A stretch of DNA of 64,000 nt, taken from NCBI RefSeq assembly GCF_017308075.1, contig NZ_JAFKFX010000026.1, forward strand, positions 186,001-250,000, read 5' to 3'. Position 1 is the first letter of the stretch, and each line of letters begins with the position of its first letter. This document shows positions 1 to 64,000 of the stretch, piece after piece. The position numbers were made by a program, and so were the translations under genes. The notes under the pieces were generated by a model that saw nothing but the letters and a program-made list of their open reading frames with translations, ran no database searches and was not told where the DNA came from. Origin of the DNA: Allobosea sp. (GTDB lineage: Bacteria > Pseudomonadota > Alphaproteobacteria > Rhizobiales > Beijerinckiaceae).

Positions 1-595
1 CGAGCTCTACAAGAAGCTCAACAAGGACACCGGTCCCGTCGGTTCGGTCGGCTTCAACTGGAACGAATGCCAGACCACCTTCATGCAGGGCCGCGCCGCG
101 ATGTGGCTCGACGGTATCGGCTTCGCGACCCCGCTCGAGGATCCTTCGAAGTCGCGCATCGTCGGCAAGGTCGGCTATGGCGTCACCCCGCCGGGTCCGA
201 AGGCGCATCATGCCGGCATGTTCGGCGACGGCATCGGCATCTCGCGCGGTTCCGCCAAGAAGGAAGCCGCCTGGCTCTACATCCAGTTCATCACCAACAA
301 GGCCCAGCAGCTCGCCATGCTGAAGGCGGGTGCCGGCGCGCCGGCCCGTTCCTCGGCCTATCTCGACAAGGCGACGATCGAGTCCTCGAAATTCGGCAAG
401 CAGTATTTCGACTGCCTGCTGCAGTCGGCGAAGATCGCCCGCGCCGCCCTGCCGCAGATCGTCCCGGTTACCGAGTTCCGCGACGTCTTCGGCGTTGGCC
501 TGACCAATATGATCGGCGGGGCGGATGTCGCGACCGAGCTGAAGAAGGCGACCGAGGCCTTCGCGCCGGTGCTGGCGAAGAGCGAGCAGGGCTGA
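1..595 (+). CDS. ABC transporter solute-binding protein, sugar type (3' part only)
   Basis: The reading frame is open from base 2 and ends at the TGA at 593-595, so about 197 C-terminal residues of a longer protein are visible; the 5' end lies outside the window. The sequence resembles family 1 (MalE/UgpB-type) extracellular solute-binding proteins: GRAAMWLDG near the visible start, then GDGIGISRGSAKKEAAWLYIQFIT, a usual C-terminal pattern in this family, quoted here in part only (GIGISRGSAKKEAAW). Two permease genes follow on the same strand at 732 and 1661, which supports an importer. A sugar or polyol substrate is family inference; the actual ligand cannot be read from the sequence. Confidence 0.85.
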   Translation, partial: ELYKKLNKDTGPVGSVGFNWNECQTTFMQGRAAMWLDGIGFATPLEDPSKSRIVGKVGYGVTPPGPKAHHAGMFGDGIGISRGSAKKEAAWLYIQFITNKAQQLAMLKAGAGAPARSSAYLDKATIESSKFGKQYFDCLLQSAKIARAALPQIVPVTEFRDVFGVGLTNMIGGADVATELKKATEAFAPVLAKSEQG

Positions 596-622
596 GGCGA
601 CGGCGACTGGCCGCTGGACGCG

Positions 623-710
623 TCATGGTCGGGCTTGTCCCGACCATCCACGTCTTCCCCCGGCGCGACGTTCAAGACGTGGATGCTCGCCACAAGGGCG
701 AGCATGACGG
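623..710 (+). repeat. Dispersed palindromic repeat A, copy 1
   Basis: About 88 bases with two hairpin-forming arms: ATGGTCGGGCTTGTCCCGACCAT at the left (a short inverted repeat around CTTG) and TGCTCGCCACAAGGGCGAGCA at the right, joined by a spacer containing ACGTGGATG. Related copies lie at 18058-18148, 20183-20272, 43245-43325 and 47523-47615. This copy sits between the binding-protein gene and the first permease gene of one transporter, so it may act as an mRNA hairpin that separates expression of the two. Its translation in one frame gives a spurious VGLVPTIHVF peptide, so nearby small reading frames should not be called genes. Confidence 0.85.
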
Positions 711-731
711 CGTGAGTTTCCAGAGCAGCAG

Positions 732-1661
732 ATGACCAGCACCACCTTGCCAGCCTCCGGCCTCGCGAATTCGGCGCCGCCATCTCCAGCGGATTCGAAG
801 GATTTCACGCCGCGCTACTGGCTGTTCTCGTTGCCGGCGGTGCTGATCGTCGCCAGCGTGATCGTCTTTCCCTGGCTGTTCACGCTCTACATGTCGAGCC
901 AGGACTGGAAGATCGGTGGCGGGCCGGAATTCGTCGGCCTGCAGAACTATGCCGAGCTGCTGCGCGATCCGCGCTTCATCGAATCGATGGGGCACACCTT
1001 CTATTTCACGGTGCTGGCCGTGGTGCTGCCGATCGTCTTCGGCACCGCCGCGGCGCTGGTCTTCCATCGCGAATTCCCGTTCCGCGGCCTGCTGCGCACC
1101 ATCTTCGTCATGCCGATGATGGCGACGCCGGTCGCGGTGGCGCTGGTCTGGACGATGATGTTCCACCCGCAGCTCGGGGTGTTGAACTATCTGCTCTCGC
1201 TGGTCGGTATCGGCCCGCAGCCCTGGGTCTATTCGCCCAGCACCGTGATCCCGACGCTGGTCCTGGTCGAGGTCTGGCACTGGACGCCGCTGGTGATGCT
1301 GATCGTGCTCGGCGGGCTCGCCGGGCTGCCGCGGGAGCCCTACGAGTCGGCGCTGATCGACGGTGCCAATGACTGGCACATGTTCCGCCACATTACGCTG
1401 CCGCTGGTCTGGCCCTTCATCATGGTGGCGATCGTGATCCGCACCATCGATGCGCTGAAGGCCTTCGACACGATCTTCGTGATCACCCAGGGCGGGCCGG
1501 GCACGGCGTCCGAGACGCTCAACATCTTCCTCTACCTACAGGCCTTCCAGTTCTACAAGATCGGCTACGCCTCGGCCGTGGTGGTGATCTTCTTCGTGAT
1601 CATCATCATGCTCTCGCTCCTGCTGCTCTATGCGCGCCAGAAGTCGAAGTGGAACGCGTGA
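732..1661 (+). CDS. ABC sugar transporter permease, MalF/UgpA type
   Basis: A 309-residue inner-membrane permease. After a short polar N-terminus there is a first membrane segment (WLFSLPAVLIVASVIVFPWL, about residues 32-52), followed by five more hydrophobic stretches. The cytoplasmic EAA loop that contacts the ATPase is visible as ESALIDGANDWHMFRHITLP near residue 200. Length and topology fit the MalF/UgpA group. It follows the binding-protein gene after repeat A and its TGA at 1659-1661 overlaps the ATG of the next permease, so the two permeases are translationally coupled. No ATPase gene follows, so an ATPase encoded elsewhere must be used. Confidence 0.92.
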   Translation: MTSTTLPASGLANSAPPSPADSKDFTPRYWLFSLPAVLIVASVIVFPWLFTLYMSSQDWKIGGGPEFVGLQNYAELLRDPRFIESMGHTFYFTVLAVVLPIVFGTAAALVFHREFPFRGLLRTIFVMPMMATPVAVALVWTMMFHPQLGVLNYLLSLVGIGPQPWVYSPSTVIPTLVLVEVWHWTPLVMLIVLGGLAGLPREPYESALIDGANDWHMFRHITLPLVWPFIMVAIVIRTIDALKAFDTIFVITQGGPGTASETLNIFLYLQAFQFYKIGYASAVVVIFFVIIIMLSLLLLYARQKSKWNA

Positions 1662-2479
1662 TGCAGCGGCTCGCCAAGAAGCTCGGCTTCTACGCCTCGG
1701 TCTTCGTGCTGGTCTCGCCGGCGGTGCTGGTCTTCCTCTGGATGATCTCGCTCTCGCTGAAGAACGAGCTCGACAACACCGCCTTCCCGCCGGTCTTCAT
1801 CCCGAACCCGCCGACACTGGCGAACTATCTCGACGTGTTCGAGAAGAACAATTTCGCGCTCTATCTCTGGAACTCGATCCTGGTTACGGGCGGGGCGGTG
1901 CTGGTCGGCCTCGCCGTCGGCGTGCCGGCCGGCTACGGCATCGCACGTGGCAAGGCGACCAAATTCGCGATCCTGATCCTGATCGCGAGGATGACGCCGG
2001 CGCTGTCCTATCTGATCCCGCTCTTCCTGCTGTTCCAGATCACCGGGCTGGTCGGCACGATCACCGCGCTGGTGATCACGCATCTGGTCATCACCATCCC
2101 GATCATCGTCTGGATCATGATCGGGTATTTCGAGAACGTGCCCATGGAACTCGAGGACGCGGCGCGCATCGACGGTGCCACGACCTGGCAGGCCTTCCGC
2201 CATGTCGCCCTGCCGCTGGCCCGGCCCGGCATCGTCGTCGGCGGCATCCTCGCCTTCATCTTCTCCTGGAACAATTTCATCTTCTCGGTGGTGCTGGGCG
2301 GCAAGGCGAGCCGGACGCTGCCCTCGGCCGTCTACAACTCGCTGACCTTCGAGCAGATCTCCTGGGGACCTCTCGCGGCCGCCGCGCTCCTGGTGACGCT
2401 GCCGGTGCTGCTGCTGACCGTGCTCGCCCAGCGCGAGATCGTCGCCGGCCTCTCCGCCGGAGGGCTCAAGGATGGCTGA
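1661..2479 (+). CDS. ABC sugar transporter permease, MalG/UgpE type
   Basis: A second inner-membrane permease of 272 residues if the ATG at 1661 is used; an in-frame GTG at 1649 would add four residues. I prefer 1661 because it gives the usual TGATG stop-start overlap with the upstream permease. The protein has a first membrane span around LGFYASVFVLVSPAVLVFLW and the EAA loop LEDAARIDGATTWQAFRHV at about residue 165. With the preceding gene it should form the heterodimeric channel of a carbohydrate-type importer. The next gene is a DapA-family lyase, which hints that the imported compound is a sugar acid or related metabolite, but this is only inference. Confidence 0.92.
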   Translation: MQRLAKKLGFYASVFVLVSPAVLVFLWMISLSLKNELDNTAFPPVFIPNPPTLANYLDVFEKNNFALYLWNSILVTGGAVLVGLAVGVPAGYGIARGKATKFAILILIARMTPALSYLIPLFLLFQITGLVGTITALVITHLVITIPIIVWIMIGYFENVPMELEDAARIDGATTWQAFRHVALPLARPGIVVGGILAFIFSWNNFIFSVVLGGKASRTLPSAVYNSLTFEQISWGPLAAAALLVTLPVLLLTVLAQREIVAGLSAGGLKDG

Positions 2480-2549
2480 TCCGCTTGCCGCCGGTCTGTC
2501 TGCGCGCTAACCTTTGTCTAACATGTCAGTTTAACAAGCTCTGGGAAAG

Positions 2550-3455
2550 ATGATCTCCATGGCCCTCGACCCCAACCGCTTCGGCCTCTCCTGCGCCATC
2601 ACCACGCCGATGCGGGAGGGCGGCGCCGTCGACCTGCCGCGGCTGGTGCACCATGCCAGGTACGTGCTGGCCAATGGATGCGACAGCGTCACCCTGTTCG
2701 GCACGACCGGAGAGGGCGCGGCGCTCGGCGCCCCGGCCCGCACCGCGATGCTGGGCGCGCTGGTCGGCGCCGGCATTGACCCCGCCCGGCAGATCTATGC
2801 CGGCATCGCCGCCGCCTCGCTGCACGAGGCGGTCGAGCAGGCGCAGACGGCGCTAAGCATCGGCGCGAAGGGATTGCTGGTCGCGCCGCCCTTCTACTTC
2901 AAGGGTGTCAGCGACGAGGGGCTCTATGCCTGGTTCTCGCAGTTCTTCGAGAAGCTCGGCCCGTCGGCGCGCAACACCATCCTCTACCACATCCCCTCGG
3001 TGACGGCGGTCAACATCTCGGTCGGCCTGGTCGAGCGGCTGAAGAAGGCGTTTCCGGGCGTCGTCACCGGCGTCAAGGATTCCTCCTGCGACTATCCGAC
3101 GACCGAGGCCTTCCTGAAGGCGCATGGCGAGCTCGCCATCCTGGTCGGCGACGAGCGCCTGCTGGCGCGGGCGGTGCGGGCCGGCGCGCAGGGCTCGATC
3201 TGCGGCGTCGCCAACCTCGTGCCGCAGCTGCTCCGGCCCCTGGTCTATGACGGCATCGAGAACCCGGTGGTGAACGCGCTGGTCGACGAGATCTGTTCCT
3301 ATCCGGTGCTGCCGGCGGTGAAGGCGCTGGTCGGCCATCTGCATGGCGATGCCGGCTATGGCGCGATGCGGGCGCCGCTGGTTGCGCTCGACGAGAGCCA
3401 GCGCAAGCGGCTCTTCGCGGCCTTCGACCAGATTACACGCGCCAAGGCGGCCTGA
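2550..3455 (+). CDS. Dihydrodipicolinate synthase / N-acetylneuraminate lyase family protein
   Basis: A 301-residue class I aldolase-type TIM barrel. The GTTGEG motif near residue 50 is the carboxylate-binding loop of the DapA/NanA family, Tyr in ILYHIPS (about residue 144) is the expected general acid/base, and Lys in VTGVKDSS (about 173) is the expected Schiff-base lysine. The window shows no lysine genes and the gene sits between transporter permeases and a GntR regulator, so a catabolic lyase or dehydratase acting on a sugar acid, or a hydroxyproline-type substrate, is more likely than lysine biosynthesis. The ATG at 2550 is taken; a second ATG at 2559 is equally placed. Confidence 0.85.
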   Translation: MISMALDPNRFGLSCAITTPMREGGAVDLPRLVHHARYVLANGCDSVTLFGTTGEGAALGAPARTAMLGALVGAGIDPARQIYAGIAAASLHEAVEQAQTALSIGAKGLLVAPPFYFKGVSDEGLYAWFSQFFEKLGPSARNTILYHIPSVTAVNISVGLVERLKKAFPGVVTGVKDSSCDYPTTEAFLKAHGELAILVGDERLLARAVRAGAQGSICGVANLVPQLLRPLVYDGIENPVVNALVDEICSYPVLPAVKALVGHLHGDAGYGAMRAPLVALDESQRKRLFAAFDQITRAKAA

Positions 3456-3466
3456 AAGGGGACGAG

Positions 3467-4144
3467 ATGAGCCAGTCCGAGCCTGAACGCGAAGGCGAGC
3501 CGCTGAAGCTCAGGGAGCGGGCCTATGCCAGCTTCACCGAGCGGCTGCTCGCCCGCGAGATCAAGCCGGGCCAGTTCGTCACCCAGCGCGAGCTCGTCGC
3601 AATGACGGGCTTCCCGCTCGGCGCCATCCGCGAGCTCATCCCGCGGCTGGAAGCGGAAGGGCTGATCAAGACCGTGCCGCAGCGCGGCATGCAGGTCGCC
3701 CATGTCGACCTCAACCTGATCCGCAATGCCTTCCAGTTCCGGCTCTTCCTCGAAAAGGAGGCGACGGCGGCCTATGCCCGCAATGCCAGCGACGCGGAGA
3801 TAGCCGAGCAGCGCGAGCGTCACGAGGCGATCGTACGGCGCGCCGAGGCCGGAGAGGAAGGTCAGGCGCTGATCGAGGAGGCCGAGGATGTCGACCGGCT
3901 GATGCACGAGGCGATCATCGATCACCTCGACAACGACATCGTCAGTCAGGCTTTCCGCGTCACCTGGCTGAAGATCAGGCTGATCCGGCAATACGAGACG
4001 CGCATCCACAACAGCATCATCGTGCCGGTGATGCAGGACCATCTGAAGATCATCGCGGCGATCGAGACGCGCGATCCGGAGGCGGCCGCCGCGGCGATGA
4101 GCGAGCACATCAACAACGCCCGCACCCGGGCGATGAGCTACTGA
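3467..4144 (+). CDS. GntR family transcriptional regulator, FCD subfamily
   Basis: A 225-residue regulator. The N-terminal winged helix includes QRELVAMTGFPLGAIRELIPRLEAEG (described here by its parts: QRELVAMTGFPLGAIREL) followed by TVPQRGMQV, the typical wing. The C-terminal half (about residues 85-220) is the all-helical FCD ligand-binding domain, with the pattern of Asp/His metal-binding positions around DRLMHEAIIDHL and the terminal HINNARTRA. It starts 11 bases after the DapA-family gene and precedes a TRAP transporter, so it probably controls this block in response to the imported substrate or an intermediate. The ligand is not recognisable. Confidence 0.88.
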   Translation: MSQSEPEREGEPLKLRERAYASFTERLLAREIKPGQFVTQRELVAMTGFPLGAIRELIPRLEAEGLIKTVPQRGMQVAHVDLNLIRNAFQFRLFLEKEATAAYARNASDAEIAEQRERHEAIVRRAEAGEEGQALIEEAEDVDRLMHEAIIDHLDNDIVSQAFRVTWLKIRLIRQYETRIHNSIIVPVMQDHLKIIAAIETRDPEAAAAAMSEHINNARTRAMSY

Positions 4145-4208
4145 GACCCATAATCGAGCCGGAAACCGGCCGTTCTGAGGGAGAAGACCAAGGCGCTCGA
4201 TCTCCAAA

Positions 4209-4256
4209 CCCTCATCCTTCGAGACGCGATCTCAAGATCGCTCCTCGGGATGAGGG
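4209..4256. repeat. REP-like palindrome
   Basis: Outer arms CCCTCATCC (4209-4217) and GGATGAGGG (4248-4256) and an inner pair GCGATCT/AGATCGC form a long imperfect hairpin. It lies between the GntR gene and the dctP gene, 40 bases before the dctP start. It could be a simple intergenic repeat or a processing/termination hairpin that separates the regulator from the transporter; there is no T-run after it. Confidence 0.6.
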
Positions 4257-4298
4257 AGTGAAGGAGAGCGCAAGCGTCACACAGGGAGGAGGACAATC

Positions 4299-5291
4299 AT
4301 GACGAAGCTGACCAAGCGTGGCTTTCTCGCCGGCTCGGCCGCGGCCGGCGCCGCGATCGCGATGCCGAGCGTGCTGCGGGCCCAGGCGACCGTGCTGCGC
4401 TGGGGCGAGATGCTGCCGACGACCCATCCGCAGGTGCAGATGGTCGACCGCATCGCCAAGGAGGTGAAGGAGAAGACCGCGGGTCGCGTCGACATTCAGT
4501 CCTTCCCGGCCGGCCAGCTCGGCTCCGGCAAGGACATGATGGAATCGGTCGCTTCGGGCGCGCTGACCATGACCACGGACGGCGCCGCCGCGCTCGGCTC
4601 CTTCCTGCCGCAGCTCTCGGTGATCGAGGCGCCCTATCTCTGGCGCGATCCCGCCCATATGGCCAAGGTCGCCAAGGCGCCGATCTTCGCCCAGATGAAC
4701 GACGAGCTCGCCAAGAAGCGCGGCATGCGCATGGCGGCGGTGACCTATTACGGCAAGCGCCACCTGACCACCGGCTCAAAAGCGGTGAAGAGCGCCGCCG
4801 ATGTCGCCGGCCTGAAGCTGCGCGTGCCGCCGGTCGACACGTTCCGGGCCATGGTCGAGGCCTGGGGCGCCAAGGCGACGCCGGTCAACTTCAACGAACT
4901 CTACCTGGCGCTGAGCCAGGGCGCGGTCGATGGCCAGGAGAACCCGCTGCCGACGATCCACAGCGCCAAATTGCAGGAGGTGCAGAAGCACTTGATCCTG
5001 ACCGGCCACATCATCACCCCGCGCCTGATCATCGTGAACCAGGATTTCTGGAAGGGGTTGAAGGAAGCCGACCGGACGATCCTCGAAGCTGCCATCGCCA
5101 ATGGCGTCGCCTGGCAGGATGCCGAGCTCGCCAGCCAAGAGGGTAGCCTCGTCGCGACGCTGAAGGCGGCGGGCATGACCGTCACCGAGCCCGATCTGGA
5201 GAGCTTCAGCAAGCCGGTGCTGGCGAGCTTGCCGAAGCAGTTCGAGGGCAAATGGGGCAAGGGCACCTGGGACGCACTCGCGGCGCTGTAG
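4299..5291 (+). CDS. dctP: TRAP transporter solute-binding protein, DctP family
   Basis: A 330-residue periplasmic binding protein. The N-terminus KRGFLAGSAAAGAAIAMPSVLRAQA looks like a Tat-type signal (a single KR rather than RR, then a hydrophobic stretch ending at A-x-A, about residue 29). The mature part has the DctP features FPAGQLGSGKDMMESV, the middle region GLKLRVPPVDTFRAMVEAWGA with the conserved Arg that binds a carboxylate, and GAVDGQENPL. A strong AGGGAGGAGG ribosome site precedes the ATG. It is followed, after a repeat element, by dctQ and dctM, giving a complete TRAP system for an organic acid. The substrate is unknown. Confidence 0.93.
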   Translation: MTKLTKRGFLAGSAAAGAAIAMPSVLRAQATVLRWGEMLPTTHPQVQMVDRIAKEVKEKTAGRVDIQSFPAGQLGSGKDMMESVASGALTMTTDGAAALGSFLPQLSVIEAPYLWRDPAHMAKVAKAPIFAQMNDELAKKRGMRMAAVTYYGKRHLTTGSKAVKSAADVAGLKLRVPPVDTFRAMVEAWGAKATPVNFNELYLALSQGAVDGQENPLPTIHSAKLQEVQKHLILTGHIITPRLIIVNQDFWKGLKEADRTILEAAIANGVAWQDAELASQEGSLVATLKAAGMTVTEPDLESFSKPVLASLPKQFEGKWGKGTWDALAAL

Positions 5292-5313
5292 GACTCAAAG
5301 ATGGCCGATACGG

Positions 5314-5471
5314 GCGCGGGGAACCCTCTCCTGGAAGGAGAGGGCAGGGTGAGGTGTAGGCGGTTCGACCAGTGCCGCGAGCCCTCACCGCGCGATTGGG
5401 TTCATGCCAACGTTTCCGCTCCGAACAGCTCACCCCTGCCCCTCTCCTTCCAGGAGAGGGGTTCCCCGCGC
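5314..5471 (-). repeat. Composite palindromic element B, copy 1
   Basis: About 158 bases bounded by inverted arms: GGGGAACCCTCTCCTGGAAG at the left and its complement ending ...GGAGAGGGGTTCCCC at the right, each arm also a small hairpin in itself. The interior matches, in reverse orientation, the interior of the element at 10803-10951. The element fills most of the gap between dctP and dctQ. It has no convincing open frame; an upstream in-frame extension of dctQ into it is not a real N-terminus. Confidence 0.75.
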
Positions 5472-5488
5472 CCTTGAGACGGACGCCA

Positions 5489-5986
5489 ATGAAATCCCTC
5501 GTCGCTCTCACTGACCGGCTGGTGCGCGCCGCCGCCGTCGCCCTGCTGCTTTCGCTGCTCGTCGCAGTGCTGCTCGGGGTCGCCTCGCGCCAGCTCAACG
5601 CGCCGCTGGCCTGGACGGATGAGCTCGCCCAGTATCTTCTGGTCTGGACCGGCTTCGTCGGCTGGATCATCGCGGCGAGACGGCGCTCGCATATCCGGAT
5701 CACCATTTTCGCCGACCGCCTGCCGAGGCCGGCCGGGCGGGTGCTCGAGGTCGCGACGCAGGTGGCGATCATCGTCTTCGCGGCGGTCCTTGTCCGCTAT
5801 TCCTTCGGGCTGATCGAGCGGAACTGGGATGTCGAATCGATCGCGCTGCCGGTGAGCAGCGCGGCGCTCTACGTGGTGATGCCGCTCGCCGGCCTAGCCC
5901 TGATCCTGCAGGCGCTGGCCGAGATCGGCGACGTCGTCGCCGGCCGCAAGATCGAAGCCGTCGAGCCGGGGACGCAGCCGCTATGA
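5489..5986 (+). CDS. dctQ: TRAP transporter small permease, DctQ family
   Basis: A 165-residue membrane protein with four hydrophobic segments, the length usual for DctQ. The frame is open upstream to 5372 but that part lies within repeat element B, so the ATG at 5489 (MKSLVALTDRLVRAA) is chosen. The stretch LAWTDELAQYLLVWTGFVG is characteristic of DctQ proteins. Its stop overlaps the ATG of dctM by four bases (ATGA), so the two membrane subunits are translationally coupled. Confidence 0.92.
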   Translation: MKSLVALTDRLVRAAAVALLLSLLVAVLLGVASRQLNAPLAWTDELAQYLLVWTGFVGWIIAARRRSHIRITIFADRLPRPAGRVLEVATQVAIIVFAAVLVRYSFGLIERNWDVESIALPVSSAALYVVMPLAGLALILQALAEIGDVVAGRKIEAVEPGTQPL

Positions 5987-7269
5987 GCACGCTGATGCTG
6001 CAGATCCTGCCGGTCTGGTTCGCCGCGCTCCTGCTCGGCGTGCCGCTCTTCGTCTCGATGGGGCTGGCGGCGATCGCCTTTGCCTTTCTCGGCGGCTTCC
6101 CGCTCGGCATCGTGCCGCAGAAGATCGCGCAATCCGCCAATTCCTTCCCGCTGCTGGCGGCGCCGCTCTTCATCCTGATGGGCAACATCATGAATTCGGC
6201 GGGGATCACCGACCGGATCTTCGCCTTCGCCACCGCCTGCGTCGGCTGGCTGCGTGGCGGGCTCTGCCACGCCAACATCCTCGCCAGCGTGATCTTTGCC
6301 GGCATGTCGGGCTCGGCGGTGGCCGATGCCGGCGGCGTCGGCACGCTCGAGATCAAGGCGATGCAGGATGAGGGCTACGATCCCGAGACGGCAGCGGCGA
6401 TCACCGCGGCTTCGGCGACGATCGGGCCGATCATCCCGCCCTCGCTGCCGATGGTGATCTATGGGGTCTCTGCCGACGTCTCGATCGGCGGGCTCTTCCT
6501 TGCCGGGGTCATCCCCGGCCTGCTGATGGCCGGCGCGCTGATGGCGATGGTCGTGCATGTCGCCAAGAAGCGCGACCTGCCGCGCCATCCCTTCCCTGGC
6601 ACGGCGCAGCTCTGGATTGCCTATAAGGAGGCGCATTGGGCGCTGATGACGCCGGTCATCCTGTTCGGCGGCATGATGCTCGGCATCTTCACGCCGACAG
6701 AGGCGGCGGCGGTCGCGACCGCCTATGCGATCGTGCTCGGTCTTTTCGTCTACAACAGCTTCTCGCTGAACGAACTGCCGGAGCTCGTCGTGCAGACGGT
6801 CGAGACGACCGGCGTCGTGCTGGCGCTGGTGATGACGGCGGCGGCGCTCGGCTGGTGCCTGTCGATCTCGCGCATCCCGCAGACGGTCGGGCCGATGCTG
6901 GTCGACCTCGCCGGCAATCCGCTGGTCTTCCTCCTGATCGTCAATCTGCTGCTGCTCTTCGTCGGCTGCTTCATGGAAGCGCTGGCGGCGATGCTGATCC
7001 TGATCCCGATCCTGACGCCGGCGGCCGCGCAGTTCGGTATCGATCCCATCCAGTTCGGCCTGATCTTCGTGCTCAACCTGATGATCGGCACGATCACGCC
7101 GCCGGTCGGGGTGGTGCTCTTCGTAACCTCGAAGATCGCCAAGATCTCGTTCGAGGCGATGTCGCGGGCGATCGTGCCCTGGCTGCTTCCCCTGCTCGCC
7201 GTGCTCATCGCGGTCACGCTCTGGCCGCCGCTGACGACCTGGCTGCCCAATCTCGTTCTTGGCAAGTGA
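5983..7269 (+). CDS. dctM: TRAP transporter large permease, DctM family
   Basis: A 428-residue polytopic membrane protein, the sodium-driven transport subunit of the TRAP system. Family features visible are ALPLFILMG-like APLFILMGNIMN (about residue 60), MSGSAVADAGGVG (about 107-120), ASATIGPIIPPSLPMVIYG (about 145), and the C-terminal NLMIGTITPPVGVVLFV. About a dozen hydrophobic segments can be counted. It acts with DctP and DctQ immediately upstream. The following gene is an acyl-CoA ligase, which suggests that the imported carboxylate may be activated with CoA. Confidence 0.95.
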   Translation: MSTLMLQILPVWFAALLLGVPLFVSMGLAAIAFAFLGGFPLGIVPQKIAQSANSFPLLAAPLFILMGNIMNSAGITDRIFAFATACVGWLRGGLCHANILASVIFAGMSGSAVADAGGVGTLEIKAMQDEGYDPETAAAITAASATIGPIIPPSLPMVIYGVSADVSIGGLFLAGVIPGLLMAGALMAMVVHVAKKRDLPRHPFPGTAQLWIAYKEAHWALMTPVILFGGMMLGIFTPTEAAAVATAYAIVLGLFVYNSFSLNELPELVVQTVETTGVVLALVMTAAALGWCLSISRIPQTVGPMLVDLAGNPLVFLLIVNLLLLFVGCFMEALAAMLILIPILTPAAAQFGIDPIQFGLIFVLNLMIGTITPPVGVVLFVTSKIAKISFEAMSRAIVPWLLPLLAVLIAVTLWPPLTTWLPNLVLGK

Positions 7270-7383
7270 ACGCACCGTAGCGCCGGGCGCCTGTGCACTT
7301 GCGGTGCCCCGAAAGATCGATTCTTCTCGGGGCCGTCGCAGCGCTCCGCAGATGGCGCCAGGGCAGAGCGGGAGGAGACGGGT

Positions 7384-9087
7384 TTGCAGTTGCAGGAAGC
7401 CGCCTATCTGGCTGGGTTGCATGCCCTCTGGGACAAGGCCTGGCCGCCCGAATTGCCGCGAAAGCCGCATTATCCGCTCGGCGAGATCGCGATCAGCGAG
7501 CATCTCCGGGAATGGGCGCGGCGCCAGCCGGAAAAGCCGGCCTGCATCTTCTACGGCCGGGAGATCAGCTATGCCGAGCTCGATCGGTTGAGCGAGCGCT
7601 TCGCCGCACTGCTCAACGAGCATGGCGTGCGCCATGGCGACCGGATCGCGGTCTTCCTGCCCAACTGCCCGCAATTCATGATCGCCTTCTTCGGCATCCT
7701 GAAGCGTGGTTGCGTGCATGTGCCGGTGAATCCGCTCTTCCGCGAGGCGGAGCTCGCCTATGAGCTCAACGACACCGGCGCCGAAGTCGTCATCTGCCTC
7801 GATGCGCTGCTGCCGGTGCTGCGCAAGGTCCGCGGCGAGACTTCGGTGAAGACGGTCTTCGTCACCGGCTTCGCCGATTTCATGCCGGCCGAACCGAGCT
7901 TCCCGGCGCCTGCCGCCGTGCTGCAGCCGCGCCTGCCGGCAGGCGACAACGAGATCGAGCTGATGCCGGCGCTAGCGGCCTGTCGCGGTCCGGTGCCGGA
8001 GATCGTCCCCGATCTCGATGCGGTCGCGGCGCTGAACTATACCGGCGGCACCACCGGCATGCCGAAGGGCTGCGTCCATACGCAGGGCGACATGCTCTAC
8101 ACGGCGGCGACCGCGCTTTCGACCAGCTTCGCGCTGACGCCGGAGGATGTCGTCGTCAACTTCGTGCCGATCTTCTGGATCGCCGGCGAGGATACCGGCC
8201 TGCTCTTCCCGATCGTCGCGGGGGCGACCGTCGTGCTGATGGCGCGCTGGGATCCCGTCGGCTTCATGGCGGCGGTCGAGCGCTACCAGGCGAGCTTCTC
8301 CTATCTGCTCGTCGACAACACGGTCGAGGTGCTCGAACATGAGCGCGTGCAAGAGTTCGACCTGACATCGCTGAAGCGGGTGCGGGTCTCCTCCTTCGTC
8401 AAGAAGCTCAATCCGGATTTCCGCCGGCGCTGGCGCGCGCTCACCGGCGGCACCATGGTCGAGGCCGCCTGGGGCATGACCGAGACGCACACCATGGATT
8501 CCTTCAGCGTCGGGATGCAGCAGGACGATTTCGATCTTCTGTCGCAACCGGTCTTCGTCGGCCTGCCGCAGGCGGGGACCGAGTTCAAGATCTGCGATTT
8601 CGAGACCGGCGCGCTGAAGCCGCTCGGCGAGGAGGGCGAAATCTGCATGCGCTCGCCCTCGCTGATGAAGGGCTACTGGAACAGACCGGAGGCCACGGCC
8701 GAGGCGATCCGCGGCGGCTTCCTGCACACCGGCGATATCGGCGTGATCGATACCGAGGGCTATCTGCACTTTCTCGGCCGGCGCAAGGAGATGCTCAAGG
8801 TCAAGGGCATGAGCGTCTTCCCGGCCGAGATCGAGGCTCTGCTCGGCCAGCATCCTGCCATTGCCGGCTCTGGCGTGATCGGCCGCGAGGATGCCGAGCG
8901 CGGCCAGGTGCCGGTCGCCTATATCTGCCTCAACCCGGCGGCCGCCGAGCAGCCGGACGAGGCCGCGCTCACTGCTTGGTGCAAGGCGCGGATGGCCGCC
9001 TACAAGGTGCCGGAGATCCGCATCGTCCCGGCCCTGCCGATGACCGCGACGGGCAAGGTCAAGAAGGAGGAGCTGCGCACGCTGTGA
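7384..9087 (+). CDS. AMP-dependent acyl-CoA synthetase/ligase (ANL superfamily)
   Basis: A 567-residue ANL enzyme that should activate a carboxylic acid with ATP and CoA. Motifs in order: the P-loop YTGGTTGMPKG (about residue 218), the A5 motif AAWGMTETHT (about 360), HTGDIGVIDTEGYLHFLGR (about 447) and the hinge KEMLKVKGMSVFPAEIE with the C-terminal catalytic Lys in GKVKKEEL. The start is a TTG at 7384 preceded by GGGAGGAG, the only good ribosome site; no ATG is suitably placed. It probably acts on the substrate of the upstream TRAP transporter, but the acid cannot be identified. Crotonobetaine/carnitine-CoA ligase-type enzymes are among the closest in style. Confidence 0.88.
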   Translation: MQLQEAAYLAGLHALWDKAWPPELPRKPHYPLGEIAISEHLREWARRQPEKPACIFYGREISYAELDRLSERFAALLNEHGVRHGDRIAVFLPNCPQFMIAFFGILKRGCVHVPVNPLFREAELAYELNDTGAEVVICLDALLPVLRKVRGETSVKTVFVTGFADFMPAEPSFPAPAAVLQPRLPAGDNEIELMPALAACRGPVPEIVPDLDAVAALNYTGGTTGMPKGCVHTQGDMLYTAATALSTSFALTPEDVVVNFVPIFWIAGEDTGLLFPIVAGATVVLMARWDPVGFMAAVERYQASFSYLLVDNTVEVLEHERVQEFDLTSLKRVRVSSFVKKLNPDFRRRWRALTGGTMVEAAWGMTETHTMDSFSVGMQQDDFDLLSQPVFVGLPQAGTEFKICDFETGALKPLGEEGEICMRSPSLMKGYWNRPEATAEAIRGGFLHTGDIGVIDTEGYLHFLGRRKEMLKVKGMSVFPAEIEALLGQHPAIAGSGVIGREDAERGQVPVAYICLNPAAAEQPDEAALTAWCKARMAAYKVPEIRIVPALPMTATGKVKKEELRTL

Positions 9088-9173
9088 ATGCGTGGCAGCC
9101 CTTCGCCGGCAGCCGGTGACCGCGGCCGGCGGCCATGCAAGCTTGGCGGTGAGATCGTCCGGAGAGACCGAAT

Positions 9174-10781
9174 ATGACCATCGAACCGCGCCGCGCCGAA
9201 GCCTATCGCACGCAGAACTGGAAGCTGGAAAAACCGGCGGCGCGCGGGCGCGGCGGCATCGTCGTCTCGCAGAACCACGAGGCGGCCGCGGCCGGCGCCG
9301 CGATCCTCGAAGCTGGCGGCAATGCCGCCGACGCGGCGGTCGCGACTGCCTTCGCGCTGGCCGCGGTCGAGCCCTGGAACAGCGGCCTCGGCGGGATCGG
9401 CTTCGGCGTCGTGCTGAAGGCTGGCGAGAGCCGGGCGCAGGTCGTCGATTTCGGGCCGGTGGCGCCGCGCCGGGCCGACCCGGCCGATTATCCGCTGACC
9501 GGCGAGATGAAGCTCGATTTCTTCGCCTGGCCCGGCGTGGTCGGCGACCGCAACATCCACGGGCCGCTCTCCTTCTGCATCCCGTCCTCCGTCGCCGGCT
9601 ACAAGACGCTGAAGGAGCGCTTTGGCACGACGATGCCGGTCTCCGAACTGCTCCAGCCGGCGATCGGGCTGGCCAAGCGCGGGCTGGCGCTCGACTGGTA
9701 CACCACGCTGAAGATCGCCTCCTCGGCCGCGATCCTGCGGCTCTATGAGGAGAGTGCCCGGATCTACCTGCCGGACGGGTTGCCGCCGGTGCCGCCCTAT
9801 CAGGGCGTGCCGGGCTTCCGGCCGCTCGGCAATCTCGCAGCGACGCTGGAGCATCTGGCCAAGGCCGGACTCGACGATTTCTATCGCGGCGAGCTGGCGA
9901 AGCGGCTTGCGGCCGACATTGCCGCGGCCGGCGGCGTCGTCGATGCGCAGGACCTCGCCGATTGCGTCGCCAGCGTGCGCGAGGCACCGGTGATCGACTG
10001 GCGCGGCACGCATCGCATCCACACCGCCGGCGGGTTGACCGCGGCGCCGACGCTGCAGGCGGTGATCGAGGGCATGGCGGACAGCCGGCCCCCCGCCGGC
10101 GTGCCCGATGCCGCCTGGTTCGCCAGGCTCTCGCAGGTGATGCGCCAGGCCTATTCCAGCCGGCTTGCCGGCCTCGGCGCCGCGCAGATGGCGAAGGAGC
10201 CGGGTGAGACCTGCACCACCCATCTCACCGTGGTCGATGGCGCGGGCAATCTCGTCGCCCTGACCACGACGCTGCTCTCCTCGATGGGCAGCCGCTATGT
10301 CCTGCCCGAGACCGGCGTGCTGATGAACAACGGCATGATGTGGTTCGATCCGCGCCCCGGCAGCGCCAACGCGATCGCGCCGGGTGCTCGCCCCTTGTGC
10401 AATATGTGCCCGGTGGTGGTGACGCCGGCCGATGGCGGCTGGCCGCGCCATGCCGCGGGTGCTTCGGGCGGACGCCGCATCCTGCCGAGCGTCTATCAGA
10501 CGCTCGCCTTCACCCTGGATTGCGGGATGAGCCTCGAGGAGGTCGCGCACCAGCCGCGTATCGACGTTTCCGGCCCCGACGGCACCAGCGCCGATGCCCG
10601 CCTGCCGGAGGCGACGCTGGAGGCGCTCGCGGCCGCCGGGCCGCTGACCGTGGTCGAGCACGGCGTGCTGCCGCTGAATTTCGCCTGCCCGAACATCATC
10701 CGGGCGGAAAAGGGCGCGGCGGAAGGGATCAGCGACGCGATCTCGCCCTGGTCTGCGGCGGTGGCGGCGGGAACGGCGTAG
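9174..10781 (+). CDS. Gamma-glutamyltransferase family protein (Ntn hydrolase)
   Basis: A 535-residue GGT-like proenzyme. The N-terminal region has GGIVVSQNHEAAAAGAAIL and GGNAADAAVATAFAL, typical of the family. The autoprocessing site is within ETCTTHLTVVDGAGNLVAL: the second Thr of TTHLTVVD aligns with the catalytic nucleophile of E. coli GGT. The oxyanion-type LLSSMGSRY follows. No export signal is seen at the N-terminus, so a cytoplasmic location is likely. Its link to the upstream ligase and TRAP genes is by position only; a role in cleaving a gamma-glutamyl or other amide intermediate is possible. A paralogue lies at 21653-23248. Confidence 0.85.
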   Translation: MTIEPRRAEAYRTQNWKLEKPAARGRGGIVVSQNHEAAAAGAAILEAGGNAADAAVATAFALAAVEPWNSGLGGIGFGVVLKAGESRAQVVDFGPVAPRRADPADYPLTGEMKLDFFAWPGVVGDRNIHGPLSFCIPSSVAGYKTLKERFGTTMPVSELLQPAIGLAKRGLALDWYTTLKIASSAAILRLYEESARIYLPDGLPPVPPYQGVPGFRPLGNLAATLEHLAKAGLDDFYRGELAKRLAADIAAAGGVVDAQDLADCVASVREAPVIDWRGTHRIHTAGGLTAAPTLQAVIEGMADSRPPAGVPDAAWFARLSQVMRQAYSSRLAGLGAAQMAKEPGETCTTHLTVVDGAGNLVALTTTLLSSMGSRYVLPETGVLMNNGMMWFDPRPGSANAIAPGARPLCNMCPVVVTPADGGWPRHAAGASGGRRILPSVYQTLAFTLDCGMSLEEVAHQPRIDVSGPDGTSADARLPEATLEALAAAGPLTVVEHGVLPLNFACPNIIRAEKGAAEGISDAISPWSAAVAAGTA

Positions 10782-10802
10782 GCGCACGAGCCACCGCGGT
10801 AG

Positions 10803-10951
10803 AACCCCTCTCCTGGAAGGAGAGGGGTAGGGGTGAGGTGTTCGGGAGAGAAATCGTTGGCCTGAACGCGGCTGGGCGGTGAGCGCTCGCGGAGCTGGTT
10901 CGACGGCCTACACCTCACCCTGCCCTCTCCTTACAGGAGAGGGTTCCCCGC
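10803..10951 (+). repeat. Composite palindromic element B, copy 2
   Basis: About 150 bases that begin with ACCCCTCTCCTGGAAGGAGA and end with the complementary arm CCTTACAGGAGAGGGTTCCCC. The interior (TCGTTGGCCTGAAC, GCGGTGAG, CTCGCGG, GGCCTACACCTCACCC) corresponds to the interior of the copy at 5314-5471 read on the other strand. It lies between two convergent genes and may act there as a bidirectional stop or spacer. No gene is seen in it. Confidence 0.75.
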
Positions 10952-10967
10952 ACCTTACCGGCACGAG

Positions 10968-11001
10968 ATTCTCGGGTCAGCGCTGTGCGCCGCCCGAGAA
11001 T
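10968..11001. repeat. Short palindrome between convergent genes
   Basis: Arms ATTCTCGGG (10968-10976) and CCCGAGAAT (10993-11001) form a 9-bp stem with a 16-base loop, just beyond the 3' end of the minus-strand binding-protein gene. The shape is that of a further dispersed-repeat family; it may serve as a bidirectional terminator for the convergent pair but has no T-run. Confidence 0.55.
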
Positions 11002-11013
11002 GACGGCGAGGCC

Positions 11014-12600
11014 TCACACCCGCTTCAGCCCCCAGGGATAGGGCGCCGAGCCCGGCAGCATGCCGGTCAGGTTCTTGCGATAGGCGGTCTTGATGACGAA
11101 CTGGCCGAGCGGGATGGTGGCGCATTCCTCCAGCGCCAGCCGGCCGAGCGCGACCGCCGCCTTCTTCTGCGCGGCCTCGTCCGGCGCGTAGAGCCATTCC
11201 TCGGCCAGTTCCTCGGCCTTGGCATTGGTCCACCAGCCGAACCAGCCCTTCTCGCCGGGGCCGCGCACGAGATTGGACAGGGCCGGGTTGCCCCAGCCGA
11301 CCGCCGCGCCGGTGGTGTGGAAGATGCTCCAGCCACCCTTCTCGACCGGCTCGCGGCTGTTGCGGCGCTGGATCACCGTGCCCCAGTCGCTCGCCGCCAT
11401 CTCGACATTCATGCCCATCGACTTGAGCAGCTCGTAGGTGACGTCGCCGAGCGGGCCGATATCGGGGAAGTCGGTCGGGTTGATGATGACGACCTTCTCG
11501 CCGTTGTAGCCGGATTCCTTCAGCGCCGCCTTGGCCTTGTCGAGGCTCTGCGGCATCAGCTCCTCGAGCTCGCCGGTATAATAGGGCGTGCCGCGCCACC
11601 AGAGGTTCCGGCAGACCTGCCAGGCGGTGGTGTCGTCGCCCTGCGAGGCCCGCATATAGTCTTCCTGGTTGACGCCCATGCGGACGGCGGCGCGCACCTT
11701 CGGATTGTTGAAGGGCGGTTGCAGATGGTTCAGCCGCATGATCGAGCCGCGGCCGTTCTTGTCGATGACCTCGCGGGTGACGTCCGGGCTGCGGGCGAGC
11801 AGGGGCTGGAGATCGGCGAGCGGGCGCTCCCACCAGTCGATCTCGCCCTTGGTCAGGGCAGCGGCGGCGGTCGCCGGGTCGGGCAGGATCGGCCATTCGA
11901 CGCGCTTGAAATGCGCGATCTTGCCGCCGGCATTGCGGCTGGGAGCCTCGCTGCGCGGCTTGTAGGCCTCGTTCTTCTCGTAGACCACGCGGCTGCCGGT
12001 GACATACTCCGCAGCGACGAACTTATAGGGGCCGGAGCCGGTCATCTCTGTGACCTGCTTGGTGGCGTCGGTCTGGGCCAGGCGCTCGGGCATGATGAAG
12101 GGCGGGTTGTCGGCCTTGGCGAGGCAGTCCAGCATCATCGGGAAGGGCCGGGTCAGCTTGATCTCGATGGTGCGTTCGTCGGGGGCGTTCCAGGCCTCGA
12201 CGGCTTTGGCGAGCAACTGGCCATAGGGATCGCGCTGGCACCAGCGCTTCAGGCTCTGAATGCAGTCGGCCGACCGCACCGGCTGGCCGTCATGGAAGGC
12301 GAGGCCTTCGCGCAGCTTGATCTTCCAGACCTTGCCGTCGGCGGAGGTCTCATGGCCCTCGGCCATTTGCGGCTGCGGCTTCAGGTTGAGATCGCCGCCA
12401 TAGAGCGTGTCGAAGATGTAGTAGCCGTGATTGTTGGTGACGGTCGCCGTCGTCCAGATCGGGTCGAGCGAGGTCAGGTTGGCCTGCGGCGCCATCTTCA
12501 GCACGGTCGCGCTCGCTCCCTGCGCGAAGGCCTGCTGCGCCATGGCTGGCGCGAAAAGGGCGGCGGCTGCCGTGCCCTGCAAGAACTGGCGGCGTTTCAT
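11014..12600 (-). CDS. ABC oligopeptide-type solute-binding protein (SBP_bac_5)
   Basis: A 528-residue extracellular binding protein of the DppA/OppA family. The N-terminus MKRRQFLQGTAAAALFAPAMAQQAFAQ is a Tat-like signal (RRQFLQG, then a hydrophobic run and AFAQ). The mature part has NLTSLDPIWTTATV, YIFDTLYGGD, the family motif VWKIKLREGLAFHDGQPV (about residues 95-110), FPDIGPLGD and the C-terminal AYRKNLTGM. No permease or ATPase is adjacent, so it is an orphan receptor that must share a membrane complex encoded elsewhere. It lies 87 bases downstream of an amidase gene on the same strand. A close paralogue is at 23350-24933. Confidence 0.9.
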   Translation of the reverse strand: MKRRQFLQGTAAAALFAPAMAQQAFAQGASATVLKMAPQANLTSLDPIWTTATVTNNHGYYIFDTLYGGDLNLKPQPQMAEGHETSADGKVWKIKLREGLAFHDGQPVRSADCIQSLKRWCQRDPYGQLLAKAVEAWNAPDERTIEIKLTRPFPMMLDCLAKADNPPFIMPERLAQTDATKQVTEMTGSGPYKFVAAEYVTGSRVVYEKNEAYKPRSEAPSRNAGGKIAHFKRVEWPILPDPATAAAALTKGEIDWWERPLADLQPLLARSPDVTREVIDKNGRGSIMRLNHLQPPFNNPKVRAAVRMGVNQEDYMRASQGDDTTAWQVCRNLWWRGTPYYTGELEELMPQSLDKAKAALKESGYNGEKVVIINPTDFPDIGPLGDVTYELLKSMGMNVEMAASDWGTVIQRRNSREPVEKGGWSIFHTTGAAVGWGNPALSNLVRGPGEKGWFGWWTNAKAEELAEEWLYAPDEAAQKKAAVALGRLALEECATIPLGQFVIKTAYRKNLTGMLPGSAPYPWGLKRV

Positions 12601-12687
12601 ATAGTCTCTCCCCTTTTGTGATTGAGTCTAACAGTCGATGAAACTTGTTCTCTCTGCTCTTTGTAGAATGGGACGGGCTGATGCCTC

Positions 12688-14181
12688 CTAGTCGAAGCCG
12701 AGGAAATTCGGGCTGTCGGCGAGCTTCGGCGCAGCCTTCAGCCTGGCGATATCCGGTACCGGGCGGGCGGTGAGCGGATCGCCGGCCAAGAGCGCTTCGA
12801 GCGCCGCCGCAACCGCGAGAACCTTGGCGTCGCCGCCGCGCGGGCCGACGATCTGCAGGCCGAAGGGCATGCCGTTGCGGTCGAGCCCGACCGGCAGCGA
12901 GATCGCGGGGTGGCCGACGATGGTCACCGCATAGGCCATGGCGAGCCAGTGGAAATAGGTTCGCGTCGGCTTGCCGTCGATCTCGGCCGGGTAAAGCTCG
13001 GACCAGGGCCGTGGCGAGAGCGTCATCGCCGGCGACAGGATGACGTCGTAATCGGCGAAGAAGCGCTGCCATTCATTGTAGATCACGGTCTGCTGCTTCA
13101 GCGCCCGGGTGATGTCGAGCGCGCCATAGCGCAGGCCTTCCTCGACATTGGCGCGGACATTGGGGCCGACCTTCTCCGGCGTGTCACGCACCCGCTCATA
13201 CTGTCCGGCGAGGAAGTTGACGGCGCGCAGCACCTCGAAGCTCTCATCGGTGCCGGCGCAGTCCGGGGTTGCCTCGTCGGCGCGGGCGAAGACCTGGCTG
13301 AAGCGGCCGACCTTGTCGGCGAAGACCTCGCGGATGTGCTTCTCGGTCGGGGCGAAGCCGAAATCGGGGGTGATCGCGACTTTCAGCGCGGCGAGGTCGC
13401 AGGCCTGCGGGCGGGCGAAGTCCTCGGGGCGGCGTACCGTGCTGCCATGGATCGTCGTCGCCAGCGGATCGCAGGCGTCGTCGCCGACCATGGTGGAGAG
13501 CAGCAGGCAGAGATCGGGCACGGTGCGGGCCATCGGGCCGAGCACCGAGAGCGGGTTCCAGCCGAGCGCCCGCTTGTCGCTCGGCACCAGGCCGGGCGAG
13601 GGGCGGAAACCGACGATGCCGTTGAACGCGGCCGGATTACGCAGCGAGCCGCCGGTGTCCGAGCCGGTGGCGATCGGCACCATATTGGTCGCGAGCGCGA
13701 CGCCTGAGCCGCCGGAGGAGCCGGCGGCGGAGCGCGAGGGATCGAAGGGATTGCCGGTGACGCCGTAGACGGCGTTGCGGGTATTGGCGCCGGCGCCCCA
13801 TTCGGGCGTGTTGGTCTTGCCGACAATGACGGCGCCGGCCCGGCGGACCGAGGCAACGATCAACTGGTCCTGTTTCGGCACGTGATCGGCAAAGAGCGGG
13901 CTGCCATAGGTGGTGCGCAGCCCGGCGACGTCTTCCAGGTCCTTGATGCCGATCGGCAGGCCGTGCAGGGCGGGCAGGGCCTCGCCGCGCATGGTCGCCG
14001 CATCCGCCGCCTTCGCCGTGGCACGGGCGCGCGTATCGTCGCGGGCGACCATGGCATTCACCGCGGGATCGACCGCATCGATCTGTGCCAGGCAGCTTTC
14101 GAGCAGTTCGCTGGCGGAGAGCTTCTTCTCGCCGATCAGGCGGCGGGCCGTCACGGCATCGAGATCGCAGGGTTCGGTCAC
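12688..14181 (-). CDS. Amidase signature family protein
   Basis: A 497-residue amidase-signature hydrolase with the Ser-cisSer-Lys triad: Lys in PIGIKDLEDV (about residue 80), the cis-Ser in GSDTGGSLRNPAAF (about 178) and the Ser-rich AAGSSGGSGVAL (about 152). It starts with GTG at 14181. It should hydrolyse a carboxamide to acid plus ammonia. It lies downstream of the bkd/lpd genes on the same strand (112-base gap) and upstream of an oligopeptide-type binding protein, so the amidase substrate may be taken up by that receptor. The specific substrate is not recognisable; glutamyl-tRNA amidotransferase subunit A is unlikely without gatB or gatC. Confidence 0.9.
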   Translation of the reverse strand: MTEPCDLDAVTARRLIGEKKLSASELLESCLAQIDAVDPAVNAMVARDDTRARATAKAADAATMRGEALPALHGLPIGIKDLEDVAGLRTTYGSPLFADHVPKQDQLIVASVRRAGAVIVGKTNTPEWGAGANTRNAVYGVTGNPFDPSRSAAGSSGGSGVALATNMVPIATGSDTGGSLRNPAAFNGIVGFRPSPGLVPSDKRALGWNPLSVLGPMARTVPDLCLLLSTMVGDDACDPLATTIHGSTVRRPEDFARPQACDLAALKVAITPDFGFAPTEKHIREVFADKVGRFSQVFARADEATPDCAGTDESFEVLRAVNFLAGQYERVRDTPEKVGPNVRANVEEGLRYGALDITRALKQQTVIYNEWQRFFADYDVILSPAMTLSPRPWSELYPAEIDGKPTRTYFHWLAMAYAVTIVGHPAISLPVGLDRNGMPFGLQIVGPRGGDAKVLAVAAALEALLAGDPLTARPVPDIARLKAAPKLADSPNFLGFD

Positions 14182-14293
14182 GTCGGCAGGCTCCGGCAGT
14201 CAGGGCGGGCCCGTCTTGGCCCATCTTGCCAGTCGAAGCGGCCTGCGCCGCTACGTCAACCCTCGCCGGGTTGTACCCCTGTCTGCGTTCACC

Positions 14294-15691
14294 TCAGATG
14301 TGCAGGGCGTGGCCGAGCGCCTTCAGCGCCGATTCCTGGAAGGCCTCGCCCAGGGTCGGATGGGCGTGGATCGTGCCGGCGATGTCCTCCAGCCTCGCTC
14401 CCATCTCGATGGCGAGGCCGAAAGCGGCGGAAAGCTCCGAGACGCCCTGTCCGACGGCCTGGATGCCGAGGACGAGATGGTTGTCGGCGCGGGCGACGAC
14501 GCGGACGAAGCCGGCCTCGCCATGGCGGGTCATGGCGCGGCCATTGGCCTGGAAGGGAAACTGACCGAGCTTGACCGCGAAGCCGGCGGCCTTGGCCTCC
14601 GTGGGCGAAAGACCGGCCGAGACGATTTCGGGATCGGTGAAGCAGATCGCGGGTATGCAGGCCTTGTCCCAAATCCGCGGCTCGCCGGCGACGATCTCGG
14701 CGACCATCTCGCCCTGCGCCATGGCGCGATGGGCCAGCATCGGCTCGCCGGTGACGTCGCCGATGGCGTAGATGCCGCGCATCGAGGTTTCGCAGCGCTC
14801 GCCGATGCGGATGAAGCGGCCATCCATGTCGAGTACCAGTTCGTCGAGGCCGAGCCTGCTGGTCGCAGGGGCGCGCCCGACCGTGACCAGGATCTTGTCG
14901 GCCTGAAGCTCGCGCTCCTTGCCGTCGGCGGTCTCGATGCGCAGGCCGCCGCCCTTGGCGGTCGGACCGAGCGCCTTGGCGCCCGTCAGGACCTCGATGC
15001 CGAGTGCCGAGAGACTTTTGGCGACCGGTGTGGTCAGCTCGGCATCGTAGAGCGGCAGGATCTTGTCCTGCGCCTCGACCACGGTGACCTTGGCGCCGAG
15101 CTTGGCGAAGGCAGTGCCGAGCTCGAGCCCGATATAGCCGCCGCCGACCACGACGAGGCGCTTCGGCAGTTCGGTCAGCGCCAGCGCGCCGGTCGAGGAG
15201 ATGACATTGCCGCCGAAGGGCAGGAAGGGCAGCTCGACCGGGACGGAGCCGGTCGCGATCACGATCGTCTCGGCCTTGATCAGCTTCGGGCCGGTCTCGG
15301 TCTCGACCGCCACGGTCTTGCCGTCGCGGAAGCGGGCCTGGCCGTGGACGATCTTGACCTTGGCCTTGCGCAGGAGCGCGGCGACGCCGTTGTTGAGACG
15401 CTGGACGATGCCGTCCTTCCAGGCGACGGCCTGCTTCATATCGAGCTTCGGCTCGGCGGCGGTCAGGCCGAAAGGCGTCTTGCCGGCGGCGGCATGGGCG
15501 GCCTTCTCGAACTCCTCGGCGACATGGATCATCGCCTTGGAGGGGATGCAGCCGATATTGAGGCAGGTGCCGCCGAGCTTGGTGCTCTCGACGATGACGG
15601 TGTCGATGCCGAGCTGGCCGGCGCGGATGGCGCAGACATAGCCGCCGGGGCCGGCGCCGATGACGAGCAGCTTGCAGGTGATGTCGGTCAT
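14294..15691 (-). CDS. lpdA: Dihydrolipoyl dehydrogenase (E3)
   Basis: A 465-residue FAD disulfide oxidoreductase. The N-terminal FAD motif is [20 protein letters not shown], the redox-active cysteines are in [14 protein letters not shown] (about residues 40-53), the NAD-binding glycine motif is [13 protein letters not shown] (about 175), and the C-terminal interface has [11 protein letters not shown] with the catalytic His-Glu pair. It reoxidises the dihydrolipoyl group of the E2 encoded just upstream (16-base gap) and passes electrons to NAD+. Because it ends the bkd operon it is the dedicated E3 of the branched-chain complex, although such subunits can be shared between complexes. Confidence 0.97.
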
Positions 15692-15707
15692 GGTTCGCTC
15701 CCGCCGC

Positions 15708-17003
15708 TCACAGGTCCACGAACAGCGTCGCGGGGGTTTCCAGCAACTGCTTGAGGCGCTGCACGAAGACGGCGGCGTCCCAGCCGTCGACGACGCGGTG
15801 GTCGAAGCTGGAGGAGAGGTTCATCATCTTGCGCGGCACGAAGGTGGCGCCGTCCCAGACCGGGCGGACGACCATCTTGTTGACGCCGACGATCGCGACC
15901 TCGGGATGGTTGATCACCGGGGTGGTGGCGATGCCGCCGAGCGCGCCGAGCGAGGTGATGGTGATGGTCGAGCCGGTGAGCTCGTCGCGCGTCGCGGTGC
16001 CGTCGCGGGCACGTTCGGCGAGGCGCGACAATTCGAGGGCACAGCCCCAGAGGTCGCGCGCCTCGGCATGCTTGACTACCGGCACGATCAGGCCCGACGG
16101 CGTCTGCGTCGCGATGCCGATGTCGATGCCGGCATGCTGGCGCACGATCCCGGCTTCGTCGTCATAGAGCGCGTTGATATTGGGCTGCTCAGCCAGCGCC
16201 TTGACCATGGCCCGCATCAGGAAGGGCAAGAGCGTCAGCTTCGGCCGCTCGGCGGTCGGCTTCTTGTTGAGCGCGCTGCGCAGGTCTTCGAGAGCGGAGA
16301 CATCGACCTCTTCGACGATGGTGATGTGCGGGATGCGCGATTTCGACAGCGCCATCTTCTCGGCGATGCGACGGCGCAAGCCCACGACCTTGACCTCGGT
16401 CACCGCCGTCTTCGTGACGAGCCCACCCTTGGCCGGGGCCTCGGGGCCGCGCTGGATGAAGGCGTCGATGTCCTCATGGGTGATGCGGCCGGCCGGGCCG
16501 GAGCCCTGGACCTGGCGCAGGTCGACGCCGGCCTCGCGCGCCTTCAGCCGGACGGCCGGGGAGGCCAGCGGCTTTTCGCCGGCGGCGCGGCGCGGGGCGG
16601 CGACGGGTGCCGAGCGGGCGGGTGCAGCTGCGGGTTTCGGCGTCGATATCTGCTTGGGGGCAGGCTCGGAAGCCGTGACCGGGGCCGTCGCGGCGGGCTT
16701 GGCCCTGGGCGGCTCGACCGGCGCTTCGGCTTCGGCCGGCTCCTCGGTCGCGGTGCCGTCGCCGGCGACCTTGAGCTTGACCAGCGCCGAGCCGATCGCG
16801 ACGGTGTCGCCGATCTCGGCACCGACCCAGGTGACCTCGCCCTCGACCGGGGAGGGGATCTCGACGGTCGCCTTGTCGGTCATTACCGCGGCGATCAGAT
16901 CATCCTCGCGGACGATGTCGCCGACCTTGACGTGCCACTCGACCAGCTCGGCCTCGGCGATGCCCTCGCCGACATCCGGCAGCTTGATGATGCGCTCGGC
17001 CAT
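15708..17003 (-). CDS. bkdB: Branched-chain 2-oxoacid dehydrogenase E2 (dihydrolipoamide acyltransferase)
   Basis: A 431-residue E2. One N-terminal lipoyl domain (about residues 1-80) carries the lipoylated Lys in [11 protein letters not shown]; an Ala/Pro-rich linker follows; the peripheral subunit-binding domain is [18 protein letters not shown] to [12 protein letters not shown] (about 140-175); the catalytic domain ends with [15 protein letters not shown], which has the catalytic HxxxDG. The frame is open further upstream, but [14 protein letters not shown] at 17003 is the correct start and its ATG overlaps the E1 beta stop (TGATG). A single lipoyl domain and partner genes point to a branched-chain rather than a pyruvate complex. 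Confidence 0.95.
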
Positions 17004-18019
17004 CAGCGGCTCTCCATGATCTCGCGCAGCGCAGCGCCGACGCGGGCGGGGCCGGGGAAATAGGCCCATTCCTGGGCATGCGGATAGGGCGTGTCCCAGC
17101 CGGTGATGCGCAGGACCGGCGCCTCCAGATGGTAGAAGCAGTGCTGCTGCACCAGCGCGGCCAGCTCCGCACCGAAGCCCGAGGTCAGCGTCGCCTCGTG
17201 CAGGACGATGCAGCGCCCGGTCTTCGAGACCGAGGCGATGATCGCGTCGAGATCGAGCGGCAGCAGGGTGCGCAGGTCGATGATCTCGGCGTCGATGCCG
17301 GTCTCCTCGGCGGCCGCCTGCGCGACATGGACCATGGTGCCGTAGGTGACGATGGTGACGGCTGCGCCCTCGCGGCGGATCGCCGCCTTGCCGAGCGGGA
17401 TGGTGTAATGCCCTTCCTCGACCTCGCCGAGCTCGTGCTTCGACCAGGGCGTAACCGGGCGGTCGTGATGGCCGTCGAAGGGGCCGTTATAGAGCCGCTT
17501 CGGTTCGAGGAAGATCACGGGATCCGGATCCTCGATCGCCGCGATCAGCAGGCCCTTGGCGTCGCGCGGATTGGACGGCACCACCGTCTTCAGGCCGGAG
17601 ACGTGGGTGAACAGGGCTTCCGGGCTCTGGCTGTGGGTCTGGCCGCCGAAGATGCCGCCGCCGGTCGGCATGCGGATCACCATCGGGCAGGTGAAATCGC
17701 CGGCCGAGCGGTAGCGCAGGCGCGCCGCCTCCGAGACGATCTGGTCATAGGCCGGATACATGTAGTCGGCGAACTGGATCTCGACGCAGGGGCGCAGGCC
17801 ATAGGCCGCCATGCCGATCGCGGTGCCGACGATGCCGAGCTCGCTGATCGGCGCGTCGAAGCAGCGGTTGACGCCATATTTCTGCTGTAGGCCGTGGGTG
17901 CACCGGAAGACGCCGCCGAAATAGCCGACATCCTCGCCATAGACGACGACGTTGTCGTCACGGCCCATCGAGACGTCGAGGGCCGAGCGGATCGCCTCGA
18001 TCATGGTCATGCGGGCCAT
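17003..18019 (-). CDS. bkdA2: Branched-chain 2-oxoacid dehydrogenase E1 beta subunit
   Basis: A 338-residue transketolase-like E1 beta subunit. Recognisable parts are [18 protein letters not shown] near the N-terminus, the region [20 protein letters not shown] (about residues 82-101) typical of BCKDH and PDH beta chains, and [10 protein letters not shown], characteristic of the branched-chain enzymes. With E1 alpha it decarboxylates 2-oxoisovalerate, 2-oxoisocaproate and 2-oxo-3-methylvalerate using thiamine diphosphate. It ends in an overlap with the E2 start. The gap to E1 alpha (158 bases) holds a copy of repeat A, unusual inside a stoichiometric complex. Confidence 0.95.
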
Positions 18020-18057
18020 GGCTCAGACTCCCGTGAAGAGGCGGCGCGACCATTTCG

Positions 18058-18148
18058 TCATGGTCGGGCTTGTCCCGACCATCCACGTCTTCGCTGGTCG
18101 AAGGCTGTGTTCAAGACGTGGATGCTCGCCACAAGGGCGAGCATGACG
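18058..18148 (+). repeat. Dispersed palindromic repeat A, copy 2
   Basis: Same element as at 623-710: TCATGGTCGGGCTTGTCCCG at the left, ACGTGGATGCTCGCCACAAG then GGCGAGCATGACGG at the right. It lies between the two E1 subunit genes of the bkd operon (which run on the minus strand), so it would be transcribed as hairpins in the bkd messenger RNA. Confidence 0.85.
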
Positions 18149-18177
18149 GGGAGGGTGACGATGCGAAAAAGCCATGC

Positions 18178-19566
<1,389 letters not shown>

Positions 19567-19619
19567 TCATTCTCGGATGATAATTCTGCTGTTTTGATGT
19601 ATCGCGGAAAATTCATTCT

Positions 19620-20120
19620 ATGGCGGTGAAGGCGCGGCGCGGCGATGAGCTCGATGCGATCGACCGGCGCATCCTCTCGGCCCTGAACGAGGACGGCCGG
19701 CTGACGATCAACGCGCTCGCCGAGAAGGTCGGCCTGTCGCCCTCGCCGTGCTGGACGCGGGTGAAGCGGCTCGAGGAGAGCGGGGCGATCGAGAAATATG
19801 TCGCGGTGCTCAACCATCGCGCGCTCGGGCTCGACAATGTCGTCTTCATCGAGATCACGCTCGACAAGCATGACGACAAATTGCTCGACCGCTTCGGCGA
19901 GGCGCTGGCGCGCATCCCGGAAGTGGTCGAGGCCCATCTCGTCACCGGCGACTATGATTATCTGGTCAAGGCCGTGGTCAGCGGCACCGAGCACTATGAG
20001 CGCTTTCTGCGCGAGAAGATCTACCGGCTGCCGGGCCTGCGCCAGTCGCGCACGACCTTCGGGCTGCGCACGCTGAAGCGGGCGATCTCGGTCGACCCGC
20101 TGCAGATCGCGCCGGGGTGA
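19620..20120 (+). CDS. bkdR: Lrp/AsnC family transcriptional regulator, probable activator of the bkd operon
   Basis: A 166-residue Lrp-type regulator. The N-terminal helix-turn-helix is LDAIDRRILSALNEDGRL to INALAEKVGLSPSPCWTRVKRLEESG (parts quoted), and the C-terminal RAM ligand domain contains HLVTGDYDYLVKAV (about residue 110), with the GDYD glycine motif that binds amino acids. Its divergent placement next to bkdA1 matches the known arrangement of BkdR in pseudomonads, where it activates bkd genes in response to branched-chain amino acids. That function is inferred from position and family. Confidence 0.9.
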   Translation: MAVKARRGDELDAIDRRILSALNEDGRLTINALAEKVGLSPSPCWTRVKRLEESGAIEKYVAVLNHRALGLDNVVFIEITLDKHDDKLLDRFGEALARIPEVVEAHLVTGDYDYLVKAVVSGTEHYERFLREKIYRLPGLRQSRTTFGLRTLKRAISVDPLQIAPG

Positions 20121-20182
20121 GCGGCGCGATCGGCTGGGACAGCTTCACCGGAAGCGGTCGGCACTGAGCCTGCGAGGCTTCG

Positions 20183-20272
20183 CCATGCTCGCCCGCGTGG
20201 CGAGCATTCATGCCTTGAACACCGTATGGTCCCAAGGAAGGCGTGGATGGTCGGGACAAGCCCGACCATGAC
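20183..20272 (-). repeat. Dispersed palindromic repeat A, copy 3
   Basis: Reverse-orientation copy: ATGCTCGCCCGCGTGGCGAG, a diverged spacer, then GATGGTCGGGACAAGCCCGA and CCATGACGG. It lies between the convergent Lrp-type regulator and the M29 aminopeptidase gene and leaves no room for a gene there. Confidence 0.82.
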
Positions 20273-20286
20273 GGCGAGCGTGGTCT

Positions 20287-21531
20287 TCAGGCCCACTCGC
20301 CCTTGCGGAAGACGGCGACGCGGCTGCCATCGGCCCTGATGCCGTCGATGTCGACCGCGGCGGAGCCGATCATCCAGTCGATATGGATCAGGCTCTTATT
20401 GCCGCCCTGCGCCGCGATCTCATCGGGCGTCAGCGTGCTGCCGTCGACGAAGCATTTCGAATAGCACTGGCCGAGCGCGATATGGCAGGAGGCGTTCTCG
20501 TCGAAGAGCGTGTTGTAGAACAGGATGCCGCTCTGCGAGATCGGCGAGGAATGCGGCACCAGCGCGACCTCGCCGAGGCGGCGGGCGCCCTCGTCTGTGT
20601 CGAGCACCCGGTTCAGCACCTCCTCGCCGCGCGAGGCCTTCGCCTCGACGATGCGTCCTTCTGCGAAGCGGACCTGAATCTCGTCGATCAGCGTGCCCTG
20701 ATAGGAGAGCGGCTTGGTCGAGGAGACATAGCCTTCGACCCGGCGCGCATGCGGCGTGGTGAAGACCTCCTCGGTCGGGATGTTGGCGTTGCAGGTGACG
20801 CCGTTCTTGGCGGTCGAGGCGCCGCCCTGCCATTCATGACCATCGGCGAGGCCGATGGTCAGATCGGTGCCGGGCCCGGTGAAATGCAGGGCCGCGAAGC
20901 GCTGGCCGTTCAGCCATGTCGTTCGCTGGGCAAGAGCTGCGTTGTGGGCGGCCCAGGCGGAGACGGGGTCGTCGCGGTCGACGCGCGATGCCGCGAAGAT
21001 CGCCTCGGCGAGGCGTGCGACAGCGATCTCCTCGGCGTCATCCTTGAAAACCTGACGGGCCCAGGCGGCGCCGGGATAGGCGACTATGTTCCAGTTGATG
21101 TCGAAATTGGCGATCTTCTCCAGCGCCGGCTGATAGGCGAGCGAGTTCGCCTTGTTGGCGCGGGCGACCTTGGACGGGTCCTCGCCCGAGAGCAGCATCG
21201 GATTGTCGCCGACGATGGCGAGGCGGGCGGTGTTGGCGGCGAAGGCCTTGGCGGCACCCTCATGCAGCCAGCCGGCCGCCCGGTCGAAGCTGCCATCTCT
21301 GCCGTAGCGATAGCGCGCCAGCGTCAGCTCCTCATCGGAGAAGATCGGCGTGACCAGGCCGGCGCCGGCCTTGTAGGCGTGCTCGGCGATGCGCCGCACC
21401 AGCGGCAGCGCCGCCAGCGGGGCGGTCAGGAAGAGGTCCTGCCCCTCCTGCAGATTGAGGCCGACCTTGACGGCGACCTGCGCCAGCCGGTCGAGCTTGA
21501 CCGGGTCGACGACGGGGAGGTGCTGGTTCAT
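20287..21531 (-). CDS. M29 family aminopeptidase (AmpS/AmpII type)
   Basis: A 414-residue metallo-aminopeptidase of the thermophilic aminopeptidase family. Likely metal ligands are in NIPTEEVFTTPHARRVEG (Glu and the surrounding patch, about residues 255-272), GEVALVPHSSPIS (about 330), FYNTLFDENASCHIALGQCY (about 345-364) and SLIHIDWMIGS (about 390), all signature stretches of M29 enzymes. The frame extends to 21579, but MNQHLPVVDPVKL at 21531 is the natural start. It removes N-terminal residues from peptides in the cytoplasm and follows a gamma-glutamyltransferase and a peptide-binding protein on the same strand, so the block looks like peptide or gamma-glutamyl compound utilisation. Confidence 0.9.
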   Translation of the reverse strand: MNQHLPVVDPVKLDRLAQVAVKVGLNLQEGQDLFLTAPLAALPLVRRIAEHAYKAGAGLVTPIFSDEELTLARYRYGRDGSFDRAAGWLHEGAAKAFAANTARLAIVGDNPMLLSGEDPSKVARANKANSLAYQPALEKIANFDINWNIVAYPGAAWARQVFKDDAEEIAVARLAEAIFAASRVDRDDPVSAWAAHNAALAQRTTWLNGQRFAALHFTGPGTDLTIGLADGHEWQGGASTAKNGVTCNANIPTEEVFTTPHARRVEGYVSSTKPLSYQGTLIDEIQVRFAEGRIVEAKASRGEEVLNRVLDTDEGARRLGEVALVPHSSPISQSGILFYNTLFDENASCHIALGQCYSKCFVDGSTLTPDEIAAQGGNKSLIHIDWMIGSAAVDIDGIRADGSRVAVFRKGEWA

Positions 21532-21652
21532 GAGAGGGTCCGGATCAGATTCGCGATGAGGCGCGCATTGCTCGCGCAAAACCTTCGCAGGTCAACTGCG
21601 CCGATGCCGGCGCAGCATTCGTGCAGCGCCGGACACCGAGCCCTTCGGCCAT

Positions 21653-23248
21653 TCAGAGGCCGAGCGCGCAGCCGTCCTTGCGCGGATCGGAGCCGCCGGT
21701 CAGCGTGCCCTTCTGCCAGTCGATCCAGATCGCCTGGGCGCCGCCCATCGGCGTCTTCGGCGGCTGGACCTTGAAGCCGCGGGCCGCCAGCGCGGGACCG
21801 ACGCTCTCGCGCAGGCGTCCCTCGACCTCGACCGTCGCCGTGCCCGGCAGCGGGAACAGGCGCGGCAGGTCGATCGCCTCCTGCAAATCGAGGCCATGGT
21901 CGAAGAGCTTGGCGAGGAAATGGGCATGGCCCATCGCCTGGTAGTGACCGCCCATCACGCCGAAGGGCATCACGACGCGGCCGCCCTCGGCGACCATGCC
22001 GGGGATGATGGTGTGCATCGGGCGCTTGCGCGGCGCGACCGCGTTCGGGTGGCCCGGCTTCAGCACGAAGCTCTGGCCGCGATTGTGGAAGAGCACGCCC
22101 GATTTCCTGGTCATCAGCCCGCTGCCATAGGGCGAGAAGATCGAGTTGATGAAGCTGACGGCGTTGCGGTCCTTGTCGACGACGCAGATATAGACGGTGT
22201 CGCTGTGCTCGGCGCCGGCCGGGATGACCGGCAGCGGCTCGGTGGCGCGGGCGGGATCGATCGCGGCGGCGAGTTTATCGGCGAGCCCGTCCGAGAGTAG
22301 CAACTCGACCGGCACCTTCTCCTGCGTCATGTCGGCGACGAGCCGGTCGCGCGCCGCATAGGCGAGGCGCGTCGCTTCCAGCTCGATATGCAGGTTCCCG
22401 GCCTCGAGCGGGCCGCCCTTGGGCTGGAAGCGTTCGAGGATCTTCATGATCATCAGCGCGATGATACCCTGGCCGTTCGGCGGGCATTCGTAGACGGTGC
22501 GACCGCGGAAGCTCGTGCTGATCGGCTTGACGTATTCGCCCTGCGCCGCGGCGAAATCCTCCAGCGTATGCAGGCCGCCGGCAGCCTTGAGATGCGCGAC
22601 CATCTCGGCGGCGATCTCGCCGCGATAGAAGGCGTCCGGCCCCTCGCGGCCGATCGCCTCCAAGGTCGCGGCAAGGCCCGGCTGATGCTGGACGGTGCCG
22701 GCCTGCGGCGGCTGGCCGTCGACGAGGAAGGTCGCGGCGGCGTTCGGGTCGCGGACCAGCGTGTCGTGCTGGCCGGCGAGATCATAGGCGACGCGCGGCG
22801 TGATAGCGTAGCCCTCGCGGGCGAGCGCGATCGCCGGCTGGAAGATCTCGGAGAGCGGCAGCCTGCCATGGTCCTTGACCAGCCGCGCCCAGGCCTCGAC
22901 CGCGCCCGGCACGGTGACGGCATGCGGCGAATGCCGCTCAAGCGCGGTGATGCCGGCCTTGGCGTACCAGTCTAGCGTTGCGGCTGCGGGCGTGCGGCCG
23001 GAGCCGTTATAGGCGCGGATATCGGTCGAGCCGCCGGGCGAATAGAGCACGAAGCAGTCGCCGCCGATGCCGGTCGAGCCGGCCTCGACCACGCATTGCA
23101 CGGCACAGGCGCCGACCGCCGCGTCGATCGCATTGCCGCCGGCGCGCAGGATGTCGAGTGCGGCCAGCGTCGCGGCCGGGTGCGAAGTCGCGGCCATGGC
23201 ATTGCGGCTGATCGCGAGCGAGCGGCCGGGGAGTTCGAAATCGCGCAT
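21653..23248 (-). CDS. Gamma-glutamyltransferase family protein (Ntn hydrolase)
   Basis: A 531-residue GGT-like proenzyme. The N-terminal half has NAMAATSHPAATLAALDILR and GGNAIDAAVGACAV and the active-site-forming GSTGIGGDCFVLYSP. The predicted self-cleavage and nucleophile position is the Thr in EHSDTVYICVVDKDRNAVS (about residue 350), followed by INSIFSPYGSGL. There is no signal peptide, so it probably acts inside the cell. It lies in a minus-strand run with a peptide-type binding protein upstream and an M29 aminopeptidase downstream. The exact donor (glutathione-type or a gamma-glutamylated amine) cannot be told; it shares the family with the gene at 9174-10781 but is clearly diverged from it. 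Confidence 0.88.
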   Translation of the reverse strand: MRDFELPGRSLAISRNAMAATSHPAATLAALDILRAGGNAIDAAVGACAVQCVVEAGSTGIGGDCFVLYSPGGSTDIRAYNGSGRTPAAATLDWYAKAGITALERHSPHAVTVPGAVEAWARLVKDHGRLPLSEIFQPAIALAREGYAITPRVAYDLAGQHDTLVRDPNAAATFLVDGQPPQAGTVQHQPGLAATLEAIGREGPDAFYRGEIAAEMVAHLKAAGGLHTLEDFAAAQGEYVKPISTSFRGRTVYECPPNGQGIIALMIMKILERFQPKGGPLEAGNLHIELEATRLAYAARDRLVADMTQEKVPVELLLSDGLADKLAAAIDPARATEPLPVIPAGAEHSDTVYICVVDKDRNAVSFINSIFSPYGSGLMTRKSGVLFHNRGQSFVLKPGHPNAVAPRKRPMHTIIPGMVAEGGRVVMPFGVMGGHYQAMGHAHFLAKLFDHGLDLQEAIDLPRLFPLPGTATVEVEGRLRESVGPALAARGFKVQPPKTPMGGAQAIWIDWQKGTLTGGSDPRKDGCALGL

Positions 23249-23349
23249 CGGGCAGGTCTTTCGTCGGGCAGGCCGGCCAGGGGCCGGGGTTCGGGTGGGG
23301 CCGGCGCGGCAAGGAACGTCGCGCCGGCTTTAGGGATTGCGGGCGGGCC

Positions 23350-24933
23350 TCAGCCCTTGCGCAGATTGGTGAAGACCGGGACGCCGTTCAGCATGCCGGT
23401 CAGGTTCTTGCGATAGGCGACGGGCTGGAAGTACTGGCCGGCGGGAACGTAGGGCACGTCCTGCATCGCCTGCAGCTGGATCTCCTGGGCGATCGCCTTC
23501 TGACCGGCGAGATCGGGCGCTTCCAGCCAGCGCGCCCGCAAGGCCTCGATCGCCGGGCTGTCCGGCCAGCCGGGGCTGCCCTTGGCGCCGTTGCCGCGCA
23601 AGGGCGAGCTCGTCGCCGGCGAGCCGAGGTCGAGCCCCGACCAATAGGTGATGTAGCAGCTCCAGCCGCCCTGCTCGACCGGGCTGCGATTGCTGATGCG
23701 CTGCAGCACCGTGCCCCAGTCGGCGGCGACGAAATCGACATTCAGGCCGATCTTGCGCAAGGCGTCGGCCGCGACCTCGGCGGCGAGCGCGATACGCGGC
23801 ACGTCCTGGCCGGCGAGGAAGACGACGCGCTCGCCCTTGTAGCCGGCGGCTTCCAGCTCCTGCTTGAGCTTGCCGAAATCCTTCGGCGCCTTCAGCGCCT
23901 CGATACCGACCTCGGACGCCATCGCCGAATTGCTCGGGAAGAAGCCGATGCTGCCGCGCTCGACCTCTGGGTCGCCGCCGCAGACCGCGTTCATGCAGTC
24001 TTCCTGGTTGATCGCCTTGAGCACGACGCGGCGGATGGCGGGATTGCTGAACGGCGGCTGGAGGTGGTTCAGCCGCAATTGCCCGGCCATACCGCTGCGA
24101 TCCTTGACCGCGACGACAATGTTCGGGTCCTTCCGCAGCAGCGGCAGCAGGTCGATGATCGGCTGCTCGACCCAGTCGACCGCCCCTGTTTGCAGCGCCG
24201 AGACCGCGGTCGCCGGGTCGGGCATGACGTTGAACTCGATCCGGTCGAGGAGAGGCGTACGCGGGCCGGCGGTGAAGCTCGGCGTGCCCTCGCGCGGCAC
24301 ATAGCCCTCATGCCGGGCATAGACATGACGGGCTCCGGCGATGCGCTCGGCCGTGAGGTAGCGATAGGGCCCGCTGCCGATAGCCTCCGGAATCTGCTTG
24401 AACGGGTCGGTCTGGGCCAGCCTTTCCGGCATGATCGCCGCGACGAGCGCGCTCGGGCGGGCGAGCGCCGCCGGCAATTGTGGGAAGGGTCGGCGCAGGC
24501 GGAAGAGGATGGTGCGGTCGTCCGGGGCCGAGAGCTCCTCGGTCGCCGCCATCAGCGCCTGGCCGAAAGTATCGCGCGCGCCCCACCGCCTGATCGAGGC
24601 GACGGCGTCGCGGGCCAGCACCTTGCTGCCGTCATGGAAGACGAGGCCGGGGCGCAGCGTCAGCGTCCAGCGCTTGCCGTCATCCTCGACGAGATGGCCT
24701 TCGACCATTTGCGGCTGCGGCTGGAACTGGTCGTCGAGCCCGTAAAGCGTGTCCCAGACGAGAAGCGCGTGAGTGCGGGTCGAATAGCCGTTGGTCCAGA
24801 TCGGGTCGATGATCGCGACGTCGGAATAGGGCACGAAGCGCAGGGTCTTGGCGTCCTGCGCACGGGCGATGAGCGGAGCCGCGGGCAGGAAGGCGGTGAC
24901 GGCGGAAGCTTTCAGAAACTGGCGTCGATCCAT
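23350..24933 (-). CDS. ABC oligopeptide-type solute-binding protein (SBP_bac_5)
   Basis: A 527-residue periplasmic receptor, paralogous to 11014-12600 (both share the ending YRKNLTGML, the LRLNHLQPPFSNP/NNP block and the RRQFLK/QG start). The N-terminus MDRRQFLKASAVTAFLPAAP has a Tat-type RR motif and hydrophobic stretch; AYRKNLTGMLNG closes the protein. The family motif RWTLTLRPGLVFHDGSKV is near residue 100. No permease or ATPase genes adjoin. It is transcribed with the upstream GntR regulator (81-base gap) and the downstream gamma-glutamyltransferase, suggesting uptake of a small peptide or amide that those enzymes process. Confidence 0.9.
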   Translation of the reverse strand: MDRRQFLKASAVTAFLPAAPLIARAQDAKTLRFVPYSDVAIIDPIWTNGYSTRTHALLVWDTLYGLDDQFQPQPQMVEGHLVEDDGKRWTLTLRPGLVFHDGSKVLARDAVASIRRWGARDTFGQALMAATEELSAPDDRTILFRLRRPFPQLPAALARPSALVAAIMPERLAQTDPFKQIPEAIGSGPYRYLTAERIAGARHVYARHEGYVPREGTPSFTAGPRTPLLDRIEFNVMPDPATAVSALQTGAVDWVEQPIIDLLPLLRKDPNIVVAVKDRSGMAGQLRLNHLQPPFSNPAIRRVVLKAINQEDCMNAVCGGDPEVERGSIGFFPSNSAMASEVGIEALKAPKDFGKLKQELEAAGYKGERVVFLAGQDVPRIALAAEVAADALRKIGLNVDFVAADWGTVLQRISNRSPVEQGGWSCYITYWSGLDLGSPATSSPLRGNGAKGSPGWPDSPAIEALRARWLEAPDLAGQKAIAQEIQLQAMQDVPYVPAGQYFQPVAYRKNLTGMLNGVPVFTNLRKG

Positions 24934-25014
24934 GATGATCCCCTGTTCTTGCCGTGGTCCCCGGACGTCCTCCGATGGCTGCCGGCTTCGCGCGGCAGCC
25001 GCTGGTCTTCTGGT

Positions 25015-25734
25015 TCAGGTGGATTCCGATGCTGCCGGCTGTACCGATTGGGCTGACCGGCGCGCCGCCGGATACCCGCTGCTGCGCAGGAACGCGGCAA
25101 GCTTGGGCGCGGTGCGCATGACATGCTCGCGCATCACCGTTTCGGCCCGGGCGGCATCGCCGCTGCGGATCGCCGCGACGATCTCGTTCTGGGCCTGGGT
25201 CGCCGTGCTCGGCCGCGCGACATGGTGGAGCCAGACCCGCATATAGGGCTCGACGGCGATGTGCAGCGCCGCGATCTGGGCGATGAGCTTGGGCCGCCGG
25301 CTCAGCCCACAGATATAGGCGTGGAAGGCCTGATGCGCGGCGAGCCAGGCATCGCCGCCGGCTTCCCCGGCGCGCTGCATGCGGGACAGATGGTCGTCGA
25401 GCTCGGCGAGGACGGCGGCATCGACGCGTGCCATGGCGAGGCGGACGGCAAGCCCCTCCAGGACCGAGCGGATCTCGAAGGCCTCGAAGATCTCGTCGAC
25501 GGTCAGGCCGGCGACGACGCAGCCGCGATTGGGCCGGATGATTACGAGCCCCTCATTGGCGAGCCGCTGGAAGGCTTCGCGCACCGGCATCCGGCTCATC
25601 GCCAGCTCCTGCGCGATCGCCTCGGGGATCAGGCGCTCGCCCGGCTCGTAGCGGCCGCTGCGAATGCCGGCGAGGATGGCGAGATAAGCCTCGTCGGGCG
25701 CCGTGCCCGGAGCTGGAGCGCGTGTGAAAGCCAT
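25015..25734 (-). CDS. GntR family transcriptional regulator, FCD subfamily
   Basis: A 239-residue regulator. The winged helix contains IPEAIAQELAMSRMPVREAF with QRLANEGLVIIRPNRG (about residues 40-75), and the FCD domain runs from about 85 to 215 with SRMQRAGEAGGDAWLAAHQAFH and HIAVEPYMRVWLHHV positions for a metal-bound effector. It starts the minus-strand run that continues with a peptide-type binding protein, a gamma-glutamyltransferase and an aminopeptidase, which it probably regulates. A palindrome TGTATC-N4-GATACA lies 59 bases upstream of its start and is a good candidate for its own operator. Confidence 0.88.
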   Translation of the reverse strand: MAFTRAPAPGTAPDEAYLAILAGIRSGRYEPGERLIPEAIAQELAMSRMPVREAFQRLANEGLVIIRPNRGCVVAGLTVDEIFEAFEIRSVLEGLAVRLAMARVDAAVLAELDDHLSRMQRAGEAGGDAWLAAHQAFHAYICGLSRRPKLIAQIAALHIAVEPYMRVWLHHVARPSTATQAQNEIVAAIRSGDAARAETVMREHVMRTAPKLAAFLRSSGYPAARRSAQSVQPAASEST

Positions 25735-25792
25735 GCCGTTGCTTGCCCCACGCCCGCGATCCGAATTGGCCGCAGACGCTTCACTGTCTAAG

Positions 25793-25808
25793 TGTATCCA
25801 CTGATACA
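25793..25808. promoter_or_regulatory. Probable GntR operator
   Basis: Palindrome TGTATCCACTGATACA: six-base arms TGTATC and GATACA separated by CACT. It lies 59 bases upstream of the GntR gene starting at 25734, in the position expected for autoregulation. The half-site resembles those of FCD-type GntR proteins (a GTATAC/TGTAT-type core). The assignment is inference from position and symmetry. Confidence 0.55.
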
Positions 25809-25934
25809 GTTGAGCAGATGAGGATGCGGACGGTCAAGCGCTGCCATGGCCGGGCACCGGGTGGCGACCTTGTGGCCGCATGACTGCAGTTCGGAAAGAT
25901 GATCGCCCGGGCTGGTGCGCCGAGCCCCGGGGGG

Positions 25935-26636
25935 TCAGTGATGGGCGCGATAGCGGATCAGCGCGGCGCCGAGATGGGCGCGCATCGCTTCCCGGGCCGC
26001 CTTGGCTTCGCGGCTGGCGATAGCGTCGACCACACGGCCATGCTCGACCTGCAATTCGGCGTGATATTGCTGGTCCGACAGGCGGTCGTCGCGCAGGCCG
26101 CCGAAGCGCCCGCGCGGGATGATCAGCGGGCCGATGAAGGCGAGGAACTTCTCGAAATAGGGGTTGCCGGTTGCGCGCGCGATGGCGACGTGGAACTCGA
26201 AATCCGCCTGGCCGCGGTCGCCGGTCGCGGTCCGCAGTTCCTTGTCGATGTCGCGCAGCCGTGCCTTGATCGTCCGCAGTGCGGCGGCGGAATGACGTTC
26301 CGCCGCGAGCCCCGCCGCCTCGACCTCGACGCTCATCCGCAGTTCGAGGATCTGCAGGACGTCGGTCAGCTTGCCATCGGCGTCCGAGACCAGCTCGAAG
26401 GGCAGGCGACGCGCGCCTGAGCCGACGAAAACGCCGACGCCCTGGCGCGATTCCAGCAGCCCGTCGGCCCGCAGCGAGGCGATCGCCTCGCGCACCACGG
26501 TCCGGCTGACGCCGTATGCCGTGCAGAGCTCCGCCTCGGTCGGAATCTTGCCGCCCGGCGGATAGTCCTGGGCCGCGATCTTCTGTGCCAGTCGTCGGGC
26601 GAGCTGCGTCGACAGGCGTTCTCTCTTGCCCAGCAT
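25935..26636 (-). CDS. GntR family transcriptional regulator, FadR/FCD subfamily
   Basis: A 233-residue regulator if translation starts at MLGKRERLSTQ (26636); the frame continues upstream to 26810, but that part shows no family similarity and crosses operator-like sites. The winged helix is PPGGKIPTEAELCTAYGVSR to TVVREAIASLRADGLLESRQ (parts), then GVGVFVG; the FCD domain covers about residues 95-230. It is divergent from a TRAP transporter with an intergenic region carrying two TGTATGACAAC-like sites, and a third such site precedes the HpaI aldolase gene, so it likely represses this 26.9-35.8 kb catabolic block. Confidence 0.88.
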   Translation of the reverse strand: MLGKRERLSTQLARRLAQKIAAQDYPPGGKIPTEAELCTAYGVSRTVVREAIASLRADGLLESRQGVGVFVGSGARRLPFELVSDADGKLTDVLQILELRMSVEVEAAGLAAERHSAAALRTIKARLRDIDKELRTATGDRGQADFEFHVAIARATGNPYFEKFLAFIGPLIIPRGRFGGLRDDRLSDQQYHAELQVEHGRVVDAIASREAKAAREAMRAHLGAALIRYRAHH

Positions 26637-26708
26637 GTACGAGGCCTCGAATTTCACACAGCCGCGGTCGTTAGAATGGCGCTCCGCGCCCGGCAACGGG
26701 AGCACGCA

Positions 26709-26721
26709 TTTGGTATGACAT
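26709..26721. promoter_or_regulatory. Operator-like site 1 of the TRAP/hyu block (weak)
   Basis: TTGGTATGACATC shares the core GTATGACA with the sites at 26799-26811 and (on the other strand) 29941-29953. It lies 73 bases upstream of the GntR regulator gene on the minus strand, so it would suit autoregulation. It matches the best site at 8-9 of 13 positions only, so it is a weak call. Confidence 0.4.
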
Positions 26722-26798
26722 CCGATCAATAATCCGCCGCCTGCAGGGTGCAAGCGGTTGCGGAAAGATGAGGCACGCGTCCCCGGCTTTCCGTTTGA

Positions 26799-26811
26799 CA
26801 TGTATGACAAC
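26799..26811. promoter_or_regulatory. Operator-like site 2 of the TRAP/hyu block
   Basis: CATGTATGACAAC matches the complement of the palindrome at 29941-29953 (GTTGTATGACAAC) at 11 of 13 positions. It lies about 104 bases before the dctP start at 26915 in the regulator-TRAP intergenic region, consistent with GntR control of the transporter. Confidence 0.55.
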
Positions 26812-26914
26812 CGACGACAGACTACGTCAAATCGAGCGATCGCAACGTATCGCGGCCGGGTCAGGCGCCACCTGGCGGGCCTTGGCCAGTCACCAATCAG
26901 ATGAGGGGGATTCC

Positions 26915-27907
26915 ATGTCGTCGATCAGCAAGCTTTTTGCCACTGTCGCCTTCACCGCAGCCGCCGGCTTTGCCAGTCTCTCGGCCCAGGCGCAGACCAG
27001 CTGGACGATGGCTTCGGGCTATCCGGAAAGCAGCTTCTTCACCCAGAACATCCGGCAGTTCATCAAGGAGGTCGAGGAGAAGAGCGGCGGCAAGCTGAAG
27101 ATCGACCTGCGCTCCAATGACAGCCTGATCAAGCTCGACGCGGTCAAGCGCGCGGTGCAGTCGGGCCAGGTCCAGATCGGCGAGATCCGGCTCGGCGTCT
27201 ACGGCAACGAAGCTGCGATGTTCAACCTCGACAACATTCCCGGCGTCGCCACCGACTATGACAAGGCGACGCTGCTGAAAAACGCGCAGCTGCCCTTCTT
27301 CGAGGCGATGTTCAAGAAGAACGGCATGCGCGTCCTGACCTATGTCGCCTGGCCTGGCCAGGGCTTCTACACCAAGGCGCCGGTGACCTCGCTCGCCGAT
27401 CTGAAGGGCCAGAAGCTGCGCATCTATTCGAAGCAGACCCAGATTCTTGGCGAAAAGCTCGGCATGGAGGCGCTGATCATGCCCTTCGCCGAAGTGCCGC
27501 AGGCCTTCTCGACCGGCATGATCCAGGCGCTGTGGACCAGCGCGCAGACCGGTACGGACGTGCAGATCTGGGATTATGTGAAGCACTTCACCTATACCGG
27601 CACGATGCACAACAAGAACGCGATCATCGTCAACGAGAAGGCGCTGCGCGCGCTCGATCCGGCGACGCAGAAGGTGCTGATCGAAGCCGGTGAGCGCGCC
27701 ACGGCGCGGGGCTGGGAGCTCAGCAAGAAGGCGAGCGCCGAGCGCGAGCAGGTGCTGAAGGACCATGGCGTGACCATCGCGCAGGCGCCGAAGGAAGTGC
27801 TCGACCGGATCGAGGCGATCGGCAAGGAGATGGTCCAGGAGTGGCTCGCCACCGCCAATGACGCCGAGAAGGCCGTCTACGAGGCCTATCAGAAGAGCAT
27901 GAAGTAA
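26915..27907 (+). CDS. dctP: TRAP transporter solute-binding protein, DctP family
   Basis: A 330-residue periplasmic receptor with a Sec-type signal (FATVAFTAAAGFASLSAQA, cleavage after AQA at about residue 26). The mature protein has NIRQFIKEVEEKSGGKLKI, SVQ-type VQIGEIRLG, and DLKGQKLRIYSKQTQILGEKLG (about residues 155-175), the ligand-binding Arg region of the DctP family. The frame is open further 5' but the ATG at 26915 after GAGGGGGA is clear. It is followed by GTG-initiated dctQ and dctM genes, giving a second full TRAP system. It is not close in sequence to the first DctP (4299-5291); its ligand is unknown. Confidence 0.93.
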   Translation: MSSISKLFATVAFTAAAGFASLSAQAQTSWTMASGYPESSFFTQNIRQFIKEVEEKSGGKLKIDLRSNDSLIKLDAVKRAVQSGQVQIGEIRLGVYGNEAAMFNLDNIPGVATDYDKATLLKNAQLPFFEAMFKKNGMRVLTYVAWPGQGFYTKAPVTSLADLKGQKLRIYSKQTQILGEKLGMEALIMPFAEVPQAFSTGMIQALWTSAQTGTDVQIWDYVKHFTYTGTMHNKNAIIVNEKALRALDPATQKVLIEAGERATARGWELSKKASAEREQVLKDHGVTIAQAPKEVLDRIEAIGKEMVQEWLATANDAEKAVYEAYQKSMK

Positions 27908-27951
27908 GTCCCCAGGCACCGCTGCCCAGCTGCAGGAAACGGGGGCTTTCC

Positions 27952-28473
27952 GTGCTCAGAGCCTTTCTCGACAAGCTCTATCGCGGCTGCGGCTACATCG
28001 CCGCAGCCTTCATGGTCGGCATCGCCGTCACCATCATCGCCCAGATGGTGGCGCGGCTACGGGGCGTCACCCTCGACGCCACGGAGGCCGCGGGCATGTG
28101 CCTCGCAGCCTCCACCTTCTTCGGGTTGGCCCATACCTTCCGCTCCGGCGCGCATGTCCGCATCAACCTGATCGTCGATCGGCTGCCGCCGGGCCTGCGG
28201 CGCCCTGTCGAGCTCTTCAACAGCCTGCTCGGCACCGTGGTGGTCGGCTATCTCGCCTGGCATGTCGGGCAACTCGCGCTGCAATCGCACGAGTTCAACG
28301 ATATCAGCCCGGGACTCCTGGCCATGCCGTTCTGGATTCCGCAGATGGGCGTCGCCTTCGGCATCGCGGTGCTGTGGATCGCCTTCGTCGACGAACTGGT
28401 CTGGCAGCTGAAGGGCGGTCGCCCGCGCTATGAGGCGCCCGACGAGATCGGCCTCGACAAGCCCGTCGCCTGA
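27952..28473 (+). CDS. dctQ: TRAP transporter small permease, DctQ family
   Basis: A 173-residue protein with four membrane segments beginning IAAAFMVGIAVTIIAQMVAR. The phrase AHTFRSGAHVRINLIVDRLP is characteristic of DctQ subunits. Translation starts with GTG at 27952 (LRAFLDKLYRGCGYI follows). It is between dctP and dctM and forms the transport complex with DctM. Confidence 0.92.
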   Translation: MLRAFLDKLYRGCGYIAAAFMVGIAVTIIAQMVARLRGVTLDATEAAGMCLAASTFFGLAHTFRSGAHVRINLIVDRLPPGLRRPVELFNSLLGTVVVGYLAWHVGQLALQSHEFNDISPGLLAMPFWIPQMGVAFGIAVLWIAFVDELVWQLKGGRPRYEAPDEIGLDKPVA

Positions 28474-28484
28474 AGGAGACTCTC

Positions 28485-29789
28485 GTGGATCCTGTCGTCG
28501 TTTCCTCGCTGGTCCTCGCGGGCCTGCTCCTTGTGCTGCTCGCCGGTGGCGTCTGGGTGGCGCTGTCGCTGCTCACGGTCGGCATGGTCATGATGGGGCT
28601 GTTCACCTCGGCGCCGATGGGTTCGCTCATTGCCTCGACGCTGTGGGATTCGAGCTGGGGCTGGGCCCTGACCTCGCTGCCCCTGTTCATCTGGATGGGC
28701 GAGATCCTGTTCCGCTCGAAGCTGTCCTCGGACATGTTCCAGGGGCTGGCGCCCTGGGTCTCGCGCCTGCCGGGCCGACTGCTGCACGTCAACGTGCTCG
28801 GTTGCGGCATCATGGCTGCCGTCGCCGGCTCCTCGGCCGTGACCTGCGCCACGATCGGGCGGATGAGCGTGCCGGAGCTGCAGCGGCGCAACTATCCGCT
28901 GAACGTCACCATCGGCACCCTGGCCGGCTCCGGCACGCTCGGTCTGCTGATCCCGCCCTCGATCATCATGATCGTCTATGGCGTTACCGCCGAGGTCTCG
29001 ATCGCGCGGCTGTTCATCGCCGGCGTCGTGCCCGGGCTGCTGCTGATGGTCCTGTTCATGGGCTACACGGCGATCTGGAGCCTGTTCAATGCCGACAAGA
29101 TGCCGCCGCCCGAGCCGGCAGTGCCTTTCCTTGAGAAGCTCTATCTCTCGCGCCGGCTGATCCCGGTGGCGCTGCTGATCGGCTCGGTCGTCGGCTCGAT
29201 CTATGGCGGCATCGCCACACCGACGGAAGCCGCGACGATCGGCGTGATCGGGGCGCTGATCCTGGCGGTGGCCGGTGGCGGCTTCACCCGCAAGGACTTC
29301 ATGGAAGGCCTGATGTCGGCGATGCGCACCTCGTGCATGATCTCCTTCATCATCGCCTGCGCCGCCTGTCTGACGATCGCCGTCGCCTTCGTCGACATCC
29401 CGCGGGCCCTGGCGAGCTGGGTCGCGGCGATGAATCTCTCGCCCTATGCGCTGCTCGCCGTGCTCGCGGTCTTCATGCTGATCCTCGGCTGCTTCCTCGA
29501 GGGCATCTCGATCATCGTGCTGACCTCCTCGGTGATGCTGCCGATGGTGCAGGCGGCCGGGATCGACCTGCTCTGGTTCGGCATCTTCGTGGTGGTGCTG
29601 ATCGAGGCGGCGCAGATCACGCCGCCGGTCGGATTCAACCTGTTCGTCCTGCAGAGCATCACCGGAAAGGACATCCTGCAGGTCACGAAGGCGGCGATCC
29701 CCTACTTCTTCGTGCTGATGCTGCTTCTGGTGCTGATCGTGGTCTTTCCACAGATCGTCACCGGGCTGCCGAAGATGATGCAGGGCTGA
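28485..29789 (+). CDS. dctM: TRAP transporter large permease, DctM family
   Basis: A 434-residue polytopic membrane subunit. It has the DctM stretches LTSLPLFIWMGEILFRS, AGSSAVTCATIGRM (about residue 112), GTLAGSGTLGLLIPPSIIMI (about 145) and EAAQITPPVGFNLFVLQ near the C-terminus. GTG at 28485 with AAGGAGA upstream is the start. It completes the second TRAP system. The following genes are a HpaI-type aldolase and hyuAB after a 215-base gap that contains an operator palindrome. Confidence 0.95.
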   Translation: MDPVVVSSLVLAGLLLVLLAGGVWVALSLLTVGMVMMGLFTSAPMGSLIASTLWDSSWGWALTSLPLFIWMGEILFRSKLSSDMFQGLAPWVSRLPGRLLHVNVLGCGIMAAVAGSSAVTCATIGRMSVPELQRRNYPLNVTIGTLAGSGTLGLLIPPSIIMIVYGVTAEVSIARLFIAGVVPGLLLMVLFMGYTAIWSLFNADKMPPPEPAVPFLEKLYLSRRLIPVALLIGSVVGSIYGGIATPTEAATIGVIGALILAVAGGGFTRKDFMEGLMSAMRTSCMISFIIACAACLTIAVAFVDIPRALASWVAAMNLSPYALLAVLAVFMLILGCFLEGISIIVLTSSVMLPMVQAAGIDLLWFGIFVVVLIEAAQITPPVGFNLFVLQSITGKDILQVTKAAIPYFFVLMLLLVLIVVFPQIVTGLPKMMQG

Positions 29790-29940
29790 GGAAGCGCGCG
29801 GCCGGAACGGGGGCTTGGATCCGCTCCCGACCGTCGCGCCGCGGCTGTCGGGGCCCTCTTGCCTGCCCGGCCTCTCGGCAATGGCGGACGCAGCGGAGGG
29901 CCGCGACACGAGATTGACGGGGCGGCGCGCCGTCTCATAT

Positions 29941-29953
29941 GTTGTCATACAAC
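29941..29953. promoter_or_regulatory. Operator palindrome upstream of the aldolase-hyuAB genes
   Basis: GTTGTCATACAAC has perfect five-base arms (GTTGT/ACAAC) around CAT and lies 52 bases before the aldolase start at 30005. The same motif (TGTATGACAAC on the other strand) appears upstream of the TRAP genes, so one regulator, most likely the FadR-like protein at 25935-26636, is expected to bind all sites. Confidence 0.62.
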
Positions 29954-30004
29954 TAGAGGTGCTGGCGATGGCCGCACCCGCAGAGCAGAACGGTGGAAAC
30001 TGAG

Positions 30005-30796
30005 ATGACGGCTCTTCGTAATCCCCTGAAGTCCAACCTGGCCGAAGGCAGGCTGCAGGTCGGGCTGTGGTGTTCGCTCGGCAGCGCGGTGGTGACCGAG
30101 GTGCTGGCGGGAGCGGGCTATGACTGGCTCCTCGTCGACGGCGAGCACAGCCCCAATGATCTGCTCTCGATCATCGAACAGCACCGTGCGGCTTCCGCCT
30201 ACGAGACCGAGGTCGTGGTGCGGATGCGCAGCCATGATCCGGATGCGGTGAAGCAGTTCATGGATTCGGGCATCCGCTCCTTCCTGTTCCCCTTCGTGCA
30301 GACGGCCGAGCAGGCGCAGGCGCTGGTGCGGGCGACGCGCTATCCGCCGCACGGCATTCGCGGCTATTCGGTCTCGCAGCGCGCCAACCGCTATGGCCGG
30401 GTCAAGGGCTATCACCCGCTCGCCCATGAGGAGTGCTTCGTCGCGGTACAGATCGAATCCGGCGTGGCGGCGCAGGCTGCGGCGGATATCGCCGCCATCG
30501 AGGGCGTCGACGCGGTCTTCATCGGACCAAGCGATCTTTCCGCCGATCTCGGGGCGCTGGGAAATCCGCATGATGACGGTGTCCAGCAGACGATCCGTTC
30601 GGTGCTCGAGCTGGGCCGCGACGGACAGACCGTCACCGGCGTGCTCGCGCCGCTCGAGGAGGATGCCCGCCGCTATATCGACTGGGGCGCCCGCTTCGTC
30701 GCGGTCGGCAGCGATCTCGGCCTGCTGACCAGGCATGGTGACGCGCTGGCGGCGCGCTTCCGCGCCCTCGACATCGCACGTCCGGCTTCGGCCTGA
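30005..30796 (+). CDS. HpaI/HpcH family aldolase (citrate lyase beta-like)
   Basis: A 263-residue class II (metal-dependent) aldolase of the HpaI type, which cleaves 2-oxo-4-hydroxy acids to pyruvate (or another oxoacid) plus an aldehyde. The family signature is present: WCSLGSAVVTEVLAGAGYDW, LLVDGEHSPND with the catalytic His, GIRGYSVSQRANRYG, and the metal-binding Glu in VQIESGVAA plus Asp in FIGPSDLSADLG. A GTG at 29993 is also in frame; the ATG at 30005 is preferred. Its neighbours (TRAP transporter, hyuAB, aminotransferase) suggest a degradation pathway for an N-containing heterocycle or amino-acid derivative ending in an aldol cleavage. Confidence 0.9.
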   Translation: MTALRNPLKSNLAEGRLQVGLWCSLGSAVVTEVLAGAGYDWLLVDGEHSPNDLLSIIEQHRAASAYETEVVVRMRSHDPDAVKQFMDSGIRSFLFPFVQTAEQAQALVRATRYPPHGIRGYSVSQRANRYGRVKGYHPLAHEECFVAVQIESGVAAQAAADIAAIEGVDAVFIGPSDLSADLGALGNPHDDGVQQTIRSVLELGRDGQTVTGVLAPLEEDARRYIDWGARFVAVGSDLGLLTRHGDALAARFRALDIARPASA

Positions 30797-30826
30797 CGCG
30801 CCCCCGATTTTCCGGAGAAGCAGATC

Positions 30827-32914
30827 ATGAGTCATGGCGGACAGCAGGTCCGGGTCGGCGTCGACATTGGCGGGACCTTCACCGACATCGTGGTGGAGGT
30901 CGGCGCCAGCCTGCATTCGACCAAGGTGCTGACGAACTATGCCAATCCCGAGCAGGCGATCATCGATGGCGTGCTGCAGGTGGCTGATATCGCCGGCATC
31001 GGCATCGGCGAGATCGACATCATCATCCACGGCACGACGCTGGCGACCAATGCGCTGATCGAGCGCAAGGGCGCGCGCACCGCCTTCATCACCACCAAGG
31101 GCTTCCGCGACGTCATCGAGATGCGGACGGAAAGCCGCTTCGAGCAATATGATCTCGACATCGTCCTGCCGCCGCCCCTGGTCGAGCGCAGCCACCGCCT
31201 CGTGCTCGACGAGCGCATCGGGGCCGATGGCAGCGTCCACAAGGCGCCGGACCCGGCCGAGATCGAGGCGCTGGCCGAGCGCATCGTCGCCGGCGGCTAT
31301 GACAGCGTCGCGATCGGCTTCATCCATTCCTATCTCAACGACGCGCATGAGCAGGCGATGCGCGCGGCGCTCCTCGCCCGCGCGCCGGGGCTGGCGGTCT
31401 CGATCTCGGCCGAGGTCTCGCCGCAGATGCGCGAGTTCCAGCGTTTCAACACCGTCTGCGCCAATGCCTATGTGAAGCCGCTGATGGCGTCCTATCTCAA
31501 CCGGCTGGTCGACCGGCTGCGCGAGGCCGGCGCCTCCTGCCCGGTCTTCATGATGCATTCCGGGGGCGGCATCATCAGCGTCGAGAGCGCCGCCGAGTTC
31601 CCGGTGCGGCTGCTCGAATCCGGCCCGGCCGGCGGAGCGATCTTCGCCGCCCATATCGCGGCAGGCCACGGGCTCGACCAGGTCCTGTCCTATGACATGG
31701 GCGGCACCACCGCGAAGATCTGCCTGATCGAGCAGCAGGTGCCGAAGACCGCCAAGACCTTCGAGGTCGCCCGTACCTACCGCTTCAAGAAGGGCAGCGG
31801 CATGCCGATCTCGATCCCGGTGATCGAGATGGTCGAGATCGGCGCCGGCGGCGGCTCGATCGCCACCGTCGACTCGATGCGCCAGATCCGCGTCGGGCCG
31901 CACAGCGCCGGTTCCGAGCCCGGCCCGGCCTGCTATCAGCGCGGCGGCGACCGGCCGACCGTCACCGATGCCGACCTCCTGCTCGGCAAGCTCGACGCCG
32001 AGGATTTCGCCGGCGGCAGCATCAGGCTCTCGAGCGAGGCCTCGCGCCAGGCGTTGCGCCGCGATATCGGCGAGAAGCTCGGCATCGACGAGGCGACCGC
32101 CTCCTTCGGCCTCTGCGAGATCGTCGACGAGAACATGACCAACGCCGCCCGCATGCATGCGGTGGAGAGCGGCAAGGAGCTCTCGGGCTTCACCATGATC
32201 GCCTTCGGCGGCGCCGCGCCGCTGCACGCGGCGCGGCTCTGCGACAAGCTCGGCATCGACAAGCTCCTGGTGCCGCCCGGCGCCGGCGTCGGCTCGGCGA
32301 TCGGCTTCCTGCGCGCGCCTTTCGGCTTCGAATCGGTGCGCAGCGCCTATCTCCGGCTCAGCCGCTTCGACGCGGAGCGGATCAACCAGGTGCTGAGGGA
32401 GCTGGCCGAGGAGGCGACCGCCTTCGTCCATGCCGGCGCGCCCGGCATCGCGCCGGCGCTCGAATGCGTCGCCTATATGCGCTATGTCGGCCAGGGCTGG
32501 GAGATTCCGGTCGCGATCGCGATCCGCGACTATGGTCCGGGTGACGGCGATCACTTCCGCAGGCAGTTCGACGAGGCCTATGAGGGCCTGTTCGACCGGC
32601 TGATCGACGGGCTCGACATCGAGATCGTCAGCTGGTCGCTGCGCGCGAGCTCGCCGACCCCGCCGGCACCGGCGGTCGGCGGCGTGCCCTCCGGCCGCAG
32701 CGTTGCCGGCGACGCCCCGCGCCAGCTCTTTGACGCCGCCGCCGACGGCTTCGTCCCGGCCGCGATCGTCTCCCGCGCCTCGCTTCGTCCCGGCGACCGG
32801 GTCGCCGGACCGGCGATCGTCACCGAGCGCGAGACCACCACAATCGTGACGTCGGGGCGCGAGGCGGTGATGCAGGCCGATGGCTGCCTGCTGCTCAGCC
32901 TGAAGACCGCCTGA
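30827..32914 (+). CDS. hyuA: Hydantoinase/5-oxoprolinase family protein, HyuA (ATPase) subunit
   Basis: A 695-residue HyuA-type subunit. The N-terminal phosphate loop RVGVDIGGTFTDIVVEVG (about residues 7-24) and HGTTLATNALIERKGART (about 65-82) are family signatures, and YDMGGTTAKICLIE (about 288) begins the second ATPase half. HyuA with HyuB cleaves cyclic amide bonds (5-oxoproline, N-methylhydantoin) in an ATP-dependent way. It is followed by HyuB after 24 bases. The substrate is not determined; the linked TRAP transporter, aldolase and aminotransferase suggest an imported lactam or hydantoin-like carboxylate. Confidence 0.92.
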   Translation: MSHGGQQVRVGVDIGGTFTDIVVEVGASLHSTKVLTNYANPEQAIIDGVLQVADIAGIGIGEIDIIIHGTTLATNALIERKGARTAFITTKGFRDVIEMRTESRFEQYDLDIVLPPPLVERSHRLVLDERIGADGSVHKAPDPAEIEALAERIVAGGYDSVAIGFIHSYLNDAHEQAMRAALLARAPGLAVSISAEVSPQMREFQRFNTVCANAYVKPLMASYLNRLVDRLREAGASCPVFMMHSGGGIISVESAAEFPVRLLESGPAGGAIFAAHIAAGHGLDQVLSYDMGGTTAKICLIEQQVPKTAKTFEVARTYRFKKGSGMPISIPVIEMVEIGAGGGSIATVDSMRQIRVGPHSAGSEPGPACYQRGGDRPTVTDADLLLGKLDAEDFAGGSIRLSSEASRQALRRDIGEKLGIDEATASFGLCEIVDENMTNAARMHAVESGKELSGFTMIAFGGAAPLHAARLCDKLGIDKLLVPPGAGVGSAIGFLRAPFGFESVRSAYLRLSRFDAERINQVLRELAEEATAFVHAGAPGIAPALECVAYMRYVGQGWEIPVAIAIRDYGPGDGDHFRRQFDEAYEGLFDRLIDGLDIEIVSWSLRASSPTPPAPAVGGVPSGRSVAGDAPRQLFDAAADGFVPAAIVSRASLRPGDRVAGPAIVTERETTTIVTSGREAVMQADGCLLLSLKTA

Positions 32915-32938
32915 GTCCGAGACGAGAGGAGCGAAACC

Positions 32939-34573
32939 ATGGCCACCAGCGCCCTGTCCGACGTCCGCATGCAGATCATGTGGAATCGCCTGATCTCCGT
33001 CGTCGAGGAGCAGGCGGTGACGTTGATCCGCACCGCCTTCAGCACCTCGGTGCGCGAATCCGGCGATCTCTCCGCCGGCGTCTTCAACCGTGCCGGGCTG
33101 ATGATCGCCCAGGCGGTGACCGGCACGCCCGGCCACGTCAACGCCATGGCGGAGGCGGTCGGCCACTTCATCCGCGACATCGGCGAGGAGAACATCTTCG
33201 AGGGCGATGTCTACATCACCAACGATCCCTGGAAGGGCACCGGCCACCTCCACGATTTCACGGTGGTGACGCCGTCCTTCCGCAAGGGTGTGCTGGTCGG
33301 CTATTTCGCCTGCACGGCGCATGTCGTCGACGTCGGCGGGCGCGGCTTCGGGCCGGATGCCAACGAGGTCTATGAAGAGGGCATCTTCATCCCGATCATG
33401 AAGTTCGCCGAGCGTGGCAAGGTCAATCGCGACCTCGTCAACATCCTGCGCAACAATGTCCGCGAGGCGCATCAGGTCGTCGGCGACGTCTATTCGCTCG
33501 CCGCCTGCAACGACACCGGCCACAAGCGGCTGATGGACATGATGGAGGAGTTCCGGATCGGCGATCTGGAGGCACTCGCCGATTTCGTGATCGAGCGCAG
33601 CCATGCCGCCACCATGGAGAAGATCGCGGCCCTGCCGCATGGCGTCTACGACAATGTCATGCGCGTCGACGGCTATGGCAGCCCGATCGACATCGCGGTG
33701 ACGATCACCGTCGACGGCAACGGCATCGGTACGGATTTCGCCGGCACCTCGCCGCCGAGCCCGAAGGGCATCAACGTCCCGCTGATCTATACCGTCGCCT
33801 ATGCGTGCTACGGGCTGAAATGCTCGATCGCGCCGGAGATCCCGAACAATGCCGGCTCGCTGGCGCCGTTCAGGATCACCGCGCCGGAGGGCTGCATCCT
33901 CAACGTCAAGCATCCGGCTCCGGTCGCGGTGCGCCATGTGCTCGGCCATTTCGTGCCGGATGCGGTGCTCGGCGCGGTCCACAAGATGCTGCCCGGCAAG
34001 ATCCCGGCCGAAGGCTCCGGCGCGCTCTGGAACCTGCATCTTTCCGCCAGGCCGCTCGGCGGCGATGACGCTCCCGAGGGCGGCGGCCAGCGCGCCGAGG
34101 TGCTGCTCTTCAACAGCGGCGGCGGCGGCGCCCGGCCCGGCGTTGACGGGCTCAGCGCCACCGCTTTCCCGAGCGGCATCCACACCATGTCGATCGAGGC
34201 GACCGAGCATGTCGGCCCGGTGATCTTCTGGCGCAAGGAATTGCGCGAGGGCTCCGGCGGCGCAGGCAAGCGGCGCGGCGGGCTCGGCCAGGTGGTCGAG
34301 ATCAGCGCGACCAAGGGCCACGAATTCCATTTCAACGCCATGTTCGACCGCGTCGCCCATCCGGCGCGCGGCCGCGAGGGCGGGCAGGACGGCGCGCCGG
34401 GCTCGGTGTCGCTCGACGACGGCACCAAGCTACAGGCCAAGGGGCGCCAGCATGTCCCGGCCGGACGCCGGCTCGTGCTGCAACTGCCCGGCGGCGGTGG
34501 CTATGGCGCGCCGGCCGAGCGCGAGAAGGCGGCGGCCGAGCGCGACCTCGCCTTCGGCTACGTCAAGGTCTGA
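32939..34573 (+). CDS. hyuB: Hydantoinase/5-oxoprolinase family protein, HyuB subunit
   Basis: A 544-residue HyuB-type subunit. Early motifs QAVTLIRTAFSTSVRESGDLSAGVF (in part: IRTAFSTSVRESGDLS), AQAVTGTPGHVNAM and DVYITNDPWKGTGHLHDFTV are diagnostic, and the C-terminus has RRGGLGQVVEI and LPGGGGYGAPAEREK typical of the family. It forms the catalytic partner of HyuA. Its stop is 20 bases before the aminotransferase start. Confidence 0.92.
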   Translation: MATSALSDVRMQIMWNRLISVVEEQAVTLIRTAFSTSVRESGDLSAGVFNRAGLMIAQAVTGTPGHVNAMAEAVGHFIRDIGEENIFEGDVYITNDPWKGTGHLHDFTVVTPSFRKGVLVGYFACTAHVVDVGGRGFGPDANEVYEEGIFIPIMKFAERGKVNRDLVNILRNNVREAHQVVGDVYSLAACNDTGHKRLMDMMEEFRIGDLEALADFVIERSHAATMEKIAALPHGVYDNVMRVDGYGSPIDIAVTITVDGNGIGTDFAGTSPPSPKGINVPLIYTVAYACYGLKCSIAPEIPNNAGSLAPFRITAPEGCILNVKHPAPVAVRHVLGHFVPDAVLGAVHKMLPGKIPAEGSGALWNLHLSARPLGGDDAPEGGGQRAEVLLFNSGGGGARPGVDGLSATAFPSGIHTMSIEATEHVGPVIFWRKELREGSGGAGKRRGGLGQVVEISATKGHEFHFNAMFDRVAHPARGREGGQDGAPGSVSLDDGTKLQAKGRQHVPAGRRLVLQLPGGGGYGAPAEREKAAAERDLAFGYVKV

Positions 34574-34593
34574 GCGGAGCGGGATCGGTCTCG

Positions 34594-35799
34594 ATGCAGT
34601 ATCAGAGCACGCGCGCCGGGCTGATCAAGCCCTCGCCCTCCATGGCGATCTCGATCGAGGCAAGGCGGATGACGGCGGCCGGCGTTCCGGTCGTCGATCT
34701 CAGCCTGGGCGAGCCCGATTTCGCGACGCCGCCGCATGTTCTCGCGGCGGCAGCCGCGGCGATGCGGCGTGGTGAGACGCGCTACACTGCAGCCGACGGC
34801 ACGCCCGAGCTGAAGGACGCGATCGTCCTGAAGTTCAGCCGCGAGAACGGGCTTTCTTTCCAGCGTGGCGAGGTGACCGCCGCCAATGGCGCCAAGCAGA
34901 TCATCTTCAATGCGCTGCTGGCGACGCTGGAGCCGGGCGACGAGGTGCTGGTGCCGGCGCCTTACTGGGTCTCCTATACCGACATGGTGCTGCTGCTCGG
35001 CGGCGAGCCCAAGGTGCTGCCTTGCCCGGTCGAGGACGATTTCAAGCTGACGCCGGAGGCGCTCGACCGGGCCCTGACCAAGAAGACCCGCTGGGTGATG
35101 TTCAACGCGCCGAACAATCCCTGCGGCGCCGCCTATAGCCGCGAGGAGCTCGCCGCGCTCGGCGCGGTGCTGGCGCGGCATCCGCAGGTGCTCGTCATGT
35201 CCGACGAGATCTACGAGCACATCAACTACACGCAGACGCCGTTCTGCTCCTTCCTGACCGCCTGCCCCGAGCTGCGCGAGCGGCTGCTCATCGTCAACGG
35301 CGTCTCCAAGACCTATGCGATGACCGGCTGGCGCATCGGCTACGCCGCGGGTCCGGCGCCGCTGATCGCCACCATGGCCAAGATCCAGTCGCAGAGCACC
35401 TCGAACCCCTGCTCGATCGCCCAGGCGGCGGCCGTGGCGGCGCTGACCGGGCCGCAGGACTTCGTGGCGCAGGCGGTCGGGGAATACCGCGCGCGCAAGG
35501 ATCTCGTCACCGAGGGGCTGAACGCGATCGCCGGCCTGAAGACGCGTTCGCCGGAAGGCGCCTTCTATGCCTATCCGGAATGCTCGGCCCTGCTCGGCCG
35601 GCGCACGCCGGCCGGCAAGGTCATCGCCGACGACACCGATCTCGTCTCCTATCTGCTGAGCGAGGGTCATGTCGCCGTGGTCCAGGGCTCGGCCTATGGG
35701 CTGGAGCCCTATTTCCGGGTGTCTTTCGCGACCTCGCGCGAGCAGCTGACGACCGCGATCGAGCGCATAGGCGACGCCGTGAAACGGCTGGAGCCCTGA
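34594..35799 (+). CDS. PLP-dependent aminotransferase, class I/II (AspC-like)
   Basis: A 401-residue fold-type I aminotransferase. Visible features are VVDLSLGEPDFATPPHVLAA (about residues 33-52), YTAADGTPELKDAI, ANGAKQIIFNALLA, the substrate-binding APYWVSYTD, NAPNNPCGAAYS, and the cofactor lysine in VNGVSKTYAMTGWRIGYAAG (about 233-250). It resembles aspartate aminotransferases of the alpha subgroup. It probably transfers the amino group of the product freed by HyuAB or works on its own as a general aspartate transaminase. Co-transcription with hyuB is likely from the 20-base gap. Confidence 0.92.
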   Translation: MQYQSTRAGLIKPSPSMAISIEARRMTAAGVPVVDLSLGEPDFATPPHVLAAAAAAMRRGETRYTAADGTPELKDAIVLKFSRENGLSFQRGEVTAANGAKQIIFNALLATLEPGDEVLVPAPYWVSYTDMVLLLGGEPKVLPCPVEDDFKLTPEALDRALTKKTRWVMFNAPNNPCGAAYSREELAALGAVLARHPQVLVMSDEIYEHINYTQTPFCSFLTACPELRERLLIVNGVSKTYAMTGWRIGYAAGPAPLIATMAKIQSQSTSNPCSIAQAAAVAALTGPQDFVAQAVGEYRARKDLVTEGLNAIAGLKTRSPEGAFYAYPECSALLGRRTPAGKVIADDTDLVSYLLSEGHVAVVQGSAYGLEPYFRVSFATSREQLTTAIERIGDAVKRLEP

Positions 35800-35951
35800 C
35801 CTCCGCCCTTGGTCGGGGGCGGGCAAGGCAAGATTCGATTGAAAACCCCACGCCGGGAGGCCAGATAGCAGGGACGGGCCGTTGCCCGCCTTTGCGATCG
35901 CTATCCCGGCGGTCGCGACACCGTATCCGGTGAGGATAAGGGGATTGCTGA

Positions 35952-36410
35952 ATGTCGGGGTCCGACCCTTCCCACGCCATCGCGGCCGAGCCCGAAGCGG
36001 AGAGCTACGACCTCTCCGAACAGGTCGGCTTCATCCTGCGCCAGGCGATCCAGCGCCATGTCTCGCTGTTCAACGAGATCATGGGGCCGGAACTGACGCC
36101 GACGCAGTGGGCGGTGCTGTCGCGGCTCTATCTCGAAGGCGGCAGCTCGCAGAATCTGCTCGGGCGCCAGACGGCGATGGACGCGGCGACGATCAAGGGC
36201 GTGGTCGACCGGCTGATCAAGCGCAAGCTGGTGCACACCACTGCCGACCCCGATGACGGGCGGCGCGTCATCGTGCAGCTGACCGAGGCCGGCCGGGCCT
36301 ATACCCGCGAATTGATGCCGAAGGCCGAGACCGTCACCAAGGTGACGCTGGCGCCGCTGGCGACGAGCCAGCGCACGACGCTGCTCTCGCTGCTTAAGCA
36401 GTTGCGCTGA
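35952..36410 (+). CDS. nicR: MarR family transcriptional regulator, probable NicR-type repressor of the nicotinate genes
   Basis: A 152-residue MarR protein. It has YDLSEQVGFILRQAIQRH at the N-terminus, then ELTPTQWAVLSRLYLEGGSS, the recognition helix region MDAATIKGVVDRLIKRKLVH and wing TTADPDDGRRVIVQLTEAG. In Pseudomonas putida the MarR-type NicR represses nicotinate genes and is released by 6-hydroxynicotinate; this protein has the same size and a similar N-terminal segment and sits beside the nic cluster, ending 19 bases from the convergent phosphorylase-kinase gene. No operator copy was found before its own start, so the link to the palindromes at 39-54 kb is inference. Confidence 0.75.
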   Translation: MSGSDPSHAIAAEPEAESYDLSEQVGFILRQAIQRHVSLFNEIMGPELTPTQWAVLSRLYLEGGSSQNLLGRQTAMDAATIKGVVDRLIKRKLVHTTADPDDGRRVIVQLTEAGRAYTRELMPKAETVTKVTLAPLATSQRTTLLSLLKQLR

Positions 36411-36429
36411 GAAGAGAGGGCTCCTCAGC

Positions 36430-38472
36430 CTATCTGATCACGAAGCAGGCGCTCTGCGCCGCCAGCGCCCGTGCCTCCTCGAGATCGCTCGAGGCGCTGG
36501 CATGGATCGCAAAGAGCGGATCGCCGATCGCGACGCTGTCGCCGACGCTGCGGCGGAGATCGATGCCGGCGGCCTTGTCGAAAGGCGCGCCGGCGCGCCG
36601 GGCAATGCCGGCGACGGCCCAGCCATCGATCTCGGTGACCGTGCCGGCCTGCTCGGCGCGAACGGTATGGACCAGCAGCCCCGGCATCACCGGCGGCTCG
36701 CGGCGTCCCTGCGCCGTGACGATGCGCTCGAAGGCCGACCGCGCCGCGCCCGAGCGCAGCAATTCTTCGGCGCGCGCGCGTCCGGCCTCGACCGAACGCA
36801 GCGCCGGGTCCCAGGCCAGGATGCGGCCGGCGAAGAACAGCGCCTTGGCGACGAGATCGGCGGGGGCCTGCGGGTCGTTGTCGAGCGCCCAGGCGACGTC
36901 GCGGCATTCCAGCGCCGGGCCGATGCCGCGCCCGATCGGCCGGGTGCCATCGGTCGGGAAGGCCTCGACGACGAGGCCGAGCCCGCGCCCGACCGTCTCG
37001 AACAGGGCGGCGAGATCGGCGGCCTCGTCCTGCGATTTAAGCTTGGCGCGCGGGCCATAGGGCAGGTCGACGATCACATGGGTCGAGCCGGCCGTCTTCT
37101 TCTTCGACAGGATCGAGGCGACGGACCAGCGATTGGAATCGATGCCGAGCGGCCGTGTGATCGCGTTCATCACGTCGTCGACGACGGAATGGTTCAGCCG
37201 GCCGTTCCAGGCGATGCAGGCGCGGGCTTTCTCGACGCAGGCGCGCAGTTCCGCCGGGGTGAGCTCGACATCGGCGAGCGCCTCCATCGCATCGGCCGTG
37301 CCGGCGGCCGAGGTGATGGCGCGCGACGAGGTCTTCGGCATCAGGAAGGCGCCATGGGCGGCGATGATCGGCACCACGATCAGCGTGATCCGGCTGCCGG
37401 GAATGCCGCCCATCGAATGCTTGTCGACAACGATCTTGTCGGACCAGCTGATCTGCTGGGCGAAACGGGTGCGGACGCGGGCGAGCGAGACGACCTCGTC
37501 ATCGCTGAGCTTCTGCGTCGCCGCGACGAGGAAGGCCGCGACCTCGCCATCGGGATAGCGGGATTCGACGATGTCGCGGATCAGCGTGTGATACTGCGCC
37601 TCCGAGAGCGCCCCGCCCTGGATCTTGCGAGTCAGTGCGGCGCGGCTTTCCGGCGAGGGTGTACGCCGGATCGAGACCTCAGTGCCCTCGGCCAGGCCGA
37701 GCTCGGCAAAGGCCTCGCTGGACAGGCCGATCTCGTCGGGGGCGAGCGCGGCGGGCAGGTCCGCGACCTGGATGTCGGAGCGGATGCTGGCGCCGGCGCC
37801 GGTGATCTCGATCCGACCCGGCCCGAGATAGTCGAAACCGTTGACGAGCTCGCCCTTGGCCGGGAGCCAGGCGCAATGGGCCCGCCCGGCGAAGACCGGC
37901 AGGCGGCGCAGGCGCAAGGTGTTGGCGGCCGATTCGACTGCGGCGACGAAGCGCTCGATCCCGGTTTCCGGGCTCTGATCATTGCAGACGGTGACCGTGC
38001 GGATGCCGTCCGGCCAGGGCTCGACCTTGCGGGCGAGCCTGTCGCCTATGGCGTTGCCCTGCTCGCGGCCGCGTCCGGCGATGCGGGCCGCCAGGATCTC
38101 GGCCGGTGCCGTGACCTCGACGATGACGAAACGCGGCAGCAGCGCCGCCAGTTCGGCGATGACGGCGCGCGAGCCATTGGCGATGACGTGGCGGCCGTTC
38201 TCGATCGCGCCCAGCAGGCTACGGGGCAGGCCATAGCGCAGGCCATGGGCGCTCCAGCCGATGAGGAAATCGCCTGCGGCCTCGCGTGCCGCGAATTCGG
38301 CATCCGTCGCCGCCTCATGCGCCTCGCCGGGCGAGCCGGCGGGGCGGGTGATGACGCGCCTGGCGAAGACATAGCGCCCGGTTGGCTCCAGGACCTGCCT
38401 GGCGCCGTCGATCAAGGTGTCCTTGCCGCCGCCGCTGGGGCCGACGACAAAGAAGAACGTTCCCGGGCGCAT
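36430..38472 (-). CDS. Fusion of PhnN-type ribose-1,5-bisphosphokinase and archaeal-type nucleoside-monophosphate phosphorylase
   Basis: A 680-residue two-domain protein. Residues 1-183 are PhnN: Walker A GPSGGGKD (11-18), FARRVITRPA, and GEAHEAATDAEF to WSAHGLRYGLP, which match ribose-1,5-bisphosphokinase. Residues about 188-680 are a thymidine-phosphorylase-fold enzyme of the archaeal AMP-phosphorylase type: an N-terminal small domain, DKHSMGGIPGSRITLIVVP, and MPKTSSRAITSAAGTADAME. The expected chemistry is NMP + Pi to base + ribose 1,5-bisphosphate, then ATP-dependent conversion to PRPP by the first domain. The frame runs to 38595 but MRPGTFFFVVG at 38472 is the real start, seven bases after nadC. 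No phn, RuBisCO or R15P isomerase genes are near. I know of no characterised protein with this fusion. Confidence 0.85.
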   Translation of the reverse strand: MRPGTFFFVVGPSGGGKDTLIDGARQVLEPTGRYVFARRVITRPAGSPGEAHEAATDAEFAAREAAGDFLIGWSAHGLRYGLPRSLLGAIENGRHVIANGSRAVIAELAALLPRFVIVEVTAPAEILAARIAGRGREQGNAIGDRLARKVEPWPDGIRTVTVCNDQSPETGIERFVAAVESAANTLRLRRLPVFAGRAHCAWLPAKGELVNGFDYLGPGRIEITGAGASIRSDIQVADLPAALAPDEIGLSSEAFAELGLAEGTEVSIRRTPSPESRAALTRKIQGGALSEAQYHTLIRDIVESRYPDGEVAAFLVAATQKLSDDEVVSLARVRTRFAQQISWSDKIVVDKHSMGGIPGSRITLIVVPIIAAHGAFLMPKTSSRAITSAAGTADAMEALADVELTPAELRACVEKARACIAWNGRLNHSVVDDVMNAITRPLGIDSNRWSVASILSKKKTAGSTHVIVDLPYGPRAKLKSQDEAADLAALFETVGRGLGLVVEAFPTDGTRPIGRGIGPALECRDVAWALDNDPQAPADLVAKALFFAGRILAWDPALRSVEAGRARAEELLRSGAARSAFERIVTAQGRREPPVMPGLLVHTVRAEQAGTVTEIDGWAVAGIARRAGAPFDKAAGIDLRRSVGDSVAIGDPLFAIHASASSDLEEARALAAQSACFVIR

Positions 38473-38479
38473 GGTCTGA

Positions 38480-39313
38480 TCAGGCTTCGTCGAGGCCGAT
38501 GTCGACGGCGGGTGCCGACTGGGTGATCTTGCTGGTCGAGATATAGTCGACGCCGGTCTGGGCGATCGGACCGATCGTGTCGATGCGGATGCCACCGGAG
38601 GCCTCGACCTTGGCGCGGCCGGCGATCAGCCCGACCGCCTTGGTCATGTCGGCGACCGACATGTTGTCGAGCATGATCACATCGGCGCCGGCTTTGACGG
38701 CCTCCTCGACCTGTTCGAGCCGGTCGCATTCGACCTCGAGCTTGGTCAGCACCGGCAGCGTCTTGCGGGCGCGCTCGACGGCGGCGGTGATGCTGCCGCA
38801 CACGGCGATATGATTGTCCTTGATCATCACGCCGTTATCGAGGCCGAGGCGATGATTGAGGCCGCCGCCGCAGGTCACGGCATGCTTCTCCATCATGCGC
38901 AGGCCGGGCGTGGTCTTGCGGGTGTCGATCAGCCGCGCCTTGGTGCCGGCGATGGCGGCGACATAGCGCGCGGTCTCGTTGGCGATGCCCGAAAGGCGCT
39001 GGGCGATGTTGAGCGCGGTGCGCTCGGCGGTCAGCACGCTGCGCGCGGCGCCTTCGATCTCCATCAGGATGGCGCCCTTCTCGACCTTGTCGCCATCCTT
39101 GACCAGCAGCTTCACCTTGAGCTCGGGATCGTAGCGCTTGAAGACACGGGCGGCGACCTCGATGCCGGCGACGATCATCGGCTCGCGGGCGTTCATGTGG
39201 AACTTACCGGTCTCGTCCGGCTCGATCATGACCTGCACGGTCAGGTCGCAGGCGCCGATATCCTCGGTCAGCCAGAGATCGATCAGGCGATCCGTCGCAA
39301 AGCTGTCGTACAT
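38480..39313 (-). CDS. nadC: Nicotinate-nucleotide pyrophosphorylase (quinolinate phosphoribosyltransferase)
   Basis: A 277-residue NadC. Signatures are LTEDIGACDLT near the N-terminus, AERTALNIAQRLSGIANET (about residues 95-113), RLIDTRKTTPGLRMMEKHAV (about 128-147) with the substrate-binding RKTTPG, CGGGLNHRLGLDNGVMIKDN (150-169) and IMLDNMSVADM and VEASGGI for PRPP and magnesium binding. It converts quinolinate and PRPP to nicotinate mononucleotide, CO2 and PPi. It is not with nadA/nadB but is coupled to a phosphorylase-kinase fusion and preceded by a nic-type operator, which suggests a catabolic copy. ModD is a related alternative but no molybdate genes are present. Confidence 0.92.
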   Translation of the reverse strand: MYDSFATDRLIDLWLTEDIGACDLTVQVMIEPDETGKFHMNAREPMIVAGIEVAARVFKRYDPELKVKLLVKDGDKVEKGAILMEIEGAARSVLTAERTALNIAQRLSGIANETARYVAAIAGTKARLIDTRKTTPGLRMMEKHAVTCGGGLNHRLGLDNGVMIKDNHIAVCGSITAAVERARKTLPVLTKLEVECDRLEQVEEAVKAGADVIMLDNMSVADMTKAVGLIAGRAKVEASGGIRIDTIGPIAQTGVDYISTSKITQSAPAVDIGLDEA

Positions 39314-39384
39314 CGAAACCCCTCCTCGGGCGTGATCGCCTTGACCTTTTCCCGCGGAATCGGTCGGCCGATCCGAAGGTAAAT

Positions 39385-39402
39385 TTATTTGTATACGAAT
39401 AA
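39385..39402. promoter_or_regulatory. Nic-type operator a (before nadC)
   Basis: TTATTTGTATACGAATAA, centred between 39393 and 39394, is palindromic with one mismatched pair (TTATTTGTA/TACGAATAA). It lies about 72 bases upstream of the nadC start and carries the shared core TTTGTATACGAA. Together with the site at 39619-39638 it frames the divergent nadC/hnr promoter region, whose other 250 bases show no gene. Confidence 0.7.
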
Positions 39403-39618
39403 TAACAGTCGATTTTTCGGGCTGTCAATCAGAGCTGGATAGCGGCAAGCGGGCCGCCTGTCTCGCCGGGTGCCGGGCTTTTGGCTCATCGCGCGAGCAA
39501 GCGAAGAAAACCCAGGCTGTGGCGGCTTTAGCAGGCCTGCGCGCTTCTGCCCGGCCCGGTGGCTGGACCCCGTCCGGGCAGAGTGCCGACTTGACAGCCG
39601 GGCAACCATGCGCCACCA

Positions 39619-39638
39619 TCATTTGTATACAAATGATA
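39619..39638. promoter_or_regulatory. Nic-type operator b (before hnr)
   Basis: ATCATTTGTATACAAATGAT is a perfect 20-bp palindrome, the best in the window. It ends 28 bases before the ATG of hnr, so a bound protein would block the promoter or early transcription, as expected for a repressor such as a MarR protein. Confidence 0.8.
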
Positions 39639-39666
39639 TGGCCGGAAGTGACGGCGAGGGTTGACG

Positions 39667-41157
39667 ATGAGCCTGGAGGAAACGGCCACGGCCACGGCCG
39701 CCGACGACAAGATTCGCTGCGATGCCTGTCCGGTCATGTGCTACATCAAGCCGGGCGCGGTCGGTGCCTGCGACCGCTATGGCAATGTCGACGGCAATCT
39801 CGTCCGGGTCGATCCGCATGTGATGCTCGACCGCACCATCGATCAGGGCGGCGAGTTGGTTTCCTTCGCCGGCCCGCGTGAATGGGATGGCGACATCCTG
39901 CACCAGCCCGGCACCTTCGTCACGGCGATCGGCGCCGGCACGACCTATCCCGACTACAAGCCCGCGCCCTTTATCGTCTCTTCCGAGGTCGACGGCGTCG
40001 ACATGGTCACCGTCGTGACCGAGGGCATCTTCAGCTATTGCGGCGTCAAGGTGAAGATCGACACCGACCGCTTCCTCGGCCCGGAGACCGCGATCGTGCG
40101 CGTCGAGGGCGAGGCGGTCGGCCATGTCACTTCGGGCGAATACGGCTCACAGATGCTGTCGCTCGGCGGCGTTCACCACCTGACCGGCGGCTCGAAGAAG
40201 GAGGGCCGCGTCACCTGCGACGCGCTGCTCCAGCTCAGCAACGGCAAGGCGGTCGAGCTTACGATCGATGGCGGCGAGACCGTCATCGTCCAGGCCGGCA
40301 AGCCGCCGATCGTCAACGGCGTCGAGGAAAGCCGGATGCGCGTCGGCTGCGGCTCGGCGACGATCGGCATCTTCGCCAAGCAATGGCATGGCAAGGTCGA
40401 CGAGGTCGTGGTCGTCGACGACCACATCACCGGCGTGCTCTCGGAGCACCAGGCCGGCAAGCTGCTCGGCATGCCGGCGACGGGCCTGAAGATGAAGGGG
40501 CGGCGCTCGACGCCCGGCCGCTATTTCCAGGTCGCGCAACCCGGCACCGGCTGGGGCGGTACCAATATCAGCGATCCCCTGACCATTCTCGGGCCGTTCG
40601 ATCCGAAGGTCGCCTATCCCGGCCTGCGCCTGCTGATGGTCTCGACCACCGGCGAGCACGCCGCCTATTACGAGCTCGACGAGAAGCTCGTACCGGTCGA
40701 GATGCAGATGCCGGAGCGGCTGGTCGAGCCGGTCGAGCGCATCGCCGAGAATTGCGAGCCGGCGCTTTCGACCGTGCTGTTTATCGGCGGCGCCGGCGGT
40801 TCGCTGCGGGCCGGCGTCACCGAGAATCCCGTCAGGCTGACGCGCTCGGTCAAGGACGCGCTGACCTATGTCACCTGCGGCGGCGCACCGGTCTATATCT
40901 GGCCGGGCGGCGGCATCACCTTCATGGTCGACGTCACCCGCCTGCCCGAGAACGCCTTCGGCTATGTGCCGACGCCGGCCCTGGTCGCGCCGCTCGAATT
41001 CACCATGAAGCTCTCCGACTATCAGGAGCTCGGCGGGCATATGGACCATGTCCGGCCGCTTTCTGAGCTCAACGCCGACGGCCGGCTGAAGCTGCCGCAG
41101 CGGCTCGACAATCCCTGGCCGCTGGCGCCGGAGCGGATACGCCGCTCGCACGGCTGA
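39667..41157 (+). CDS. hnr: 6-hydroxynicotinate reductase
   Basis: A 496-residue protein of the family annotated as 6-hydroxynicotinate reductase, named after the Eubacterium barkeri enzyme that reduces 6-hydroxynicotinate to 1,4,5,6-tetrahydro-6-oxonicotinate with reduced ferredoxin. The N-terminus has an iron-sulfur-type cysteine pattern, RCDACPVMCYIKPGAVGACD (C-x2-C-x3-C-x9-C, about residues 18-35). Later parts include GVHHLTGGSKKEGRVTCDAL, VGCGSATIGIF and GGAPVYIWPGGGITFMVDV. ATG 39667 is favoured over TTG 39661 because GCGAGGG gives correct spacing. First gene of an operon with UPF0280 and two AA_synth genes. The assignment rests on family recognition plus the nicAB, ena and ferredoxin neighbours. 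Confidence 0.85.
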   Translation: MSLEETATATAADDKIRCDACPVMCYIKPGAVGACDRYGNVDGNLVRVDPHVMLDRTIDQGGELVSFAGPREWDGDILHQPGTFVTAIGAGTTYPDYKPAPFIVSSEVDGVDMVTVVTEGIFSYCGVKVKIDTDRFLGPETAIVRVEGEAVGHVTSGEYGSQMLSLGGVHHLTGGSKKEGRVTCDALLQLSNGKAVELTIDGGETVIVQAGKPPIVNGVEESRMRVGCGSATIGIFAKQWHGKVDEVVVVDDHITGVLSEHQAGKLLGMPATGLKMKGRRSTPGRYFQVAQPGTGWGGTNISDPLTILGPFDPKVAYPGLRLLMVSTTGEHAAYYELDEKLVPVEMQMPERLVEPVERIAENCEPALSTVLFIGGAGGSLRAGVTENPVRLTRSVKDALTYVTCGGAPVYIWPGGGITFMVDVTRLPENAFGYVPTPALVAPLEFTMKLSDYQELGGHMDHVRPLSELNADGRLKLPQRLDNPWPLAPERIRRSHG

Positions 41158-41160
41158 GCG

Positions 41161-42048
41161 ATGTTCGAGCCCCCCTCCGCGCGCCTGCTGCCAGACGGCA
41201 AGCGCCTGCTGCTCCAGCAGGGGCCGATCGACCTCGTCGTCGAGGCGACCGGCCCGGCGGCGGCGGTCGAGGCGGCCTATCGGGCGGCGATGCGGCGCTT
41301 CGACGGGCTGCTCGCGGAGCTCTGCGGCGAGCTTGCCCTGCTACGCTCGCCGGTGCGGGCGAACAGCCCGGTTCCGGAAGGGCCGGTCGCCCGGCGGATG
41401 CATCAGGCGGTCGCCCCCTTCGCCGGCAGGATCTTCATCACGCCGATGGCTGCTGTTGCCGGCTCGGTGGCGCAGGAAATCCTCGACGTCATGGTCGAGG
41501 CTGCGCCGCTGGCGCGTGCCTATGTCAATAATGGCGGCGACATCGCCCTGCATCTGGCCGATGGCGAGGCCTTCCGGATCGGCCTTGTGGAACGTCCGGA
41601 CCGGCCAAATCTCTTCGCCACCGCCAGCATCGCCGCCCGCGATCCGGTGCGCGGCATCGCGACCTCCGGCTATCTCGGCCGCAGCTTTTCACTGGGCATC
41701 GCCGAGGCGGTGACCGTGCTCGCCCCGAGCGCCGCCATGGCCGATGCGGCCGCGACCGTGATCGCCAATGCGATCGACCTGCCGGGCCATGCTGCGATCG
41801 AGCGCCTGCCGGCCGAGGCCATCCAGGTCGACAGCGATCTCGGCGCGCGCCTCGTCACCCGCAAGGTCGGACCGCTGACCGAGACCGAAATCGAAACGGC
41901 GCTCGCAGCCGGCCTCGCCGAGGCGCAGCACCTGCGCGGAGCCGGCCTGATCGTCGCCGCCGCGATGCATCTTCAGGGCGTGAGCCGGGCTCTCGCCACG
42001 CCTATGATCCTTCAAGAACAAGCCGAGAGGAGACTTGCCCGTGCCTGA
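41161..42048 (+). CDS. UPF0280 family protein, ApbE-like; possible flavin transferase for Hnr
   Basis: A 295-residue UPF0280 protein starting three bases after hnr. It carries ApbE-like patterns: YVNNGGDIALHLADG (about residues 120-134; ApbE proteins have a similar GGDI), RGIATSGYLGRSFSLGIAEAV (about 164-184) and TVLAPSAAMADAAATVIANA (about 185-204), like the C-terminal part of FMN transferases. The E. barkeri Hnr is reported to hold covalent flavin, so a role in flavinylating Hnr is a reasonable inference. No classical S/T-GAT flavinylation motif is obvious in Hnr (nearest is CGSATIG), so this remains open. The family's function is unknown. Confidence 0.8.
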   Translation: MFEPPSARLLPDGKRLLLQQGPIDLVVEATGPAAAVEAAYRAAMRRFDGLLAELCGELALLRSPVRANSPVPEGPVARRMHQAVAPFAGRIFITPMAAVAGSVAQEILDVMVEAAPLARAYVNNGGDIALHLADGEAFRIGLVERPDRPNLFATASIAARDPVRGIATSGYLGRSFSLGIAEAVTVLAPSAAMADAAATVIANAIDLPGHAAIERLPAEAIQVDSDLGARLVTRKVGPLTETEIETALAAGLAEAQHLRGAGLIVAAAMHLQGVSRALATPMILQEQAERRLARA

Positions 42049-42625
42049 GATCGTCGTGCGGAAATATGCCGTGACCGTGGAGGAGATCTTTCACGAGGGC
42101 GGCCCGGCCGCGTCCGTGCCGCTGAAGCGCGGCGCGGCGCTGGCGGTGATCGCCAATCCTTACGCCGGTCGCTATGTCGAGGACATCCAGGGCTTCATGG
42201 ATGATCTCAAGCCCTTCGGCCTCGCCATGGCGCGGCGCCTGCTCGCGGCGATGGGCGGCGACGTCAAGGCGATCCAGGGCTATGGCAAGGGTGCCATCGT
42301 CGGCGCCGCCGGCGAGATCGAGCATGGCGCGCTCTGGCATGTGCCGGGTGGCTATGCGATGCGCGAACTGCTGGGGGACGCCAAGGCGATCGTGCCTTCG
42401 ACCAAGAAGGTCGGCGGGCCGGGCACGCGGCTCGATATTCCGGTCACCCATGTCAACGCCTCCTATGTCCGCAGCCATTTCGACGCCTTCGAGATCGGCA
42501 TCACCGACGCGCCCAGGGCCGACGAACTGCTGCTCGCGCTGGTGATGACGACGGGTTCACGCATCCATGCCCGCGTCGGCGGCCTGAAGGCGAGCGAGAT
42601 CAAGGGCGAGGACGGGCTGAGATGA
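42041..42625 (+). CDS. AA_synth (DUF1185) family protein, first of a tandem pair
   Basis: A 194-residue protein of the amino-acid-synthesis (PF06684) family, for which no reaction is firmly known. It contains RGAALAVIANPYAGRYVEDI, QGYGKGAIVGAAGEIEHGAL, YVRSHFDAFEIGITDAPRAD and ends VGGLKASEIKGEDGLR. Start is GTG 42041 after GAGAGGAGA; it overlaps UPF0280 by eight bases and the next gene by four. It is a paralogue of its neighbour at roughly half identity by eye. In a nicotinate operon it may act after ring opening, or form a hetero-oligomer with the second copy; this is inference. Confidence 0.8.
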   Translation: MPEIVVRKYAVTVEEIFHEGGPAASVPLKRGAALAVIANPYAGRYVEDIQGFMDDLKPFGLAMARRLLAAMGGDVKAIQGYGKGAIVGAAGEIEHGALWHVPGGYAMRELLGDAKAIVPSTKKVGGPGTRLDIPVTHVNASYVRSHFDAFEIGITDAPRADELLLALVMTTGSRIHARVGGLKASEIKGEDGLR

Positions 42626-43206
42626 AGGCTTCCATCCGCAAGATCGTCACCATACTCGACGAGACCCATTCCGAGATGGGCCAGCCCGTCGCGCCGGCGA
42701 TCCGCCGGGTCGCGGCGGTGGCGGTGATCGCCAATCCCTTCGCCGGCAAATACCAGCCCGATCTCTCCGAGCTGATCGAGATCGGCGAGGAGCTCGGCGA
42801 CCTGCTCGGCCGCTATGCGCTGAAGGCGCTCGGCATCGAGGGCGAGGCCGTGCAGGGCTATGGCAAGGCCGCCGCCGTCGGTGAGGACGGCGAATATGAG
42901 CATGCGGCGGCGATCCTGCACCCGAAGCTCGGCGCGCCGCTGCGCAAGCTGCTCGGCAAGGCGCCGGCTCTGATCCCGTCCTCGAAGAAGCGCGGTTCGC
43001 TCGGCGTCGTCCTCGACATTCCGCTCGGCCACAAGGCCGGCGCCTATGTCCGCAGCCATTTCGACGGCATGGAGGTCCGCATTCCCGATGCGCCGCGCGC
43101 CGGCGAGATCGTCGTCGCGGTGGCGCTGACCAGCGGCGGTCGCCCGCTGCCGCGCGTCGGCGGCCTGACCCATGACGAGGTCAAGGGCGAGGACGGGCTG
43201 CGCTGA
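42622..43206 (+). CDS. AA_synth (DUF1185) family protein, second of a tandem pair
   Basis: A 194-residue paralogue of the preceding protein, starting at an ATGA overlap. It shares AAVAVIANPFAGKY, VQGYGKAAAVGEDGEYEHAA, YVRSHFDGMEVRIPDAPRAG and the ending VGGLTHDEVKGEDGLR. Conserved His, Asp and Lys positions (EHA, RSHFD, KGEDG) occur in both copies, so both may be catalytically competent. Last gene of the hnr operon; repeat A copy 4 follows and then the convergent nicB. Confidence 0.8.
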   Translation: MKASIRKIVTILDETHSEMGQPVAPAIRRVAAVAVIANPFAGKYQPDLSELIEIGEELGDLLGRYALKALGIEGEAVQGYGKAAAVGEDGEYEHAAAILHPKLGAPLRKLLGKAPALIPSSKKRGSLGVVLDIPLGHKAGAYVRSHFDGMEVRIPDAPRAGEIVVAVALTSGGRPLPRVGGLTHDEVKGEDGLR

Positions 43207-43244
43207 GAGGCGTCCACGTTTCAGATTGGCGCTCGAAACTCCAT

Positions 43245-43325
43245 GTCATGCTCGCCCTTGTGGCGAGCATCCGCGTGTTGAGCGAAGGAAGATGCGGATG
43301 GCCGGAACAAGCCCGACCATGACGT
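43245..43325 (-). repeat. Dispersed palindromic repeat A, copy 4
   Basis: Reverse-orientation copy with ATGTCATGCTCGCCCTTGTG, GGCGAGCATCCGCGTGTTGA and a diverged right arm GGCCGGAACAAGCCCGACCA. It lies between the convergent AA_synth and nicB genes and just misses the nicB stop codon at 43333. Confidence 0.82.
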
Positions 43326-43332
43326 CGAGTGG

Positions 43333-46300
43333 TCAGCGTCCGGCTTTCCGCGCCTTCGTGACCGCCTCTTCAATCCCCTCCCAGCCCGGCTTCCCCCGGG
43401 CGAAGCGGCCGCGCAGATAGCCGGCGAGCTCGGCGATCTGGCGGTCGTCGAGCGCCGTCGCGAAGGAGGGCATCGAGCCGATGCCATGCTGGCCGCCTTC
43501 CAGCAGCATGTTGACGAGATTGGTCGGCGTCGCGGCATGGAGCTTCGAGGACAGGCCGAGCGCCGGCCCGGCATTGACCAGCGCCGCCGTGCGACCGGGC
43601 TCGTGGCAGGCGGCGCAGGCGCCCTGATAGAGGCGTGCGACCGGCGAGGTCGCGGGATTTGCCGCGGCGCTGGTGGCGAGCTCGATCCGGCTGGCGCGGG
43701 CTTCGATCTCGGCGTCCGGCAGCGGCTCGCTGAGTGAGGCGAGATAGCTCGCCATCGCCTTGATATCGGCATCCGGCAGCTCTTTGAGCTCCGCGATCAC
43801 CGGCGCCATCGGCCCGGCTGCGGCGCCGTGATGCTGCGAGGTTCCGGTGCGCAGATAAGCGTAGAGTTCGGCCTCGCTCCAGGGTAGCGGCCCGGCCGAG
43901 ATCCTGGTCAGGGCCGGCGCCTCCCAGCCCTCGGCCTCGCCACCGGAAAGATAGGCGCGGCCGCCGCGCTCGGCGCCGAGCGCGTTGCGCGGCGTGTGGC
44001 AGGCGCCGCAATGGCCGAGCCCGTCGACGAGATAGCGGCCGCGATTCCACTCGTCCGAGCGGGCTGGTTCCGGCTTGAGCTCGCCCTGCGGCCGGAACAG
44101 CAGGTTCCAACCGGCTAACAGCGGGCGCAGATTGACGGGGAAGACCATCCGGCTCGGCTGGTTCTCCTGCCTGACCGCCGGCTGCGACATCAGGAAGGCG
44201 TAGAGCGCCTGGAGGTCGGCCTCGCTGGTTTTCGCGTAGCTCGCATAGGGGAAGGCCGGGTAGAGATGGCGGCCGTCGCGGTGGATGCCGGCGCGCATCG
44301 CCCGCTCGAAGGCCGGATAGGACCAGTTGCCGATGCCGGTTTCCGGATCGGGTGTGATGTTGGTGGTCATCACCATGCCGAAAGGCGTCTCGAGCGCGAG
44401 ACCGCCGGCATAGGGCACGCCGTCCTTCACCGTATGGCAGACGGCGCAGGCGCCGAGCGCCGCGAGCTGGCGGCCTCTCTCGATCGTCGCCGCCGACCAG
44501 GTCGCGGGATCGGGCCGGGCGATCGGAGCGATCGACGGCGCGAGCGCGAAGGAGGCGGCGGCGAAGGTCGCTGCACCGGCAAAGGCGGCGCCGAGCTTGC
44601 TCCACAGGCCGAAGCGGCGGGATTTGGCGGAAAGCTGCGGCGCGGCCGGTGCTGACGGCGGTAAGCGCCCGAGGCCGGCGAGCACGCGCTCGGGCGTCAG
44701 CGGCAATTCGCGAAAGCGCACGCCGGTCGCGTCAAAGACGGCGTTGACGATGGCGGCGGCGCTGGGGACGGAAGCCGACTCGCCGGCGCCGAGTGGCGCC
44801 TCGTGCTGCTTGTCGAGGAGCAGCACGTCGATCGCCGGCAGTTCCGGGAAGGTCAGGACGGGGTAGGCGCCCCAGTCGCGGGCGGCGACGGCGGTGGTCT
44901 GCGAGAAGCTCACCTCCTCGCGCAGCACACGACTGGTCGACTGCAGGACATTGCCATGGACCTGATGGGTGACGCCGGCTGGGTTGACGACCATGCCGGT
45001 GTCCTGGCCGACGGTGACGCGGCTGACCGTGACCTCGCCGGTCGTGCGGTTGACCGCGACATCGGCGACCCAGGCGGCCCAGGCGGCGCCGACGCCCGGC
45101 CAGCTGCCATGGACATAGCGCGCCTGCGCGAAGCCGCGGCCGCGCAGGATCTCGCCATATTCCTCCATGCGCGGGCCGATATGCGGCTGCCAATTGGCGC
45201 GTTCGGCGGTGGCACGCGTCAGCTCGGCGGCGCGCTCGTCATTGATGTGGCGCAGGCGGAACTCGACGGGGTCGACGCCGGCCTCATGGGCGAGCTCGTC
45301 GATATAGCTCTCATGGGCGAAGACGTTGGGCATGGCCGAGACGCCGCGCAGCCAGGATGCGCGGACGATCGGCGGCATGTCATAGGCCGTCAGCCGCATG
45401 TTCTCGTAGTCGTAGGAGGGCACCGCGGTGCGGTCGCCCATGCGCAGCGTCGCCGGCTGGTTCGGGATCCGCCCGGTCAGCAGCAGCGCGAGCGTCGGCG
45501 CCGCGTTCGACGGATACCAGGTGTGGAAGTCATAGGCCGGCAGCGAGCCGCCGGGGCCGAGGCCGCCCTTGATGTCGATCAGCTGGGCGGCGCCCTTCGG
45601 CTCCCAGAGATGTTCCTGCTCGCGGGTGAGCTGGACGCGCACCGGGGCGCCGACGGCGCGCGAGAGCAGCACCGCATCGGCGGCGACGTCGTCGGCGCAG
45701 TTGCGACCATAGCAGCCGGCGGCTTCGTGGCGGATGATGTCGATCTGCTCGCGCGGCAGGCCGGTGAGCACGGCGAGGTCGTTCTGCAGCGGAAACGGGT
45801 TCTGGCTGCCGCTCCAGACGGTGACGCCGTCGGCGCGCACATCGGCGACGGCGCAGGACGGGCCGATCGAGCCATGCATGTGGTAGGGCCAGACATAGGT
45901 GCGGTCGAGCCGCTTCTCGAGCTTGCCGAGCGCAGTTTCGACATCGCCTTCGTCGACCAGCAGGCGCGGCGTCGAGGGATGAGTGCGCAGGGCCTGGGCG
46001 ACATCGGAGAGGTCCGGCGGCGTGAACGAGCGCCACTCGGCCTTCAGGGCGAGCGCCGCTTCCGCCGCCTGCTCCTCGCGCTCGGCGACGATGCCGATGA
46101 AATCGCCCTCGACGACGAGGGCGCGGATGCCGGGAATGCCGGCGAGCGAGTCGCGATCGACTGCGATCAGGCTGCGCCCGACGAAGTCGCCGGCATCCAT
46201 GCCGGAATAGGGCGGGCGGACGACACGGCCATGCAGCATGCCGGGCACGCGCACGTCATGGACATAAACGAAGCTGCCATCGACCTTGGCGGGGATGTCG

Positions 46301-46896
46301 ACCCGCGCCACCGATCGGCCGATCAGCCTGTGATGGTCGATCGGCTTGAACTGCGCGCTCTCGGCCAGCGGCAGCAGCAGGCGCTCATTGGCGAGCAGCG
46401 TGTCGAGTCCGATCGCCGGGATGTCGGCCTCGCCGCGATAGAGCCGGCCGTCGCGCAGGCTGATCTCATCCTCGCTGCAGGTAAGCGCCGCGGCGGCGAG
46501 CCCGATCAGCCTTGTGCGGATCTGGGTCGCGCCGATCCGCATCGCCACCGAGGTGACCTGGATCGTCTCGCTGGCGATGGTCGCGCCCTGGTCGGGGGTA
46601 TCGGCGGTGTCACCGAGTACCATCTCGACGGCCTCGAAGGGAAAGTCGAGCTCCTCCGCCACCATCTGGGCGAGCGCGGTGCGGATGCCGGTGCCGAGAT
46701 CGACATGGCCGGAAAAGGCGAGAATGCGCCCTTCGGCCGTGAGGCAGACATGCAGGTCGAGCGCGTCTTCGGAACTGTCCCCGGCGGGCGCGCCCTTGCG
46801 CGGCGCGACGACGGCGATGATCCCGCCGCGCCGCAGCAGCGCCCGGCGGGAGAGGGGAGGCGGCGGCGCGCTGTCGTTCATCGCGCTGTGGTTCAT
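43333..46896 (-). CDS. nicB: Nicotinate dehydrogenase large subunit (molybdenum subunit fused to three c-type hemes)
   Basis: A 1187-residue NicB-type protein. Residues about 1-760 are a xanthine-dehydrogenase-like molybdopterin subunit with a twin-arginine-like start (SRRALLRRGG), GHVDLGTGIRTALAQMVAEE, GSQNPFPLQNDLAVLTGLP, WLRGVSAMPNVFAHESYIDE and the catalytic Glu in APLGAGESASVPSAA. Then a hydrophobic anchor LGAAFAGAATFAAASFALAP (about 780-800) and three heme sites CAVCH (817), CGACH (963) and CAACH (1094). This matches NicB of nicotinate 6-hydroxylase in domain order and size: water supplies the oxygen and electrons go through the hemes to the respiratory chain. It overlaps nicA by four bases. 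Isoquinoline 1-oxidoreductase is a close family alternative. Confidence 0.9.
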   Translation of the reverse strand: MNHSAMNDSAPPPPLSRRALLRRGGIIAVVAPRKGAPAGDSSEDALDLHVCLTAEGRILAFSGHVDLGTGIRTALAQMVAEELDFPFEAVEMVLGDTADTPDQGATIASETIQVTSVAMRIGATQIRTRLIGLAAAALTCSEDEISLRDGRLYRGEADIPAIGLDTLLANERLLLPLAESAQFKPIDHHRLIGRSVARVDIPAKVDGSFVYVHDVRVPGMLHGRVVRPPYSGMDAGDFVGRSLIAVDRDSLAGIPGIRALVVEGDFIGIVAEREEQAAEAALALKAEWRSFTPPDLSDVAQALRTHPSTPRLLVDEGDVETALGKLEKRLDRTYVWPYHMHGSIGPSCAVADVRADGVTVWSGSQNPFPLQNDLAVLTGLPREQIDIIRHEAAGCYGRNCADDVAADAVLLSRAVGAPVRVQLTREQEHLWEPKGAAQLIDIKGGLGPGGSLPAYDFHTWYPSNAAPTLALLLTGRIPNQPATLRMGDRTAVPSYDYENMRLTAYDMPPIVRASWLRGVSAMPNVFAHESYIDELAHEAGVDPVEFRLRHINDERAAELTRATAERANWQPHIGPRMEEYGEILRGRGFAQARYVHGSWPGVGAAWAAWVADVAVNRTTGEVTVSRVTVGQDTGMVVNPAGVTHQVHGNVLQSTSRVLREEVSFSQTTAVAARDWGAYPVLTFPELPAIDVLLLDKQHEAPLGAGESASVPSAAAIVNAVFDATGVRFRELPLTPERVLAGLGRLPPSAPAAPQLSAKSRRFGLWSKLGAAFAGAATFAAASFALAPSIAPIARPDPATWSAATIERGRQLAALGACAVCHTVKDGVPYAGGLALETPFGMVMTTNITPDPETGIGNWSYPAFERAMRAGIHRDGRHLYPAFPYASYAKTSEADLQALYAFLMSQPAVRQENQPSRMVFPVNLRPLLAGWNLLFRPQGELKPEPARSDEWNRGRYLVDGLGHCGACHTPRNALGAERGGRAYLSGGEAEGWEAPALTRISAGPLPWSEAELYAYLRTGTSQHHGAAAGPMAPVIAELKELPDADIKAMASYLASLSEPLPDAEIEARASRIELATSAAANPATSPVARLYQGACAACHEPGRTAALVNAGPALGLSSKLHAATPTNLVNMLLEGGQHGIGSMPSFATALDDRQIAELAGYLRGRFARGKPGWEGIEEAVTKARKAGR

Positions 46897-47387
46897 GGCG
46901 TGCCCGTCTCGCCGGTCCGGGCGCGCGCGACGGCGAGCATCACGGCCCTGACGATCTCGACATGGGTGCCGCAGCGGCAGAGATTATAGCGCAGCGCCTC
47001 GCGGACCTGCGCCTCGCTCGGCGCCGGGTTGACGGCCAGGAAGGCCTTGGCGGTCATGATCATGCCGTTGATGCAGTAGCCGCATTGCGCGGCCTGGGCG
47101 TCGATGAAGGCCTGCTGGACCGGATCGGGGCCCGCGCTGCCAGCGAGTCCTTCGAGCGTGACGATCTCGCGCTCTTCCGCCAGCCGGACCGGCAGGGCGC
47201 AGGCGCGGGCGGCGATGCCATCGATCAGCACGGTGCAGGCGCCGCATTCGCCGAGGCCGCAGCCGAATTTCGGGCCGTTCAGCGAAAGGTCGTTGCGCAG
47301 GAAGAAGAGCAGGGGGGTATGCGGCTCGCCCTCGACGAGGTGATCGGCGCCATTGACGCGCAGGGCGAAGCGCCGCGTCGTTCTCAT
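46893..47387 (-). CDS. nicA: Nicotinate dehydrogenase small subunit, [2Fe-2S] protein
   Basis: A 164-residue iron-sulfur subunit with two [2Fe-2S] clusters: the plant-type motif GCGLGECGACTVLIDG (about residues 47-62) and the helical motifs CGYCINGMIMTAKAFL (about 100) and LCRCGTHVEI (about 138). The frame runs to 47840, but the extension lies in repeat A and the promoter; MRTTRRFALRVNG at 47387 is the start. Together with NicB it hydroxylates nicotinate at C6. An operator-like palindrome lies 59 bases upstream. The local gene order (nicA then nicB, ATGA overlap) supports one transcript. Confidence 0.93.
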   Translation of the reverse strand: MRTTRRFALRVNGADHLVEGEPHTPLLFFLRNDLSLNGPKFGCGLGECGACTVLIDGIAARACALPVRLAEEREIVTLEGLAGSAGPDPVQQAFIDAQAAQCGYCINGMIMTAKAFLAVNPAPSEAQVREALRYNLCRCGTHVEIVRAVMLAVARARTGETGTP

Positions 47388-47445
47388 GGCTCGTCCGGGC
47401 GGGGCGAGGCGCCTTTGATCGCGATTGTCGTCACGTGACCCAAAT

Positions 47446-47461
47446 CGTTCGCATACGAATG
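47446..47461. promoter_or_regulatory. Nic-type operator c (before nicA)
   Basis: CGTTCGCATACGAATG shares the core TTCGCATACGAA with the other nic palindromes and is symmetric except for two pairs. It is 59 bases upstream of the nicA start on the minus strand, in a promoter position. Confidence 0.6.
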
Positions 47462-47522
47462 AGAATAAGTACAAGTTGCGGCGCGCGGCAAGCGGGATTT
47501 GACGCGGGGGAAGTGCGTCGCC

Positions 47523-47615
47523 GTCATGCTCGCCCTCGTGGCGAGCATCCACGTCCTGAACACGCCCTCGCCGATGGAAGCGAAGACGTGGATGGTCGGC
47601 ACAAGGCCGACCATG
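47523..47615 (-). repeat. Dispersed palindromic repeat A, copy 5
   Basis: Reverse-orientation copy: GTCATGCTCGCCCTCGTGGC, GAGCATCCACGTCCTGAACA, ACGTGGATGGTCGGCACAAG, then GGCCGACCATG. It fills the gap between the 3' end of ena and the nicA promoter and may isolate ena from nicAB transcription. Confidence 0.85.
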
Positions 47616-47638
47616 CGGTATGGGGCGTGGACCCCCGC

Positions 47639-48835
47639 TCAGTGCTGGACGGAGGGGATCTTCTCGGCCGGCGGGGTGTTGCGGCTGATGCCGCTGCGGA
47701 CGATGCCGTCGATCACGATCATGCCGATGCCGGGCAGGTCGCCGAGCTGGATCGAGTCGAGGAAGTTCCTGCCGGCGGAATGCTGGGCCTTGTCCATGAA
47801 GACGAAATCGGCGCTGCGCCCGACCTCGATCAGCCCGCAATCGAGGCTGCGCATCCGCGCCGTGTTGCCGGTGGCGAAGCAGAAGGCCACTTCAGCCGGG
47901 ACATCGCCGAGCGAGGACAGCATCGAGACCATGCGGACGATGCCGAGCGGCTGGACGCCGGAGCCGGCGGGGCCGTCGGTGCCGAGGATGACGCGCTGCA
48001 ATTCGCCCATTTCGCGGGCGACGCGCAGCGTGTAGAGCGCGGCGCGCTCATTGCCGTTATGGACGAGTTCGAGGCCGCGCTTGCAGCCCTCGCAGATGCA
48101 GCGGATCTCCTTGTCGGGCAAGGCGGTATGGCCGCCATTGATATGGCCGACGACATCGGTGTCGGCCTCGAGCACCACGTCGGCACCGATCAGGCCGGAG
48201 CCGGGAATCGAGGGGCCGCCGGTGTGGATAGTCGACTGAATCCCATATTTGCGGGCCCAGGCCACCATCTGCTTGGCCCGCGCGCCGTCCTTGACGCCGC
48301 CGAGGCCGACCTCGCCGAGCAGCTTCACGCCGGCATCGGCCAGGTCCTTGAAGTCCTGCTCGACCATGCCGGGCTCGATCACCGGCGCGCCGGCATGGAT
48401 CTTGACGCCGCCGGGGCGAAAGGCGGTGAAGGCGCGCTGGGCATAGATCGCCATGGCCTTGAGCCCGACAATGTCCTTGGGCCGGCCGGGGGTGTGGACC
48501 TCGCCGGCCGAGATCATGGTGGTGACGCCGCCATGCATGGTCGAATCGATCCAGCCGATCTGGTTCTGGCGCGGCGTCCAGTCGCCGGCGACGGGGTGGA
48601 CATGGCTGTCGATCAGGCCGGGCGAGAGCACGGTGCCGTTGGCGTCGATGACGGTGTCGGCCTGGTCGGTGTCGAGATCCTTGAAGCGGCCGACCGCGGC
48701 GATCCTGCCGCCGATGGCGACGAGCGTGTCGGCGTCCAGGATCGGGCGCTCAATGTCGCCGGAGAGCATCAAGCCGATATTCTTGATCACCAGCTTGTGG
48801 TTGGCGCCGACCGTCGCCGTCTGCAGTTCAGCCAT
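47639..48835 (-). CDS. ena: Enamidase (tetrahydro-6-oxonicotinate hydrolase), amidohydrolase superfamily
   Basis: A 398-residue amidohydrolase that closely resembles the E. barkeri enamidase I know: KNIGLMLSGDIERPILDADT, SPGLIDSHVHPVAGDWTPRQ, STMHGGVTTMISAGE, TPGRPKDIVGLKAMAI, HTGGPSIPGSG, GHINGGHTALPDKE and SRNTPPAEK near the end. It should hydrolyse 1,4,5,6-tetrahydro-6-oxonicotinate to 2-formylglutarate and ammonia. Metal ligands expected: His pair in HVHP, His in IHTGG, His in GHINGG and Asp in GTDGPAG. The frame extends to 48985, but MAELQTATVGANHK at 48835 is the better start. It diverges from the ferredoxin gene; both may be controlled by the palindrome at 48934. Confidence 0.93.
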   Translation of the reverse strand: MAELQTATVGANHKLVIKNIGLMLSGDIERPILDADTLVAIGGRIAAVGRFKDLDTDQADTVIDANGTVLSPGLIDSHVHPVAGDWTPRQNQIGWIDSTMHGGVTTMISAGEVHTPGRPKDIVGLKAMAIYAQRAFTAFRPGGVKIHAGAPVIEPGMVEQDFKDLADAGVKLLGEVGLGGVKDGARAKQMVAWARKYGIQSTIHTGGPSIPGSGLIGADVVLEADTDVVGHINGGHTALPDKEIRCICEGCKRGLELVHNGNERAALYTLRVAREMGELQRVILGTDGPAGSGVQPLGIVRMVSMLSSLGDVPAEVAFCFATGNTARMRSLDCGLIEVGRSADFVFMDKAQHSAGRNFLDSIQLGDLPGIGMIVIDGIVRSGISRNTPPAEKIPSVQH

Positions 48836-48933
48836 CTCGTTCCGCCCCGTAAGCCTTCGCCGCCTCCTGTGAGGCCTGCGATATCCTCTCCGTCCCGATC
48901 CCGATTGACAAGTGTGATCGAAGGCGGCATATC

Positions 48934-48947
48934 GTTTGTGTACTAAC
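48934..48947. promoter_or_regulatory. Nic-type operator d (between ena and ferredoxin)
   Basis: GTTTGTGTACTAAC fits the nic palindrome pattern with two mismatched pairs. It lies 47 bases before the ferredoxin start and 98 bases before the divergent ena start, so one site may control both. It is the weakest member of the set. Confidence 0.5.
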
Positions 48948-48994
48948 AAGTTTTGCATCTGCCTTCCCAGCCTGTCAAGCGGCAAGGATCACGC

Positions 48995-49324
48995 ATGGCC
49001 TTTGCAGTCACCAGCGCCTGCATCCGTTGCAAATACATGGATTGCGTCGAGGTCTGTCCCGTCGACTGCTTCTATGAAGGCGAGAACATGCTCGTCATCC
49101 ATCCTGACGAGTGCATCGATTGCGGCGTCTGCGAGCCGGAATGCCCGGCCGAGGCGATCGTCGCCGACAATGCCGAGGGGGCGGCCGCGTGGCTCGCGCT
49201 CAACGCCAGGCTGGCGCCGCTCTGGCCGAACATCACCGAGAAGCGCGATCCGCCGGCCGATGCGGATGATTGGAAGGGAATACCGGACAAACTCGACCTT
49301 CTTTCCGAACGCGCGGCGATGTGA
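48995..49324 (+). CDS. fdxA: 7Fe/8Fe ferredoxin, probable electron donor to Hnr
   Basis: A 109-residue ferredoxin with two cluster motifs near the N-terminus: [17 protein letters not shown] (about residues 9-25) and [12 protein letters not shown] (about 40-51), the order of [3Fe-4S][4Fe-4S] FdxA-type proteins, followed by a C-terminal tail ending SERAAM. The frame starts earlier, but [12 protein letters not shown] at 48995 after AAGGA is the clear start. It is followed 59 bases on by a ferredoxin-NADP reductase and lies within the nic regulon, so it probably carries electrons from NADPH to 6-hydroxynicotinate reductase. Confidence 0.92.
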
Positions 49325-49383
49325 TAGCTGCCTGCCTGCGTTCGATGATCGGCTTTTTCCTGGGCTAACCGAGGAACGACGAG

Positions 49384-50157
49384 ATGAGCAATTTCTACGA
49401 GGAGCGCGTGCTCAGCGTCCATCACTGGACCGATACGCTCTTCAGCTTCACGACGACCCGCGACACGACGTTCCGCTTCAAGAACGGCCAGTTCACGATG
49501 ATCGGCATCAAGGTCGACGAGAAGCCGTTGCTGCGCGCCTATAGCGTCGTCAGCACCAATTACGACGAGAACCTCGAATTCTTCTCGATCAAGGTGCCGG
49601 ACGGGCCGCTGACCTCGCGCCTGCAGAACCTCAAGGTCGGCGACCCCATCATCGTCGGCAAGAAGGCGACGGGCACGCTGGTGCTCGACAATCTCAAGGA
49701 CGGCAAGCGCCTGTTCCTGCTCGGCACCGGCACCGGCCTTGCGCCCTTCCTGTCGCTGATCCGCGATCCCGAGACCTATGAGCGCTATGAGAAGGTGGTG
49801 CTGGTGCATGGCTGCCGGCAGGTGGCCGAGCTCGCCTATGGCGAACAGATCACCCAGCACCTGCCCAATGACGAGTTCCTCGGCGAGATGATCCGCGAGC
49901 AGCTGATCTACTATCCGACGGTGACGCGCGAGCCCTTCCGCAATCGTGGCCGCATCACCGATCTGCTGACCTCGGGCCAGCTCTTCGAGGATATCGGCCT
50001 GGGCCCGTTCGATCCCGCCAGCGACCGCTTCATGCTCTGCGGCAGCCCGCAAATGCTGGTCGACCTCAAGAAGATCTTCGAGGACCATGGCATGGAAGAA
50101 GGCAACCATGGCGAGGCCGGCGACTATGTGATCGAGCGCGCCTTCGTCGAGCGCTGA
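49384..50157 (+). CDS. fpr: Ferredoxin-NADP+ reductase
   Basis: A 257-residue FAD enzyme of the bacterial FPR group. The FAD motif is RAYSVVSTNYDENLEFFSIK (about residues 50-69; RAYS-type), then GPLTSRLQNLKVGD, the NADP region LLGTGTGLAPFLSLIRDPE (about 116-134), CGSPQMLVDLKKIFEDHGM and the C-terminal EGNHGEAGDYVIERAFVER. Known FPRs reduce ferredoxin or flavodoxin with NADPH. Here it is linked to the ferredoxin gene and the hnr system, which needs low-potential electrons. A strong terminator follows directly. Confidence 0.95.
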   Translation: MSNFYEERVLSVHHWTDTLFSFTTTRDTTFRFKNGQFTMIGIKVDEKPLLRAYSVVSTNYDENLEFFSIKVPDGPLTSRLQNLKVGDPIIVGKKATGTLVLDNLKDGKRLFLLGTGTGLAPFLSLIRDPETYERYEKVVLVHGCRQVAELAYGEQITQHLPNDEFLGEMIREQLIYYPTVTREPFRNRGRITDLLTSGQLFEDIGLGPFDPASDRFMLCGSPQMLVDLKKIFEDHGMEEGNHGEAGDYVIERAFVER

Positions 50158-50186
50158 ACCGCCCGATTGAGCGGCAGATAAAAAGC

Positions 50187-50218
50187 AAGCGGCCGGCCCC
50201 GTCATGGGCCGGCCGCTT
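50187..50218 (+). terminator. Rho-independent-type terminator after fpr
   Basis: A 13-bp perfect stem, AAGCGGCCGGCCC (50187-50199) and GGGCCGGCCGCTT (50206-50218), around a six-base loop, followed by TGCTTTG. It ends the fdxA-fpr transcript 29 bases after the fpr stop codon. Confidence 0.88.
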
Positions 50219-50220
50219 TG

Positions 50221-50550
50221 CTTTGTCGGCACCACTTTTCCTCTGACAGCTCATCCCGGGCGGCCAGGGGAAGAGCAGGGAGCTATCCTTTGCCGGGAAG
50301 GCTCAGGAGCCGGTTCGAGGATGGCAGCCCGTTTTCCTGAGGAGCTGCGGCGCAGCGTCTCGAAGCCTGCTCCCGATGGCTTCAGGTCCCCTGAAGCATC
50401 CTTCGCGATGCCATCCCTGGCGGAATGGCTCCGCAGGATCAGGCCCGTCTGAAATCGCAAGACGGGTTCTCGGAGCTGGATGCCGGAGCGGCACAGTTTT
50501 CCGCCGATCCGGTCTGACGAAGAGGGCCGAGGGCAGGGCCGCCGCCCGAC
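50221..50550. other. Non-coding intergenic region with short palindromes
   Basis: 330 bases between the fpr terminator and the last ABC permease gene (convergent). No reading frame with family features or a sensible ribosome site is seen. It has CTTCAGGTCCCCTGAAG and a hairpin CCCGTCT...AGACGGG (50444-50466), the latter placed to terminate the minus-strand ABC operon or as a further dispersed repeat. Confidence 0.5.
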
Positions 50551-51282
50551 CTAGCGATGTGTCAGCTGGCGGTTGAACAGCATCATCAGGCTGTTGCAGC
50601 TCACCGCGAAGACGGTCAGCAGGAGCGCGATCGCCATGATCGTGTCGATCTGGCCGAGATTGATGGCGCTGGTCAGAAGGAAGCCGAGACCGCGCTGCGA
50701 GGCGAACATCTCGCCGATCAGCACGCCGAGCAGGGTCAGCGAAAAGCCGAGGCGCACGCCCGAGATGATCTCCGGCAGGATCGCCGGCAGGATCACGGTG
50801 AAGGCCGATTGCGAAGGCGAAAGGCGCATCACCTGCGAGGTGCGCCGGTAGACCGGCTTCATCTGGCGGATCGCGTTCATCGAGAACAGGGTGATCGGGA
50901 TCAGCCCGTGCATCACGCCGAAGGCGATCTTGGCGGAGATGCCGAGGCCGAAGCAGAGCAGCACCAGCGGGTAGAGCACGACCTTGGGGATAGAATAGAG
51001 CGTGGTCAGGATCGGCTCGGCGACGTTGCCGGCGAGCTTGCGGACCCCGAGTACGATGCCGAGGCTGATGCCGCCGAGCAGCGAGAGGAGGAAAGCGGCG
51101 ACGAAGGCCCGCATCGTTTCGCTGATGTTGAGCCAGAACTCGCCGGTGCCGAGCAGCGAGCCGAGCTTGACGACGGTCTGCAATGGCGAGGCGATGGCCG
51201 AGGAGCCGACGAGGAGATGGAAGCCCTGCCAGAGCAGGATGAAGGTCAAAAGGACGATGAGAGTGCCGGCGAGTCTGGGCAT
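50551..51282 (-). CDS. ABC transporter permease, SsuC/TauC/ThiX type
   Basis: A 243-residue inner-membrane permease with about six hydrophobic segments (the first is LAGTLIVLLTFILLWQGFHL). The family EAA loop region is YRRTSQVMRLSPSQSAFTVILPAILPEIISG (partly: SPSQSAFTVILPAILPEI), then RLGFSLTLLGVLIGEMFASQ. It pairs with the permease just upstream (nine-base gap) and the ATPase and NMT1-type receptor, completing an importer for a small aromatic or heteroaromatic anion. In the nic regulon, nicotinate, quinolinate or 6-hydroxynicotinate are likely substrates; this is inference. Confidence 0.9.
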   Translation of the reverse strand: MPRLAGTLIVLLTFILLWQGFHLLVGSSAIASPLQTVVKLGSLLGTGEFWLNISETMRAFVAAFLLSLLGGISLGIVLGVRKLAGNVAEPILTTLYSIPKVVLYPLVLLCFGLGISAKIAFGVMHGLIPITLFSMNAIRQMKPVYRRTSQVMRLSPSQSAFTVILPAILPEIISGVRLGFSLTLLGVLIGEMFASQRGLGFLLTSAINLGQIDTIMAIALLLTVFAVSCNSLMMLFNRQLTHR

Positions 51283-51291
51283 GGCGTCACC

Positions 51292-52038
51292 TCACCGCTG
51301 GCGGCGCGCCTGGAGGCGCCGGTCGATCATGTTGAGGATCGTGTTGACGATGGTGACGGTCACCAGCACGAGCAGGATCAGCGCGTACATGTGCCCGTTC
51401 TCGAACAGGTTGTAGGCATAGGCGATGGCGTAGCCGATCCCGGCGCCCGAGAGGATGAACTCCGAGGCGATCACTCCGATGAAGGAATAGGCGACCGAAA
51501 GCTTCACGCCGGTGAAGAGATAAGGCAGCGTCGCCGGCAGCTCGACGAGGAGCGCGGTCTTGGCCCGCGACATCCGGTAGATCTGCGCCGTCTTGCGCAG
51601 CACGCGCGGAATCCGGTCGAGCCCGTTCAGCGTCGCGGTGATCATCGAGACCACGGCGAGCAGCACGGCGATCGCGATGATCGAGGCCGAGCCGACGCCG
51701 AAGAGCGTGATGAAGATCGGATAGAAGACGAAGGTCGGGACGGCATAATAGCTCGCCAGAAGCGGCTCGAGCGCATGGCGCAGCGCCGGCAGCGAGTAGA
51801 TGATCAGGCCGGCGACGAAGCCGAGCACGATCGAGAGCGCCGTCGAGATGGCGATGTTGGTGAAGGTCGTCCGGATATCGGCCGAGAACTGGCCGGTGCG
51901 CAGGATCTCGGCGAGCTCGACCACCATCTGCGAGGGCGCCAGCATCACCATGCGGGGGATGACGCCGACCCGGCAGAGCAGCTCGACCAGGAGGATCATC
52001 GTCGCGACGACGATCAGGCGCAGCCATTTTTCCGACAT
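51292..52038 (-). CDS. ABC transporter permease, SsuC/TauC type
   Basis: A 248-residue permease. Segments include LIVVATMILLVELLCRVGVI and YYAVPTFVFYPIFITLFGVG, and the EAA-type loop runs RVLRKTAQIYRMSRAKTALLVELPATLPYLFTG (quoted in part: KTAQIYRMSRAKTALL). It starts three bases after the ATPase stop and is likely translated from the same messenger. Two different permeases instead of one homodimer is common in this NMT1-linked subfamily. Confidence 0.9.
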   Translation of the reverse strand: MSEKWLRLIVVATMILLVELLCRVGVIPRMVMLAPSQMVVELAEILRTGQFSADIRTTFTNIAISTALSIVLGFVAGLIIYSLPALRHALEPLLASYYAVPTFVFYPIFITLFGVGSASIIAIAVLLAVVSMITATLNGLDRIPRVLRKTAQIYRMSRAKTALLVELPATLPYLFTGVKLSVAYSFIGVIASEFILSGAGIGYAIAYAYNLFENGHMYALILLVLVTVTIVNTILNMIDRRLQARRQR

Positions 52039-52041
52039 GGC

Positions 52042-52887
52042 TCAGCTCTTCCCGGCCGACATGATCTTCAGCGCCTCGACGCGCAGCTTCTCCCAGAGCC
52101 GGGCGGTGATGTCGCCGAAATGCGGGGTCGAGACCACGCGGCTGTCGCGGTCGCGCTCCCAGCCGGTTTCGACGAAGTCGATGAAGGTGCCCGGCCTGGT
52201 CGACATCACGCCGACCCGGTCGGACAGCATCGCCGCCTCGTCGAGGGCGTGGGTGATCAGCAGCACCGTGGCCGAGGTTTCGCGCCAGAGCCGCAGCAAT
52301 TCGTCGCCCATCAAGAGGCGGGTCTGCTGGTCGAGCGCGCCGAAGGGCTCGTCGAGCAGGATCAGCCTGGGCTGCATCACCAGGGTGCGGGCGATGCAGA
52401 CCCGCTGGCGCATGCCGCCGGAGAGCTGGGCCGGAAAGGAGGCCGCGAAGTCCTTCAGCCCCATGAAGCCGATGGCATAGTCGACGCGGCGCTGGATCTC
52501 GGCCGGGTCGACGCCGGCGCGCCGGAGCCCGAAGGCGACGTTGTCGCGGACATTGAGCCAGGGAAAGGAGGCGTCCTCCTGGAAGACGACGCCGACCCCG
52601 TCGGGCACGCCGTTGACCGGCTTGCCCTCGAAATGCGCCGTGCCGGCCTGCGGGGCGCTGAGCCCCGCAAGAATGTCGAGCAAGGTCGACTTGCCACAGC
52701 CCGAGGGGCCGACGACCGAGAAGAATTCGCCCTTGGCGAGATCCAGATCGATCGGTCCGAGCGCGTGCAGGGTCGACTTCGGCAGCTGGAAGATCCGCGT
52801 GACGCCGCGCAGCGTCGCATGGGCTTCAACGGGCGCCGGTTGCTGCTTGAGTGTCACGACCTTGGCGCCCGCTGCGGCCGGGTTCAT
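52042..52887 (-). CDS. ABC transporter ATPase, nitrate/sulfonate/pyrimidine type
   Basis: A 281-residue ATPase. Walker A is GPSGCGKST (about residues 59-67), the signature LSGGMRQRVCIA (about 149) and Walker B RLILLDEPFGALD (about 167-179), followed by the switch His in THALDEAA. It powers import through the two permeases downstream. The frame is open far upstream into the binding-protein gene, but MNPAAAGAKVV at 52887 overlaps the receptor stop as ATGA, which marks the start. Confidence 0.93.
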   Translation of the reverse strand: MNPAAAGAKVVTLKQQPAPVEAHATLRGVTRIFQLPKSTLHALGPIDLDLAKGEFFSVVGPSGCGKSTLLDILAGLSAPQAGTAHFEGKPVNGVPDGVGVVFQEDASFPWLNVRDNVAFGLRRAGVDPAEIQRRVDYAIGFMGLKDFAASFPAQLSGGMRQRVCIARTLVMQPRLILLDEPFGALDQQTRLLMGDELLRLWRETSATVLLITHALDEAAMLSDRVGVMSTRPGTFIDFVETGWERDRDSRVVSTPHFGDITARLWEKLRVEALKIMSAGKS

Positions 52888-53861
52888 TGCTTGGCCTGCA
52901 GATCGGCAGGCAGGAAGGATTTGTCGAGCACGGTCGACCAGTCGATGTCGTTCTTGACCTCGCCGATCAGCTTCAGGCCTTCGACGATACGGTTGAGCTC
53001 GGTGATGCTGAACTCGCCCTCGCTCCACATCTTCGGGCCGATCATGTTGTCGACGGCTTCCTTGGCGACTGCCGGCTCGAGCTTGTAGAGCTTCTCGATG
53101 ATCTTGGCGGTCTCGGCCGGGTCCTTGTAGATCGCCTGCACGCCGGCGCGGCGGCCCGCGATGATCGCCTTGAGCTTGTCGGGGTGCTCCTGCGCGAATT
53201 TGCGGGTGGTGATGCCGACCGAGGTGGTCATCGGCTTCAGGATGTCGCCGGCCTTGTAGACCGTGCGGTACTTGTCCTTGCGGATGATCGAGAGCGGCTC
53301 GATCAGCACCGAGCCGGCGATCGCGCCCTGCTCGAGCATGGTCAGCGCCGGGACATAGCCGCCGGCGGCGACGCGCTGAACCTTGGCCTGGTCGATGCCC
53401 TTCTCTTTCAGGACCATCAGGAAGAGCATTTCCGAGACGGATTTCGGCGAGGTGATCGCGACCTTCTTGCCGACCAGATCCTCGACGCTCTTCACCTCGG
53501 AGTTCGGCATGGTGACCATCGAGGCCTCGGCGACGCTGCGCGTCCCGGTGTTGACGATGACGAGGTCGAGCCCCTGAGCCTTGGCGGCGAGCGCCGCGGA
53601 GACCGCGACCTCGCCATAGGGCGTCGCGCTGGCGAGGATGTTCCGGACCGTGGTGCCGCCGCCGCCGGAGCCGATGATGCCGGTGATGTCGATGCCGGCC
53701 TGCTTGAACAGCCCCTTCTCCATCGCGACCGCATAGGGTGCGCCATAGAGGCTCGCGCCCCATTGCGTCACGGAAATCTCCTCGGCGCGCACCGGCGCCT
53801 GCAGGCAAAGCATCGTGACCGCAGCAGCCGCGAACTGCCGGAAACCAAAGAAATCCGTCAT
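52884..53861 (-). CDS. ABC transporter solute-binding protein, NMT1/THI5-like
   Basis: A 325-residue periplasmic receptor with a signal peptide FRQFAAAAVTMLCLQAPVRA (cleavage after VRA, about residue 24). The mature protein has VTQWGASLYGAPYAVAMEKG, FKQAGIDITGIIGSGGGGTT (the Gly-rich ligand loop) and SVEDLVGKKVAITSPKSVSE, a layout typical of NMT1/SsuA receptors. First gene of the ABC operon (receptor, ATPase, permease, permease). An operator-like palindrome with a perfect 14-bp core lies about 63 bases upstream, the same as before hnr, so it belongs to the nic regulon and probably binds a pyridine carboxylate. Confidence 0.9.
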   Translation of the reverse strand: MTDFFGFRQFAAAAVTMLCLQAPVRAEEISVTQWGASLYGAPYAVAMEKGLFKQAGIDITGIIGSGGGGTTVRNILASATPYGEVAVSAALAAKAQGLDLVIVNTGTRSVAEASMVTMPNSEVKSVEDLVGKKVAITSPKSVSEMLFLMVLKEKGIDQAKVQRVAAGGYVPALTMLEQGAIAGSVLIEPLSIIRKDKYRTVYKAGDILKPMTTSVGITTRKFAQEHPDKLKAIIAGRRAGVQAIYKDPAETAKIIEKLYKLEPAVAKEAVDNMIGPKMWSEGEFSITELNRIVEGLKLIGEVKNDIDWSTVLDKSFLPADLQAKQ

Positions 53862-53924
53862 GCCTCTCTCCCGATAAGGTCCATGCCTGCGATTGTTATC
53901 GTTCCAGCATGCTGCCAAAATTTC

Positions 53925-53938
53925 ATTTGTATACAAAT
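53925..53938. promoter_or_regulatory. Nic-type operator e (before the ABC operon)
   Basis: ATTTGTATACAAAT is a perfect 14-bp palindrome, identical to the core of the site before hnr, and lies 63 bases upstream of the receptor gene start at 53861 on the minus strand. This identity is the strongest sign that the transporter belongs to the nicotinate regulon. Confidence 0.78.
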
Positions 53939-54048
53939 AACGATCTCAGCATGAGGAAATCTTGTCAAGCGGGTAAGGAGCGAGAATCCGCCGGTCTGGA
54001 AGCCGAATTTGGCGGGCGTGGCCGGATGCGGCGCGAGCGGAATCTTCG

Positions 54049-54068
54049 CCATATCGCAGCCGATATGG
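54049..54068. repeat. Intergenic inverted repeat
   Basis: CCATATCGCAGCCGATATGG: eight-base perfect arms (CCATATCG/CGATATGG) with a CAGC spacer, inside the 392-base region between the ABC receptor gene and the acetyltransferase-like gene. Could be a protein-binding site; it does not match the nic palindrome. No gene is seen in this region apart from this and the two nic-type sites. Confidence 0.5.
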
Positions 54069-54205
54069 TGCCAATTCAATGCTGAAAGCTCCTTTGGATC
54101 GGCGCGGGGCGCGGCGCCGGAATCGCCGTGTGGCAACGGCGTCAGCATCGGGGGCGACGCCGCGTCTGGCAAGCCCGAATGGGGGGGCGCGGCGGAATTG
54201 ATATT

Positions 54206-54219
54206 GTTCGTGTACGAAC
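54206..54219. promoter_or_regulatory. Nic-type operator f (remote)
   Basis: GTTCGTGTACGAAC is symmetric except for the centre and fits the nic palindrome. It is 345 bases upstream of the ABC receptor gene and only about 35 bases past the 3' end of the acetyltransferase-like gene. It could cooperate with the site at 53925 through looping, or mark an uncalled promoter. Confidence 0.5.
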
Positions 54220-54253
54220 TATCTGGATTTGGGCGATGGCCGGCCGGCAGCGC

Positions 54254-54703
54254 TCAGCTGCGGGGGCACGCCCGCAGCGTGACCCGATCGAGCGCATAGC
54301 CGGCGCGCGCCAGGCTGCGATCGTCGAAGGTCGCGACCGAGACCGGTTCGAGGTCGAGCAGGACGGCAGGCAGTCCGAGTTCGGCCGCCAGTTTGCCGGC
54401 GAAGCGCATCATGGCCCGCATCGGTACCGAGCCCGGGAGCCTGGCCGTGGCGAGTTCGCTGATCTGCAGCGTCGCCTCGTCGCGCAGCGAGCGCTGCACG
54501 GCGAAGGCGAAGATCGCATGGATGCAGCCGCGGGCATCTTCGAGGACGACGAGGCCGCGCCGGCCGTCCTTGGCGCTGAAGGAGCGCAGATAGCGCGTCC
54601 ACTGCGCCTTGCTGATATCGGGATGGAACATGGCGACGAGCTGGTAGGCCCGGCCCGCTTCCGCCGCTCCAATCCGCCGTGCTTGCAGGATATCCTCGGT
54701 CAC
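54254..54703 (-). CDS. Small GNAT-like protein of unknown function, probably FNR-controlled
   Basis: A protein of 149 residues if the GTG at 54703 is used; the frame is open to an ATG at 54772, but that start would overlap an FNR box, and GGGAGGGG sits correctly before the GTG. The layout resembles a degenerate acetyltransferase fold: RGLVVLEDARGCIHAIFAFA as the central strands, ISELATARLPGS, then an AMMRFAGKLAAELGLPAVLL helix and strand and LARAGYALDRVTL at the end. I cannot name a function. It diverges from fnrL, and the shared FNR box suggests use under low oxygen, near cbb3 oxidase genes. Confidence 0.65.
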   Translation of the reverse strand: MTEDILQARRIGAAEAGRAYQLVAMFHPDISKAQWTRYLRSFSAKDGRRGLVVLEDARGCIHAIFAFAVQRSLRDEATLQISELATARLPGSVPMRAMMRFAGKLAAELGLPAVLLDLEPVSVATFDDRSLARAGYALDRVTLRACPRS

Positions 54704-54758
54704 CTTGTCACGCCCCTCCCAGGCAGGTGGAGAGGACAGGTGCGGCATCCCGCCCGCA

Positions 54759-54772
54759 TTGATCCGTATCAA
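54759..54772. promoter_or_regulatory. FNR/FixK box between the GNAT-like gene and fnrL
   Basis: TTGATCCGTATCAA is a perfect match to the FNR/Anr/FixK consensus TTGAT-N4-ATCAA. It is 55 bases before the GTG start of the minus-strand gene and 80 bases before the fnrL start, so it can serve one or both divergent promoters, including autoregulation of fnrL. Confidence 0.9.
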
Positions 54773-54852
54773 TTACAAATCTAGGGTTTGATGCATGACT
54801 ATTCCCCGGGTCGGCGTGCCCGCCATGCGGGGGCGTAGTGAGGTGAGACGCC

Positions 54853-55575
54853 GTGGATTGCACTGTTTTGGCTTGTGCCCAGCAACGCCCCCAGAAGGCG
54901 GGTTGCCAGAGTTGTGGCATTCGCCCGATGAGCATCTGCGCCTGCCTGGCCTATGACGAGCTCGCTCTGCTCGATGCGCTGGCGCACCCCGTCACCTTCG
55001 GTGCCAAGGAAACGCTGTTCGTTCAGGGCCAGCCGGCCGAGGCGGTCTACAACATCACCGGCGGCACGGTGCGGCTCTACAAGCTCCTGCCCGACGGGCG
55101 CCGGCAGATCGTCGGCTTCGCCCTGCCCGGCGACTTCCTCGGCCTGGCGATGCGCGACGCCTTCGGCTTCTCGGCCGATGCGATCGAGACCGTCACCGCC
55201 TGCGCCTTCCCCCGTTCGGCCTATTCGGCGCTGGTCGACGCCAAGCCGCATCTGCTGCGCCGCCTGCACGACTATGCCACGCATGAGCTGACCCTGGCGC
55301 ATGAGCAGATGCTGCTGCTCGGCCGCCGCAATGCCGAAGAGCGGCTGGTCTGCTTCCTGCTGACGATGCGCGAGCGCTGGACGAGGCTCGGACGCTCCTC
55401 GGCGACGGTCGAGCTGCCGATGAGCCGGCAGGATATCGCCGATTTCCTCGGACTGACGATCGAGACGGTCAGCCGAACCTTCAGCAAGCTCGCCAAGAGC
55501 CGCAAGATCCTGATCGTGCCCGATGGCGTGCGTCTGCTCGACATCGAGGGCATGACGAATCTCGCCGCGGCCTGA
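54853..55575 (+). CDS. fnrL: Crp/FNR family oxygen-sensing regulator FnrL
   Basis: A 240-residue FNR-type regulator. N-terminal cysteines C18, C21 and C29 (pattern C-x2-C-x7-C) plus a central cysteine in VTACAFPRS fit a [4Fe-4S] oxygen sensor of the FnrL/FnrN type. The cyclic-nucleotide-like domain follows (FVQGQPAEAVYNITGGTVRL), and the recognition helix is SRQDIADFLGLTIETVSRTF with the E--SR pattern that reads TTGAT. GTG at 54853 keeps all the cysteines; the ATG at 54928 would lose two. It should activate the cco genes under low oxygen through the FNR boxes at 55753 and 60841. Confidence 0.92.
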   Translation: MDCTVLACAQQRPQKAGCQSCGIRPMSICACLAYDELALLDALAHPVTFGAKETLFVQGQPAEAVYNITGGTVRLYKLLPDGRRQIVGFALPGDFLGLAMRDAFGFSADAIETVTACAFPRSAYSALVDAKPHLLRRLHDYATHELTLAHEQMLLLGRRNAEERLVCFLLTMRERWTRLGRSSATVELPMSRQDIADFLGLTIETVSRTFSKLAKSRKILIVPDGVRLLDIEGMTNLAAA

Positions 55576-55752
55576 AGACTCCATCGCCTAAGGGAGATCG
55601 CGCCGGTCTGGCCTCTCCGGCGGGCTGAATGCGTTGCGGCGGCGATGGGCCTGCCGCGGCGTTTCGCTGCGGTGCAAAATGACCGCGAGCCCGGCGCCGA
55701 CTGGCGCCGTTCCTTCGAAAAACATCAGTATCCTCAGACGCTGCAGGGTCAG

Positions 55753-55766
55753 TTGATCTGTATCAA
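55753..55766. promoter_or_regulatory. FNR/FixK box before ccoN
   Basis: TTGATCTGTATCAA, a perfect consensus match, lies 80 bases upstream of the ccoN start at 55846, a class II-like activator position. It indicates oxygen-dependent expression of the cbb3 oxidase operon. Confidence 0.92.
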
Positions 55767-55845
55767 GGCCGAGCGGCGCGCGCGGGAGTAACTCCCTCGC
55801 TGGGCGGCGTCCGTGTTGCGCTGCAGCGAGAAGAAAGGGTGTCGC

Positions 55846-57513
55846 ATGGCGGCGATAGGCTATCCGATCCGGCGGGCCACGGTAGGAGAGATAGGCGGGA
55901 TGGTGATCGCGGCCGCGGCCGTGCTGCCGCTGATCCTGATCGCTGCGATGACCGAGGACCGTGGGTACGCTTTCCATGCAGCCCTCGGGGCGCTGGCGGC
56001 GCTGGGGTCCGTGTTCCTGATCGCGAACCGCTGCTTCCGGCCCGGCCAGGTTCCGGCGCCGCAGGAGATCGGCGGCCGGCCGAACTACAATATGGAGCCG
56101 GTCAAGTTCGCGACCGTCGCGGCGATGGTCTGGGGCATCGCCGGCTTCACCGTGGGGCTGATCATCGCCCTGCAGCTCGCCTTCCCCGACCTCAATTTCG
56201 ACCTGCCCTGGATCAATTTCGGCCGGCTCCGGCCGCTGCACACCTCGGCGGTGATCTTCGCCTTCGGCGGCAACGTGCTGATCGGCACCTCGTTCTACGT
56301 GGTCCAGCGCACCAGCCATGCCCGCCTCGCCGGCGATCTCTCGCCCTGGTTCGTGGTGCTCGGCTACAACCTCTTCATCGTCATCGCCGGCACCGGCTAT
56401 CTGCTCGGCATTACGCAGAGCAAGGAATACGCCGAGCCGGAATGGTATGCCGATCTCTGGCTGACCGCGGTCTGGGTCGTCTATCTCCTGGTCTTCCTGG
56501 GGACGCTGGCCAAGCGCAAGGAGCCGCATATCTATGTGGCGAACTGGTTCTATCTCGGCTTCATCCTGACCATCGCCGTCCTGCATGTCGGCAACAACCT
56601 GGCCTGGCCGGTCTCGGTGCTGTCGCCGAAGTCCTATGTGCTCTGGTCGGGCGTTCAGGACGCGATGTTCCAGTGGTGGTACGGTCACAACGCCGTCGGC
56701 TTCTTCCTGACCGCTGGCTTCCTGGCGATCATGTACTATTTCGTGCCGAAGCGTGCGGAGCGGCCGGTCTACAGCTACCGGCTCTCGATCATCCACTTCT
56801 GGGCGCTGATCTTCCTCTATATCTGGGCCGGTCCGCACCATCTGCACTACACCGCTCTGCCGGACTGGGCGCAGACGCTCGGCATGACCTTCTCGATCAT
56901 GCTGTGGATGCCCTCCTGGGGCGGCATGATCAACGGGCTGATGACGCTGTCGGGGGCCTGGGACAAGCTGCGCACCGATCCGGTCCTGCGGATGATGGTC
57001 GTCTCGCTCGCCTTCTACGGCATGTCGACCTTCGAGGGCCCGCTGATGTCGATCAAGGCGGTCAACTCGCTGTCGCACTACACCGACTGGACCATCGGCC
57101 ACGTCCATTCCGGCGCGCTCGGCTGGGTCGCCTACGTCTCCTTCGGCGCGATCTACTGCCTCGTGCCCTGGCTGTGGAACCGCAAGGGTCTGTATTCGCT
57201 CAAGCTGGTGAACTGGCACTTCTGGGTCTCGACGCTCGGCATCGTGCTCTACATCTCGGCGATGTGGGTCTCGGGCATCATGCAGGGCCTGATGTGGCGG
57301 GCCTATACCTCGCTCGGCTTCCTCGAATACTCGTTCATCGAGACGGTCGCGGCGATGAAACCCTATTACGTGATCCGTGCGATGGGCGGCGGCCTCTTCC
57401 TGGCCGGCGCGCTGATCATGGCCTTCAACCTCTGGATGACGGTGAGGAGCGACGCGGTCGGCGCGTCGCAGCGCGAGCCCGCGCCCGATCCGCAGCTCGT
57501 CCCCGCCCAGTAA
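55846..57513 (+). CDS. ccoN: Cytochrome c oxidase cbb3-type subunit I
   Basis: A 555-residue catalytic subunit with 14 or so membrane segments. Heme and copper ligands are visible in order: His in [44 protein letters not shown] and the heme pair in [26 protein letters not shown] at 55846 after AAAGGG is chosen; an in-frame ATG at 55813 adds only 11 unconvincing residues. It reduces oxygen at high affinity and pumps protons. First gene of the ccoNOQP cluster. Confidence 0.97.
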
Positions 57514-57525
57514 GGAGCCTGTCCC

Positions 57526-58296
57526 ATGTCGAGCCTCGACGCCCCCAAGCAGGCGCCGCGCCAGTCGCTGTGGTCGAAGCACAAGATCTTCGAGACCAAT
57601 TCGATCATCCTGGTGATCGGGGTGCTGATCGTGATCTCGATCGGCGGATTGGTCGAGATCGCGCCGCTCTTCTATCTGCGCAACACGATCGAGAAGGTCG
57701 AGGGCATGCGGCCCTATACGCCGCTGGAGCTCGCCGGCCGCGCGATCTATGTGCGCGAGGGCTGCTATAACTGCCACAGCCAGATGATCCGGCCGCTGCG
57801 CGACGAGATCGAGCGCTACGGGCATTATTCGCTGGCTGCGGAGAGCATGTACGACAAGCCGTTCCAGTGGGGCTCGAAGCGGACCGGGCCCGACCTCGCC
57901 CGCGTCGGCGGCAAGTACTCCGACGAATGGCAGCTCGCCCATCTCAACCGGCCGCGCGATCTCGTGCCGCAGTCGATCATGCCGGGCTATCCCTTCCTGG
58001 CGAAGACCGAGCTGAACTACAACGACATCGCCAACCATCTGCGCGCCAACCGTGCCGGCGGCGTGCCCTATACCGACGAGATGATCGAGGATGCCAAGCG
58101 CGACCTCGAGGCGCAGGCGACGCCCGACCATCCGCGCGCCGCGGAGCTGGAGAAGCGCTATCCGAAGGCGCAGATCCGCGATTTCGACGGCGATGCCCAG
58201 AAGATCAGCGAGGCCGATGCCCTGATCGCCTATCTGCAGGTGCTCGGCACGCTGGTCGACTTCAAGCTCTACGACGACAAAGCCAACATCCGGTGA
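57526..58296 (+). CDS. ccoO: Cytochrome c oxidase cbb3-type subunit II (monoheme)
   Basis: A 256-residue membrane-anchored monoheme cytochrome c. One N-terminal span ([20 protein letters not shown], about residues 26-45) is followed by the heme site [14 protein letters not shown] (about 83). [17 protein letters not shown] and [16 protein letters not shown] are typical of CcoO, including the distal Met in SIMPGY. It accepts electrons from CcoP and passes them to CcoN. Confidence 0.96.
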
Positions 58297-58304
58297 GCAC
58301 CGTC

Positions 58305-58463
58305 ATGACGACATCGACCTATGCCTGGCTCGCCCATTTCGCCCAGTCGACCGGGGTCCTCTATTTCATGGGCCTGTTCCTGGCGATCTGCGCCTACGCC
58401 TTCTGGCCGAGCAACCGCGCCCGCTTCGAGGAAGCGGCCCGCACCCCCCTGCGGGAGGACTGA
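58305..58463 (+). CDS. ccoQ: Cytochrome c oxidase cbb3-type subunit IV
   Basis: A 52-residue single-span protein: AQSTGVLYFMGLFLAICAYA forms the membrane helix, then FWPSNRARFEEAARTPL, the usual CcoQ tail (FWPxNRxxFEEAA). ATG at 58305 is used; a GTG at 58293 is possible. It lies between ccoO and ccoP and stabilises the CcoP-CcoNO interaction in known systems. Confidence 0.93.
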   Translation: MTTSTYAWLAHFAQSTGVLYFMGLFLAICAYAFWPSNRARFEEAARTPLRED

Positions 58464-58466
58464 ACC

Positions 58467-59351
58467 ATGGCGGACCACAAGAGCACGCCGCAGATCGACG
58501 CCGCGACCGGCCAGTCGACCACCGGCCATGATTGGGACGGCATCCAGGAGCTGAACACGCCCTTGCCGCGCTGGTGGCTCGGCATCTTCTACGCCACGAT
58601 CATCTGGTCGATCGGCTACTGGATCGTCTACCCGGCCTGGCCGCTGGTGACCGACGCGACCAAGGGCGTGATCGGCTATGCCTCGCGCATCGAGATCTCC
58701 CAGGACCTGGCGCTGATGAAGCAGGAGCGCGCGGCCCAGTCCAAGGGGCTGACGGAAGCCTCCTTCGAGCAGATCAAGGCCAATCCGGAGCTGTTCCGCA
58801 TCGCCATGGCGCAGGGCAAGGCCGCCTTCGGCGACAATTGCGCCGCCTGCCACGGCGTCGGCGGCGGCGGAGCCAAGGGCTACCCGAACCTCAATGACGA
58901 CGACTGGCTCTGGGGCGGCTCCTTCGCCGAAATCCAGAAGACGCTGGAGCACGGCATCCGCTTCGCCGGCGATCCCGATACGCGCGTCAGCCAGATGCCG
59001 GCCTTCGGCCGCGAGAAGATGCTGGACGCCGCGCAGATCCGCGCCGTCGCCAACCATGTCCGCTCGATCGCCGGCCTGTCGACCGAGCCGAAGGCCGACC
59101 TCGGCGGCGGCGCCAAGCTCTTTGCGGACAACTGCGCCGCCTGCCATGGCGACCAGGGCAAGGGTAATCGCGAAATGGGGGCACCCGACCTGACCGACGC
59201 GATCTCGCTCTACGGCATGGACATGGCGTCGCTGACCGAGACGATCGCCAACAGCCGCAACGGTGTGATGCCGGCCTGGAACCAGCGCCTCGACCCGACG
59301 ACGATCAAGGCGCTGACCGTCTACGTGCATTCGCTGGGCGGGGGTCAGTAA
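58467..59351 (+). CDS. ccoP: Cytochrome c oxidase cbb3-type subunit III (diheme)
   Basis: A 294-residue diheme cytochrome c. The start has the CcoP N-terminal HDWDGIQELNTPLPRWWLG and a membrane span (about residues 30-55). Two heme sites: CAACHGVGGGGAKGYPNLND (about 128) and CAACHGDQGKGNREMGAPDL (about 225). It accepts electrons from cytochrome c and passes them to CcoO. Confidence 0.97.
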   Translation: MADHKSTPQIDAATGQSTTGHDWDGIQELNTPLPRWWLGIFYATIIWSIGYWIVYPAWPLVTDATKGVIGYASRIEISQDLALMKQERAAQSKGLTEASFEQIKANPELFRIAMAQGKAAFGDNCAACHGVGGGGAKGYPNLNDDDWLWGGSFAEIQKTLEHGIRFAGDPDTRVSQMPAFGREKMLDAAQIRAVANHVRSIAGLSTEPKADLGGGAKLFADNCAACHGDQGKGNREMGAPDLTDAISLYGMDMASLTETIANSRNGVMPAWNQRLDPTTIKALTVYVHSLGGGQ

Positions 59352-59352
59352 G

Positions 59353-60789
59353 ATGTCAGCTGCCGACGCAGACGACCTGCCACTCTTCGCTCCGTCGAAG
59401 AAGGTCTATCCTCAGAGCGTCTCCGGCCCTTACCGGAGAGTGAAATGGGGCATTCTGGTCCTCTGCCTCGGCATCTACTACCTGCTGCCCTTCCTGCGCT
59501 GGGACCGCGGTCCGAATCTGCCGAACCAGGCGGTTCTGGCCGATATCGCCAATAACCGCTTCTATTTCTTCTTCATCGAGATCTGGCCGCAGGAGGTCTA
59601 CTACTTCACGGGGCTGCTGATCCTGGCAGCCTTCATGCTGTTCCTGATGAATGCGGTCGCGGGCCGGATGTGGTGCGGCTATCTCTGCCCGCAGACGGTC
59701 TGGACCGATCTCTTCCTCGTGGTCGAGCGCTTCTTCGAAGGCGACCGCCGCGAGCGGATCAAGCGCGACGAAGCGCCTTGGTCCTTCGACAAGGCCTGGC
59801 GCAAGACCGCCAAGCACGCGGTCTGGCTGGTGATCGCCTGGTGGACCGGCGGCGCCTGGGTGCTCTACTTTGCCGATGCGCCGACCCTGGTGAAGGAGCT
59901 TGCGACCTTCACCGCGCCGCTCTCGGCCTATGTCTGGATCGCGATCCTGACCTTCACCACCTATACGCTGGCCGGGATCATGCGCGAGCAGGTCTGCACC
60001 TATATGTGCCCCTGGCCGCGCATCCAGGCGGCGCTAACCGATGACGACGCGCTCAACGTCACCTATCGCTATGATCGCGGCGAGCCGCGCGTCTCGATCA
60101 AGCAGGCCCAGCGCCTGCGCAGCACCGGCGCGCCGGCCGGCGATTGCATCGACTGCAACCAGTGCGTCGCGGTCTGCCCGACCGGGATCGACATCCGTGA
60201 CGGGGCGCAGATGGACTGCATCCAGTGCGGGCTGTGCATCGACGCCTGCAACACGGTGATGGCCAAGGTCGGCTATCCCGCCGGGCTGATCGCCTACGAC
60301 ACCGACGACAACGTCAAGCGGCGGCAGGCCGGGCAGAAGCCGGTTTACCGGCCGATCCGCGCCCGCACCCTGACCTATGCCGCGCTCATCCTGGTGGTCG
60401 GCAGCGCGATGATCTACCAGCTCGCGACACGCCAGATGGCCGATATCTCGGTTCTGCACGAACGCTCGCCGCTGTTCGTCAAGCTCAGCGACGGCTCGAT
60501 CCGCAACAGCTACACCGTCCGTCTGCTCAACAAGCGGCCGGAGGCGCGGCCCTTCGCGCTGACGGTGTCGGGGCCGGCGGGGGCGCGCATCGAGGTGGTC
60601 GAGGCGCAGGCGACGGCGGATCCGCGGCCGATCGTGACGGTCGAGGCCGACAGCTCGCGCGAGGTCCGCGCTTTGGTCACCGTGCCGGCCGATGTCCATC
60701 TCGACAAGTCGCAACCGATCACCATCACCGCCTCGGATCTCTTCGCCGGCGAAGTCGTGCGGGCCGAGGATCACTTCATGGCGCCTTAG
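59353..60789 (+). CDS. ccoG: CcoG cupric reductase / cbb3 assembly iron-sulfur protein
   Basis: A 478-residue membrane ferredoxin-like protein. Features: CGYLCPQTVWTDLF and CTYMCPWPRIQ (membrane-proximal cysteines), then two [4Fe-4S] ferredoxin motifs in CIDCNQCVAVCPTGIDIRDG and DCIQCGLCIDACNT (about residues 264-300), several spans, and a C-terminal Ig-like domain. CcoG (RdxA/FixG) reduces Cu(II) during cbb3 oxidase assembly. It follows ccoP after one base. Confidence 0.96.
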   Translation: MSAADADDLPLFAPSKKVYPQSVSGPYRRVKWGILVLCLGIYYLLPFLRWDRGPNLPNQAVLADIANNRFYFFFIEIWPQEVYYFTGLLILAAFMLFLMNAVAGRMWCGYLCPQTVWTDLFLVVERFFEGDRRERIKRDEAPWSFDKAWRKTAKHAVWLVIAWWTGGAWVLYFADAPTLVKELATFTAPLSAYVWIAILTFTTYTLAGIMREQVCTYMCPWPRIQAALTDDDALNVTYRYDRGEPRVSIKQAQRLRSTGAPAGDCIDCNQCVAVCPTGIDIRDGAQMDCIQCGLCIDACNTVMAKVGYPAGLIAYDTDDNVKRRQAGQKPVYRPIRARTLTYAALILVVGSAMIYQLATRQMADISVLHERSPLFVKLSDGSIRNSYTVRLLNKRPEARPFALTVSGPAGARIEVVEAQATADPRPIVTVEADSSREVRALVTVPADVHLDKSQPITITASDLFAGEVVRAEDHFMAP

Positions 60790-60840
60790 CGCCGAACTTC
60801 CTCGGGCGGGCGCGCAGTCGGCGCCGGCCCGAGGCCCGAT

Positions 60841-60854
60841 CTGATCGGGATCAA
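60841..60854. promoter_or_regulatory. FNR/FixK-like box before ccoH
   Basis: CTGATCGGGATCAA matches TTGAT-N4-ATCAA at 9 of 10 fixed positions. It lies 94 bases before the ccoH start in the 159-base gap after ccoG, so ccoHIS probably has its own low-oxygen promoter. Confidence 0.8.
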
Positions 60855-60948
60855 AGCGTTGAGGCAGGGTCCATGCGAAATCTTCGCTCCGAGGCTTTCC
60901 CGTTCCTGCCCTAGCGAGAGCTCCATGTCCTGCTGCGGAGGCTTTGCC

Positions 60949-61470
60949 ATGCCGATCGACCTGCCAGCCCTGCCGCCGGCGCCTCGCGCGCCGTTCAGGC
61001 TCAGCGGCCGCTTCGTGCTCTTCGCGATGATCGGCTTCTTCGCAGTGGTCGCCGGGGTGAACGCGGTGATGATGACGATCGCGATCCGGACCATGCCGGG
61101 CGTCGACGTGAAAAGCGCCTACGAGACCAGCCAGCGCTTCAATCAGGAGATCGCCCGGATGCGGGCGCAGGGCGAGCGTGGCTGGCATGTCGATGCCGAC
61201 CTGCGGCGGGAAGGCGGTGCCGAGGTGGTGGCCGTGAGCTTCGCGGACAAGTCCGGGCAGCCGGTCGTTGGGCTGTCCGTCGATGTCAGGCTGGAGCATC
61301 CGGCGCGGCGCGGCAGCGACCGGCAGGTCGTGCTCGCCGAGATCGCGCCCGGGCGCTATCAGGCGCAGCTGTCGGACCTGCCCGCCGGGGCCTGGACGCT
61401 GGTGCTGAGCGCCCAGCGCGACGGCGCCGCCGTCTTCGACACCCGCAGCCGCGTGATGCTGAAGGACTGA
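60949..61470 (+). CDS. ccoH: FixH/CcoH family cbb3 oxidase assembly protein
   Basis: A 173-residue protein with one N-terminal membrane span (FVLFAMIGFFAVVAGVNAVM, about residues 25-45) and a periplasmic domain with SAYETSQRFNQEIARMRAQG and GRYQAQLSDLPAGAW, both typical of FixH. The ATG at 60949 follows GCGGAGG with ideal spacing; earlier in-frame starts are less likely. It aids maturation of the cbb3 oxidase together with CcoI and CcoS. Confidence 0.93.
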   Translation: MPIDLPALPPAPRAPFRLSGRFVLFAMIGFFAVVAGVNAVMMTIAIRTMPGVDVKSAYETSQRFNQEIARMRAQGERGWHVDADLRREGGAEVVAVSFADKSGQPVVGLSVDVRLEHPARRGSDRQVVLAEIAPGRYQAQLSDLPAGAWTLVLSAQRDGAAVFDTRSRVMLKD

Positions 61471-61473
61471 GCC

Positions 61474-63681
61474 ATGGCTGAAGGCCAGGACCTCTCGATC
61501 TTCGTCCGGCACGGCACTGGCGGCGTCGCCGGCATGGAGCTCGCCGTCGACGGCATACGCTGCGCCGGCTGTATGCACGCGATCGAGCGCGGCCTGGCCG
61601 GGCAGTCGGGCATTCTGAGCGCGCGCGTCAATCTCGCCCTCAAGCGCGTCACCGTCGAATGGCGCGAGGGGGCATTGCGGCCGGAGGCGGTGATCTCCGG
61701 CCTCGCCGCGCTCGGTTTCAAGGCCTATCCCTTCCTGCCGAGCACCGAGCGCGAGGCCTCGCAGCAGGAGGACAAGCGGCTGCTGCGCTATCTCGGCGTC
61801 GCCGGTTTCGCCTCGATGAACATCATGCTGCTGTCGGTCTCGGTCTGGTCGGGTACCGGCAACGACATCAATCCGGTCACCCGGGATTTCTTCCACTGGC
61901 TCTCGGCGCTGATCGCGCTGCCGACGGCGGCCTATGCCGGCCGGCCCTTCTTCGAGAGCGCGCTGCGGGCGCTGCGGGCCGGCGCCGTCAACATGGACGT
62001 GCCGATCATGCTCGGCATCGTTCTGGCGCTCGGCATGTCGGTCATCGTCACGCTGAACCATGGCGAGCACGCCTATTTCGACGGCGTGGTGATGCTGATC
62101 TTCTTCCTCCTGATCGGGCGCTATCTCGACCAGCTGATGCGGCGGCGCACACGCGACCTCGCCGGCAATCTCGCGGCGCTCAAAGCCGAGACGGCGACGA
62201 GGCTGGCGGCCGACGGCAGCAGCGTCATCGTGCCGATCGCCGCGATCGCGCCGGGCGATCTCGTGCTGGTGCGGCCGGGCGAGCGGGTCAGCGTTGACGG
62301 GCTGGTCGAGGCGGGAGCCTCCGATCTCGACCAGAGCCTCGTGACCGGCGAGACCGCACCGGTCTCGGTCGCCGCCGGCGGGCGTGTGCATGCCGGCACG
62401 CTCAATCTCTCGGGCCTGCTGACGATCCGGGTCGAGGCGGCCGGTGCGGGGACCCTGCTCTCGGAGATCGACCGGCTGATGGCACAGGCGGTCGAGAGCC
62501 GCTCGCGCTATGTCCGGCTCTCCGACCGGGCGGCGAGGCTCTATGCCCCCGTCGTGCATGCGACCGCGCTCGCGACCTTCCTCGGCTGGATGCTGTTCGG
62601 CCTCGCCTGGCACCAGGCGCTGATCATCGCGATCACCGTCTTGATCATCACCTGCCCCTGCGCGCTCGGTCTCGCGATCCCGGCGGTGCAGGTCGTCGCC
62701 GCGGCGGCGCTGTTCCGGCGCAAGGTCATGCTCAAGCAGGGCGATGCGCTGGAGCGCCTCGCCGAGGTCGACACGGTGGTCTTCGACAAGACGGGAACCT
62801 TGACCCTGCCGGAACCCGGGCTCAGCAATCGCGAGGCGATCGACCCTGAAATCCTCGCGGCTGCCGGCGCGCTGGCGGCTGCGAGCCGGCATCCGCTGGC
62901 ACGCCCGATCGCGGCCGCAGCCGGCGAACCGCGCCCGCTCGGGACGGTGCGGGAACATCACGGGGTGGGGCTGAGCGCCGTGGTCGACGATGTCGAGATG
63001 CGTCTCGGCAGCATAGCTTTCTGTGGCGCCGAAGCCGAAGCAGCGGCCGTGTCCGCAGCCTATCCCGCGGCCTCGCTGATCGCCTGGCGCCATGGCTCGC
63101 GCTGCGCCGTCTTCGCCGTCGACCAGCATTTGCGCCCCGACGCGGCGGCGAGCATCCGCGAATTGCGGGCGCTCGGCCTCGACGTCGTCATCCTCTCCGG
63201 CGATCGGGTCGATGCGGTCGCGCCACTCGCCGGCCAGCTCGGCATCGCGGCCTTCAAGGCCGGGCAGCGGCCGGACGAGAAGATCGCCGAGCTTGAGCGG
63301 CTTGCGGCCGGCGGCCGTCGGACGCTGATGGTCGGCGACGGGCTGAACGATGCGCCGGCCCTGGCACGCGCACACGCCTCGATGTCGCCGATCAGCGCGA
63401 CCCAGCTGGCGCAGGCCTCTGCCGACATCGTCTTCCTCGGCGAGGAGCTGGCACCGGTCGCCGCGAGCCTGCGCATCGCGCGCAAGGCGCGCCGGCTGAT
63501 GGTGCAGAATCTCTGGTTTGCGGTGCTATACAATGCCATCGCCGTGCCGATCGCGATCGCCGGCTTCGCGACCCCGCTGGTGGCGGCGGTGGCGATGTCG
63601 GGCTCGTCCCTGGTCGTCACGCTCAACGCCTTGCGGGCCGGCCGCCAGCCGGCTGCCGCCAGTCACGGGAGCAACGCATGA
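61474..63681 (+). CDS. ccoI: Copper-exporting P-type ATPase CcoI (FixI), for cbb3 oxidase
   Basis: A 735-residue P1B-type ATPase. The N-terminal metal domain has VDGIRCAGCMHAIERGL (CxxC, about residues 24-40), the membrane CPC motif is in LIITCPCALGLAIPAV (about 395), the phosphorylation site is VFDKTGTLTLPEP (about 440) and the hinge GDGLNDAPALARAHASM (about 620-640). CcoI supplies copper to the oxidase. It starts three bases after ccoH and overlaps ccoS by four bases. Confidence 0.96.
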   Translation: MAEGQDLSIFVRHGTGGVAGMELAVDGIRCAGCMHAIERGLAGQSGILSARVNLALKRVTVEWREGALRPEAVISGLAALGFKAYPFLPSTEREASQQEDKRLLRYLGVAGFASMNIMLLSVSVWSGTGNDINPVTRDFFHWLSALIALPTAAYAGRPFFESALRALRAGAVNMDVPIMLGIVLALGMSVIVTLNHGEHAYFDGVVMLIFFLLIGRYLDQLMRRRTRDLAGNLAALKAETATRLAADGSSVIVPIAAIAPGDLVLVRPGERVSVDGLVEAGASDLDQSLVTGETAPVSVAAGGRVHAGTLNLSGLLTIRVEAAGAGTLLSEIDRLMAQAVESRSRYVRLSDRAARLYAPVVHATALATFLGWMLFGLAWHQALIIAITVLIITCPCALGLAIPAVQVVAAAALFRRKVMLKQGDALERLAEVDTVVFDKTGTLTLPEPGLSNREAIDPEILAAAGALAAASRHPLARPIAAAAGEPRPLGTVREHHGVGLSAVVDDVEMRLGSIAFCGAEAEAAAVSAAYPAASLIAWRHGSRCAVFAVDQHLRPDAAASIRELRALGLDVVILSGDRVDAVAPLAGQLGIAAFKAGQRPDEKIAELERLAAGGRRTLMVGDGLNDAPALARAHASMSPISATQLAQASADIVFLGEELAPVAASLRIARKARRLMVQNLWFAVLYNAIAVPIAIAGFATPLVAAVAMSGSSLVVTLNALRAGRQPAAASHGSNA

Positions 63682-63887
63682 ACATCCTGATCGTGCTGAT
63701 GCCGCTCGCGCTCGCTTTGGGGCTGACCGGGCTCGCGGCCTTCTTCTGGAGCATGCGCACCGGCCAGTACAGCGACATGGAAGGGCCGGGCTGGCGCATC
63801 CTCGACGATGACGACCTCGCCACGGAGCCGGTCGCGGCCGAGGCGGCGGCCGATCAGCGGGGCGCGGCTCCGCGGCAGCGCTCGTAG
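63678..63887 (+). CDS. ccoS: Cbb3 oxidase assembly protein CcoS (FixS)
   Basis: A 69-residue protein: a membrane span (NILIVLMPLALALGLTGLAA, residues 2-21), then FFWSMRTGQYSDMEGPGWRI, which is the CcoS signature (FxWxxxxGQYxDxEG), and an acidic tail. It is needed for cofactor insertion into the oxidase in known systems. Coupled to ccoI by an ATGA overlap; last gene of the cluster. Confidence 0.95.
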   Translation: MNILIVLMPLALALGLTGLAAFFWSMRTGQYSDMEGPGWRILDDDDLATEPVAAEAAADQRGAAPRQRS

Positions 63888-63909
63888 GTTCTCTCGAAAC
63901 CTCTCCGTC

Positions 63910-63941
63910 ATCCCGGCCATAGCGAAGCGGAGCGCCGGGAT
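63910..63941. repeat. Short dispersed palindrome at the window end
   Basis: ATCCCGGC (63910-63917) and GCCGGGAT (63934-63941) form an eight-bp stem around a 16-base loop, 23 bases after the ccoS stop. The form is that of a common dispersed-repeat type (GTCATCCCGGCC...GCCGGGATCC) and may also end ccoHIS transcription. The following bases to 64000 show no gene. Confidence 0.6.
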
Positions 63942-64000
63942 CCATCGCAAAGCTCCGCAGCCCTATGATGAAGCCCGGAGCGGCGCCGCTCGCGCGGCTT

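Follow-up and report, generated by a model that had tools for sequence, protein, structure and literature searches.

A nadC-linked fusion of PhnN and an NMP phosphorylase suggests a PRPP-recycling route from quinolinate to nicotinate

The window analysed here, a stretch of 64,000 nucleotides from the genome of Allobosea sp. (G000 in our set), carries two minus-strand genes in close succession. The first, nadC (38480..39313, 277 aa), encodes a quinolinate phosphoribosyltransferase with QRPTase N and C domains, which passes TIGR00078 with 329.8 bits against a cut-off of 198.4. Downstream of it, after a gap of 7 bases (38473-38479), lies a gene (36430..38472) whose product, 680 aa from its ATG, is a fusion of two enzymes. 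Its residues 4-179 (37936..38463, minus strand) are a PhnN (ribose 1,5-bisphosphokinase) domain that passes TIGR02322 (165.7 bits, cut-off 156), and residues 186-675 (36448..37917, minus strand) are an NMP phosphorylase domain that passes the subfamily model PRK04350 (588.9 bits, cut-off 434). A sequence-only reading of this DNA had described nadC and a 680-residue fusion seven bases apart, and its coordinates, strands and families all hold. The best solved relative of the fusion is the AMP phosphorylase 4ga5 (E 1e-81), while the score against the AMP phosphorylase equivalog TIGR03327 stays below the cut-off (390.7 bits, cut-off 535). An AlphaFold model of the fusion has a mean pLDDT of 73 and is poor at the active site, and because residues 424-449 fall below 50, no argument is drawn from the pocket; a Foldseek search with this low-confidence model returned the AMP phosphorylase fold (E 2.8e-41), repeating the sequence result.

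Genes for nicotinate degradation adjoin the pair, as that reading had stated. The hnr gene (39661..41157, plus strand) encodes 6-hydroxynicotinate reductase, a name borne by its relatives in several plasmid records, and its product had no match in Pfam, NCBIfam or PDB. It is followed by genes for a PRK04334-type hypothetical protein and two AA_synth (PF06684) proteins (41161..43206, plus strand). On the minus strand, a molybdopterin plus cytochrome c subunit and a 2Fe-2S subunit (43333..47396) form a pair that we take to be nicotinate dehydrogenase-like, and an amidohydrolase (47639..48910) is a candidate enamidase. A ferredoxin and an FAD/NAD-binding reductase (48953..50157, plus strand) likely supply electrons to Hnr. 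Convergent with the fusion is the gene for a MarR-family regulator (35952..36410, plus strand; Pfam MarR), which is 39.6% identical to a MarR protein encoded upstream of nadC at another locus, L059.

The sequence-only reading had placed a nic-type operator before nadC, and the operator-like palindrome there (39385..39402) is real: used as a search pattern, it has two further places in the window within 3 mismatches, upstream of hnr (39619..39636) and upstream of an ABC importer (53923..53940), where 0 were expected in 100 shuffles. Variant palindromes (TGTTTGCATACAAACA and others) stand upstream of nadC at L054, at L141 and at several loci linked to Hnr; for most nadC genes linked to TRAP or ABC importers, the upstream search found none. 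The MarR-family regulator is a candidate to bind these palindromes.

The importer that carries the third motif is the counterpart of importers adjoining the pair in other genomes. Its NMT1/THI5-type periplasmic binding protein (52884..53861, minus strand), a candidate for quinolinate import, is 63% identical to the one that follows the nadC-fusion pair in L059; the ATPase (52042..52854) is 71% identical to its counterpart in L060, and the two permeases (51292..52038 and 50551..51282), likewise on the minus strand, are 61% and 54% identical to theirs in L059. For 24 of 39 nadC-fusion pairs, the fetched flank contains a TRAP, ABC or TTT binding-protein transporter. The TTT protein of Variovorax is closest to Bug27 (2qpq, E 2.6e-136), reported to bind quinolinate at submicromolar concentrations (PMC11452294).

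We found 45 distinct full-length fusions, and nadC lies immediately upstream of 39 of them, which agrees with the co-occurrence that the sequence-only reading had proposed to survey, and the pairing recurs in Alpha- and Betaproteobacteria in differing surroundings. All 45 form one group in the phosphorylase tree (support 0.89). The 40 fusion-linked NadC sequences are at least 55.8% identical to one another vs at most 54.0% to 10 unlinked NadCs and look, by identity, like a type of their own, with low clade support (0.385, midpoint root). A second NadC occurs in 3 of 13 non-Bosea fusion genomes, beside nadA in two of them, and on a Paracoccus plasmid a nadC with 59% identity adjoins no fusion. 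The six fusions without an upstream nadC are one clade, located downstream of the petABC (cytochrome bc1) genes. Hnr occurs in all six of their genomes, once only as a contig-end fragment, and neither nadC nor NadA was found in them; the enzyme is therefore not tied to NadC everywhere, and another use or another source of substrate is to be expected there.

Comparison of 17 nadC-linked fusions with 32 non-redundant standalone phosphorylases separates family residues from altered ones. K351, S382, S383, R384, S453 and K457 are kept in every sequence of both sets, and we take S453 and K457 to correspond to Ser186 and Lys190 of E. coli thymidine phosphorylase. Roles for the conserved family residues in E. 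coli are described in PMC5238616. Position 439, in contrast, is E in 32/32 standalone enzymes and T, N or V in the nadC-linked fusions, and H428 and N436 are found in 17/17 of the latter vs 0/32 of the former, which makes positions 428, 436 and 439 candidates for the substrate site of the fusion. The petABC-linked fusions resemble the nadC-linked set at these three positions, so these residues may be a trait of the fusion family and not a sign of NaMN (nicotinate mononucleotide) as substrate.

The association with nicotinate degradation extends beyond the window. In 61 Bosea-group genomes, Hnr is present in 27 of the 28 with fusion-type nadC vs 8 of the 33 others (Fisher 3e-9, taking no account of kinship or shared ancestry), so that here the fusion is not, as the earlier reading had allowed it might prove, one that lives mainly without nic genes. 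One of the 27 copies, in G452, has an internal stop, and in 14 of these genomes hnr and the fusion-type nadC are not closely linked. Across an order-wide sample of 397 genomes, Hnr or NicC occurs in 12 of 14 fusion genomes vs 88 of 383 others (2e-6, uncorrected for kinship), five of the 12 being of the petABC-linked kind; for nadC-linked fusions alone the counts are 7/8 vs 93/389 (3e-4, likewise uncorrected). Nicotinate genes are thus far commoner with the fusion than elsewhere, the survey result that the earlier reading had looked for. The pair also occurs in G031, where Hnr was not found, and in G108, where neither Hnr nor NicC was found.

NadA is present in 3 of the 28 fusion-type Bosea-group genomes vs 7/7 with other nadC. 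Since it was not found in the remaining 25, G000 included (the search control was positive in 12/14), the quinolinate in fusion-type genomes probably comes from outside, and for G000 we reject a part for NadC in de novo NAD synthesis. G008, G014 and G443 have NadA together with NadC of the fusion type only, and NadC may therefore also serve NAD synthesis there.

We consider it likely that the module is a catabolic (or salvage) conversion of imported quinolinate into nicotinate. Quinolinate would enter via the dedicated importer, and NadC would combine it with PRPP to give NaMN, releasing CO2. The phosphorylase half of the fusion would then use phosphate to cleave NaMN, yielding nicotinate and ribose 1,5-bisphosphate, from which the PhnN half, with ATP, would form PRPP again. 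The predicted net reaction is quinolinate + Pi + ATP to nicotinate + CO2 + PPi + ADP, in which the phosphoribosyl group would play a catalytic part, and flow in this direction would deliver nicotinate to the Hnr route or, in other hosts, to the NicC route. The PRPP-recycling proposal of the sequence-only reading is supported by these data; its central chemistry, phosphorolysis of NaMN, is what we infer. To our knowledge, no activity on NaMN has been measured for the subfamily to which this phosphorylase belongs.

An unlikely alternative is that the fusion supplies PRPP for NAD salvage, phosphorolysing AMP, CMP and UMP so that PhnN-made PRPP lets NadC convert imported quinolinate into NaMN and on to NAD. 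PMC11452294, which in 2024 published the nadC-phnN adjacency, with bug27 orthologues beside both genes in Variovorax and Jezberella, comes close to this explanation: it reads the adjacency as NAD metabolism, and its main text does not contain the word 'phosphorylase'. The nearest PDB relative of the phosphorylase is moreover an AMP phosphorylase, and NadA was not found in most fusion-type genomes, so quinolinate could be their source of NAD. A salvage role gives no reason, however, to expect the link with hnr or nicC, and the small need for NAD should not require a dedicated PRPP enzyme; the base-site position 439, kept as E in standalone phosphorylases, is altered, and the AMP phosphorylase cut-off is not reached.

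Still less probable is a role in NAD or NaMN turnover, in which the fusion would degrade NaMN (or NMN) produced when pyridine nucleotides are recycled, returning base and PRPP, NadC being a neighbour for regulation only. Such a role would suit the petABC-linked clade, with fusion and Hnr where nadC was not found, but the adjacency to nadC in 39/45 and the importers near 24/39 pairs point to a substrate from outside.

The kinase half, which passes the PhnN cut-off, is akin to the PhnN of C-P lyase clusters, from which it differs in being fused and in having no phn neighbours. A second PhnN of the window's genome (G000:C42:118716) adjoins phnM and phnL. In the window and the fetched flanks of 44 other fusions, PhnM and a third phn-operon protein of G000 had no close counterpart, and PhnL matched at no more than 35% identity, as is usual between ABC ATPases; the earlier statement that no phn genes lie here stands, nor do the fusions occur mainly with such genes. 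With a regular phnN beside phnM and phnL elsewhere and none of these genes found beside the fusions, we reject a C-P lyase role. At 21 loci examined, standalone phosphorylase relatives have a PRPP synthetase homologue nearby in 19; the exceptions are L098 and the second copy of L124, the latter within the stretch fetched for it. No NadC match was found at L143-L157. These standalone loci fit an ordinary nucleotide salvage or phosphonate enzyme lying near nadC and nic genes by chance, an explanation we regard as very improbable given the recurrence of the nadC pairing across two classes in differing surroundings, the lack of phn genes beside the fusions and the genome's own C-P lyase phnN.

Archaeal AMP phosphorylase (4ga4, 4ga5, 4ga6) shares family and fold with the fusion's phosphorylase, and ribose 1,5-bisphosphate is the expected product; the fusion differs in its altered base-site residues and its score under the equivalog cut-off. 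Ring hydroxylation in soil bacteria degrades quinolinate directly, without a nucleotide intermediate, whereas the proposed module would pass through one. In the archaeal pentose bisphosphate pathway, as partly covered by PMC9700705, ribose bisphosphate goes to RuBP and RuBisCO; here it would go to PRPP via the fused PhnN. The Bordetella-type quinolinate salvage (nadQ-nadC-bug69; PMC11452294) likewise joins NadC to a quinolinate-binding periplasmic protein where de novo NAD synthesis is lacking; it aims at NAD, whereas the present system has a phosphorylase joined to PhnN and is accompanied by genes for nicotinate breakdown.

On balance, we lean towards a closed cycle in which an NaMN phosphorylase/PRPP kinase and a dedicated NadC clade use the phosphoribosyl group as a handle for decarboxylating quinolinate, in a module that has spread with exchangeable importers and feeds two nicotinate-degradation pathways. 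If so, a step of NAD biosynthesis would serve catabolism, with PRPP spent and remade and not consumed; a subfamily of phosphorylases that currently bears the annotation thymidine phosphorylase would gain an activity; nadC would be explained in genomes where quinolinate synthase was not found; and quinolinate importers could be named. In G723, from another class, an MFS gene, nadC, the fusion and NicC (closest to 5eow, E 1.3e-170) lie within one cluster.

On the minus strand of the window, nadC (38480-39313; above its curated family cut-off) is followed, 7 bases downstream, by a fusion gene of 680 residues (36430-38472), whose PhnN (residues 4-179) and phosphorylase (residues 186-675) domains each pass a curated profile cut-off; the AMP phosphorylase equivalog cut-off is missed by the fusion in the profile search. 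A MarR gene (35952-36410) is convergent with the fusion gene, and hnr, together with the genes after it, is divergent from nadC. The window's Hnr has no match in Pfam, NCBIfam or PDB; among its relatives in plasmid records, several carry the annotation 6-hydroxynicotinate reductase, the others being unannotated or hypothetical. Beyond hnr lie genes for a molybdopterin plus cytochrome c subunit, a 2Fe-2S subunit, a ferredoxin and a reductase. A palindrome 5′ of nadC is repeated 5′ of hnr and 5′ of an NMT1-type ABC importer (50.5-53.9 kb, 11-15 kb from nadC), the chance expectation being none. The coordinates and both domains, the recurring palindrome and the genes around hnr bear out the sequence-only reading, which had claimed a nadC and a 680-residue fusion 7 bases apart, an operator-like site before nadC and an adjoining nicotinate-degradation set. 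Upstream of an aminotransferase gene and the MarR gene, 26768-34573 holds TRAP genes, an HpaI-like aldolase and two hydantoinase-like ORFs (named by eye).

The best account of the pair, read from sequence, is a cycle in which NadC would convert quinolinate to nicotinate mononucleotide (NaMN), the phosphorylase would release nicotinate from NaMN, and the fused kinase (the PhnN half) would remake PRPP, the sugar-phosphate donor for NadC. Residues K351, S382, S383, R384, S453 and K457 of the fusion are kept and common to standalone relatives, which have no PhnN. Compared with 32 standalone phosphorylases, the fusions carry H428 in place of L (32/32), N436 in place of I or V, and N423 in place of G, while position 439, E in 32/32 of them, is T, N or V in 17 nadC-linked fusions; six fusions beside cytochrome bc1 genes (petABC-linked) follow the nadC-linked pattern at 428, 436 and 439. 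In the HMMER alignment, position 439 falls on an arginine of Bacillus subtilis pyrimidine-nucleoside phosphorylase that presumably corresponds to Arg171 of Escherichia coli thymidine phosphorylase. Arg171 of the E. coli enzyme is reported to touch the base substituent (PMC5238616). Loss of the acidic residue at 439 would fit a carboxylate-bearing base. Among the matches listed in open-access literature, no title or abstract dealt with NaMN phosphorolysis or a nadC-phosphorylase route; subscription papers are mostly outside this coverage, so the result is no proof of novelty.

Full-length fusions occur in 22/37 genomes of the window's genus and in 0/24 genomes of other families searched with it, in 14/397 genomes of an order sample and in 5/398 of a phylum sample (including L135, a locus completed from further sequence), and are also borne on two Betaproteobacteria plasmids and one Rhodobacterales plasmid. 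The survey proposed earlier upheld the link with nadC, which directly precedes 39 of 45 distinct full-length fusions; all 45 group together in the phosphorylase tree (support 0.89). The fusions of L096 and L135 have about 85-95 fewer residues aligned, apparently at the phosphorylase domain start. FRG-domain or FRG-like genes adjoin the pair in five loci (L034, 8012-8926; L095, 7484-8293; L096, 11924-12688; L123, 6485-7195; L135, 12031-12804), and in L134, whose cluster includes nicC and a molybdopterin enzyme gene, a weakly SIR2-like gene (7979-9184) lies directly 3′ of the fusion.

A published alternative places the genes in NAD metabolism, where PhnN would supply the PRPP. Among the 61 Bosea-group genomes, nadC is present in 35, never in two copies; it was not found in the other 26, and much of the group may therefore need to import a pyridine to make NAD. 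The fusion-linked type makes up 28 of the 35, the fusion following in each (cut by the contig end in G452). As the same survey bore out for hnr, Hnr accompanies the fusion-linked nadC in 27/28 genomes (the G452 copy has an internal stop) vs 8/33 others (Fisher 3e-9, kinship ignored). It lies within about 11 kb of the pair in 13/27 and elsewhere in 14/27, e.g. more than 2 Mb off in genome G010, so the association is more than mere linkage; the remote copies belong to a more divergent type (64-67% identity), which fusion-free genomes contain as well. The seven Bosea-group genomes with the other nadC have the quinolinate synthase NadA close by, and Hnr is absent from 7/7. NadA was detected in just 3/28 genomes with fusion-linked nadC, with no second nadC found near these three nadA genes. 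Outside the Bosea group, 12/13 fusion genomes have Hnr (nine, one a fragment) or NicC (four), with both in one; neither was found in G108. Hnr or NicC, assigned by similarity, occurs in 12/14 fusion genomes of the order sample vs 88/383 others, and in 7/8 vs 93/389 for nadC-linked fusions alone, p-values for co-occurrence taking no account of kinship. Genome G018, which has Hnr, carries a PhnN domain 54% identical to that of the fusion (L065, 3590-4135), possibly a remnant, without phosphorylase or nadC.

The 40 fusion-linked NadCs share at least 55.8% identity with one another and at most 54.0% with 10 unlinked NadCs, and form one clade with low support (0.385). Three genomes (G377, G262, G673) contain both kinds, the second copy adjoining nadA in G377 and G673. 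A counter-example is a Paracoccus plasmid nadC, 59% identical, that no fusion adjoins. On a conjugative Sphingobium plasmid (L195, 3664-10568), a different nadC, possibly another catabolic one, is flanked on one side by a Rieske-domain gene and on the other by a gene for a 2Fe-2S ferredoxin; a MarR gene and a binding-protein gene are also in its surroundings.

Importers lie in the examined flank of 24 of the 39 pairs (TAXI/TRAP 16, NMT1-type ABC 7, TTT binding protein 1), the window's stub L001 spanning only 5 kb in this count; of the 15 pairs with none of these three types, 13, among them the window, have hnr nearby and two (L134, L135) an adjoining MFS gene. The window's ABC importer is the counterpart of those in L034, L096, L047 and L058-L061, with 63% identity to the L059 SBP and 71% to the L060 ATPase. 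The Variovorax TTT binding protein has Bug27 as its closest relative. Bug27 and Bug69 are reported to bind quinolinate with submicromolar affinity, and in Variovorax and Jezberella orthologues of bug27 are reported to adjoin nadC and phnN (PMC11452294). A MarR gene lies in the examined flank of 21/39 pairs.

The remaining 6/45 fusions belong to one genus (g65) and lie 3′ of cytochrome bc1 genes, identified by Pfam for L127 and by clustering for the other loci (L128-L131, L133). Together they make up a clade (0.993) that lies within the nadC-linked fusions and shows that the fusion can exist without nadC; neither nadC nor NadA was found in the six genomes, all of which have Hnr (one a fragment). 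Standalone relatives have a PRPP synthetase homologue near in 19/21 loci examined (L143-L157, L062-L064, L099; the exceptions are L098 and the second L124 copy), which parallels the fusion in pairing a phosphorylase with a PRPP-forming enzyme. Of the 15 loci L143-L157, 8 have an MBL-fold gene close to the standalone phosphorylase as well.
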